From NCBI GenBank assembly GCA_030729385.1, contig JANQXM010000046.1:1-41678 (forward strand): DNA of 41,678 bases, written 5' to 3'. Source of the stretch: Opitutales bacterium (GTDB lineage Bacteria > Verrucomicrobiota > Verrucomicrobiia > Opitutales > Coraliomargaritaceae). A program made the position numbers and the translations under genes. Below are positions 1 to 41,678 of the stretch, one piece after another. Within the stretch, counting starts at the first letter, position 1. Each line of letters opens with the position of its first letter. A model generated the notes under the pieces. The model had not been told where the DNA came from, ran no database searches, and saw nothing but the letters and a program-made list of their open reading frames with translations.

Positions 1-53
1 CTGACGACCTACTCATTACGAATGAGTTGCTCTACCAACTGAGCTATTTCGGC
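1..53 (-). tRNA. tRNA-Thr (CGU anticodon), 3' end cut by window edge
   Basis: Read on the minus strand from base 53, the sequence folds as a tRNA: a 7-base acceptor 5' arm starting GCCGAAA, then TA, a D arm (GCTC/GAGC) with a GG-containing loop, and an anticodon arm with ACTCA/TGAGT around loop TTCGTAA. The anticodon is CGT, which reads the threonine codon ACG. The variable region and start of the T arm are present; the rest, including the acceptor 3' strand, lies outside the window. It is transcribed leftward, divergent from the sulfatase at 245. Confidence 0.9.
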
Positions 54-244
54 GTGCTATCCAAGCAGGCACGAAATTTGTGCAGGTGCTGGGGCTTGGC
101 AAGTCGCAAATGCCGCGGCAAGGCGCACAGATTGCTGGCGAGGGGGGTATTGCCCGGTTGCGATCGTTAAACGCTGAAATGGCAAAACCTTTACAGTTAT
201 ACTCTCCTGTGAAACCTTTGTCCGCAGATTAAGTCCAAATTAGA

Positions 245-1711
245 ATGAAGAATAGACTCCGAAACTTTCAATTTTCAAGATCCAGCACAGTTTTGTGCAA
301 TTACATAGGATCTCTGAATCGGCTATGGATGGTGTGCTACTTGGTTATGCTTACCGGGTTTTTAATTAGTTCACCCGCTCAGGCCGATCCAACAGGAGCG
401 CAGCATCCAGTGAAACCGAACATATTACTTATCTTGGCCGATGATTTGGGTTATAATGATTTAGGCTTTCAGGGTTCTAAGGAAATCAAAAGCCCACATT
501 TGGATGCTATTGCCGCGTCGGGTGTGCGGTTCACGAATGCTTATGTTTCAGCTTCCGTTTGTAGTCCGTCTCGAGCCGGTTTGATGACTGGGCGCTATCA
601 ACAGCAGTTTGGGCATGAACCGAATTCGCCCCCTTCGCCCTTCGGGATGAATCTTAATGAAAAGACGATGGCGGATTTATTGAAGGCTCAAGGTTATCGA
701 ACAGGGGCGATTGGTAAGTGGCATTTGGGGGATTCAGATCCATTCTATCCCACAAATCGGGGTTTTGATTACTTCTGTGGGCTGAGGGCTGGGTCGCGGA
801 GTTATTTTCATCATGAAAAAGATGATAAGGAGGGGAGTTTCAAGGCGATCGAGCTGAATGGAGCGTATCTTGGTTTCGAAGGTTACATAACGGATTTCTT
901 CTCAGGTAAGGCGGTAGAATTTATCGAAGCTCAATCCGAGCAAGCGCCATTTTTCCTGTATCTTTCTTACACCGCGCCACACGGACCGATGCATGCGACT
1001 GAGGCAGACCTGAAGCTTTTCGAACACATCAAAGATAAGAAGCGTCGCACCTATGCGGCCATGATTTGGGCAATGGATCGTGGTGTCGGTCAAGTGATGG
1101 ATGCAGTGAAGTCGAAGGGCTTTTTAGAGAATACTTTGGTGATTTTCTTAAGTGATAATGGGGGACCGATTCTCGACAACGCTTCGAATAACTATCCTTT
1201 GAATGGCTTTAAGGGTATTAAGTTCGAAGGAGGCATACGTGTGCCTTACGTGATGAGCTGGCCGGGGCAATTAGCCGCCGGTGCGACTTATGGGCCGATG
1301 GTCTCTTCACTCGATATTGTGCCGACGGCGCTTGAATTGGCTGGCGGTGACGTCGACGCCATCGACTTTGCTGGTCGTGATTTGATGCCCTTTATACAAG
1401 GTGAAGTGAATGCCCGCCCGCACGAGCGCCTCTTCTGGCATAAAGAATGGTTTTCCGCTATGCGGGAGGGTGATTGGAAATTGATGTATGTGCAGGACTT
1501 TGGTTATGCGCTCTATGACTTGAAGAACGATATTGGGGAGCAAAACAATGTGGCTAAGCGCCATCCTGAAAAGTTGGCTGCGATGCGTGAGGCTATGAAT
1601 GCTTGGAAGGCGCTATCCGTTAAGTCCGATTGGTCAGAAGGCCCTAAGTGGTATCGAATCAATCGTCAGCACCACATCGATTTAATTCCTGCCGGAAGCG
1701 AAGTTCAGTAG
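245..1711 (+). CDS. Secreted cysteine-type sulfatase (arylsulfatase family S1)
   Basis: Formylglycine-dependent sulfatase, expected to hydrolyse sulfate esters of a polysaccharide or oligosaccharide outside the cytoplasm. Visible family residues: the metal-binding Asp pair D66-D67 in LADDLGY, the CSPSR signature at 106-110 with C106 as the residue matured to formylglycine, the GKWHLG motif with K158 and H160, H246, and D304-N305 in SDNGG. The length of 488 aa is normal for S1 enzymes. A hydrophobic stretch around residues 30-47 ending in AQA looks like a signal peptide, but it follows an unusually long n-region, so M29 (base 329) is a possible alternative start. No clear Shine-Dalgarno is seen at either; a TATACT hexamer at 198-203 could be a -10 box. 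A GH16 gene starts 3 bases after its stop, so the two are probably cotranscribed. Substrate cannot be read from sequence. Confidence 0.93.
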   Translation: MKNRLRNFQFSRSSTVLCNYIGSLNRLWMVCYLVMLTGFLISSPAQADPTGAQHPVKPNILLILADDLGYNDLGFQGSKEIKSPHLDAIAASGVRFTNAYVSASVCSPSRAGLMTGRYQQQFGHEPNSPPSPFGMNLNEKTMADLLKAQGYRTGAIGKWHLGDSDPFYPTNRGFDYFCGLRAGSRSYFHHEKDDKEGSFKAIELNGAYLGFEGYITDFFSGKAVEFIEAQSEQAPFFLYLSYTAPHGPMHATEADLKLFEHIKDKKRRTYAAMIWAMDRGVGQVMDAVKSKGFLENTLVIFLSDNGGPILDNASNNYPLNGFKGIKFEGGIRVPYVMSWPGQLAAGATYGPMVSSLDIVPTALELAGGDVDAIDFAGRDLMPFIQGEVNARPHERLFWHKEWFSAMREGDWKLMYVQDFGYALYDLKNDIGEQNNVAKRHPEKLAAMREAMNAWKALSVKSDWSEGPKWYRINRQHHIDLIPAGSEVQ

Positions 1712-1714
1712 GCG

Positions 1715-2539
1715 ATGCTGCATCGAATTTCTTTAATTTTGCTTTGTATTAGTGGCCTGCTTACGAGTGCCGAGGCGACGGAGTGGACACTGGTCTGGGC
1801 GGATGAATTCGAGGTGGACGGTCGACCGAATGCGGCGAACTGGAACTATGAGCAGGGATTTGTCCGTAACAATGAGCTGCAATGGTATCAGCCAGAAAAT
1901 GCTTTTTGCGAGAATGGGTATTTGGTGATTGAGGGGCGACGTGAGCGTCAGCCGAATCCAGAATATAATCCAGATTCGAAGAAGCTGAAACATCGCCGAG
2001 AGTTCATTGATTATACGGCTGCTTCGTTACGAACGAAAGGCCTGCACGATTGGTTGTATGGACGCTTTGAGGTCCGTGCAAAGATCGTTGCTGAAGATGG
2101 GCTATGGCCGGCGATCTGGTTCTTGGGGCTCGATAAGCCTTGGCCATCAAATGGTGAAATCGACCTGATGGAATACTACGATCATAGTATTTTGGCGAAT
2201 GCGTGTTGGGAAAGTGGCCGTAGAGGCGTGCCGACCTGGGATACTCACAAGATTCCGGTTTCCGAATTAGGAGGTGATGATTGGGATGAGGATTTTCATG
2301 TTTGGCGGATGGATTGGGATGCGACAAGTATTCGCCTTTATGTGGATGATCGTTTGCTCAACACCATTGAATTAGAGAAGGTGAAAAATCAGGGTGGTCG
2401 CGGTCCGGAAAATCCATTTAACCATCCTCAATATCTTTTGTTGAATCTGGCTATTGGTGGCGATCAAGGCGGTGATCCCTCTGCAACGACGTTTCCGTCG
2501 CGCTATTTAATCGATTACGTCCGCGTCTATCAAAAGTAG
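1715..2539 (+). CDS. Secreted GH16 family glycoside hydrolase (laminarinase/beta-glucanase-like)
   Basis: Glycoside hydrolase family 16, which cleaves beta-1,3/1,4 linkages in glucans or galactans (laminarin, agar, carrageenan, porphyran). The protein is 274 aa: a signal peptide over about residues 1-21, then one GH16 jelly-roll domain filling the rest. The catalytic motif is EIDLME at 148-153, with E148 as nucleophile, D150 as helper and E153 as acid/base, in the six-residue beta-bulge form. The C-terminal LNLAIGG...FPSRYLIDYVRVYQ is typical of the laminarinase-like subgroup. No carbohydrate-binding module or sorting signal is present. It sits 3 bases downstream of the sulfatase, which suggests that the natural substrate may be sulfated and hence not plain laminarin; this is inference. 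Its stop is only 2 bases from the stop of the convergent di-heme protein gene, with no terminator hairpin between them. Confidence 0.92.
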   Translation: MLHRISLILLCISGLLTSAEATEWTLVWADEFEVDGRPNAANWNYEQGFVRNNELQWYQPENAFCENGYLVIEGRRERQPNPEYNPDSKKLKHRREFIDYTAASLRTKGLHDWLYGRFEVRAKIVAEDGLWPAIWFLGLDKPWPSNGEIDLMEYYDHSILANACWESGRRGVPTWDTHKIPVSELGGDDWDEDFHVWRMDWDATSIRLYVDDRLLNTIELEKVKNQGGRGPENPFNHPQYLLLNLAIGGDQGGDPSATTFPSRYLIDYVRVYQK

Positions 2540-2541
2540 AT

Positions 2542-4293
2542 TTAGTTTTGAATATACTGCGGGTCGCTGAGGGTTTTGAGAAAGGCTACGAGTGCTTCCT
2601 TATCGGCCTCAGAGAGTTGCAGGCCGGACTTTGGGTGTTTCGCAAGATTGGGGTCGAGTGTGTCGCGTTGCGTCAGTCCGCTGCTGTAGTGCTCGATGAC
2701 GGCTTCCAACGTGTCGAAACGACCATCGTGCATGTAAGGCGCGGTGAGGGCGACGTTGCGCAGTGACGGGGTTGAAAATTTATTGTCGTCGGCTGGGTTT
2801 CCGGTGATTTCGCCTCTTCCGCGGTCCTGAATGCTTTCGAGTCCGTTGTCGTGTAGTCGATGGTCGGTAAAGAGTCCGCCGCCGTGGCAGTGGAAGCAAT
2901 CGGCGCCGTATTGGCGGGAGCGAGGCTCGAACTCGGTCATGAAGAGCTCAAAGCCGCGTTGCTCTGCGTCGCTCAACGTGGCTTGGCCTTTTATCGCACG
3001 ATCAAATTTTGAATCGTAAGAGGTGAGGCTGAGCAGGAAATTTTCGATCGCTAGCCCCATGTTTTCAGCCGTGATGGCACCAGAGCCAAATGCTTGGGCG
3101 AATAGTGGCGGATAGTCAGCATCGGCGCTGAGTTTTTGAATGACGTTATCGAGCGACTCGCCCATTTCGCGTGGGTCTTCGATCGGGATCAGTGCTTGTT
3201 CACGTAGGGTGGCAGCCCGTCCGTCCCAGAAAAAGGAGTCTTTCCACGCGAGGTTGAACAAAGGCATGGAATGGCGACGACTGACTTGCCCGTTTACGCC
3301 GTCACTCTGTGGCTTGGGGTCGGACAGGGCGTGCGCTTCTTGATGGCAGGAGGCGCAGGAGACTGTGTTATCGATCGAAAGTTGTGGGTCGTGAAAAAGT
3401 CGACGGCCGAGCTCGACGCGTTCGGTGATGAGTGGGTTGTCGAGAGGTAATGCCGGAATCGGGAGGCGTTGGCTGATGGTGAAGCCGTAGGGTGTCGGGG
3501 AGGCCGGCAGGTCGATGGGTTTTAGTGGGGCCGCAGCAACAGTTTCTTTCGCGATGAGTATACGCCTCAATTGAAAGGTACCTGGAAGGTTGTGCTTCAG
3601 GCTTTGAACGATCGGATCGCCTTCGTGTGAATGAGTGGATGCGCCATCTTCTGTAAACGAAAGTGGCTTGGGTGCATTGAGCAATGCCGCTATATCGAAA
3701 TCAATTTCGAGTGCTGCGTCATTCGTCAGGACCTTGGGCAACGCTATAGTAATCGTGGTGCGTTGGGCGTCGTTGGCAAAGTGATAGACGTAGCCAGTGA
3801 GATCGCTTTCCGCTTTTCTGAAGTGTCCTTCGATCGCCAGGAAGATGTAGCCGCCTTGCCAGTTCCAATGTAGATTGTTGAGGCTGGGGTTGAGCGGGTG
3901 ATCAGCTGGGTATTGGTTTGGATCGCTGTGATTGAGCGTTTCGTTGAGTCCTACACTGAAACGGATCGCCTGGAAGGTGCCCTCGGGGATTGAATCAATA
4001 TGGAAGTCGCTGCGATGTTTAGAGGCATCAACCCATGCGATTGAGTCTGGGATGTGTATCCACTCCCCGGTGCGATTTTGCAGCTCAAAATCGCTTAGCA
4101 AGTAGCTCAGCCGAGTAATCGAGAAGGTTTCCTTGCTCGCGTTTTGATACCGTAGTGAGTCAAGGATCAGCGGCTGCCCCGAAAGTGTGTGCCGCATCGA
4201 AACATCCAGTGTCCGAGCAGTGGCTTGTCCGCAGAGCAAAAGACTCAGGCATAGCGCCAACCATCGATGGGGGGATATGAATGTGGTCTTCAT
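2542..4293 (-). CDS. MbnP-like domain fused to MbnH/MauG-type di-heme cytochrome c peroxidase
   Basis: Periplasmic di-heme protein. Numbered from the chosen start: signal peptide about 1-26 (hydrophobic core then GQATA), an MbnP-like domain about 27-245 (SYLLSDFEL, a GTFQAIRFSVGL segment, and HWNWQGGYIFLAIEG are typical), then a CCP/MauG domain about 265-583. Two c-type heme motifs are visible, CASCH at 313-317 and CFHCH at 466-470. MbnP and MbnH are normally two adjacent genes; MbnH hemes oxidise a tryptophan of MbnP to make a copper-binding kynurenine. Here both appear on one chain. The frame is open 34 codons further upstream to 4395, but that extension would bury the signal peptide, so the ATG at 4291-4293 is preferred. 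No Shine-Dalgarno is visible. It is the likely last gene before the convergent GH16 gene. Confidence 0.85.
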   Translation of the reverse strand: MKTTFISPHRWLALCLSLLLCGQATARTLDVSMRHTLSGQPLILDSLRYQNASKETFSITRLSYLLSDFELQNRTGEWIHIPDSIAWVDASKHRSDFHIDSIPEGTFQAIRFSVGLNETLNHSDPNQYPADHPLNPSLNNLHWNWQGGYIFLAIEGHFRKAESDLTGYVYHFANDAQRTTITIALPKVLTNDAALEIDFDIAALLNAPKPLSFTEDGASTHSHEGDPIVQSLKHNLPGTFQLRRILIAKETVAAAPLKPIDLPASPTPYGFTISQRLPIPALPLDNPLITERVELGRRLFHDPQLSIDNTVSCASCHQEAHALSDPKPQSDGVNGQVSRRHSMPLFNLAWKDSFFWDGRAATLREQALIPIEDPREMGESLDNVIQKLSADADYPPLFAQAFGSGAITAENMGLAIENFLLSLTSYDSKFDRAIKGQATLSDAEQRGFELFMTEFEPRSRQYGADCFHCHGGGLFTDHRLHDNGLESIQDRGRGEITGNPADDNKFSTPSLRNVALTAPYMHDGRFDTLEAVIEHYSSGLTQRDTLDPNLAKHPKSGLQLSEADKEALVAFLKTLSDPQYIQN

Positions 4294-4414
4294 GCCGGCA
4301 GATGAATGATGATGGCCGTTATCGGTAGTTGTTCGTGCGGGGGATGCCAGTGGCGGGTATACAATGATATATCTATAAAAGTCGAAAAGTTGCAAGCTGG
4401 GCTTGAGGGCACAA

Positions 4415-4447
4415 AAAAACTCCCAGAAATGAATCCTGGGAGTTTTT
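4415..4447 (-). terminator. Rho-independent terminator of the cold-shock gene
   Basis: ACTCCCAG at 4419-4426 pairs perfectly with CTGGGAGT at 4436-4443 around a 9-base loop. The stem extends into flanking A and T runs, so on the minus strand it is a GC hairpin followed by a U tract. It lies 20 bases downstream of the cold-shock stop codon and ahead of the di-heme gene. The symmetrical A/T flanks could also stop transcription coming from the other side. Confidence 0.85.
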
Positions 4448-4467
4448 GGTTAAAAGTTTAAAAAGTA

Positions 4468-4671
4468 TTAGACTTTTGATACGCCGGTAGCGCATGGACC
4501 CTTAGGACCGCTGCCGACTTCAAATTCTACTTTGTCGTTCTCATCAAGTGAGGCGTAGCCATCAGCTTTGATTTCGGAGTGGTGGACAAAAAGATCTTTG
4601 CTGCCGTCTTCGGGTGTGATGAAGCCGTAGCCTTTTTCAGAGTCGAACCATTTTACTATTCCTGTGCTCAT
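4468..4671 (-). CDS. Cold-shock domain protein (CspA family)
   Basis: A single cold-shock (OB-fold) domain of 67 aa that binds single-stranded RNA or DNA and acts as an RNA chaperone in the cytoplasm. RNP-1 is KGYGFI at about 13-18 and RNP-2 is DLFVHHSEI at about 26-34; the N-terminal [15 protein letters not shown] is near the family consensus. Length is normal. It is probably monocistronic: a strong terminator follows directly, and 208 bases separate it from the divergent sulfatase. Several Csp genes usually exist per genome and whether this one is cold-inducible cannot be told. The leader contains a small hairpin listed separately. Confidence 0.95.
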
Positions 4672-4707
4672 ATGCGTTTTCTGTATTTATTGTGTTTTTA
4701 GACAAAA

Positions 4708-4724
4708 GACCGCCTTTTGCGGCC
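4708..4724 (-). promoter_or_regulatory. Small hairpin in the cold-shock gene leader
   Basis: In the minus-strand leader, about 37-53 bases upstream of the csp ATG, GGCCGC and GCGGTC can pair as a 6-bp stem (one G-U) around an A-rich loop. Leader structures regulate many csp mRNAs, but this one is short and its role is a guess. Confidence 0.25.
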
Positions 4725-4879
4725 CTCTGCTGGCCACTGTGTATCGTAAGAATTGGACTGTGTCGTTATTAATCGTAAAAAAATGCAAAAGATGTTTAAA
4801 ATCATCCTATTCTGAAACTTTATCCACCTAGAATCGCTTCCTAGCTACTACCAATCAAACTACCCACTGCCACTATTCA

Positions 4880-7800
4880 ATGAAGCTAGCTCATCTTGCA
4901 CGAACTTCGAATATTATATTCAAAATCTGGCCACTACTACTAACTTCCGTGGCTCTTAGCGCGGATCCGCTGATAAGTTCATGGTATACCGAGCGCTCCG
5001 GCAGTTACGCTCGTCTCTACGAAACCGATGCGGATCAGGCGGGTCTGAATGCCGTCACGACATGGAGTCGTGGTGCAGGCGTTCAAACCTATCCGACCTA
5101 TGCGGGTGTCAATGAAATCTCATACACCGAAGATTGGCTCTACATACGCTCGACGAACCTAGCCAGCTACATAATGGGACCGTGGTATGGTAATCTGGCA
5201 CGCACGAATCTTTTTATAAATTACCCCGCCAATCAGGCGGTGATTTACCGTTTTCCGCGTGATCCGGTCGATCCGGCAACTTTCACGCCGAAATCAATCA
5301 CCGGAGGCGGTCCGATTGGATATATGGTCGATGGCGTGGCCATGTTTGATTCTCGCGATGCTTTTTCCTATGACCCTGGCACAGGCAACGAGGTCAATGG
5401 AGCAGGCGACTGGAACCGTGACGCATATGTCAACGAGAGCCAGACATTCGATGCGGGATTTGCCCATCAGGCCGGAGCGCGCTATCACTATCATGCAAAT
5501 ACACCAGCGCTCCGTCATCAATTGGGTGACAGTGTGGATTATGATGCAGCGACCAATACCTACACGGAGAATTTTAACGGTGATCACTCGCCGATCATCG
5601 GCTGGGTGAGAGATGGTATTCCTGTGTATGGGCCTTATGGATACAGCGATCCAATCGATGCATCCAGTGCTGTCCGCAGAATGATTTCAGGTTATCAGAT
5701 ACGCAGTGGTTTGACTACTCGCGATAGCTGGCCGGAATGGGCGAATGACGTATACGGTGCCGCTAACTTCTCAGCTGGTCCCAACGTTTCGGCGACTTTT
5801 CCATTGGGTCGTTACCTTGAGGACAACGAGTATAAAGGAGATGTCTCAGGGTTTGATCTTTATGAAGGTGTGATCGCTGATGGAGCGTATAGCCCAGGGA
5901 CTGACTACGATCTGAACGAATACAACGTGCGGTGGTGCGTGACACCAGAGTATCCGGCGGGGACGTGGGCTTATTTCACCTGTATCGATGTCGATGGCAC
6001 TCCAGTGGTGCCTTACAATATCGGACGCGTTTATTTCGGTAGTCCGACAGGCAATACTGCGAGTGACATTCCCGAAACAGATGACACCGTCGATCCGTTG
6101 GTTGTTCATTTTGAGGGTGGCCCTGAAAAAACTGAATCGGTCAAAGAAATCTTAGTCGATAGTCCCGCAGCTGACCAGATCACACTCACATGGAGTGCGA
6201 TCGAAGGTGGCACCTATGAAATCAGTGAGACCTCTGATCTGTCTCAAGTGTTTGTCGCCATGACACCCACTGTTTTAGCCACAAGCGATAGCGCCAGTGC
6301 GACTCACATCCCCGGCGGCACGCGCCCCGCGCAGAATTTCTATCAACTGGCGCGCACCGATCTCGAGTATTTCGATGACACAGGTTTCGTATATGACGAT
6401 CCTGTCCTACCGCCGGTCGATTTACCGGTTTCGATCACAGTGGCGATGGATGGTGGCCCACCCAATACCGGAGTGTCACCCGTTACACTTACTTTTAACG
6501 GGCAGGCGATCGATGTCGCATCATCCGGTGTTTCTCGCCCCACGCAGACCACGCTTACATTTGACGCGCCTTTATACGGGTTAGCGCCTGGCACTTACAC
6601 TATAGTCGCCACATATCCCATGGGACCGAATCGAAATGGCACCTATACGGTCTATCCAAATATTTTGCTCATGATCGTGGACGACTGGGGCATTGATCGT
6701 AGTCCACTCGATAACACTGCTTCGGCGACAGTTTTACTGCCCAATATGCCGAACCTCGAGAGTCTTGCTGCGTCGGGCTTGCGTTTCACCAATGCATACG
6801 CCCAGCCAACTTGTTCGCCCACTCGCGCAACGATCATGACCGGGCGCCAACCATACCAGCACGGCGTCAGCACTCCGACAGAAGCGGGACAATTTTCTGG
6901 AGGCAGTGGGATCGACGAAATTACTCTGCCTGAGATCTTCACCTCCGAAGGCGCACCTCAAGCAATGCTGACAGTTGGTAAATGGCACTTAGGTGGCAAT
7001 ACTTCCGGTTATTCCACTCGTGGTGGTTGGCCTGAGTTCTACGGCATCACCAGCGGGGGTGTGTCTGACTACTATAATTGGACTAAAAATTCAAATGGCA
7101 GTAACGCAACCAGCACGACTTACACGACTACAGACCAAGTGAACGAAGCCACCAAGTTCATGCTGACAAAGAATGCTGAGGGCATAGCGTGGTTCACTTG
7201 GGTCGCCTTCAATGCGCCGCATTCCCCGTTCCAAGAGCCACCTGCAGCGCTAGCACCTGCTGGCGGTTACTCCGTTCAAGATGTCGGCGAAGGTGCAAAC
7301 GATTATAATTACCGTCTGTCACTTGAGGCACTCGATACAGAGATAGGTCGAATGATGGAGTCGCTCGATCCTGCAAAAACACATATTATTATAATCGGGG
7401 ATAATGGCACTCCAGGTCAAACCGTCCAAGAACCGTTCGGTGGCACTCCATCGCGTGCAAAGGGTTCCCTTTATGAGGGTGGCACCCATGTGCCGATGAT
7501 TGTGTCGGGTCCTGCTGTGACCGTCACGCCCGGTAGCACGAGTGATAAACTCGTTCACTGTGTCGACCTTTTCTCTACGATTCTTGAGATGGCAGATATC
7601 GACGAATCTTTAGTTACAGGACTCAGCGCAATGAATGTTTCATCCCAAAGTGTCGTCCCGATCCTCAGCAACTCAGATACCGCAGACCGTGTGGTCATTG
7701 TTGAGGGTGGTGAAACCAATAAAGGTAGGGCGATTATTCTGGACGATTATCCGGATTATAAACTCATCATCTTCGGCGACCCTGACAGCACGACAGACGA

Positions 7801-7990
7801 TCCTGTTTTCGAGTTTTATAACATCGATACAGATCCGAATGAGCAAAGCCCACTCGCAGTTGATATCACGATGACATATGAAATCGACCCAAGCCTACTG
7901 ACCGGCGACGCGCTGGATGCCTACAACGCATGTGTGGCGAAAGACACAGCGCTAGGCGGTGGATATAGCGATTTGCCAGTGGCGCCGTAG
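4880..7990 (+). CDS. YHYH-domain protein fused to a C-terminal cysteine-type sulfatase
   Basis: A 1036-aa secreted protein. Signal peptide about 1-28. Residues about 85-385 form a YHYH domain: RYHYH at 201-205, the following LRHQLG, and GWVRDGIPVYGPYGY at 241-255 are hallmarks. A linker with two beta-rich segments (about 425-495 and 512-592) leads into an S1 sulfatase domain from about 593 to 1030. Sulfatase residues: D601-D602, CSPTR at 645-649 with C645 as formylglycine precursor, K701 and H703 in GKWHLG, H781, D841-N842 in GDNG, and K861. The catalytic half therefore looks intact. The role of YHYH domains is not established. A C-rich, SD-less leader precedes the start. It is not in an operon with the first sulfatase: csp and the di-heme gene lie between them on the other strand. 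The next gene (uup) is convergent. Confidence 0.88.
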   Translation: MKLAHLARTSNIIFKIWPLLLTSVALSADPLISSWYTERSGSYARLYETDADQAGLNAVTTWSRGAGVQTYPTYAGVNEISYTEDWLYIRSTNLASYIMGPWYGNLARTNLFINYPANQAVIYRFPRDPVDPATFTPKSITGGGPIGYMVDGVAMFDSRDAFSYDPGTGNEVNGAGDWNRDAYVNESQTFDAGFAHQAGARYHYHANTPALRHQLGDSVDYDAATNTYTENFNGDHSPIIGWVRDGIPVYGPYGYSDPIDASSAVRRMISGYQIRSGLTTRDSWPEWANDVYGAANFSAGPNVSATFPLGRYLEDNEYKGDVSGFDLYEGVIADGAYSPGTDYDLNEYNVRWCVTPEYPAGTWAYFTCIDVDGTPVVPYNIGRVYFGSPTGNTASDIPETDDTVDPLVVHFEGGPEKTESVKEILVDSPAADQITLTWSAIEGGTYEISETSDLSQVFVAMTPTVLATSDSASATHIPGGTRPAQNFYQLARTDLEYFDDTGFVYDDPVLPPVDLPVSITVAMDGGPPNTGVSPVTLTFNGQAIDVASSGVSRPTQTTLTFDAPLYGLAPGTYTIVATYPMGPNRNGTYTVYPNILLMIVDDWGIDRSPLDNTASATVLLPNMPNLESLAASGLRFTNAYAQPTCSPTRATIMTGRQPYQHGVSTPTEAGQFSGGSGIDEITLPEIFTSEGAPQAMLTVGKWHLGGNTSGYSTRGGWPEFYGITSGGVSDYYNWTKNSNGSNATSTTYTTTDQVNEATKFMLTKNAEGIAWFTWVAFNAPHSPFQEPPAALAPAGGYSVQDVGEGANDYNYRLSLEALDTEIGRMMESLDPAKTHIIIIGDNGTPGQTVQEPFGGTPSRAKGSLYEGGTHVPMIVSGPAVTVTPGSTSDKLVHCVDLFSTILEMADIDESLVTGLSAMNVSSQSVVPILSNSDTADRVVIVEGGETNKGRAIILDDYPDYKLIIFGDPDSTTDDPVFEFYNIDTDPNEQSPLAVDITMTYEIDPSLLTGDALDAYNACVAKDTALGGGYSDLPVAP

Positions 7991-8044
7991 AGCTGATGCC
8001 GAAGATGAATCTCTTTCGGTTTCGACCAACTCGGGATTTAGACG

Positions 8045-9943
8045 CTAGCTATCCGCGGTGAGTGCTTCCCATTGCTCATAGGCGGTGAGGGTCTCGGCTT
8101 CGAGTTGTTCGAGTCTGGCGGCGTCTTCGGTGAGCTTACTGTTGGGGTCTTGATAATACTCGGAGCTGGCCATCTTTTTGCTGAGGGTGGTGTGCTCGGC
8201 TTCGAGTTTTTCAATTGTCTTTGGTAAAGTCTTGAGGGCTTCGCGCTCTTTGTTGGTGAGCTTGCGTTCCGGTTTGGCTGGTTCAGCCGGTGCAGCCGCA
8301 GCTTTGGCGGGTGCTTTCTTGGCGGCAGCGACATTGGCCTTGCGGGTTTCTTCTTTTTTGAGCCATTCGTCGCAACCTCCGATGTATTCGTTGATCTCGC
8401 CGTCGCCTTCGAGGGCGATGGTGCTGGTGACGACGTTATCGAGGAAGCTACGGTCGTGACTGACCAGTAATAGGGTGCCTTGGTATTCGAGGAGGCGTTC
8501 TTCGAGTAGCTCGACGGTTTCGATGTCGAGGTCGTTGGTCGGCTCGTCGAGCACGAGGACGTTGGCTGGTTGTAGGAAGAGTCGGGCGAGCAGCAGTCGA
8601 GCGCGCTCACCGCCGGAGAGTTTTGTGATGGGTGCGCGGGCGCTTTGTGGGGTGAACAGGAAGTCCTGTAGGTAAGTAATGATGTGGCGCTGCTTGCCAT
8701 TGATCGTGACCATCTCGCTGTGCGGGTGCACATTCTCGGCGACGCTGAGTTTTTCGTCGAGCGCGGCGCGGTGCTGGTCGAAGTAAGCGACTTCGAGCTT
8801 GGTGCCGTGGGTCACGCTGCCGGTTTTGGGCTCCAACTTATTGAGGAGGAGATTGAGCAGGGTGGTTTTACCGGAGCCGTTGAGCCCGACGATACCGATC
8901 TTATCGCCGCGCCAGATGGTGGTCTCGAAGTTGTTGATGATCGGGTTGTCGCCCCACGCGTAGCTGATGTTGTCGACGGTGATGACCTTGCGGCCAGAGA
9001 GTTGGCTTTCGTTGACGTTGAGGCTGGTCTTGCCTTGGACGTTGCGTCGCTCGGCGCGTTCTTCGCGGAGTTTGAAGAGTGCGCGAACACGGCCTTCGTT
9101 ACGTGTGCGGCGGGCTTGGATGCCTTTACGGATCCAGACTTCTTCTTCGGCTAGTTTTTTGTCGAATACGGCGGCTTGCTTCGCTTCGCCGGCTAGGAGG
9201 TCGGCTTTGCGTTGGAGGTAAGTTTCGTAGTCGCAGTTCCACGACGTGAGTTGACCGCGGTCAAGGTCGACGATGCGGTTGGCGACGCGGCGGATGAAGG
9301 CACGGTCGTGAGAAACGAACAGGAGGGCGACGTCGGTCTTACGTAGGAATTCTTCGAGCCAGCGGATGCCGGGGATGTCGAGGTGATTGGTCGGCTCGTC
9401 GAGGAGCAGGATATGTGGCTCGGCAATGAGGGCGCGGGCGAGGAGGGCACGGCGCTTGTTGCCGCCGGAAAGGGAGGAGAACAGTTGCTCGCCGTCGAGT
9501 TCGACACGGTCGAGAATGTTTTCAACTTTGTGCTCGATCGCCCAGCCGTCGGTTTGGTCGAGCTGGTGTTGGAGGTCGTCGACTTTATCGGCGATGGATT
9601 CGTCGTCGGGGTGTTCGGCTAGCTCGTGCAGATAGTGGTGGTATTCCGCGACGATTTTGGCGGCCTTACCTAGGCCCTCTGCGACGACTTCGAAGACGGT
9701 GCCTTCGAGCTCGGCGGGAACTTCCTGATCGAGTTTACCGATACGGATGCTGGGAATGGCTTCGACCTCGCCTTTGTCGGGAGTGATTTGCCCGCTGATG
9801 ATGCGCAGGAGGGTGGATTTGCCCTCGCCGTTGCGGCCGATCAAGCAGATACGCTCGCGCTTCTCGATAGTGAGTCCGGCGTTGTCGAGTAGCTTAGGGC
9901 CGCCAAAGGAGACCGTTAAATTGCGATAGGAAAGTAGAGACAT
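8045..9943 (-). CDS. uup: ABC-F ATPase, Uup subfamily
   Basis: Soluble ABC-F protein with two ATPase domains and no membrane segment. ABC-F proteins act on ribosomes; Uup is also tied to branched-DNA and precise-excision phenotypes in E. coli. Domain 1: Walker [10 protein letters not shown] at 36-44, signature LSGGN at 158-162, Walker B/D-loop [11 protein letters not shown] at 179-189. Domain 2: Walker [10 protein letters not shown] at 353-361, signature LSGGE at 442-446, [11 protein letters not shown] around 463-473. The segment [22 protein letters not shown] at about 268-289 is characteristic of Uup. An Ala/Lys/Pro-rich linker (about 535-560) leads to a C-terminal coiled coil (about 565-628), the Uup DNA-binding region. 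Length 632 aa fits E. coli Uup. No Shine-Dalgarno is visible; a heptamer repeat begins 9 bases upstream of the ATG. Confidence 0.93.
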
Positions 9944-9952
9944 GCGCTACGC

Positions 9953-9993
9953 TTGAACGTTGAACATCGAACATTCAACACCGAACACTGAAT
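9953..9993 (-). repeat. Degenerate 7-base tandem repeat upstream of uup
   Basis: After a partial unit TTGAAC at 9953-9958, five consecutive 7-base units fill 9959-9993; most end in GAAC or CAAC (for example GTTGAAC, ATCGAAC, ACCGAAC). The array stops 9 bases before the uup start codon and would be in its 5' leader. Three other genes in this window have comparable arrays in the same position. Confidence 0.75.
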
Positions 9994-10041
9994 TAAGTGC
10001 TGGAAGTGTGATTTTCTAGGTCTTTGGTGTGGAGTTTGAGG

Positions 10042-11091
10042 TTAAACTGCGCTGAAGCGGAAGAGGGTGGTCGATTGGAAGGTGTCGCCTGGGTGAAGGA
10101 TCGCGCTGCCCATTTCCGGGTGGTTGATGCTGTTGGCGTAGTCTTGCGTTTCGAGGCAGAAGCCGTGCACCGGGCCGTAGATAGCGCCGTCTTTACCGAC
10201 TTCAGGGCCGTCTTCGGAGAGGCAGAGACCTGCATAAAATTGCACGCCGGGCTCGGTGGTGAGCACTTTCATGCAGCGGCCGGATTCTGGCTCGGTCGCT
10301 ATGGCGGCTGGTTTAGGCTCGGTGGTGCGTCCGCCATCGAGGAAGAAGTGGATGTCTGCATTGCCGACTTCGAGCTTAGCGAGGTCTTTGAGTGCGACGG
10401 GCTGGCGGTAGTCGTTGTAGCCTGCGATCACTGGCTCGCGGACACCGATCAGGGTGGAATCGTCATCAACCGCAGCCGTGTCGTCAGCAAAGATCTGTAG
10501 GCGGGTGTTTAATACATCGCCACTGTTGTGACCAGCTAAGTTGAAATAGGCGTGATTGGTGATATTGAAGGGGGTGGTTTTGCTGCTGGTAGCCGTGTAG
10601 GTGATTTCGAGGCTGTTATCTTCGAGTAGCGCGTAGGTAACGGTGCAGCTGACTTGCCCGGGGAAGCCGTTGTTGCCGTCGGGGTCGATAATAGAAAGAC
10701 TGAGTTTCTCGGTGCCATCGATGGTGACGATTTCGGCGTCCCATGCGACTGAATCGTAACCCTTGAGTCCGCCATGTAGGCAGTTCGGGCCGTTATTGGC
10801 TGCGAGTGGGTAGGCTTTGCCGTCGATGGTAAATTGCGCACCAGCGATACGCCCAGCGACACGGCCGGTGATACAAGCAAAGTGCGGGTGTCCGGCGAGG
10901 TAACCTTCAAGGCTGTCTTTGCCCAGCATGATGTCGGCAAACTTGCCTTCGCGGTCGGGCACGTTGAGCGATACGATGATGCCGCCGAAATTGGTTATAG
11001 TAGCACTCAGGCCATTGCTGTTGCGTAGGGTGTAGAGGTTGACTGCTTCACCAGTGGGGAGTGTGCCGAATGCTTTGCTTTCTATACTCAT
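10042..11091 (-). CDS. galM: Aldose 1-epimerase (galactose mutarotase)
   Basis: Interconverts alpha and beta anomers of galactose or glucose in the cytoplasm, feeding the Leloir pathway. The 349-aa length and single beta-sandwich domain fit GalM. Likely catalytic residues: H180 in [13 protein letters not shown] as the acid and E314 in [13 protein letters not shown] as the base. H106 in NCLHGG and the R81-containing GRVAGRI segment are also conserved features. No signal peptide is seen, so it is the cytosolic form. It lies 98 bases upstream of uup and 49 bases downstream of usp, all leftward, so a loose transcription unit is possible. The leader is pyrimidine-rich and lacks a Shine-Dalgarno. 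No other galactose genes are next to it. Confidence 0.92.
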
Positions 11092-11140
11092 TTGCGGAGT
11101 AGAGAAATGAAGGATAGGCGGGAGCGCAATACGGTAATAT

Positions 11141-11992
11141 CTAGCGGAAAAGAAGCACGGGGATTTTGACCGTGGCGATCATTTCAGTGGTAGTGCTGCC
11201 GACGATGAGGCGGCGAATATGAGAGTGACCGTAAGCGCCCATGACGAGGAGATCGATGTGGTCAGCGGCAACGACGTCGCCGATGATCTTTGCCGGTTCG
11301 CCATCGCGATGTTCGATGGTGACCTCGTAGCCAGCTGCTTTGAGTTTGCTTTCGGCTTCAGCGAGAGCGGCTTCTATTTTCGCGTTTCCAGAGCCGACAT
11401 AGAGCAAGTAGCAATGCATGCCTTTGAGCAGTGGGCTGGTGGCGACGTATTCGACAGCCTTTTTAGCACTGGAACCTCCGTCGAAGGCTAGGACGAAATT
11501 GTTGAGAGGGGCGAAAGCACGAGAAGCAACCAGCACCGGGTGTTCGCAACTGCGAATGACGCGCTCAAGATTGCTACCGAGGTGGCCTTTCTCAAAGTCG
11601 GCGTTATTGCCACGTTTGCCGATGACGACTAGATCGGCGTCGCGCTCGTATTGTGTGATTTCGTCACTCAATTTGCCGTGCTTTTGATCCGCTGCGATAT
11701 TGGCGACGCCGGCTTCTTTTAGTTTGGCTTCAGCATCTTCTAAGATCGCTTGTCCACGTTTTTGGGCGACCTTGGCCTTGGCGGCTTCGAGTTCGACTAG
11801 CTCGTTAAGGAGCGCGGTGCGGGCACCGAAGCCCATTTTGCCGCTGTAATCCGCCTTAACAGGATCTTCATGGTGCGGGTTGAGCATGTGGAGCACGTGA
11901 ACGGAGGCGTCCAACTGCTTGGCTGCCCAAGCGGCGTGTTCGTAAATGCTGGTCGAGTAAAGTGAACCGTCTGTGCAAGCTAGGATATTCAT
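11141..11992 (-). CDS. Tandem universal stress protein (two UspA domains)
   Basis: A 283-aa cytoplasmic protein of two Usp domains, about 1-155 and 164-283. Domain 1 begins [10 protein letters not shown] and carries VIGKRG...[10 protein letters not shown] (about 121-145). Domain 2 ends with [23 protein letters not shown], which fits the ATP-binding pattern G-x2-G-x9-G-(S/T). Both halves therefore look able to bind nucleotide. Usp proteins respond to stress and sometimes regulate a partner transporter. The SulP transporter gene lies just upstream on the same strand (59 bases), so the two are likely coexpressed. A 7-base tandem repeat fills the 50 bases upstream of the ATG, which has no Shine-Dalgarno. 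Confidence 0.92.
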
Positions 11993-11994
11993 GA

Positions 11995-12043
11995 GATGCG
12001 TGATTCGGGGTGCGTGATTCGAGAGTGGGGATTCGAGGTGCTT
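11995..12043 (-). repeat. Degenerate 7-base tandem repeat upstream of usp
   Basis: Seven consecutive 7-base units in exact phase, each beginning with G on the plus strand. GATTCGA occurs at 12016-12022 and 12030-12036, GATTCGG at 12002-12008; they alternate with GATGCGT, GGTGCGT, GAGTGGG and GGTGCTT, giving a 14-base super-period. The array starts 2 bases upstream of the usp start codon and fills most of the sulP-usp gap. Confidence 0.8.
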
Positions 12044-12051
12044 TAAAATGC

Positions 12052-13539
12052 TTAGTGTCCGCCCATGTCGTCCAAGGCGCCGGGCTTATCGTATTTAGCG
12101 ACTTCGAGGATGAGGGTTTTACTAGCTTGGTTCATACCGCTGAGTTCTACTTCAGTGCCTTCGCGGCGAAACTTCAAGACAACACGGTCGAGGGCATTGA
12201 TCGAAGACAGATCCCAGAAGTGAGCCTCGGAAACGTCGATGGTGACTTTTTCTAATACTTCACGGAAGTCGAAGGCATCCGCAAACGTGGTAGCGGAGAC
12301 GAAGAAGAGCTGCCCGCGCACGGTGTAAGTGCGCTCCTTCTTGGAGACTTCAAGAGTAGATGCGATATTGAGCTGACCGGATACTTTGTAGGCAAAGAAC
12401 AGAGCGCTGAGTAGCACACCAGCACCCACACCATAAGCCAAGTTGTGGGTAAAGACAGTCGTGAGCACGGTCGCGAGCATCACGACGCTGGAAGTGCGGT
12501 GGTGGATGCGTAAGTTTTTAATCGACGACCAACTGAAAGTGCCGATCGAAACCATGATCATCACGGCAACCAGTGCGGCCATCGGGATCTGGCTAACGAG
12601 ATCGCCCATCACCACGATCAGGATGAGCAGGATGATACCCGCCGCAAAAGTGGACAATCGTCCGCGACCACCGGATTGCACATTGATCACGGATTGTCCG
12701 ATCATCGCGCAACCAGCCATACCGCCGAAGAAACCGGAAACGATATTAGCAACACCTTGGCCGGCGCACTCTTGGTTTTTGTTACTGGTGGTGTCGGTGA
12801 AGTCGTCGACGATGGTAGAAGTCATCAAAGATTCCAATAGACCGACAATCGCCAATGAGATGGCATAAGGAAAAATGATGCTCAGTGTCTCAAAATTGAG
12901 TGGCACATCGGGTAGTAGGAAAATGGGCAGTGTGGAGGGTAAGTCGCCCATGTCGCCCACGGTGTTCAGGGTGGCATCGAGACCCATCGACATAGACACG
13001 CCAGTTAGAACAACGATACAAACGAGAGGCGAGGGAACTGCCTTGGTGAGCAGTGGCAGACCGTAAATGATGCCGAGACCCGCGGCGACCATGCCATACA
13101 TGAGTAGCCCTTGGTCATGGAATTGAGGCAACTGCGCCATAAAGATAATAATCGCAAGCGCGTTGACGAAACCGGTGACGACGGATCGTGAAACAAAACG
13201 CATCAAATTACCCAGCTTAAGCGCACCGGCTCCTATTTGGAGAATACCGGTCAAAATCGTGACGGGTAGTAAATACTCCAGACCATGATCACGGACCAAG
13301 GCAACCAGCAGAACTGCCATCGCACCTGTGGCGGCGGAGATCATACCTGCACGGCCACCAACGAATGCAATCACCACGGCGATACAGAACGAGGCATATA
13401 GCCCGACCTTCGGGTCGACACCGGCAATGATGGAGAAGGCGATGGCCTCAGGGATCAATGCGAGGGCGACGACCGTGCCTGCGATGATATCGCGGCGCGG
13501 GTTCGAAAACCATTCTTGGAAATATTTTGAACTGTTCAT
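12052..13539 (-). CDS. SulP family inorganic anion transporter with STAS domain
   Basis: Inner-membrane transporter of 495 aa in the SulP/SLC26 family (sulfate, bicarbonate or other anions). The N-terminal signature [35 protein letters not shown] (about 17-51) is typical; about 10-12 hydrophobic segments follow to about residue 385. A STAS domain is at about 400-485, with [28 protein letters not shown]. Cyanobacterial BicA and similar short SulP proteins are often beside a Usp gene, as here. Bicarbonate or sulfate are the obvious candidates; sulfate would suit a cell that releases it with sulfatases, but nothing in the sequence decides. The C-terminus ends in a His/Gly-rich DDMGGH. It follows tRNA-Arg and its terminator. 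Confidence 0.92.
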
Positions 13540-13544
13540 GATCG

Positions 13545-13582
13545 GAAAAAAGAAAACCGCTTCCTTTTTGGGGAAACGGTTT
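13545..13582 (-). terminator. Terminator downstream of tRNA-Arg
   Basis: On the minus strand an 11-bp stem (13554-13564 with 13572-13582, one G-U pair) closes a 7-base loop and is followed by a T-rich run into 13545. It sits 7 bases after the tRNA-Arg CCA end and separates the tRNA from sulP. The last T-rich part lies in the sulP leader. Confidence 0.75.
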
Positions 13583-13589
13583 AAAAAAA

Positions 13590-13672
<83 letters not shown>

Positions 13673-13682
13673 GGAAGTGCGG

Positions 13683-13712
13683 GATAAAGACAAAGCATCT
13701 GCCTTAGATCAA
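13683..13712 (-). promoter_or_regulatory. Candidate sigma-70 promoter of tRNA-Arg
   Basis: On the minus strand TTGATC (13707-13712) and TTTATC (13683-13688) are separated by 18 bases. Transcription would begin roughly 10 bases before the mature tRNA 5' end at 13666. The -35 is good and the -10 weak. Confidence 0.35.
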
Positions 13713-13754
13713 GCAGAACTTTTACTTTTTTTCAGTTACTTCGCTCGAACGGGA

Positions 13755-15419
13755 TTATTCAACTTCTTCAGTGGTGTCTTCTTCCGTTTCGGGAAGACCA
13801 CGTGCGACTAGCTCGTTGACAGTGCTGCTGTTGCTGACTGATGAGGACATATAAGAGAGGAAGCTTAATGCTTGTGTCATATCTTCGTCATCTTCGGCAA
13901 TTTCGGGCACTTCCTTATTCTCTAAATAAACGAAAGTGCCGATATCACTGGCAGTGAACATAGCAGAGACTTCGCCGACGTTCATACCTTGTGCGGTTTG
14001 TAGCGCTGTGCGGTTGAGCTCGCGTGGAGCATCGGCAACCTTGAAGGCTTCGTAGCTGTTTACGCCGAGATCAAGTGCGGCTGCGGCATCTGCGAAACTA
14101 GTGCCTTCGGCGAGTTTTGCTTCGAGTTCTGCTTTAAGGCTTTCACCCTTTTTGTTGAAGAGCGCGCGTTTTTCTTCGCTTTTGTAGTTGGCGAGCACTT
14201 CAGCTTGCACGGTTTCGAAAGCAGGCAGCTCGGGAGCGATGCGGCCTTCATAGATGAGGACAGCAAATCCGCCGTCGATCGCGTAGGCATCTGAGAAGTA
14301 GCGATTGCCACCCAGTGCGAAAGCAGACTGCAGCATCTCAGCAGAGAGTGCACGTTGCGAGGCACCTTGTGCAGAGTAGGGCTCGATTGCAGTGAGGCTG
14401 AGGCCGGATTCGTTGACTAGCTTGTTGAAAGCCGCGGACTCACGTGCGATTTCGTCGCGGTAGAGCTTGTAAGCAAAAGCTTGTGCGGCTTCGTTTGCGA
14501 GGCGCTCAGCGCTCTCTGCTTTGAGGCTGGCTTCGACAGAAGGACGGACGTCTTCAAATGTAACAGCAGGGGCTTCTTCACCTTCAGCTGGTGTTGGTTG
14601 GAGAGCGGTGAAGGCATCGACGAATTTTGCACGGTTGGCGATGAAGTGGTCGCGCAGGGCGGCATCTTCCAGCCCGGTCACTTGATCGATGTATTTCTTC
14701 GATGGGAAGAATGCGTAGCTTGCTTTGATGCGTTCAGGGATTTCGTAGCGAGCAGCATTGTTCTCGAAGAAAGACTTAAGTGTCGCTTCGTCAGGAGCGA
14801 TTTCAGGAGCGAAATCCTTGTAGGCGATTTCAGCTGTGGCCAGTGTCAGTGTTGTTTGTGAGCTTTGTGTTTGTGCCTTTGCCTCGGAAGGTAGGACGTA
14901 ACCTGGGCCAGTGAGGGCGCTGGTGATCTGATCGATACGATAGTCTTCTTCGAGGACGATCGCTACCAGACCGGCTTGCATGCGAGGGTTCGATTCGACG
15001 GTGTCGATGAAAGTGGTGTAGCTGTCAGCGCTGAATTGACCATCTTGGCCGCGGAAGGCGGGCTTGGTCTTGATGTATTCCGCAAGCGTCGCTTGATCCG
15101 GGCTAGGGATGCCGATCTCGTCAGCGAGGTGCAACTTGGCGATACGGTTGATCACCTGTGATTGGAACTGCTGGTCCGAGCGGATTTGCTGGCTGTTGAA
15201 GTAAACGCTGAGCTGCACTTTCTCGACGATGACGTCACGCACACGTGGAGCGTTCAAGTCGATGCCATAGAAGTATTGCTCTTCATAGGCACTATTATCG
15301 GTTGTGCAACCAGGCGTATTGCCGATCGTGAAGACGAAGGCTACGATGATAAGCGCAAGCAGTGAAAGGAATATCCAGCGACCGTGGCGGATGAGGTGAT
15401 TTTGGATCCAAGAAATCAT
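13755..15419 (-). CDS. SurA/PpiD-like periplasmic folding factor, inner-membrane anchored
   Basis: A 554-aa protein with PpiD-like architecture: a short cytoplasmic N-terminus (MISWIQNHLIRHGRWIF), one membrane segment at about 16-33, then a long periplasmic part. Residues about 35-190 resemble the SurA/PpiD N-terminal chaperone helices (VINRIAKLHLADEIGI, FRGQDGQFSADSYTTFI). I find no good parvulin (PpiC) signature in the C-terminal half, so isomerase activity is doubtful; chaperone function for secreted or outer-membrane proteins is the likelier role. The C-terminus is very acidic (ETEEDTTEEVE). The leader is pyrimidine-rich and SD-less. It is probably its own transcription unit; yihY lies 109 bases upstream. 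Family assignment is firm at the N-terminus, weaker beyond. Confidence 0.82.
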   Translation of the reverse strand: MISWIQNHLIRHGRWIFLSLLALIIVAFVFTIGNTPGCTTDNSAYEEQYFYGIDLNAPRVRDVIVEKVQLSVYFNSQQIRSDQQFQSQVINRIAKLHLADEIGIPSPDQATLAEYIKTKPAFRGQDGQFSADSYTTFIDTVESNPRMQAGLVAIVLEEDYRIDQITSALTGPGYVLPSEAKAQTQSSQTTLTLATAEIAYKDFAPEIAPDEATLKSFFENNAARYEIPERIKASYAFFPSKKYIDQVTGLEDAALRDHFIANRAKFVDAFTALQPTPAEGEEAPAVTFEDVRPSVEASLKAESAERLANEAAQAFAYKLYRDEIARESAAFNKLVNESGLSLTAIEPYSAQGASQRALSAEMLQSAFALGGNRYFSDAYAIDGGFAVLIYEGRIAPELPAFETVQAEVLANYKSEEKRALFNKKGESLKAELEAKLAEGTSFADAAAALDLGVNSYEAFKVADAPRELNRTALQTAQGMNVGEVSAMFTASDIGTFVYLENKEVPEIAEDDEDMTQALSFLSYMSSSVSNSSTVNELVARGLPETEEDTTEEVE

Positions 15420-15497
15420 GTGTAGGTAAAGAGAAAGCGCAGGAGGTTAGGTCTGGGGAAACCGCTGTCAACTCAATGGTTGCAGTCTATTTTGACT

Positions 15498-15524
15498 ACG
15501 AAAGGCACAAAAGACGCGAATTTA
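15498..15524. repeat. Short degenerate 9-base tandem repeat between yihY and the PpiD-like gene
   Basis: Three 9-base units, ACGAAAGGC, ACAAAAGAC and GCGAATTTA; the first two match at 7 of 9 positions and the third is poor. It lies just downstream of the yihY stop. Too short to be sure it is more than chance. Confidence 0.3.
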
Positions 15525-15528
15525 GGAC

Positions 15529-17010
15529 CTATAGCAGGTCTCGAAGGCTCAGATTGGCGCTGGGGCAGTCTTTTAGCGAAACGACTTCTTCTAAATAGGT
15601 AGTTACGGCTGGGCTGGATGCGGCGATTAAATCGGCGCCATCGTTGTTGCCGTAGCATTCGAAGGCTTGTTTGAAGCTGCCTAGATTGATCGATTCGAGT
15701 GGCTGGGCGGGCTGGTAGGCGTGGTCGCGCTCTTCTTCGATGCTCTTGGTTTCGACTTGGTAGAGATAGCCGATCTGGCAGAGGCGCGTGATGCTAGAAT
15801 TCAAAATATGGCTGGGCACGCGTAGTCGTTTGTGGATCTCACTGGCGCGTAAGGGTGGTCCGCCAGTGTGAAAACGTTGACCGACGGCGATGAGCACAGC
15901 TAGCGAGATGAGCTCGCGGGCGCGCTCGCTGGTCTTTTGCCAGGCGCTTTCATTGGTTAATGAATCAGCGTTTTGCATGGCGTAGGTGACTTGTCCGCCA
16001 AACAAAATAAGCAGCCAAAAGACATAGAGTCCAAGCATGAGTATGACGATAATCCCGACAGAACCATAGAGGCTCTTGTTGTTGACGACTTGCTGGACGT
16101 AAAGAAACGAGAGCATCTTGTAAACCTGCAGCAGGCTGACGACGAGAACTGCGCCGACGAAAGCGGGCCTCCAATTGACCTTCGTGTTGGGGATGAAGCG
16201 GAGGAAGACCGCCAGCAGCACGACAATCATGATGAAGCCGATAACGGGCGAGAAGAACTGAATCATCGACGCGAGCGTGGTCCCAAAGGGTAAGTTTTGG
16301 GCGAACTGGGTGAAGACTTTAAGAATCTGCAGTGAAATAGCGGCGGTGCCGAGGACGGCACCGAGACTAATCAATGTCCAATAGGTGACGATGCGTTCGG
16401 TGAAGTTGCGCCCCTGCGAGACTCCCCACAGAGTGTTGAACGATTTCTCGATCGAGGTGAGCACCTGCAAGCAGATGAATAAGAGCATGAGCGTGCCGAT
16501 CACGCCGACGGTGCCTGACTTCGCTACGGAACTGAAATTATTGATGAGTTCGAGTAACTCGGGTGCGAGTTCTGTGCGAGAGCCACCATTGCCGTGGTCA
16601 TCGATTGTGACCGCGACTTGTGGTGCGGCGTAGGCGATGATCTCTGTGATCTTTTGCACGACGACGCTGTCTTGCTGACCAGCTGCGGGATCGGAGGCGA
16701 TGTCTTTATCGAGCAAGAACCCGGAGATCATTATGCCGAAGGCGATGAGTGGTCCGATCCCGATCGAGGAGAAAAAGGTCAACGCCGCCGCTTGCATCGG
16801 GATGTGATTCCGCTTCAACCCCTGAAAGGTGAGCGTCAATACACGCAGCAATAGGTAGAGCCGTGCGCGCACAGTCTTGCGACCTAGGTGCTCTAGTTCC
16901 CAAATGTCCTTATATAATAGCGCCTGTGTGCGGGCGCCATATTTGCGGGCTTGGCTGAGAAAACTGGCTTTCCTTTTGGCGTCAGCGGCTTGGTTCTCTT
17001 TATTATCCAC
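15529..17010 (-). CDS. YihY/BrkB family inner-membrane protein
   Basis: A 493-aa YihY/virulence factor BrkB family protein (historically misnamed RNase BN). Residues about 60-350 hold six or so membrane segments, with family features QAAALTFFSSIGIGPLIAFGIMI at about 74-96, FNTLWGVSQGRNFTERIVTYW near 195-215, and YGSVGIIVILMLGLYVFWLLILFGGQVTYA near the end. A cytoplasmic C-terminal part (about 365-493) resembles a winged helix (HTGGPPLRASEIHKRLRVPSHILNSSITRLCQIGYL), common in long family members. Between the first two membrane segments is a long loop with a Gly/Asn-rich stretch. The start codon is GTG (17008-17010). Biochemical function of the family is not settled. It follows the GYF-domain gene by 23 bases on the same strand, probably one operon. 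Confidence 0.88.
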   Translation of the reverse strand: MDNKENQAADAKRKASFLSQARKYGARTQALLYKDIWELEHLGRKTVRARLYLLLRVLTLTFQGLKRNHIPMQAAALTFFSSIGIGPLIAFGIMISGFLLDKDIASDPAAGQQDSVVVQKITEIIAYAAPQVAVTIDDHGNGGSRTELAPELLELINNFSSVAKSGTVGVIGTLMLLFICLQVLTSIEKSFNTLWGVSQGRNFTERIVTYWTLISLGAVLGTAAISLQILKVFTQFAQNLPFGTTLASMIQFFSPVIGFIMIVVLLAVFLRFIPNTKVNWRPAFVGAVLVVSLLQVYKMLSFLYVQQVVNNKSLYGSVGIIVILMLGLYVFWLLILFGGQVTYAMQNADSLTNESAWQKTSERARELISLAVLIAVGQRFHTGGPPLRASEIHKRLRVPSHILNSSITRLCQIGYLYQVETKSIEEERDHAYQPAQPLESINLGSFKQAFECYGNNDGADLIAASSPAVTTYLEEVVSLKDCPSANLSLRDLL

Positions 17011-17033
17011 AATCGATTTCGATACGGCTTCGC

Positions 17034-17846
17034 TTAATCAGTGAGGATGTCGAACTGAACGCCTTCAAAGAATCCTGTAAAGCGACCAGCGACTGCCAAA
17101 TACGCAAGGAATCCATTGCCGCCGATACCAATGACGATTGCTAGATACATAATGGATTGTCTTTGAGCGATGGTGGCGAGGAAGATGCCTAGTCCTGATA
17201 ATGCGGAGACTAACATTAAGATCGGATCCCCCAGCGACCAGCCTACATAGGCTCCGAAGCCGAGTGTGAGCATCGAGCGTCCTCGCAGTAGCGGATATAC
17301 TTCAGTGACCGCGAGAAAGAGGAATATCCCCATCATGAAATCAAATATGCCAATCAGAATGAATGGGAAATTGATGAGTGATGCGTAAGTGCCTGATTGT
17401 ATCGCATCCAGAATGATTGAATAATGCGGATAGAGCAAAAAGACAGCTGAAGCCATCATCATGATGCCGAGACTCGGTGCGGAGAGGGCGGCGGCTTTGT
17501 TGAAACTTTTTTCCTTTTGCTTCAGTGCTTTTTTCTCGGCTGTGTTACCTTCCGCTGCGTCGAGCATGTCTTCGACCGAGTGTCCGCCGGGATCTTTTAC
17601 CGCTTCTTCTGCGGCTAAGACCTCCTTGCTCTTTTGAATCTTGAGCTCGAGTTTTTCACGTTGCGGGAATACTTGGGCGCACAGTTCTGGGTTCAGTGCG
17701 ATGGGCACCCATTCTTCTTTTGATTCGTCGTAGTAGAGTGAGTTCTCTGAAATTTGGCCTGCCTCCGCTAAGGTTTGCAGCTTGATCGGATCAAAGGGGC
17801 CACGGGATTCGTCTTGGTCAGGTGTGCGTATGTAGCAGTCCGGCAT
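17034..17846 (-). CDS. GYF_2-like (DUF4339-type) domain membrane protein
   Basis: A 270-aa protein from the chosen start. Residues 1-55 (DCYIRTPDQDESRGPFDPIKLQTLAEAGQIS...YYDESKEEWVPI) match the GYF_2/DUF4339 pattern, in which a G-P-F/Y motif and a trailing W bind a peptide. A charged middle segment (about 60-125) with coiled-coil character follows. Four to five hydrophobic segments lie between about 130 and 265 with small loops. The frame is open 23 codons further up to 17915, but those residues do not belong to the domain, so the ATG at 17844-17846 is preferred; neither has a Shine-Dalgarno. Function is unknown; DUF4339 proteins are common in Planctomycetes-Verrucomicrobia-Chlamydiae genomes. 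First gene of a probable pair with yihY. Confidence 0.7.
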   Translation of the reverse strand: MPDCYIRTPDQDESRGPFDPIKLQTLAEAGQISENSLYYDESKEEWVPIALNPELCAQVFPQREKLELKIQKSKEVLAAEEAVKDPGGHSVEDMLDAAEGNTAEKKALKQKEKSFNKAAALSAPSLGIMMMASAVFLLYPHYSIILDAIQSGTYASLINFPFILIGIFDFMMGIFLFLAVTEVYPLLRGRSMLTLGFGAYVGWSLGDPILMLVSALSGLGIFLATIAQRQSIMYLAIVIGIGGNGFLAYLAVAGRFTGFFEGVQFDILTD

Positions 17847-18027
17847 CGTTCTGTTTTGTTTAACTGTTGCGTGGGTCAAATCGTGGATGCGATTTGAATA
17901 GGTAAATTTGACCACTCATTCCACTTTCCAGCAAGCGCAAATAACGGTGCGTAGGATGAAGCAATTGTTAAAAACTTGCTGAACGCTGGCTTGCACAGTT
18001 CCGTAAATCCCTTAGCGTGCCGTTTTT

Positions 18028-18645
18028 ATGGAAGACGATATCAATGCATCCTCAAGTTCAATGGTCCCAGTAGCCCTTGCCGTTCTGGCGATTGCTCTTG
18101 GCGGCGCAGGCCTTTATTTCGGCATTACTGCCAATCAACAGCTGAGCCCGATCAGTGACAGCATGGAGGCCAACTCTGGCAGCGCGGCACGGATCGAAAA
18201 GCAATTGAGCGCTTTCGATACCAAATTGACCGAACTCACGGCTAAGAATAATGAGTTGGCACAGACAGTAAGTCGTCTCCGTGTGTATAGTTCGCAAAGT
18301 GAGCAAGCAGTGAAGCAAGTGCAAGCCGGTGTGAAATCCAACCGCGAGGAAATGGTGAAGCTCGTCGAGCAGGTGAATGAATTTGCCGCAGGGGTCACTC
18401 GCCCAAAGCCCGCGCCGACGAAATCGGTAGCGACTGAGGCTGCCAGCGGCACGGTCACTGTGACGAGTGGTGAAACGGCTGCCACAGGTAGTGCCGCTAG
18501 CACCTATAGCATTCAGTCTGGCGATAATTTTGCTAAGATTGCAGGCAAGCTGGGGATCAGTCTTCAAGCATTGCTCGATGCAAACCCAGGTGTAAACCCA
18601 CGCGCTTTACAGATCGGTCAGAAGATCGCTATCCCTGCCAACTAA
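18028..18645 (+). CDS. Membrane-anchored coiled-coil protein with C-terminal LysM domain
   Basis: A 205-aa protein: short acidic N-terminus, one membrane segment at about 13-34, a long helical region rich in Gln/Glu/Lys (about 45-125) that looks like a coiled coil, an Ala/Thr/Ser/Pro linker, and one LysM domain at about 158-205 ([45 protein letters not shown]). LysM binds N-acetylglucosamine chains such as peptidoglycan, so the protein probably spans from the inner membrane to the cell wall. It is divergent from the GYF gene and is followed 2 bases later by the NUDIX gene, so the two are likely cotranscribed although their products are unrelated. No enzyme domain is seen. Confidence 0.85.
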
Positions 18646-18647
18646 GT

Positions 18648-19211
18648 ATGGCAGATGAAGTAAGTGGTGGCACTCCGCCACGTTGGAATCTGATCGATGA
18701 TACTTTGCTCAATCCCTGCCGTGTGTGGGATTTGCGGATGCGCCGTTATCGCCATCCTCATAATGGTAAAGAGGGCGATTTTTTCTATATCGACTCCCGT
18801 GATTGGGCAGTCGTCGTCGCACGCACAGTGGATGGTGAGTTGATTATGGTGCGCCAATTTCGTTGGGGTTCCGACGAGCTTTCATGGGAATTGCCCGGTG
18901 GGGTTGTCGATGCTGGCGAAGACCCAGTTGCGGCAGGTCTGCGCGAATTGCAGGAGGAGACGGGTTACGTCGCAGAGAGTGGTCGTTTGATCGGGCACTG
19001 TAGTCCGAATCCCGCGATCTTGAATAATTCCTGCCAAGTGATTTTTGCGGATAATTGCCGTCTCGCCGAAGCGGGCACCGATTGGGATGAGCACGAAGAA
19101 ATGGAAATTCGCGTCATCCCCGAGGCCGAAGTGCTTCAATGGGCGAAGGACTGCAAGATCGGACACGCACTAGCACTAGTGGGCTTGATGTTTTACCAGC
19201 TGAATAAGTAG
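18648..19211 (+). CDS. NUDIX hydrolase, ADP-ribose pyrophosphatase-like
   Basis: A 187-aa cytoplasmic NUDIX enzyme, hydrolysing a nucleoside diphosphate linked to another group with Mg2+. The Nudix box is complete at 85-107: G85-x5-E91-x7-R99-E100-x2-E103-E104-x-G106. The preceding [19 protein letters not shown] and the overall length resemble the ADP-ribose/ADP-sugar pyrophosphatase group (NudF-like); the exact substrate cannot be fixed. The ATG follows the LysM stop by 2 bases, which suggests translational coupling. Downstream is an inverted-repeat element rather than a standard terminator. Confidence 0.9.
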
Positions 19212-19243
19212 CTGTTAAGTACGGAAGCGCTCTGACATGAGTT

Positions 19244-19379
19244 AGGCAGAATAATTTTTAGCAGAATAATTTTAGTGAGGTGAACCATGAATAGACGTGA
19301 ATGGACGTTAATTATGTTCTGAATGATTGTGGTTGTTGAGATCACACGATTAGTCCCACTTTTAGGAATTATTCTGCCT
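19244..19379. mobile_element. MITE-like element with 13-bp terminal inverted repeats
   Basis: The 136-bp segment is bounded by AGGCAGAATAATT (19244-19256) and its exact reverse complement (19367-19379). GCAGAATAATTTT recurs directly at 19246-19258 and 19261-19273. Inside, three degenerate 10-base units occupy 19283-19312, the last two being AGACGTGAAT and GGACGTTAAT. No open frame of note lies inside and no target-site duplication is obvious. It fills most of the gap between the convergent NUDIX and phosphatase genes. It could be a MITE, or a long-range hairpin serving as a bidirectional terminator. Confidence 0.5.
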
Positions 19380-19419
19380 GATTTCCTGTAATAGTTCTAC
19401 CTGAGGCTAGCAGGTTTTA

Positions 19420-20424
19420 TCAGCACAGCCGCGATAGCACGCTTTGCAGTGCAGGGCGGATGTGTGCCGCGAGTTCTTCATTGGCATAAGCCACCCAGTT
19501 CACAGCGCTGGTGGTATCGAGCGGGCAATCCAGTGGGCTGCCGTCGGGGAATTCGATAATGCAGCCAGCTTCTTCGAGAAGGAGCGCACAGACGACATCA
19601 TAGGGGTGTGCGCCAAGATTTTCTTCAATATCCAAGATGCGGAATACGAGTGGGCGAATGTCGGCAACGAAGCGATCGTGCCCGCTGAGAATTTCGTAGA
19701 ACTGACCACCTGTTGAAATGTATTGGTCGTTGAAAACGACTGGGACGCCGTTGCCGTTTCCGTAGAGTTTATCCCACAGGCTTTCTTCAATTTGAGAGAG
19801 TAGGGTGGAGCCAGCTGGAAAGTAGCGGCAGATCGTGCCGAAGGCGTGGTGCACGGTGCTCTCTTTGCTGGGCGTGAACTCGATAGGCGATTCAGTAAAA
19901 CCGTTTCTAACATCTATCGCGATGGATTGCAGACCGCCGCCGCGCGTGGCACTGAGCTGATCGGCGCGCCACTGTCGAGTGGTGGGGATTTCTGTCATCG
20001 CGGCGACTTCGATATCGGCGAGTGTGTTGTCCTCGCCGCGTTGTGCTGCGATGCCAGCGAGTATCCAAGCAGAGCGTTTATCATACATGATGCATCGAGT
20101 GCCGTCGATAGGGTCGATCAGGCATTTGAGCTTGGTGTCCTCGACGGCGGTGTCCTTTGGGAAAGTGAGTTTGTGCTCAAGCCCTTCCATGATGAGCTCG
20201 ACTGGCCAGTCAGCGTCCCAGTTATTGGAGAACCAAGCGAAGATCGCTTCTTCCGCGATTTGATCGATCACGAAAATGGTGTCGGATGCGGTTTCTTTGG
20301 AGATCGCCGAGAGTGCGCTCGTGCTCGATGCCTCCCGTGCGGCATGAATGGCGTTTAATAAGTAACTCTGCAAATCGCAGAGTTGTAGGCGCAGCGCTTC
20401 TTTGACTTCGTTTCCTAGTGGCAT
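19420..20424 (-). CDS. Inositol monophosphatase-like (FIG/IMPase superfamily) phosphatase
   Basis: Metal-dependent sugar-phosphate phosphatase superfamily, 334 aa from the chosen start. The metal-binding DPIDGTR is at 104-110. At the first metal site the usual Glu-Glu is replaced: E80 is followed by G-L-E in MEGLEHK. Near the C-terminus HPYDVVCALLLEEAGC (about 273-288, D276) takes the place of the common W-D-x-A-A...EAGG. It is therefore a divergent member and its substrate (inositol phosphate, fructose bisphosphate, PAP or another) is not predictable. The frame opens 24 codons further up to 20496, but that extension is Lys/Arg/Thr-rich and outside the fold; the ATG at 20422-20424 is preferred. 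The upstream gap holds a REP-like pair and the divergent manC. Confidence 0.8.
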   Translation of the reverse strand: MPLGNEVKEALRLQLCDLQSYLLNAIHAAREASSTSALSAISKETASDTIFVIDQIAEEAIFAWFSNNWDADWPVELIMEGLEHKLTFPKDTAVEDTKLKCLIDPIDGTRCIMYDKRSAWILAGIAAQRGEDNTLADIEVAAMTEIPTTRQWRADQLSATRGGGLQSIAIDVRNGFTESPIEFTPSKESTVHHAFGTICRYFPAGSTLLSQIEESLWDKLYGNGNGVPVVFNDQYISTGGQFYEILSGHDRFVADIRPLVFRILDIEENLGAHPYDVVCALLLEEAGCIIEFPDGSPLDCPLDTTSAVNWVAYANEELAAHIRPALQSVLSRLC

Positions 20425-20506
20425 GCCGATTAACGTGATGAATTTCAGAGAGCTGTCACTCTTTTGTCTGTTTGTAGTGCGTTTCTCCCGGGTCAATTTA
20501 GATCGG

Positions 20507-20574
20507 GTAGGGCGCGATATCCTTATCGCGCCGCCAGTCGAGCAAGCGGATCGTTAAGGATAACGATCCCTGCC
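20507..20574. repeat. Paired inverted REP-like hairpins (BIME-like) between the phosphatase gene and manC
   Basis: Hairpin 1: head GTAG (20507-20510), 9-bp perfect stem 20511-20519/20524-20532, loop TCCT. Hairpin 2 on the opposite strand: 9-bp perfect stem 20548-20556/20561-20569, loop AGGA (TCCT when read from its own head), head GCAG (complement of 20570-20573). The two are in inverted orientation with a 15-base spacer. A GTAG-type head followed by a palindrome is the layout of REP elements. Confidence 0.7.
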
Positions 20575-20652
20575 ATCACACTTACATTGCTTCAACGTTG
20601 TATGCTCAACCTTCTGACTTGCTTCGGTGCTTGATTCGACAACGCTGACGGC

Positions 20653-21744
20653 ATGTCGAATCGATATGTAGTGATAATGGCCGGTGGGCGCGGAGAACGT
20701 TTTTGGCCCGAGAGTCGTTTGGCTCGTCCGAAGCAATTGTTGCCGATTGTCGGTGAGAAAGCGATGTTGGCCCAAACAGTGGATCGACTTGCTGGGCTGG
20801 TTTCACCCAAAGAGGTGTTTGTCATTACAAATGCCGAGCAACGTGCGGCGGTATTGGAAGTGTGCCCGGAATTAGATCCCGCTAAGGTGATCGGTGAACC
20901 GGTCGGGCGTGATACCGCAGCGGCGGTAGGGCTCGCGACGATACTAGTCAAACGCGAGAACCCTAATGCGACTTTTGCGATGCTTCCAGCAGACGCGATG
21001 ATCCACGACGCAGCAGGTCTTTGCGCGACTCTGGAATCTGCATTTGCCGTTGCCGAAGCGCAAAATGTATTGGCTACAATTGGGATCACTGCGACTTCGC
21101 CGGCCACTGGTTATGGTTATATTCAGCAAGGCGATGCGCTCGGCGAATTTGCCGACCGATCTATTTTTAACGTGAAGCGATTTGTCGAAAAGCCCGATGC
21201 CGAAACCGCGCAAGGCTATCTCGATAGCGGTGATTACTTTTGGAATGCCGGCATGTTTGTGTGGTCGGTGGCTTCGATTGTGGAGCAGTTGGAAACCAAC
21301 ACCCCGGCATTATGGAACGCACTGCAAGCGATTGATGCAGGGCTTTCAGCGGGCGAGGCGATTGACCCTTTGTTGGCAGCGCACTATCCGAGTTTGGAAA
21401 AGATTTCGGTCGACTATGCGATCATCGAGAAGGCAAGCAATGTCGTCATGGTAGAGTCCGGTTTCGACTGGGACGATGTCGGCGAGTGGTCTGCTATCGC
21501 GCGTCACTACCCAGCAGATAACGCGGGTAACGTAGTGCGCGGCACGGCGCAGATTGAGCAAGGGGCAAACAATATCGTCTATTGCCGTGATGATGATCAC
21601 TTAGTCGCTCTGCTTGGAGTGGATGATTTGATCGTGGTCAAAACCGACGACGCGACACTGGTGTGCCACAAAGATAAGGCGCAAGATATCAAAGCGCTGG
21701 TCCAAGCGATTGGAGCGAAAGAGGCTCTCAAGAAACTCATGTAG
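20653..21744 (+). CDS. manC: Mannose-1-phosphate guanylyltransferase
   Basis: Transfers GMP from GTP to mannose-1-phosphate to make GDP-mannose for surface polysaccharides. The N-terminal nucleotidyltransferase signature AGGRGERFWPESRLARPKQLLPI is at about 10-32; EPVGRDTAAAVGLAT at about 82-96, the metal-binding region LPADAMI near 115, FVEKPD at about 177-182 and FWNAGMFVW at about 196-204 are all typical. At 363 aa it is the monofunctional form, without the C-terminal phosphomannose isomerase domain of long ManC proteins. It is the first gene of a rightward set with ruvX, fabZ and fabI. The leader is SD-less. Confidence 0.93.
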   Translation: MSNRYVVIMAGGRGERFWPESRLARPKQLLPIVGEKAMLAQTVDRLAGLVSPKEVFVITNAEQRAAVLEVCPELDPAKVIGEPVGRDTAAAVGLATILVKRENPNATFAMLPADAMIHDAAGLCATLESAFAVAEAQNVLATIGITATSPATGYGYIQQGDALGEFADRSIFNVKRFVEKPDAETAQGYLDSGDYFWNAGMFVWSVASIVEQLETNTPALWNALQAIDAGLSAGEAIDPLLAAHYPSLEKISVDYAIIEKASNVVMVESGFDWDDVGEWSAIARHYPADNAGNVVRGTAQIEQGANNIVYCRDDDHLVALLGVDDLIVVKTDDATLVCHKDKAQDIKALVQAIGAKEALKKLM

Positions 21745-21772
21745 TTCTCCGACTACTGACGACTGCGAAGCG

Positions 21773-22225
21773 ATGAATTACTTAGGCATAGATTGGGGCG
21801 AGAAACGTATCGGTTTGGCATATGCCGACGAGGTCGGTATCGCGGTGCCTTTACCGGCAGCGGTAGCCGCCACCAAGAAAGACCGCTTAAAGCACATCGA
21901 AGAAATGATCAAAGCGCGGCGAATTCACGAGATCATCTGCGGCTACCCGCTGAACATGAACGGCAGCGTCGGTTTTAAAGCAAAGGAAGTGGATGTCTTT
22001 ATTGAAGAAATCACCAAACGTTTCGGTTTGCCGATTCATCGAGTGGACGAACGGCTATCCAGTCATTCAGTCGAGCAAGGATTGAAAGGGCAAAAGAAGA
22101 AACTGGATCGCAAGAGCGGTGAGATCGACTCACGCGCGGCAGCCTTAATTCTCCAGGATTTTATTGAAGAGCAGAATATGAATACACCGATGCCATCTCC
22201 TGATGAGTTGGGTGGTCATTACTAG
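21773..22225 (+). CDS. ruvX: Holliday-junction resolvase-like protein YqgF/RuvX
   Basis: RNase H-fold protein of 150 aa, the YqgF/RuvX family, linked to pre-16S rRNA 5'-end processing and proposed as a Holliday-junction resolvase. The N-terminal GIDWGEKRIGLAYAD carries the first catalytic Asp (D6), CGYPLNMNGSVG the middle strand, VDERLSS the conserved DER motif, and EIDSRAAALILQDF the last acidic site. The frame is open from an ATG at 21710 inside manC, but the family N-terminus begins exactly at the ATG of 21773, so that start is used. It lies 28 bases after manC. Confidence 0.92.
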   Translation: MNYLGIDWGEKRIGLAYADEVGIAVPLPAAVAATKKDRLKHIEEMIKARRIHEIICGYPLNMNGSVGFKAKEVDVFIEEITKRFGLPIHRVDERLSSHSVEQGLKGQKKKLDRKSGEIDSRAAALILQDFIEEQNMNTPMPSPDELGGHY

Positions 22226-22287
22226 GCGGGGAATCTAGTTTCATTTTCGTGCGTGCATTTCGCGGGTTTTGGCATTCACTGGAGCTC

Positions 22288-22728
22288 ATGGACGAAATTT
22301 TACGCACTATCCCACACCGCCCTCCGTTTCTATTTATCGATGAGATCGTCGAAGTTCGCGAAGACGGCGCTACTTGTAAACGCACGATCCGCATGGAAGA
22401 GCCTCAGTTTGAAGGGCACTATCCGGGTAACCCGATTATGCCAGGCGTTTTGCTGTGCGAGGCCTGCTTCCAAACCGGTGCCATCTATCTGGCTAAGCAA
22501 ATCGAGAAAGACGGTCGCTCACTCAACGATGTCACTCCGGTGTTGTCTCGTATCTCCGACGCGCGTTTCAAGCAAATGGTGAAGCCCGGCGATGAAATCA
22601 CCATTGAGGTGACGATGAAGGAGACGGTAAGCCGTTTCTTTTTCATGAAGGGCAAAGTCATCAAAGACGGTAAGCCCGCCATGACGATTGAGTTCGCCTT
22701 GGCGATGGTCGAAGGAGAGGGCAAGTAA
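22288..22728 (+). CDS. fabZ: 3-hydroxyacyl-ACP dehydratase FabZ
   Basis: Hot-dog fold dehydratase of 146 aa acting in the fatty-acid elongation cycle, turning 3-hydroxyacyl-ACP into trans-2-enoyl-ACP. IPHRPPFLFIDEI (8-20) is the family N-terminal motif. The active site is H44 in GHYPGNPIMPGV and E58 in LLCEACFQTG; FabZ usually has E-x-x-x-Q here, and the Gln is present (Q62). A GGAG at 22278-22281 sits 6 bases before the ATG at 22288 and decides that start over the in-frame ATG at 22249. This is one of few clear Shine-Dalgarno sites in the window. The gene abuts fabI, the next enzyme of the same cycle. Confidence 0.9.
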   Translation: MDEILRTIPHRPPFLFIDEIVEVREDGATCKRTIRMEEPQFEGHYPGNPIMPGVLLCEACFQTGAIYLAKQIEKDGRSLNDVTPVLSRISDARFKQMVKPGDEITIEVTMKETVSRFFFMKGKVIKDGKPAMTIEFALAMVEGEGK

Positions 22729-23535
22729 GTGAGTTTTCTACAATTAGCTGGTAAGCGTTTCCTCGTGATGGGGGTGGCGAATCGCAAGAGCGTGGCATGG
22801 GCGATCACCAAGTCGCTCGAAGAAGAGGGCGCAGAAGTGATCCATAGCGTGCGCTCGGAGGCTCGACTAGAGAGTCTGCAAAAGCTGTTGGGCGATCGTA
22901 AGGCTTACATCTGCGATGTAGAGTTTCCGGAGCAGACAAAAGCATTGGCCGAGCAGGTCGCGGCGGACTACGGACAGATCGATGGTATCGTTCATTCTAT
23001 CGCGTTCGCCAATTACTCGGAGGGCTTTAAGCCGTTTCATGACACTGTGCGTAAAGACTTCCTCCAGGCGACCGCGATCTCTGCGTTCTCGTTGGTTGAA
23101 GTGGCGAGTGCCTTCAAGTCGCATCTTAAAAACGAGGCATCCGTCGTTTCGATTGGTATTTCGTCGACCGACGTGACTGCTGAGAATTATGGCTACATGG
23201 CACCGATCAAAGCGGCTCTGGAGACATCCTCTTACAATTTGGCGAAGTCCTTCGGTGCAGATACCCGTGTGCGTTTCAATACGGTCAATGCGGGACCACT
23301 TAAGACTAGTGCCTCTGCTGGCATTCCCGGGTATTTGGAGAGCTATCTTTACGCCGAGAAGCTGACCTTTCGTAAACAAAATCTGACGACACAGGAAGTT
23401 GCCAACACCGCGGTCTTTTTGCTCAGTCCAGCATCGAGTGGGATCAATGGTCAAGGTATCGTTGTGAACGCGGGGATGGACCGTAACTATTTCGACAAAG
23501 AGGTCGTCAGCTTGGCGATGCGTCCGAAAAAGTGA
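22729..23535 (+). CDS. fabI: Enoyl-ACP reductase (NADH-type) FabI
   Basis: Short-chain dehydrogenase fold, 268 aa, reducing trans-2-enoyl-ACP at the last step of fatty-acid elongation; the usual triclosan target. The nucleotide-binding N-terminus reads [23 protein letters not shown], the FabI form of the Rossmann motif. The catalytic Tyr-x6-Lys pair is Y154 and K161 in [25 protein letters not shown] near 245 is the usual C-terminal SDR segment. The start codon is GTG, placed directly after the fabZ TAA with no gap, and a purine-rich GGAGAGGG lies upstream inside fabZ, so the pair is probably translationally coupled. Confidence 0.93.
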
Positions 23536-23664
23536 TCTCGTTGTGTTTCCTTTGCTTGCTGGCGTGATAACGCGTTTCCAGTGTAATATGGTAAAATGAT
23601 TGAATACAGGTCGCTTTGATATAGGCATTACATTCCCCTGTTCTACACCACAGCCCTTTTTACG

Positions 23665-24795
23665 ATGACAAATCCCAATGAATGGATAGATCCGAGTTCC
23701 CCTGGCGGAGCCAAAATCAAGAAGCGGAAACGCAGTGCTATCTTCATCGTGGTCGCAGTGAGCCTCGCGGTTCACTTGCTAGCCGGTGGCGTGTTGGCGA
23801 TTATTAAGATTACGGAGAAGATTGCAGCGAAGCCTGAGTTTGAAGCGCCTGCACTGGAGAAAATAGATACACCTCCGCCTCCACCTCCGCCTCCACCGAC
23901 GACGAAGCGGTCGGCGAAAAGTATGCCACGGCCACAGCCATTGGTGGTGCAGAATCCACAGAATATGTCTGTGCCTGCGATTCAAATTGATCAGTCGCAA
24001 ATGACTATCGGTGGCGGTCGCGGTTTTGGCGGCGGGCTTGGTGAAATCGGTGGTGGTGCTATTGATGCGGTTCGATTGACAAGTTTTGGTTACGACCAAG
24101 CACTTGAAGGGACGCTAACGGGAACACTGTATGACCTGAAGACAGATCGTAATGAAAAGCCAGTCAAGTATCCTGGTGATCTGGAGCAGTCGGCATCTCC
24201 TATTTTTAAAGATTTCACGCGGAACTTCGATTTGAACAAGTTGAGCCGTAAGTTTTACAGAGCGGATACGACTTTGTATGCTTCTTATTTTGTGATCAAT
24301 AACCAGCCTGCGGGTAATGCACCAAAGGCGTTCCAGGCGGAGGGTGTTATTGAGCCAAAGATGATTTGTGCATCTTATACCGGCACGTATAAGCCGACAG
24401 AGGATGGTCGCTTTAGACTATTCGGTCGTGGTGATGACGTTCTCGTTGTCAGCATTAATGGGAAAATTGTGTTGGATGCGTCATGGCGGACAGATTTCTA
24501 TTCCGGTTGGAGTCAGGGCTCTTCGGCAGCCAAGGAAGATGAAAAGAATCCACGCAGTTACTTTGGCTTTAAGCCAGCTGGTATTACCGGAGACTGGTTT
24601 AACCTTAGGGCGGGCGTCATGACCGAAGTGGACATCGTGGTCGCAGAGGTGCCAGGTGGCTGGTTCGGTGGTTATTTACTCATCGAGAAAGACGGAGAAC
24701 CGGGGATGAAAATTTTCACAACTCGTCCTTTTAGTGATCAAGACCGCAACTTCCTGTTAAAGGTGCACCCAGACGTACGTCAGTTTCTGAAGTAG
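23665..24795 (+). CDS. TonB-like N-terminus (SxxxH membrane helix, Pro-rich stalk) joined to a PA14-like domain
   Basis: A 376-aa protein. A basic cytoplasmic N-terminus (KIKKRKR) precedes one membrane helix at about 25-47 that contains S33-x3-H37, the SxxxH motif by which TonB couples to ExbB/ExbD. A Pro-rich stretch follows (nine prolines in a row at 70-78, then PRPQP), then a Gly-rich segment (116-131). The C-terminal part, about 195-355, is not a TonB_C domain. It contains EDGRFRLFGRGDDVLVVSINGKIVLDASW (about 247-274), which resembles the core of a PA14 domain, a beta-barrel that often binds glycans. So the architecture is energised anchor plus probable ligand-binding head. It lies 129 bases after fabI and convergent to proB. 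Function is inferred only; ExbB/ExbD genes are 14 kb away in this window. Confidence 0.72.
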   Translation: MTNPNEWIDPSSPGGAKIKKRKRSAIFIVVAVSLAVHLLAGGVLAIIKITEKIAAKPEFEAPALEKIDTPPPPPPPPPTTKRSAKSMPRPQPLVVQNPQNMSVPAIQIDQSQMTIGGGRGFGGGLGEIGGGAIDAVRLTSFGYDQALEGTLTGTLYDLKTDRNEKPVKYPGDLEQSASPIFKDFTRNFDLNKLSRKFYRADTTLYASYFVINNQPAGNAPKAFQAEGVIEPKMICASYTGTYKPTEDGRFRLFGRGDDVLVVSINGKIVLDASWRTDFYSGWSQGSSAAKEDEKNPRSYFGFKPAGITGDWFNLRAGVMTEVDIVVAEVPGGWFGGYLLIEKDGEPGMKIFTTRPFSDQDRNFLLKVHPDVRQFLK

Positions 24796-24841
24796 GGCGT
24801 TTTTCCGGTTGATGCGCATTAGTCACACCAGTTGGAACTCC

Positions 24842-25948
24842 TTAATCCAACAGCACGAGGTTGTCGCGGTGGATAATTACTGAAGAGTGGAGGCGTGGGA
24901 GTGTTTCTTTAATCTCGTCGAGACTTAGACCGATGATGCTGTTGAGCTCGGTGCCATTGACTCCGATGATGCCGTGAGCAATGTCGGTTCCGTCATCCGT
25001 GCGAATTTGAATGACGTCGCCTTCTTCAAAATCGCCTTCGCAAGCGGTAATGCCAGCGGCGAGTAGGCTCTTGCCGCCGTTTAGAATCGCTTCCTTGGCG
25101 CCACTATCGATGGTGACCGAGCCGTGGGCTTCGTCCTGAATGGCGATCCATCGTTTGTGTGACTTTACGGGGACCGGGCTAGGCACGAAATAGGTGCCGA
25201 CACTTTGGCCGTCCAAAATTTTATTAAAGAGTTCGCTGTCTTGTCCGCTGCCGATGATCACACCGCAACCGGCACGATGTGCGATCTTTGCAGCAGAGAG
25301 TTTGCTGATCATTCCACCGACTGAGGTGGTGTGTTTAGTGCCCTGTGCCATGGCCTCGATTTCGGGGGAAATCTTTGCGACGAGCGGGACGACTTCGCCA
25401 GTGCCTTCCATGTCAATCAGACCGGGGATATTGGATAGGATGAAAAGCATGTCGGCGTGTGTTACGCTGGCGACGAGTGCGGAGAGGGTGTCGTTATCGC
25501 CGAACTTAATCTCGGCGGCACTGACAGTGTCGTTCTCGTTGACGATGGGCACGACGCCGTGGGCGAGGATGCGCTCGACTGTGTTGAAGACCGCGTTATG
25601 GCGATGGCGCGCGCGTAGGTCTTCGCGTGTAAGCAAGATCTGGGCGACCGTCAGACCGTGCGCGTCGAAGCATTGCTGCCAAGTGTTGATTAGAATGCCT
25701 TGCCCGACAGCTGCACAGGCCTGCAGAGTGGCGAGTTCCTTTGGGCGTTGGGTGAGGCTAAGTTTGCCCATGCCGAGACCGACTGCGCCGGAACTGACAA
25801 TGACGACTTCTATGCCGCGTGAGCGCAGGGTGTTGACCTGCGCGCAAAGGGTTTCGATGCGAGCAATGTCGAGCTCACCGATGCCAGATGTCAGCACACC
25901 TGTGCCGAGCTTGATGACGATGCGCTTAGCCTGTGAAAGAGGGATCAA
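24842..25948 (-). CDS. proB: Glutamate 5-kinase
   Basis: Phosphorylates glutamate with ATP, the first step of proline synthesis. An amino-acid kinase domain covers about 1-255: KRIVIKLGTGVL near the start, VSSGAVGLGMGKL (about 51-63), NENDTVSAAEIKFGDNDTLSALVA (about 136-159) and TSVGGMISKLSAAKIA. A PUA domain follows at about 270-350. At 368 aa it is the normal two-domain form. The start codon is TTG (25946-25948), since the conserved N-terminus begins right there; no Shine-Dalgarno precedes it, and a 7-base repeat array begins 8 bases upstream. proA is not next to it. It follows frr on the same strand. Confidence 0.93.
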   Translation of the reverse strand: MIPLSQAKRIVIKLGTGVLTSGIGELDIARIETLCAQVNTLRSRGIEVVIVSSGAVGLGMGKLSLTQRPKELATLQACAAVGQGILINTWQQCFDAHGLTVAQILLTREDLRARHRHNAVFNTVERILAHGVVPIVNENDTVSAAEIKFGDNDTLSALVASVTHADMLFILSNIPGLIDMEGTGEVVPLVAKISPEIEAMAQGTKHTTSVGGMISKLSAAKIAHRAGCGVIIGSGQDSELFNKILDGQSVGTYFVPSPVPVKSHKRWIAIQDEAHGSVTIDSGAKEAILNGGKSLLAAGITACEGDFEEGDVIQIRTDDGTDIAHGIIGVNGTELNSIIGLSLDEIKETLPRLHSSVIIHRDNLVLLD

Positions 25949-25956
25949 CTTATTTC

Positions 25957-25992
25957 AATTAAGAATGAAGATTTAGGAAATTAGAAATTAGG
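25957..25992 (-). repeat. Degenerate 7-base tandem repeat upstream of proB
   Basis: Five 7-base units in phase: AAATTAG occurs twice (25978-25984, 25985-25991), with ATTTAGG, AATGAAG and AATTAAG before them. The array begins 8 bases upstream of the proB TTG start and fills half of the frr-proB gap. AATGAAG recurs in the array before frr. Confidence 0.65.
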
Positions 25993-26026
25993 TATATTTA
26001 GTTTCTGTCTCCTGCCTTCTTCGCAG

Positions 26027-26584
26027 TTATACCTTCTTCAACTCAGCTTCTTTATGAGTGAGGTGTTGATTGATTTCGGCGATGAAATCGTCGTGCGCTT
26101 TTTGCACGTCTTTTTCATAACGCTTAAAATCATCTTCAGGAAGTCCGTCGTCTTTCGCAGCTTTCAAAAGGTCGAGTGCATCGCGGCGGTTTTGGCGGAT
26201 ACGGACACGACCATCTTCGGCCATGGAGCCGGCTGTTTTGGCGAGCTCTTGGCGGCGTTGACCAGTCAATTCAGGAACGGGCACACGAAGAATGCCGCCG
26301 TCGACAAGTGGGTTGAGACCAATATTGGCTTCTTGAATGGCTTTTTCGATGTCGCGGATGACGCTCTTATCCCATGGCTGGACCATGATGGTCTTGGCGT
26401 CGGGTGTAGTGACCGCGGCCACTTCTTTCATTGAAACTGTGCTGCCGTAGGCTTGCACGCGGATGCCGTCGAGCATGGCCGGCGAAGCTTTGCCGGTGTG
26501 CAAGCTGCTGAATTCGTGGAGAGTGTGATCGACCGACTTTTTCATATCGGTGTTCATTGATTTGAGGATTTCTTTAGGTTCCAT
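26027..26584 (-). CDS. frr: Ribosome recycling factor
   Basis: Splits post-termination ribosomes together with EF-G. At 185 aa it has the normal RRF length, with a three-helix bundle and an inserted small domain. Visible markers: SSLHTGKASPAMLDGIRVQAYGS (about 27-49), VTTPDAKTIMVQPWDKSVIRDIEKAIQEANIGLNP in the middle, and RVPVPELTGQRRQELAKTA. The frame is open 32 codons further up into pyrH, but the family N-terminus starts at the ATG of 26582-26584. It lies 55 bases downstream of pyrH, a very common neighbour. The leader is SD-less, pyrimidine-rich on the mRNA, and carries a 7-base repeat. Confidence 0.95.
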   Translation of the reverse strand: MEPKEILKSMNTDMKKSVDHTLHEFSSLHTGKASPAMLDGIRVQAYGSTVSMKEVAAVTTPDAKTIMVQPWDKSVIRDIEKAIQEANIGLNPLVDGGILRVPVPELTGQRRQELAKTAGSMAEDGRVRIRQNRRDALDLLKAAKDDGLPEDDFKRYEKDVQKAHDDFIAEINQHLTHKEAELKKV

Positions 26585-26593
26585 TGTATTAAA

Positions 26594-26628
26594 AAGCGGA
26601 GATTGAAATTGAGAAATGAAGAGCAGTA
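26594..26628 (-). repeat. Degenerate 7-base tandem repeat upstream of frr
   Basis: In 7-base phase the units include GATTGAA (26601), ATTGAGA (26608) and AATGAAG (26615); flanking units at 26594 and 26622 match poorly. The array begins 9 bases upstream of the frr ATG. It is the weakest of the four leader arrays, but the position is the same and AATGAAG is shared with the proB array. Confidence 0.45.
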
Positions 26629-26639
26629 AATGTCTCTGT

Positions 26640-27377
<738 letters not shown>

Positions 27378-27454
27378 TAAAAGCCTTTTAAACGCCAGAA
27401 ATCCGCAGACGTCAACTCATCGATTGCACCCTGAAAATAATCTTTACTGTGAGC

Positions 27455-27482
27455 TTGACGAGTAGACGATGAATTCTACTCT
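27455..27482 (+). promoter_or_regulatory. Candidate promoter of tRNA-Gln
   Basis: TTGACG at 27455-27460 and TACTCT at 27477-27482 are 16 bases apart; the predicted start falls about 7 bases before the tRNA. The -35 matches 5 of 6 consensus bases; the -10 is weak. Confidence 0.4.
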
Positions 27483-27495
27483 TCCGCAATTCTAT

Positions 27496-27569
27496 AGGCC
27501 GATGGTGTAATGGTAGCACAACTGTTTTTGGTGCAGTTTGTCGGGGTTCAAATCCCTGTCGGCCTGCCA
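27496..27569 (+). tRNA. tRNA-Gln (UUG anticodon)
   Basis: Acceptor AGGCCGA pairs fully with TCGGCCT. D arm GTGT/GCAC, anticodon arm ACTGT/GCAGT around loop TTTTGGT with anticodon TTG (reads CAA and probably CAG), T arm GGGG/CCCT-type with GGTTCAAATCC. Discriminator G is at 27566 and CCA is encoded at 27567-27569. Confidence 0.95.
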
Positions 27570-27575
27570 TCTTTT

Positions 27576-27606
27576 AAGCCCCGCAAATCGTTGCGGGGCT
27601 TTTTTG
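27576..27606 (+). terminator. Rho-independent terminator after tRNA-Gln
   Basis: AAGCCCCGCAA (27576-27586) pairs perfectly with TTGCGGGGCTT (27591-27601) around loop ATCG and is followed by a T run. It begins 7 bases after the tRNA CCA end. Confidence 0.93.
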
Positions 27607-27638
27607 TGGGCAGAACCTGACTAATGGCGGATGTCTCA

Positions 27639-27712
27639 GGTAGGGACGCCTGCCCTCAGGCGTCCGAGGTAGTAGGGCAGTCGGTGGACGCCTGTGGGCA
27701 GGCGTCCCTACC
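27639..27712. repeat. Paired inverted REP-like hairpins (BIME-like) between tRNA-Gln and the batD-batE gene
   Basis: Two 27-base arms, 27639-27665 and 27686-27712, are inverted copies differing at one base. Each arm is itself a hairpin with head GGTAGGG and a 9-bp stem GGACGCCTG/CAGGCGTCC; loops are CCCT and CCCA. The 20-base spacer contains another GGTAGTAGGG. The element lies after the tRNA-Gln terminator and 22 bases past the convergent batD-batE stop codon. Confidence 0.8.
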
Positions 27713-27734
27713 AGTTTATCCTGACGATCGGCGG

Positions 27735-30269
27735 CTACATTGCCTCTGGTAGAAGCGCGGTTTGGCTGAGCAGGACCCAGCATTGACGACCATCGGTGAG
27801 TTTCACCAGTCCCCATTCGTCGCGGGTTTCAATGAGTGTGAATTCTGTGCCGTCGTGGATTGCTTGGCTGAAGGCTTTGGCATAGCCGTGACCCGGACCT
27901 TTGAGGGCGTCGAGGGAATCAACGATCACGACACCCTGAGGCTCGCTTGAGCGGATCCGTGTGATGAAGAGGCTGGCTGCGACTAGAAGGCAGGCACCCA
28001 ACGCAATGGAGAGCACGGCAAAATTACGTTTTCGATAACGCAGCGTGAGCAAGAGGCTGGTCCAGAAGCAGAGGTTGACGATAGCGAGCACTGGTTGGAT
28101 CCAACGCAGGGGTATTTGTCGCCATGTTGTTTTGGCTGGCGGCAGATCGTTGAGAGCCATGGCGCGGGCGGTGGCGAGGTTCTCATCAAGCTTTGGATCG
28201 AAGGGGCGGTAGGATTGCGCCATACGGTAGGCTGCGATTGAGCGTCCGATGGCACCGGCTTGAAACCAAGCATTTCCAGCATTGTGCCATGCTGCGTCGG
28301 GGTGGTCCGCGATAGCGGATTCGGATTGAAACTTTAATGCGGACTCGGAGTAAAGCGCATTAGCCGTGTCGCTGCCGGCGGGGGCACTTAGTGCTTGGTT
28401 GAAGAGTGCTTCCGCAGCGTCCCAGTCGGCGGCCTCTGCTTGTGGTGTCATCAATTGGCTGAACAGGAAGCAAGAGAGGGCAAAGATACTGATTTTCTGA
28501 AGGACACGTTTGGCGATGGAATCTAAGTTTGAGAAAGTGGTCTCTGGGTGTGTTTGGCTGAAGTCGCGGGCATCAGCGCCTTGGTGCATTTTAGTGACGT
28601 CTTCGATTTCTTCAGGGCTGGCGTCGATGCTTTTGAGTGCGTCGAGAGAGTTGCGTAGCGTCCATGCTTGGGCGTCGGTTTCAAAATACGCGGCCATGAG
28701 GGTCAGGAAGGCGGGCCATTTTTCTTTAGCGTTGGCAGGTGTCTTTTTGAATACGGCATATGCTTGCGCGCGTGATCGGTAGAGCGGGTCGTTGGCACGT
28801 CGACGTTGCTCGCGGATGATTGGCAGGAGTAGGGCGAAAGCAATGGGACCGAGTAGCAGGAGTGCCCAAAAGGCGTTGTTCAGGAAATTGAACAGAGTGT
28901 TGAGGAGATCATTCATACGATTCGCTTTCAGATTGTGCCAGATACCTTCCGGCTGGTTCGTTAAGGTGATGGCCGCATCTTTAAAAGATTTCAGCGGGAT
29001 AAAGTTTTGTCCATCTCTCGGCGCAACTTTGAGAGGAATGGGGTCGGTCGTGTGGGTTTCGTAGCTGCCTGTTTCGGTGTTAAAAACTAGAATTTTGAGC
29101 GAAGGGAAAGCGGAGATCGAGGTGGTCAGCGCGCGTAAGCGGGTTCGGAAGATGGTGCCGGCCTCGTGCCAGAGGCGGCCATAATCGTCATCGACCAGAA
29201 AGCGGGTGCGTAGCCCGCTTTGGTGACTCAACTGTGGCAGGTCGAGCATCCCATGGGGATTGTTGCCGCTGAGTTTGATCTCCAGTTCCATCAGTTGCCC
29301 AATATCGATTTCGGTTGGGCTGAGAGATAATTGAATGTCCACCGGGGCGTATAGTCCGGAAAAGGTGTTGCCTGTGGTATTTTGAGGCAGGGGGAGGACT
29401 TCTATTTGTAACTCCGGTGCGGTGGTGTAGAGGCGCTCGTGGCGTATGTCGGGGTCGGTTGCTTCAAATAGGGCGTTATTGAAGTGGGCGGCATAGTTGG
29501 CGAAATTCCCCGAGGACTTTTCGATTTGCGCGCACTCCAAGCGTGTTTCCGGTAGGGAATAAGTGCCGGGAGTCGAAAAACGTAAATACAGAGGCAGTTC
29601 AACTTTGCCGAGAAACTTTGGGTGATCGGTTGGAATGGTGCGGTTGCCAATGACGCGGCGGCCACCGATCGGCAGACCGAGCTGTGTATCGTCATCGCTC
29701 GTGTTACGCGGGATGACGATTTCGATGCTGGGGTCGTTGAAAAAGTCCGGATAGAGTTTGAGTGCCTTTATGCTGTTCGCGGGAAGTTTGCATTCCCAGG
29801 CAAAATCGATGCGAAGTGGTTCGCCTACATAGATGGTTTGCTTTCTTGGAGCCAGGCTGAGCGACATGGCATCGGAGCGGCGCGGTTGACTGACATTGAT
29901 TGTATGGGGTGTGGTTTGATAGCGCTTGGTTTCGCTGGCGAAGGTGAATGCGGGCAGGGTGACAGCACCTGTCTTGCGCGGTAAGAAGCGGATCATCGCT
30001 ATGGATTGCTCTTTGGCGTCGTCCGACATGTCCTCCACTTCGATATCGAGAATATAATATGTTTTGGGATCACTGGGCCATTCCATGGGTGTTTCGACCA
30101 CAGTATCAAAAGTCGCGTAGGCAACACCCACAGTGTCTGTGAACCATGTCTGCCCTTGGACTTTTAACTCAATCGTGGAGAGTGGCAGTGGCACGGAGAC
30201 TTCTTCTTCCTGTGCGAAAAGGAAAAGCGGCCAGCTCAGGCAAAGAAGTGTGGTGAAAAAACGGCGCAT
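27735..30269 (-). CDS. BatD-BatE fusion protein (BatD Ig-like region, TPR, SH3-like C-terminus)
   Basis: An 844-aa envelope protein. Signal peptide about 1-19. Residues about 25-420 hold the extracytoplasmic BatD region (VYVGEPLRIDFAWE- and IDIGQLMELEIKLSGNNPHGMLDLP-type segments). A membrane helix at about 467-486 and a cytoplasmic part follow. At about 590-613 there is a second signal-like stretch ending in AEA, directly before a TPR region (about 614-705); then two membrane helices (726-743, 750-769) and an SH3-like domain (about 778-838). The second half has the layout of BatE. The internal signal-like segment looks like the old BatE N-terminus. Bat proteins are linked to oxygen tolerance in Bacteroides, with unclear mechanism. 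Its ATG overlaps the batB-batC stop by one base (TAATG). Last gene of the operon. Confidence 0.82.
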   Translation of the reverse strand: MRRFFTTLLCLSWPLFLFAQEEEVSVPLPLSTIELKVQGQTWFTDTVGVAYATFDTVVETPMEWPSDPKTYYILDIEVEDMSDDAKEQSIAMIRFLPRKTGAVTLPAFTFASETKRYQTTPHTINVSQPRRSDAMSLSLAPRKQTIYVGEPLRIDFAWECKLPANSIKALKLYPDFFNDPSIEIVIPRNTSDDDTQLGLPIGGRRVIGNRTIPTDHPKFLGKVELPLYLRFSTPGTYSLPETRLECAQIEKSSGNFANYAAHFNNALFEATDPDIRHERLYTTAPELQIEVLPLPQNTTGNTFSGLYAPVDIQLSLSPTEIDIGQLMELEIKLSGNNPHGMLDLPQLSHQSGLRTRFLVDDDYGRLWHEAGTIFRTRLRALTTSISAFPSLKILVFNTETGSYETHTTDPIPLKVAPRDGQNFIPLKSFKDAAITLTNQPEGIWHNLKANRMNDLLNTLFNFLNNAFWALLLLGPIAFALLLPIIREQRRRANDPLYRSRAQAYAVFKKTPANAKEKWPAFLTLMAAYFETDAQAWTLRNSLDALKSIDASPEEIEDVTKMHQGADARDFSQTHPETTFSNLDSIAKRVLQKISIFALSCFLFSQLMTPQAEAADWDAAEALFNQALSAPAGSDTANALYSESALKFQSESAIADHPDAAWHNAGNAWFQAGAIGRSIAAYRMAQSYRPFDPKLDENLATARAMALNDLPPAKTTWRQIPLRWIQPVLAIVNLCFWTSLLLTLRYRKRNFAVLSIALGACLLVAASLFITRIRSSEPQGVVIVDSLDALKGPGHGYAKAFSQAIHDGTEFTLIETRDEWGLVKLTDGRQCWVLLSQTALLPEAM

Positions 30270-32320
30270 TAAAAATCCTTCTCCACTTTAGCGGCATTGG
30301 CGCTGGCTCGTTTTTGTTGGCGGAACTGCAAGTTGCCTTGCTCTTCCAGTAGAATGTCTTCGGCTGAATAGTTCGGTAGCGGCAGTTCTTGCATCTCACC
30401 GTTGGCGGCAAAATCGCCCTGCATCGGTTCGGACGTGTTGGTGCTTTCTTCCGAGTCTTCCATGTATTCGTATTCTTCTTCCATCTCATCCCAGTCTTCG
30501 CTGTCGGATGAATCTTGAGAGTCGTTGGCGAGTAGTTCGAGTATGGCTTGGATCAATTTCGAGGCTTCGATTTGCATCGATTGCGCCAGTTCCCATGTGT
30601 CCAAGTTTATCAGATTTGTGGTGGCGATCTCTTGGGATTGTTGGACGCGGACGATTAAATTCAGTGGCTCTGTGAGTGCGGTCTCTTGATTTGGGTTTAG
30701 GTCGGCTGGCGAGCTCATCATCTGATGAATTGACTGCATCAGTTTTTGAATATCGACGGCTCCCTGGCGCAACTGTGTTTGCGAGCTGATGAATTGCGGA
30801 CTAAGGCTGGCGGCGTTGTTCGCTGACTCAGGTTTGGATATTTCGGCGTGAAGTTCGTCCTGGGCTTTTATTAATGCTTGCAGTCGTTCGATCAGGATCG
30901 TCATTTGATCATTGATTGCGTCGTTTTGCGCTTCGATGGCTTCAATTTGTATCTGTAATTCGGATACGAATGCAGCGGTGAGTTCGAGCCGAACGCTCGC
31001 TCGTGAAATGTTTGGATCGCCGCGCTTAGCTGCGAGGAAGGCGAGCTGGGCATTTTGTGCAAAGGCAAGGGCTTCCTGTGGGGTTGCTTGCGCTTTGGAT
31101 TGCCCGATCAATGCGAGCCCCTCGTTGAAGTGCACGGCAGCTAGTTGGGCAGGTGTGGCAGTTCGATCTGCGGCTTCTTGAGACAATGCCGCGAATTGCG
31201 TGATCGCCTCGTCAAAATTGCCTGCTTGGAGTGCTTCGGTGGCGGTTTTGAAATTGATTGCAAACGAGTCGCCGGTCGCCTCTGCGTCGGGAGAGAGCGC
31301 GAGTAGGCAGAGCAGTGCAACCGCTTGACCGATTTGCAGACCTCGTGCGCCCCAGCACTCGGAAAGCAGCAGTAGGAACAATGCAGGTATGAGGAAATAA
31401 ATAGCGGCTTCTTTGTAAACGAGTATGCCGGTCTCGTTCATCGCGGCATCGACTTGTCGACCTGCGGCGTAGTCGATATAAACTTGCCCTAGGTTGAAAG
31501 GCTTGGTGCCCAGAGCGAGGTATTCGATGCGATTACTGCGGGCGGCGAATTCTCGTAAGGCGACGTCGTCGAGTTGAGTGGTGACTGTTTCGCCATTCAC
31601 TTGTAGCAAGCCCGGGTTGCCTTCTTCGTCGGTGATCGGGATGGTGCTGCCGACATGTGGGTCGCCTAATCCGAGCAGCAGTGTGTCGACACCTTTGTCT
31701 TCTAAAAGCTCGATCGCTTTGGTGATAACTGAGCCGTGGTCGCCGCCGTCAGTGAGGACGATCAGATCTTGCACGTCGTTGCGGCCTTCTAGGAAGACTT
31801 GATCGACGGCTTTTTCAACGGCGGCTTGCACGGTGGTGCCGCCGAAGTCGACTGTGCGCGTGTTGGCTTGGTCCAGCATGAAGCGGACGAAGTCGTAGTC
31901 GTAAGTCAGCGGGCATAGAATCGAGGCGCTGCCAGCATAGACGATCAAGCCGACACGTTCGTTGCTAAGTGTCTGCAACGCGTCGCGCACCCCTTGCTTC
32001 GCCACTTCGAGTCGTGAGGGCAGTGCATCTCTTGCCAACATACTTTGTGAAACATCAATCGCAAAGACGATGTCTCGCCCGGTGCGCGAGGTAGCTTCGG
32101 CGATGGGAGCGTAGCCGGGCTTGGCGAGTGCTAGAATTAATAGCACGAAGGCTGCGAAGCGCAAAACATCACGCAGTTTGCGATGTGTGTTGTGTCCTCC
32201 GCTCATTGCTTCGATCAGCTCTCGGCGACGTTTGCGGGCATGTGCGAGCAGCCAAAACAAAGGAATTGTCAGCACGAGTAGGACCAGCACCAGTGGCCAT
32301 TGGAAAACGAATTCACTCAT
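30269..32320 (-). CDS. BatB-BatC fusion: von Willebrand factor A domain plus TPR/coiled-coil region
   Basis: A 683-aa membrane protein. Two N-terminal membrane helices (about 8-26, 52-68) precede a VWA domain (about 82-290) with an intact MIDAS start D89-x-S91-x-S93 and TDGGD near 191. A helix at 307-321 ends the BatB part. A second hydrophobic, signal-like stretch at about 329-348 ending in AEA precedes TPR units (about 353-440) and a long Gln/Glu-rich helical region with an acidic segment near the end (SEDWDEMEEEYEYMEDSEE). That second half corresponds to BatC, usually a separate gene. The ATG at 32318-32320 overlaps the batA stop as ATGA, which selects it over the in-frame ATG 18 bases upstream. 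Confidence 0.85.
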   Translation of the reverse strand: MSEFVFQWPLVLVLLVLTIPLFWLLAHARKRRRELIEAMSGGHNTHRKLRDVLRFAAFVLLILALAKPGYAPIAEATSRTGRDIVFAIDVSQSMLARDALPSRLEVAKQGVRDALQTLSNERVGLIVYAGSASILCPLTYDYDFVRFMLDQANTRTVDFGGTTVQAAVEKAVDQVFLEGRNDVQDLIVLTDGGDHGSVITKAIELLEDKGVDTLLLGLGDPHVGSTIPITDEEGNPGLLQVNGETVTTQLDDVALREFAARSNRIEYLALGTKPFNLGQVYIDYAAGRQVDAAMNETGILVYKEAAIYFLIPALFLLLLSECWGARGLQIGQAVALLCLLALSPDAEATGDSFAINFKTATEALQAGNFDEAITQFAALSQEAADRTATPAQLAAVHFNEGLALIGQSKAQATPQEALAFAQNAQLAFLAAKRGDPNISRASVRLELTAAFVSELQIQIEAIEAQNDAINDQMTILIERLQALIKAQDELHAEISKPESANNAASLSPQFISSQTQLRQGAVDIQKLMQSIHQMMSSPADLNPNQETALTEPLNLIVRVQQSQEIATTNLINLDTWELAQSMQIEASKLIQAILELLANDSQDSSDSEDWDEMEEEYEYMEDSEESTNTSEPMQGDFAANGEMQELPLPNYSAEDILLEEQGNLQFRQQKRASANAAKVEKDF

Positions 32321-33342
32321 GGCACGACGCGCAACCAAGTTGCTTCAAGGGTTAATGCGATGAGTAAGCTGATCAACGCGATCGATATGGGTAACCAAAA
32401 CCATTCGGCAACACGATTAAAGCTGCGTGTGGAAATTTCAGAGCGTTCCAAACGATCGATCTCTGAATACACAGATAGTAGTGATTCGAAATCGCTGGCT
32501 TGTCGGAAGATTCCTCCGGTTTCGATACTGATATGTTCCAGCACCTTTTCGGCGGCGCTTAGACTGCCGGGGATGCCCTCGGAATCGAGGTTGCTGCTGG
32601 TGTCGCCCATGCTGATCGCATAGATCCGGCAGCCCCATTCTTTCGCGAGACCTGCGGACTCAATCGGGAGGTGGGCGCCAGAGTTGTTTTCGCCATCCGT
32701 GAGTAGGATGATGACGCGGCTCTTGATGTCGTCGGTTTCAAAAGCTTCTCCGCCGTATTTTAAGGCAGCTGGATCACGCAATCGCGCGGCTGCAATCGCG
32801 AGCGCGTCGCCATAAGCAGTGCCGTCTTCATTGGGGCGTTCTTGGATGTCGAGCTGTCGCACGATCTGGAGGAGCGCATCGTGACCAAAGGTGAGTGGGC
32901 TGCGGGTGTCGGCGTAGCGTGCAAAGGTGATGAGTCCGATTAAATCATTCGGGCGACCCTTGAGGTCCGCTCCATTGCCCGCGATGAATTGCTCGACCAG
33001 TTGCTTGGCGATTTCCATGCGACTGGAATTTTTGCCAGCCATGTTTTTCGTATTCATATCCATGCTGCTGGATACATCGACGAGCATTTGAATCGCGATG
33101 CCCTCGGTCACTTCCATGTTGTAGGTCGATCCTGCTTGTGGGCGTGCGATGGAGATGATTAGCAAGATGATCGATAGGCGGCGCAGCGCGATGGGCAGCC
33201 ATAAGTAGCGAGCTTTCCCGGGCGATTGCGACGACCAGAGTTGAATCGAGGGCACTGCCAGCGATGTGCGGTCGCGTCGACGACGCAGTAGCCAAAGGAC
33301 CAGCGGTATGCCCAGTAAAACCCATGGATAGACGAAACTCAT
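32317..33342 (-). CDS. batA: BatA-like von Willebrand factor A domain membrane protein
   Basis: A 341-aa inner-membrane protein with the BatA layout: N-terminal helix at about 5-19, a second at about 52-66, a VWA domain (about 82-290) facing the periplasm, and a C-terminal helix at about 312-332. The MIDAS is complete: D89-x-S91-x-S93, T175 in EDGTAYGD, and D216 in LLTDGEN. The RRRRDRTSLAVPS segment after the first helix is typical. VWA domains bind partner proteins through the bound metal. The stop overlaps the next gene (ATGA) and its own ATG overlaps the stop of the upstream gene in the same way, so three products are translationally coupled. Confidence 0.88.
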   Translation of the reverse strand: MSFVYPWVLLGIPLVLWLLRRRRDRTSLAVPSIQLWSSQSPGKARYLWLPIALRRLSIILLIISIARPQAGSTYNMEVTEGIAIQMLVDVSSSMDMNTKNMAGKNSSRMEIAKQLVEQFIAGNGADLKGRPNDLIGLITFARYADTRSPLTFGHDALLQIVRQLDIQERPNEDGTAYGDALAIAAARLRDPAALKYGGEAFETDDIKSRVIILLTDGENNSGAHLPIESAGLAKEWGCRIYAISMGDTSSNLDSEGIPGSLSAAEKVLEHISIETGGIFRQASDFESLLSVYSEIDRLERSEISTRSFNRVAEWFWLPISIALISLLIALTLEATWLRVVP

Positions 33343-34103
33343 TTCGCTACCTCCTTCTGTAATGCTGCGAGCAGCACCTCTGGCGCTGGGTGGGAGGCGT
33401 AGATCGCTCGCTCTAAAATGGCGCGAGTGGACTCGGATAGCGTGATTTGATCATTCGCCAAGATCTGCTCGATCATCTTTGTCGGGAGCTGCCCTGATTC
33501 AAGCGATTGGAGTAAATCTTGTAGTGTTGGGGCAGGGTCTTGGGCGAGTGGCTCGGGTTGTGCCTTTAGACGGCGTAGGTATGCAATGCCGCTTATCGTG
33601 AGTGCCAGTAGGATGAGAAATGCAGCGATCAGCCATTGCCTGCTAGACGGATTCACCGTTTCTGAAGCTGTGGGCAATTGCATAGGAGCGTCCGTGTCAG
33701 TTTGCGCTGCATCGGGCAGTGCGATGACCGAAAGGGTGGGTAGCTTCACTGTTTCGATGTGCTCGCCTTGCTTGATTTCGGCGATGATGTTTGCGATCTC
33801 AATTCTGTCTGATCGGACTGGCTGTAGCGTCCAAATTGTAGTCTGCGAGTAGAGACCGTTCGTGTAAGTTATCGGACTGTTTGTTTCTGCTACGAAATGG
33901 AGTGACGGATGTGTTGGTATTTTGAGCGCTAATTCTGCGTAGTCCGCACGCGTCATCTCGGCGGTGAGCTGGATGATGTCACCCGGTGCGCAAGTCTCTG
34001 GCTCGATCGATAGCTTGATGCCTGCGTTTGAGTAATCCAGTGACCATGCGGTCAAATTGAAGCAGTGCAGCGAAAGCAGGCAGAGTATGAGGATGCGTGA
34101 CAT
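33339..34103 (-). CDS. Bat-operon membrane protein with extracytoplasmic beta-rich domain
   Basis: A 254-aa protein not recognised as a named family. Signal peptide about 1-21, an extracytoplasmic beta-rich region (about 25-140) reminiscent of BatD Ig-like segments (CAPGDIIQLTAEMTRADYAELALKIP), a Thr/Pro-rich linker, one membrane helix at about 157-174, and a cytoplasmic Gln/Leu-rich helical tail (about 180-254). The layout resembles the small proteins (DUF4381 type and similar) that sit between DUF58 and batA in many bat operons, but identity is inferred from place and shape. It starts 3 bases after the DUF58 gene and its stop overlaps batA (ATGA). Confidence 0.7.
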   Translation of the reverse strand: MSRILILCLLSLHCFNLTAWSLDYSNAGIKLSIEPETCAPGDIIQLTAEMTRADYAELALKIPTHPSLHFVAETNSPITYTNGLYSQTTIWTLQPVRSDRIEIANIIAEIKQGEHIETVKLPTLSVIALPDAAQTDTDAPMQLPTASETVNPSSRQWLIAAFLILLALTISGIAYLRRLKAQPEPLAQDPAPTLQDLLQSLESGQLPTKMIEQILANDQITLSESTRAILERAIYASHPAPEVLLAALQKEVAK

Positions 34104-34106
34104 GGT

Positions 34107-34976
34107 TCAGCCTCCGGTTTCGTCGATAACTTGACGTTGCCGCTCATGAAAAAATCCCGCTAGGGCTTCCACGCAGTCAGCGCCCACTTCAAGGTTTAGC
34201 AGATTGACGCCAGACTCCATCATCTGCTGCTGCAGTTTTTGCGTGTGGGCTGCGGCTCCTTTGGCGCCTGCTTCCGTGTAGATGACATGTTGTTGACCGC
34301 TTTCGGAGTCTTCCATCCTGACTAAGCCGCTGACTTTTGCCTTTTGCAGTGGATTGTCCGCAATGTGTATCGCGTTGAGGTCGTGCCGAAAGGCGAGGTT
34401 TTGCAATTCACGCGTGTAGTCTTCAGTCAGGAAATCGGATACGACAAAGACGATGGAGTGCTTGCGCGCCATGTGCCCAAAACGTCCGAGTGCTTCGAGG
34501 AAATTGGTCCCTTTATTCTTTGGTTGGAAATGAATCAACTCATCCATGATGCGCATGGCATGGCTGCGGCCTTTGGCGGGTGGCACGATTTGTTCGATTT
34601 CGTCGCTAAACAGAATCAACCCGACACGATCCTGATTTTTAATCGCCGCCATAGTAATGAGGGCGCAAATCTCGGAGACGGTTTGTGCTTTTTTGCCGAG
34701 ACTGCCGTGCCGCATTGAGGCCGACACATCGACAAGAAGATAGATGAACTGCTCGCGTTCTTCGATGTAGCGCTTGATGTGTGGTTCGCCTGTGCGAGCG
34801 GTGACCTTCCAGTCCATCGTGCGCACATCGTCACCCGGTTGGTAGGCGCGCACATCTTCAAACTCAATGCCGCGTCCGCGGAAGACCGAGCGATACTCTC
34901 CCGCAAGCAAATGCTCGACAGGTTGCCGGCACTTAAGCTCCAGCAAATTGAGACGCTGATCGAGATCGTCTAACAT
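34107..34976 (-). CDS. DUF58 domain protein (MoxR-associated, VWA-like)
   Basis: A 289-aa cytoplasmic protein with the DUF58 signature FEDVRAYQPGDDVRTMDWKVTARTGEPHIKRYIEEREQ (about 39-76), followed by a VWA-like core LLVDVSASMRHG with D83-x-S85-x-S87. DUF58 proteins accompany MoxR ATPases and Bat VWA proteins and are thought to assist a chaperone-like maturation complex. It has no signal peptide or clear membrane helix. It lies 30 bases after moxR and 3 bases before the next gene, in the middle of the operon. Confidence 0.92.
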   Translation of the reverse strand: MLDDLDQRLNLLELKCRQPVEHLLAGEYRSVFRGRGIEFEDVRAYQPGDDVRTMDWKVTARTGEPHIKRYIEEREQFIYLLVDVSASMRHGSLGKKAQTVSEICALITMAAIKNQDRVGLILFSDEIEQIVPPAKGRSHAMRIMDELIHFQPKNKGTNFLEALGRFGHMARKHSIVFVVSDFLTEDYTRELQNLAFRHDLNAIHIADNPLQKAKVSGLVRMEDSESGQQHVIYTEAGAKGAAAHTQKLQQQMMESGVNLLNLEVGADCVEALAGFFHERQRQVIDETGG

Positions 34977-35006
34977 GGTAAAAGAGTGTCTCGGTGTGAG
35001 ATTTCT

Positions 35007-35978
35007 CTATTCAGTCACCGGCACTTTCGCGAGTATTTGATCGAGTAGACCGTCCGAGGTAATGGACTCGGCTTCCGCGCGATAAGAGATCGCCATACGA
35101 TGGCGGAGAATGTCGTGCGAAACATCTTTCACATCTTGTGGTGTGGCATAGTCACGACCTTGCATCAATGCATGTCCGCGCGAGGCGAGTGAGAGATAGA
35201 TGGAGGCACGTGGGGAAGCTCCAAAGCGGAGATAGCGTGAGAGGTCCAAGTCATAGCGTTCAGGGTGGCGGGTCGCATCGACCAAGCGCAGGATGTAGCG
35301 TTCGACTTTCTCATCGATGAAAACTTTTTCCAGTTCGGCTCTCATTTGCATGAGTTCCTCGATTGTCAGGATCGGGGCGATGTCGAGCAATGGCTGCGTG
35401 TTGGCCATGCGTTGCATAACTATTAGCTCTTCATCCATCGAAGGATAGCCGACCTTTAGCTTAAACATGAAGCGGTCAACCTGTGCTTCTGGCAGAGCGT
35501 AGGTGCCTTCTTGCTCGATCGGATTTTGAGTTGCGAGCACGAGAAAGGGCTTGGGTAGATCGAAAGTCTCTTTGCCTAAGGTTACTTGCTTTTCCTGCAT
35601 GGCCTCAAGTAGAGCACTTTGCACCTTGGCAGGTGCGCGATTCACTTCGTCGGCAAGAAGTAGGTTGGTGAAAATCGGACCCTTCTCTGGCGTAAAGGTA
35701 TGATTGCGTGGATCGTAAACCAGTGTGCCGGTTAAATCGCCCGGTAAAAGGTCGGGAGTAAACTGGATGCGTCCGAATCCCGCATGGATTGCCTTGGCGA
35801 GACTGTTGACCGTGAGCGTTTTAGCGACGCCGGGGACACCTTCGAGAAGCACGTGACCATTACAGAGCAGGGCGAGAAGCAGACGCTCGACCAGTGCTTC
35901 CTGACCAACGACAACTTTGCCGACCTCCTTCCGGATGTTTTGCAGCGTTTCGGAAATATTGCTTGTGGGGCTGTTCAT
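35007..35978 (-). CDS. MoxR family AAA+ ATPase
   Basis: A 323-aa AAA+ ATPase of the MoxR family, thought to act as a metal-insertion or complex-assembly chaperone with VWA partners. Walker A is GVPGVAKT at 47-54 (the MoxR form with A before K), Walker B LLLADE at 106-111, sensor-1 region LVLATQNPIEQEGTYALPEAQVDRFMFK at about 145-172. The C-terminal lid (SPRASIYLSLASRGHALMQGRDYATPQDV) is typical. It is the first gene of the six-gene leftward operon; a palindrome at 36009-36033 lies in its leader or promoter. No Shine-Dalgarno is visible. Confidence 0.93.
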   Translation of the reverse strand: MNSPTSNISETLQNIRKEVGKVVVGQEALVERLLLALLCNGHVLLEGVPGVAKTLTVNSLAKAIHAGFGRIQFTPDLLPGDLTGTLVYDPRNHTFTPEKGPIFTNLLLADEVNRAPAKVQSALLEAMQEKQVTLGKETFDLPKPFLVLATQNPIEQEGTYALPEAQVDRFMFKLKVGYPSMDEELIVMQRMANTQPLLDIAPILTIEELMQMRAELEKVFIDEKVERYILRLVDATRHPERYDLDLSRYLRFGASPRASIYLSLASRGHALMQGRDYATPQDVKDVSHDILRHRMAISYRAEAESITSDGLLDQILAKVPVTE

Positions 35979-36280
35979 AAATGTAAGGCGTTATCTTTAA
36001 TTGAGCGTGCCGTTTCACAAGTGAAATTACGGCTGGTTGAGTGTATTACTACTTATCTGTGCATAACGATAGTCTGGGAATGCGGCGTGTGATGTATATT
36101 AACATCTCGCTCGTATCTGACTATCCCGAGAATACGCTGTTTATATCTAAAACCAAGGGGCATCGGACTTGATTTATGAGTGGATGCTTGTCATTTTGAC
36201 AGATCCCCGCGTGTGCTTCGCACGAATCATTTTTTAACCCACCTACGTCTCACGTCTTTTTTGACGTTTCTTTACATTAT
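35979..36280. other. Intergenic region between moxR and the divergent PilT-family gene
   Basis: About 300 bases without a credible gene. It must hold both divergent promoters. Seen here: the TTTCAC/GTGAAA dyad (36009-36033, separate entry); TGTCA-TTT-TGACA at 36189-36201, whose right part also spells a perfect TTGACA -35 at 36196-36201 but has no good -10 at normal spacing; and two 7-base direct repeats ACGTCTC and ACGTCTT at 36245-36258, 22 bases before the PilT-family start. That start has no Shine-Dalgarno. Confidence 0.6.
36009..36033. promoter_or_regulatory. Palindrome upstream of moxR, candidate operator or leader hairpin
   Basis: TTTCAC (36013-36018) and GTGAAA (36021-36026) are perfect inverted arms around AA; outer arms GCCG (36009-36012) and CGGC (36030-36033) also match, with a 3-base offset on one side. 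It lies 31-55 bases upstream of the moxR ATG. Confidence 0.4.
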
Positions 36281-37651
36281 ATGCGTCCTGATACCCACTG
36301 GCTCCTTCACTTTTGTCATGAAAACGCGCTCCTTTCAAAGGCGCAGTTGACTGGCTTGATTAAAAACCTCGACGACAGCACAGATGCCCAGAAATGTGCT
36401 GACTTACTCGCAAAAACTGGCTGGGTGCACGATGAAAGCTTTTTGAAGGACGCGACAGCGATCGCGATTCAAAATGCTCAAGAAGGTTATGAGTTGCCGG
36501 TGCTGCCGACCGATGTGGTCGTCAATCGAGGTATTGCAGATTTTGGAGAATTCCCCGCTTATGATGATTTGGCGGCGATGGATGATACTGCTCTCCGTGA
36601 AGCGATGGATTCGATCTTCGCGACTTGCCAGAAGGTCGGGGTCAGTGACCTACATATCACCGGAGGCGCACGCCCAAGAGTGCGGCACCACCGTAAGATT
36701 GTTTATTTATCGCAGGAAATTTTGCCCGATGACATAGCTCGGCGTATGAATTATGTGTTGTTGACTGATGCTCAGCGCAAGGAGTTCGAAGCGGAGTGGG
36801 ATTTGAATTACGCACTGACAATTGGTAGCGCAGAAGACGGGTGCCGCATGCGTTTTCGTGCTAATGTGATGGAACAGAAAAACGGTATCGCTGGGGTTTA
36901 TCGAATCGTTGCGGACCATTTGCAGTCGCTCGAAGAACTTGGTTTCCCGAATGCAGCCGATATTCGTAAATTATTGAGCTACCATAATGGTATCATTTTG
37001 GTGACTGGCCCAGTCGGTAGCGGTAAAACCACGACATTGGCGAGTCTCGTGCAAGAGCTGAACGTGAACCGTAAAGAGCACATCATCACGGTTGAAGATC
37101 CGATTGAGGTGATGCAGCAATCGCAGAACAGTATCGTGACACAGCGTGAGGTGGGGCGTGATACGAAGTCGTTTCAAAGTGCCTTGAAGTCGGCGCTGCG
37201 TGAGGACCCGGATATCATTATTATCGGAGAAATGCGCGACCTTGCCACGATTGAGATGGCTGTGACCGCGGCGGAGACCGGACACCTCGTGATTGCAACG
37301 ATGCACACGCGCGATGCGCAATCTACTTTGAATCGATTGCTCGATGTGTTTCCTGCGACCCAGCAAAATCAGATCCGTGCGATGACTGCGGGCTCGCTCC
37401 GTGGTATTTTATGCCAACGTCTCATTCCTTCTGTGGATGATGGGGTGGTGCTTGCTTGCGAGCTGCTCATCAATACCAATGCGGTGGCCAACATCATTCG
37501 AGACGGTAAGGACACTGGCTTGGAAAGTGCGATGCAGTCCGGTCGTAAACAAGGTATGCGCACAATCAACGAGTCGATCGATGTGCTTTTAGAGGAAGGT
37601 CGGATCACCGAAGAGGTGGCAGATGCCAACCGTTCAAACGCTGAGGACTAA
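36281..37651 (+). CDS. PilT/PilU-family ATPase with N-terminal extension
   Basis: A 456-aa secretion-superfamily ATPase. Residues about 1-105 form an extra N-terminal helical domain absent from standard PilT. The PilT part starts near 105 with VSDLHITGGARPRVR (121-135). Walker A GPVGSGKTT is at 243-251, the Asp box ITVEDPIE at 269-276, Walker B DPDIIIIGEMRD follows, and the His box is ATMHTRDAQSTLNRLLDVFP. The C-terminus resembles PilT/PilU. It probably powers or tunes type IV pilus retraction at the inner-membrane base. Classical PilT lies 12 bases downstream, so the two are cotranscribed, as PilT and PilU often are. The N-terminal piece may be a MshEN-like or degenerate regulatory domain; I cannot assign it. 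Confidence 0.87.
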   Translation: MRPDTHWLLHFCHENALLSKAQLTGLIKNLDDSTDAQKCADLLAKTGWVHDESFLKDATAIAIQNAQEGYELPVLPTDVVVNRGIADFGEFPAYDDLAAMDDTALREAMDSIFATCQKVGVSDLHITGGARPRVRHHRKIVYLSQEILPDDIARRMNYVLLTDAQRKEFEAEWDLNYALTIGSAEDGCRMRFRANVMEQKNGIAGVYRIVADHLQSLEELGFPNAADIRKLLSYHNGIILVTGPVGSGKTTTLASLVQELNVNRKEHIITVEDPIEVMQQSQNSIVTQREVGRDTKSFQSALKSALREDPDIIIIGEMRDLATIEMAVTAAETGHLVIATMHTRDAQSTLNRLLDVFPATQQNQIRAMTAGSLRGILCQRLIPSVDDGVVLACELLINTNAVANIIRDGKDTGLESAMQSGRKQGMRTINESIDVLLEEGRITEEVADANRSNAED

Positions 37652-37663
37652 TTTATAATAAAC

Positions 37664-38710
37664 ATGGAAACTTTGGATCAACTTCTTATCGAAATGCTCG
37701 CTAAAGGCGGCTCGGACCTTCACCTCTCAGTCGGTGCTGTCCCTAAAATCCGTATTGATGGCGAGGTGTTCCCATTAGGGGACCGCGTGGTCGATGCGCC
37801 TCACATGGAAAAAATGCTAAAAGAGGTGACCCCTCCGAATCGTTGGGAGGTTTTCCAGCGGGAAGGGGACGCCGACTTGGCTCATGAGATACCTGGGCAT
37901 GCCCGTTTTCGGATGAATTTGTTTCGTAATAGCCATGGCATCGCGACGGTGTTGCGCCAGATCCCTTCACGTATAGCGAGTCTTGATGAGCTTAATTTAC
38001 CTGAAGCGCTTAAGGACATTGCTGGCTATGCGGATGGCTTGGTTCTGGTGACTGGTCCCACCGGTAGTGGTAAGTCTACTACATTGGCGGCGATCATTGA
38101 CCACATCAATGAGAACACCTCGAAACAGATTATTACCTTAGAAGATCCAGTTGAGTTTACGCATACGGATAAGAACAGCACGATCCTGCACCGTGAAGTG
38201 AGCGAGCATACGAAGACATTTGCCAAGGGCTTGCGCGGTGCGATCCGAGCCGACCCAGATGTTATCTTGATCGGGGAAATGCGTGACATGGAAACGATCC
38301 GCCTTGCGTTGAATTGCGCTGCAATGGGCATGTTGGTATTTGCGACGGTTCATACAAATAATGCCACCAAGACGATTGACCGTATCATCGATGCATTTCC
38401 CGATGCGGAGCAGAATCAGACGCGTATCATGCTGGCCGATTCCTTGCGGGCGGTTGTCTCGCAGTTACTTTGTCAAAAAGTGGATGGTGGTCGTGTTGCG
38501 GTGCATGAGATTTTGCTGATGCACAGTGGTTTGCCGCACTGTATCCGAAAAGGTGCGCTTTCCAGTATCCGCAATATTATCGATCAAAACCGTGACCAAG
38601 GAATGATATCGATGGATGCTTCGCTTTCTAAGCTGTTGGATGAAGGTCTGATCTCTCAGGAAGAGGCCTACATGAAGGCGATCGATAAGGCTCGTTTTAA
38701 GGTGACTTAA
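37664..38710 (+). CDS. pilT: Type IV pilus retraction ATPase PilT
   Basis: A 348-aa hexameric ATPase that depolymerises type IV pili. GSDLHLSVGAVPKIRIDGEV (16-35) is the PilT N-terminal motif. Walker A GPTGSGKSTT is at 131-140, the Asp box ITLEDPVEF follows at about 155-163, Walker B is DPDVILIGEMRD, and the His box is ATVHTNNATKTIDRIIDAFP. Length and motifs fit standard PilT. It follows the longer paralogue by 12 bases and ends at a strong terminator shared with the convergent exbD gene. No other pilus genes are in the window. Confidence 0.93.
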   Translation: METLDQLLIEMLAKGGSDLHLSVGAVPKIRIDGEVFPLGDRVVDAPHMEKMLKEVTPPNRWEVFQREGDADLAHEIPGHARFRMNLFRNSHGIATVLRQIPSRIASLDELNLPEALKDIAGYADGLVLVTGPTGSGKSTTLAAIIDHINENTSKQIITLEDPVEFTHTDKNSTILHREVSEHTKTFAKGLRGAIRADPDVILIGEMRDMETIRLALNCAAMGMLVFATVHTNNATKTIDRIIDAFPDAEQNQTRIMLADSLRAVVSQLLCQKVDGGRVAVHEILLMHSGLPHCIRKGALSSIRNIIDQNRDQGMISMDASLSKLLDEGLISQEEAYMKAIDKARFKVT

Positions 38711-38758
38711 TAATACCTCTTTCAGGGGTGGTATAACTCGCTGCGTCAGACCAAATAA

Positions 38759-38790
38759 AAAAGCCCCCACAGGTAACTGTGGGGGCTTTT
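38759..38790. terminator. Bidirectional terminator between pilT and exbD
   Basis: AAGCCCCCACAG (38761-38772) pairs perfectly with CTGTGGGGGCTT (38777-38788) around loop GTAA. A runs on the left and a T run on the right make it a terminator for either strand. It lies 48 bases after the pilT stop and 27 bases after the exbD stop. Confidence 0.93.
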
Positions 38791-38817
38791 GTGTAATGTG
38801 TATTTAACTCGTGTTGA

Positions 38818-39249
38818 CTAGAGTCCGTATGAGGCGAAGGAGACCTTTGTGATCTCGGCTCTGGCACAGGCATTTAGCACGTCGATCGAGCGCTGGTGCG
38901 GGGAGTCGGGGTCGGCTTGGATTTTGACGACGGTGTCGATCCCTGCGCGGTCGGAAGATGTGCGCAAGCGAGTAAGCGTGTATGAGAGCTTGGCCATGTC
39001 CCGGTCATTGACCGAGTCCATCGGGGCACCGTTTAGAAGGATCAACCCGTTGGGGAAGACTTCAACGATGTGTTCGCTGGGGAGCTCAAGGTTCTCAGCC
39101 GGTGGCGCATCGCTGGGGAGCTTAATGCCGATATCTGCTTCCTGCTGGAGTGGCAGGAACATGAAATAAATCAACAGGAGGAAGACGACGTCGATCATCG
39201 GTGTGATGTCGACTCTATCTTCGGACTCTAGAATTTTGTTTACAGCCAT
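38818..39249 (-). CDS. ExbD/TolR family proton-channel subunit (second copy)
   Basis: A 143-aa inner-membrane protein: short cytoplasmic N-terminus, one membrane helix at about 17-36 with the conserved proton-carrying Asp D20 in ITPMIDVVFLLLIYFM, and a periplasmic domain (about 40-143). It forms a proton-driven motor with ExbB/TolQ. It is the last gene of the set, 3 bases after the first exbD. Its periplasmic domain differs from that of the neighbour, so the two may assemble as a heteromeric pair. Confidence 0.9.
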   Translation of the reverse strand: MAVNKILESEDRVDITPMIDVVFLLLIYFMFLPLQQEADIGIKLPSDAPPAENLELPSEHIVEVFPNGLILLNGAPMDSVNDRDMAKLSYTLTRLRTSSDRAGIDTVVKIQADPDSPHQRSIDVLNACARAEITKVSFASYGL

Positions 39250-39252
39250 AAT

Positions 39253-39657
<405 letters not shown>

Positions 39658-39680
39658 CGGTTAATTATTTGGTTAGGGGA

Positions 39681-40469
39681 TTAACGATTTTTAATCGCAG
39701 TGTTCATTGTGAACTGTAGGTCACCCACGATACGGCCGACACGTGAGGTGATCTTGCCGTAGCGATTCTTGAAAAAGAAGAAGAAGAACATTGCGGGAAT
39801 ACCAACCATCATACCAGTTGCGGTGGTGATGAGCGCTTCCGAAATGTTACCCGCAAGTGCTTGGGCACTACCGGCGCCTTCCGCTTCGATCACGTTGAAG
39901 GCCTTGACCATACCAGAAACGGTTCCGAGGAGACCGACCATTGGCGAAAGCGAACCGATAACGGAGAGGTAATTGATAAGGATGTATGGTCCGGCTAACT
40001 CCTCAGCGGATGCTTCTTCGACGGCTTCTTTGACTTGCTCTGCATTGTAGTCGTTGACGTCTACACGGACGAGGCCAGCACCAAAGATATTTGTCATCGG
40101 GGCTGGGTTTTCATCGCAAAGGGTTTTGGCTTTTTCGAGGTCGACCACCTTAAGGGCTTCTTCGATTTCGGCGGCTACGTCTATTTTGAGGATGGGGCCC
40201 GCTTTAACTGCCATGAAGTTATAAACGATCAGTCCAAATCCGGAGATTGAAAGGAGCATCAACGGATACATGGCCAAGCCACCAGCTTTGAACATGTCGA
40301 TAAGTGACTTCTCTCCTTGGACTGGGCCGGCTTCTTCACCTTCTACTGCGGTTTCAGCTGCTGGCGTGTCTTGAGCTTGGAGGCTTTGGGTGATCGTCCA
40401 TTGTGTGACGCCGACAAAGAGCGCGATGGCGAAGAATGAGGGGATGAGGCGGAACGTTGTTTTTTTCAT
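39681..40469 (-). CDS. ExbB/TolQ/MotA-type proton channel protein with N-terminal signal-like extension
   Basis: A 262-aa MotA/TolQ/ExbB channel protein. Residues about 1-32 are a signal-peptide-like segment ending in LQA, followed by an acidic linker, then three membrane segments: about 66-86, 163-185 and 205-230. The segment LSVIGSLSPMVGLLGTVSGMVKAF (about 168-191) is the family signature, as is SEALITTATGMMVGIPAMFFF. A signal peptide before ExbB is a known variant, as in E. coli relatives with periplasmic N-termini. It lies 41 bases downstream of the TPR gene and begins an exbB-exbD-exbD set. Partner could be a TonB outside the window. Confidence 0.9.
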   Translation of the reverse strand: MKKTTFRLIPSFFAIALFVGVTQWTITQSLQAQDTPAAETAVEGEEAGPVQGEKSLIDMFKAGGLAMYPLMLLSISGFGLIVYNFMAVKAGPILKIDVAAEIEEALKVVDLEKAKTLCDENPAPMTNIFGAGLVRVDVNDYNAEQVKEAVEEASAEELAGPYILINYLSVIGSLSPMVGLLGTVSGMVKAFNVIEAEGAGSAQALAGNISEALITTATGMMVGIPAMFFFFFFKNRYGKITSRVGRIVGDLQFTMNTAIKNR

Positions 40470-40509
40470 AGCGGTTGTATTTTTAGAAAGCTAAGTGGTT
40501 TTGAGAGGC

Positions 40510-41628
40510 TTAAGATTTAGGTAACTTATCAAGTGATGTTTGAGCGTTTGCGGCCCAAGGAGAGTCGGGGTAAAGGATGACGATTTCAGTCCATACATTG
40601 CGCGCTGCAGTGTTGTCGTTTGCGCGAGCATAGCAGTCACCAATTAGATAGAGCATTTCAGGGACCCATACGTAGGAGGTCTGTGCGCGAACGAAGCCTC
40701 TGGTGAGTAGGTCGAGAGCATCTTTGTAGCGCTCCTCGCGATGGGCCTTGGAGCCTTGTAGCAACTTGTAGAGTGAGAAGAGGCGCTCTTTAGGCTCTGG
40801 CTCTTCCATCGCGTCAATCATCGGTGTTGCTTCTGCGAGGTTGTCGGAAAGGACCAGACTGTAGGCGAGCCACATTCTGACATTGTCGAGTGTTTCTCCG
40901 GTCACCACTTCTTCCATGGCACGATAGAGTGGAATGACTTCATCATATTGACCCGCACCGCGAAGCGCGTCTGCCGCATCGGCAACAGACGACATGTTCG
41001 GAGTGTAGATACCATCGACTGGTAATATTTTAGCGATACGTGCAGCGGAGTTGAAGTCTTTTGTAGCAATGTATGCGTTCATTAAGCGGATCGTGCATTG
41101 GCTGTAGGAAATGCCGACCTTGGTGAGCGCAATACGGTTTATGATGTCTTCGGCTTCGTTGAGCTCTCCGGCTCTGATCAAGGTATTGATCATTAATTGA
41201 ACTGGGACGTGCAGGGCAACGAAGGTGTCGGGGACCTGATGGAACTTAATCAATGGGTAAACTTCAGGGCGAAGTAATGTGACTGCGGTTGTGTAGTCAT
41301 CTGCGTCAATCAGTGCCCGTGCTTTTTCTGTATCCACAGCAAGGCGTAGTGATTTGACCATGGACTCACTGACGGGGAGGGAGACCTCACCAACGCCGCC
41401 ATCGAGCTCGGCTACCAGTAGACCATCTTTAAAGGTTACAAATTTGAGCACCTGTGTGGAGCCGTTGTTTTGCTGCTGCATCAAGACTGGAAGGCTGCCG
41501 TATTGCTGCCAATGTATATTTTGTGCGACAGCTGAGTGGAGTAGTCCGACCGAAAGTGATCCGATGAGAATAGCTTTTAAGGTAATGCGATACATCTTGC
41601 GAGTATGGTTGGAAAATGGGCGGCTCAT
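40510..41628 (-). CDS. Secreted TPR-type protein of the exbB-exbD operon
   Basis: A 372-aa protein with a signal peptide: M1 starts a basic n-region and the hydrophobic core is about residues 16-33 (AILIGSLSVGLLHSAVA). The rest is mostly alpha-helical with degenerate TPR-like units (for example AADALRGAGQYDEVIPLYRAMEEV, RYKDALDLLTRGFVRAQ, IGDCYARANDNTAARNVWTEIVILYPDSPWAANA). The last unit is a clear TPR; the earlier ones are weaker. The start ATG at 41626-41628 overlaps the stop of the upstream gene (TAATG) and an AGGGAG lies 8 bases before it, so this start is preferred over M12. TPR proteins of this kind often accompany ExbB/ExbD sets. Role probably periplasmic scaffold. Confidence 0.8.
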   Translation of the reverse strand: MSRPFSNHTRKMYRITLKAILIGSLSVGLLHSAVAQNIHWQQYGSLPVLMQQQNNGSTQVLKFVTFKDGLLVAELDGGVGEVSLPVSESMVKSLRLAVDTEKARALIDADDYTTAVTLLRPEVYPLIKFHQVPDTFVALHVPVQLMINTLIRAGELNEAEDIINRIALTKVGISYSQCTIRLMNAYIATKDFNSAARIAKILPVDGIYTPNMSSVADAADALRGAGQYDEVIPLYRAMEEVVTGETLDNVRMWLAYSLVLSDNLAEATPMIDAMEEPEPKERLFSLYKLLQGSKAHREERYKDALDLLTRGFVRAQTSYVWVPEMLYLIGDCYARANDNTAARNVWTEIVILYPDSPWAANAQTSLDKLPKS

Positions 41629-41678
41629 TATTTCAACTCCCTTAGTTTGGATTTGATCGATGACATGATTTCATCGGG
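41628..41678 (-). CDS. C-terminal end of an upstream gene in the TPR-exbB operon
   Basis: Only the last 16 codons lie in the window, ending DEIMSSIKSKLRELK then TAA at 41628-41630. The stop overlaps the ATG of the TPR gene by one base, which indicates translational coupling in the same operon. The family cannot be told from this tail. Confidence 0.65.
   Translation of the reverse strand, partial: PDEIMSSIKSKLRELK

Follow-up and report, generated by a model that had tools for sequence, protein, structure and literature searches.

A TonB-like inner-membrane anchor with a predicted PA14-fold head in an Opitutales bacterium, and relatives linked to ExbB/ExbD-type motor operons

The stretch analysed here, called the window, comprises 41,678 nucleotides of an Opitutales bacterium (contig JANQXM010000046.1 of assembly GCA_030729385.1). 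The gene under study lies on the forward strand at 23665-24795 (ATG start, 376 amino acids, stop included in the coordinates), solitary between genes that were named, from their translations, as enoyl-ACP-reductase-like and glutamate-5-kinase-like. Its product has the layout of a TonB-like inner-membrane anchor. A short, K/R-rich cytoplasmic start (residues 1-24) leads into an N-terminal transmembrane helix at about residues 24-50 (23734-23814; helix 15-53 in the AlphaFold2 model), whose hydrophobic segment 25-50 contains S33-L-A-V-H37 (23761-23775), the S-x3-H motor-binding motif. The fuller transmembrane motif of TonB is S-H-L-S, and the anchor follows it with S33, H37 and L44, while the fourth position is occupied by K48 and not by serine. 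The linker starts with nine consecutive prolines (residues 70-78; 23872-23898), where pLDDT falls, and it is predicted to be disordered up to about residue 139, including a Gly-rich stalk at residues 116-132 (24010-24060; pLDDT <50). The anchor carries two of the traits of the TonB family, a Ser-x3-His transmembrane helix followed by a Pro-rich periplasmic linker, as well as two of those of the vWA class of transducers, an SHLS-type transmembrane segment (with K48 in fourth place) and a Pro-rich, disordered linker.

The remainder of the protein, residues 140-376 (24082-24792), forms a globular head with the PA14 beta-sandwich fold, predicted with high confidence. The AlphaFold2 model, built from 51 aligned sequences, has a mean pLDDT of 82, exceeding 90 over most of residues 140-376. 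Top Foldseek matches to the head model were the sugar-bound PA14 domain of a Marinomonas adhesin (7.6e-8) and the yeast Epa/Flo lectins, the PA14-like aligned range extending over residues ~145-355, and VIA-align superposed the model on 6m8m with a Z of 12.7 (161 residues aligned, rmsd 3.1 A). The fold is named after the anthrax protective antigen, which is also among the structural matches (Z about 8). Pfam places PA14 (PF07691) at residues 230-273 with 18.8 bits (E=0.0014), under the gathering cut-off of 24 bits, so for the single sequence the assignment is marginal; it becomes solid with the predicted fold and with the relatives, since PA14 was matched in 26 of 51 homologues (E<=0.1, best 7.4e-7), and GLEYA in eight of the 51. 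A phmmer search of the PDB with the anchor sequence returned chance matches only, and a match to NCBIfam GltJ was rejected as compositional, as it covered the N-terminus only and scored far below cut-off. Within the head, D257-D258 (24433-24438) occupy the alignment positions of the Asp-Asp pair in the lectins Epa6/Epa9 and are invariant (51/51) and nearly so (46/51), respectively, among the homologues. Such an Asp-Asp pair binds Ca2+ and sugar in PA14 lectins, and PA14 domains have non-lectin roles too; the fold and this one motif suggest that the head may bind a glycan through the pair. A sequence-only reading of the locus had proposed a transmembrane S-x3-H motif, nine prolines with a Gly-rich stalk, and a PA14-like C-terminus in place of a TonB_C domain. 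All of these were recovered: the predicted fold, on which that reading had staked its refutation, is PA14 and not TonB_C-like, TonB_C (PF03544) has no Pfam match in the anchor even at E<=10, and the proposed HMM check for PA14 gave a match that is sub-threshold in the anchor alone.

A first scan of the genome contigs with the single anchor protein gave no match. Subsequently, anchor matches were obtained in 18 of the 44 genomes of the window's family. These comprise five full-length relatives with 41-59% identity (L003-L007, equal to L048-L052) and a second branch of ten or more with 31-38% identity, and further matches within the family cover only the first ~140 residues of the anchor. With a profile of 14 sequences, the anchor family was detected in 117 of 388 genomes from across the phylum, where matches weaker than ~1e-30 may be differently headed siblings. 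In a scan of GTDB genomes, occurrences fell in Opitutia, Puniceicoccaceae, Kiritimatiellales/Pontiella, Verrucomicrobiales and Akkermansia, nearly all of them Verrucomicrobiota or Kiritimatiellota; only two loci titled Blastochloris fell elsewhere, and these are probably mis-binned. Several variants of the architecture were observed in addition. PA14-headed anchors also occur in tandem, two to six at a time, in L095 (9875-18731), L101, L114, L129, L131 and L137, with six almost consecutive copies in Akkermansia glycaniphila; the motor His is missing from the Akkermansiaceae copies in such arrays and retained in those of L114. At least one PA14 head (L180; G254:C179) is secreted, bearing a signal peptide and lacking a membrane anchor, a form that other 275-320-residue matches of the phylum profile may resemble. 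In Pontiellaceae (L205, 16091-19372), a 621-residue anchor combines a PA14-type region with an extra C-terminal part that has no Pfam match, and it adjoins a vWA-type anchor; the motor operon nearby has four ExbD-like genes. The mucin-use locus of Akkermansia (Mul1), a possible relative of the anchor family, was dropped from consideration, as the large TPR protein described below was not matched in A. glycaniphila.

The presumed partner motor is encoded in the window 14 kb from the anchor gene, on the opposite strand, in an operon at 38818-41628 that runs on to 44483 on the contig. Read from the window's right end, it contains an exported-looking TPR protein (40510-41628, assigned from TPR matches and gene order), an ExbB/TolQ-like motor subunit with a signal-like N-terminal extension (39681-40469; PF01618, 4e-28) and two ExbD/TolR-like proteins, the first at 39253-39657 (PF02472, 2.9e-24) and the second at 38818-39249 (PF02472, 2.8e-18), which keep the membrane Asp within LTPMIDVVFLL and ITPMIDVVFLL, respectively. 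A large TPR partner of ~950 residues, recognised by gene order, lies beyond the window (G000:C46:41628-44483). The genome contains only one such large-TPR motor operon and two anchors with foreign heads, the second of them on a different contig. In close relatives, the gene order is large TPR - TPR - ExbB - ExbD - ExbD - anchor(s), with the anchor gene following the second ExbD after a gap of 41 bp in L048, 43 bp in L049 and 10 bp in L052, while in L050 a tandem sibling begins 18 bp past ExbD and the PA14 gene 17 bp past the sibling. Linkage to the motor operon thus holds for all but one of the five full-length relatives (L048, L049, L050, L052), the gene in L051 being solitary, and the order TPR-TPR-ExbB-ExbD-ExbD-anchor is seen again at L198, a locus from a different family of the class. 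In the second branch, anchors are divergent to GH13-amylase-like (~1600 aa) - large TPR - TPR - ExbB(-ExbD) operons (L053, L057-L062; in every case with a sufficiently long contig), and in Cerasicoccus (L193) the divergent operon is TPR-TPR-ExbB-ExbD without the amylase gene.

Other genes of these neighbourhoods are also worth recording. The ~1600-residue protein heading the second-branch motor operons (L057, 10526-15298; L053, 9889-14715; L058, 4561-9333) has a GH13 catalytic domain plus extra weak GH-type matches. In L064 and L066, a vWA-type anchor follows the motor operon, and in L066 it is succeeded by three genes homologous to those at 13755-17915 of the window, where ~21 kb separate them from the motor; the window genome's own vWA-type anchor of this kind is on another contig (G000:C33:13519-14901; L192, 10520-11902). 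Near the window's motor operon is a MoxR/Bat-like locus (27735-35978) that includes vWA-type proteins at 30269-33342.

The tandem siblings of L049, L050 and L052 share ~80-95% identity over the transmembrane helix and linker and only ~10-30% over the aligned C-terminal residues. The force-transducer anchor is thus modular as judged from these comparisons, with one motor-binding half reused with different heads. Pfam identifies the alternative head of the L063 siblings as vWA (2.3e-8). As Pfam finds vWA in only two of ten siblings, and the AlphaFold2 model of a sibling head, computed from two sequences, reached a pLDDT of 38, the assignment is firm for the L063 siblings alone, and the heads of the others are likely vWA.

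In regard to the material on which such heads could act, the linked loci of relatives encode sulfatases, GH43, GH3, BNR_4, GH78, GH39 and a feruloyl-esterase-like protein, along with a sugar transporter and a TonB-receptor plug (TBDT plug) protein, and LacI-type regulators are found near the amylase loci. This suggests an association of sulfatases and glycoside hydrolases with anchor loci, to be read with the caveat that the genomes may be sulfatase-rich anyway. Two further genes of the window have unusual compositions. One (4880-7990) encodes a 1036-residue protein ending in a sulfatase-type domain (NILLMIVDDWG...CSPTRATIMTGR), whose long N-terminal part carries an HYHANTP motif and which looks like a domain fusion; the other (2542-4395) encodes a 617-residue protein that appears to be a fusion of an MbnP-like domain and a cytochrome c peroxidase, with two CxxCH motifs.

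Taken together, we consider it probable that the anchor is a periplasmic arm coupled to the proton-motive force, with its transmembrane helix docked on a motor, its linker bearing the force and its PA14 head acting on what is likely a glycan. The helix would dock through S33/H37 at the edge of an ExbB pentamer that holds two different ExbDs, in the manner of TonB and TolA on their motors, and the motor concerned would be the TPR-TPR-ExbB-ExbD-ExbD system at 38818-44483. Its movement would travel through the Pro/Gly-rich linker to the head, which would grip its ligand, most likely a glycan, by the Asp-Asp pair with Ca2+, and the exported TPR proteins could serve as a periplasmic or outer-membrane scaffold. 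The arm would most likely serve to take up or handle polysaccharide fragments within the envelope, the force being exerted on the glycan itself or on a partner that holds it. The sequence-only reading's idea of a motor-linked anchor gains support from the operons of the relatives, the head-swapped siblings and the joint loss of His and TPR gene considered below. As to function, that reading had offered both polysaccharide movement and wall remodelling; the sulfatases, the GH3, GH43, GH78 and GH39 proteins, the GH13 amylase and the sugar transporter in the relatives' loci favour the former, leaving the latter less favoured. A broader proposal, which we put forward as doubtful, is that of a motor-driven lectin of Verrucomicrobiota and Kiritimatiellota, in which a TPR-scaffolded ExbB-ExbD-ExbD motor with exchangeable PA14/vWA-type heads would directly seize polysaccharide in the envelope and draw it inward, allowing PMF-powered uptake of long glycans independently of TonB receptors.

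Alternatively, the anchor could be motor-driven while its head, like TonB_C and TolA_C, grips a protein instead of a glycan, be it a TPR partner, a lipoprotein or a barrel of the outer membrane. This is rather improbable in our estimation. It would fit with the TPR proteins encoded in the same operons and with the vWA-type sibling head, a fold tied to adhesion and protein-protein interaction (PMC12204202), but the head's nearest structural neighbours are PA14 domains with bound carbohydrate, the Asp-Asp pair is conserved as a lectin site would predict (D257 fully, D258 nearly so), and the relatives' loci are devoted to glycan degradation.

Whether the periplasmic arm is energised at all can be approached through the distribution of the motor motif, whose conservation the sequence-only reading had named as a refuting test and which indeed proved conserved outside one lineage. 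H37 is kept in all 14 nearest relatives and S33 in 13, with one Thr substitution; L44 is not conserved across homologues. Over the whole set, H37 is kept in 39 of 51 homologues, its losses falling mainly in Akkermansiaceae, and in a tree built only from the head sequences the His state changes in two places, against a shuffled mean of ~10. As a control, S-x3-H occurred in 6 of 394 other proteins with N-terminal transmembrane or signal-like segments in the fetched loci; by sequence, three of these appear to be a TonB-type protein or truncated anchors, while two others show the HE start of a site-2-protease motif. Furthermore, within the 44 genomes of the family, the large TPR gene is present in 18 of the 18 that have an anchor-family member, and the seven without TPR have no member. 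When each of 30 genomes was represented by its best match, 19 had both the His motif and the TPR gene, nine had neither and two had only one of them, one of these two being the case of the secreted L180 head; the table (19/1/1/9) gives a Fisher value of 7e-6, yet it rests on two to three independent changes, a number too small for a test that takes the tree into account. Among genomes with strong PA14-headed matches, the large TPR gene was found in only 3 of 30 from the Akkermansia family (family f10, so identified from a contig shared with a Persicirhabdus record, L094/L199) and in 29 of 44 outside it, against 124 of 388 overall (p ~1e-6, uncorrected for kinship); the other 15 of these 44 gave no large-TPR match at 1e-15, through divergence or real absence. 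The pattern suggests, on few independent losses, that loss of the motor's large TPR partner goes along with loss of the motor His.

These data bear on the notion of a static, inner-membrane-tethered glycan holder in the periplasm, whose transmembrane motif would be a relic. The His-less Akkermansiaceae homologues and the soluble L180 form indicate that a PA14 head can work without a motor, and in the window the anchor gene is unlinked to the motor operon, all in accordance with such a holder. However, the His is kept across very deep divergence in 19 of 20 genomes with the TPR motor system, and relatives are directly linked in operons to the motor, which makes a static role quite unlikely for the anchor. 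A transmembrane glycan sensor resembling the PA14-bearing RsgI-type anti-sigma factors is very improbable: proteins with anti-sigma-factor domains, 6qdi (Clostridium clariflavum) and 6qe7, are among the best structural matches, but the anchor has only ~24 cytoplasmic residues and no anti-sigma or kinase domain, and the S-x3-H conservation and the motor operons would be left unexplained. An ordinary, receptor-type TonB with a diverged TonB_C domain, suggested by the TonB-like N-terminus and Pro-rich linker, is hardly credible and was rejected given the PA14 fold and the missing TonB_C match, all the more as the genome has separate TonB_C proteins above cut-off on contigs C65, C53 and C20.

To our knowledge, the route by which large polysaccharides, sulfated ones among them, enter Verrucomicrobiota is not settled. 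The present family of TonB-like anchors, which have carbohydrate-type heads, are linked to a dedicated motor, lie in loci for polysaccharide degradation and are distributed across the phylum, is a concrete and testable candidate for such uptake, and it suggests a little-known means by which force could be exerted on a glycan or an outer-membrane partner.

Compared with TonB, the PA14-headed anchor has the same short cytoplasmic N-terminus, S-x3-H transmembrane helix and Pro-rich linker, and an ExbB/ExbD-type motor is encoded nearby, in this case in the relatives. Unlike TonB, it has a PA14 head and no TonB_C domain, K48 stands as the fourth SHLS residue, and the motor includes two ExbDs and two TPR proteins. 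The head shares its fold with the PA14 domains of the Marinomonas primoryensis RTX adhesin and of Epa/Flo proteins, including the Asp-Asp aligned in Epa6/Epa9, at a sequence identity of only about 10-17%; those are surface adhesin domains, whereas the head tethered to the inner membrane should face the periplasm. A similar gene order is known from Fibrobacter succinogenes, where FSU_2396-2403 encodes OmpA (2396), TPR (2397, 2398), ExbB (2400), ExbD (2401, 2402) and TonB-family (2403) proteins and is more abundant on cellulose (PMC6851124), the likeness being one of gene order in a different phylum. The closest parallel is the class of vWA-headed TolA/TonB-like force transducers described in 2025 from Proteobacteria, PVC bacteria and others (Mol Biol Evol; PMC12204202), which in PVC sit downstream of TPR, tolQ-like and two tolR-like genes, and whose function was given as unknown, with gliding suggested. 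They have in common with the anchor an S/H-motif transmembrane helix, a Pro-rich disordered linker and a foreign globular C-terminal domain, and the sibling heads in L049, L050, L052, L063, L064 and L066 resemble this class. The idea of a motor anchor with a foreign head, which the sequence-only reading had presented as a different use of the ExbB/ExbD motor, is consequently no longer new; what does appear new is the PA14-headed variant, as PA14 has no occurrence in the main text of PMC12204202 and no PA14-headed anchor was found in the open-licence papers searched, an earlier account elsewhere being possible. The best reading is that the anchor is a PA14-headed member of the proposed class of vWA force transducers. 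It differs from the described members in its head and in the loci of its relatives, which point to polysaccharide degradation, and in this way PA14-headed anchors add a better functional hint to the known class.
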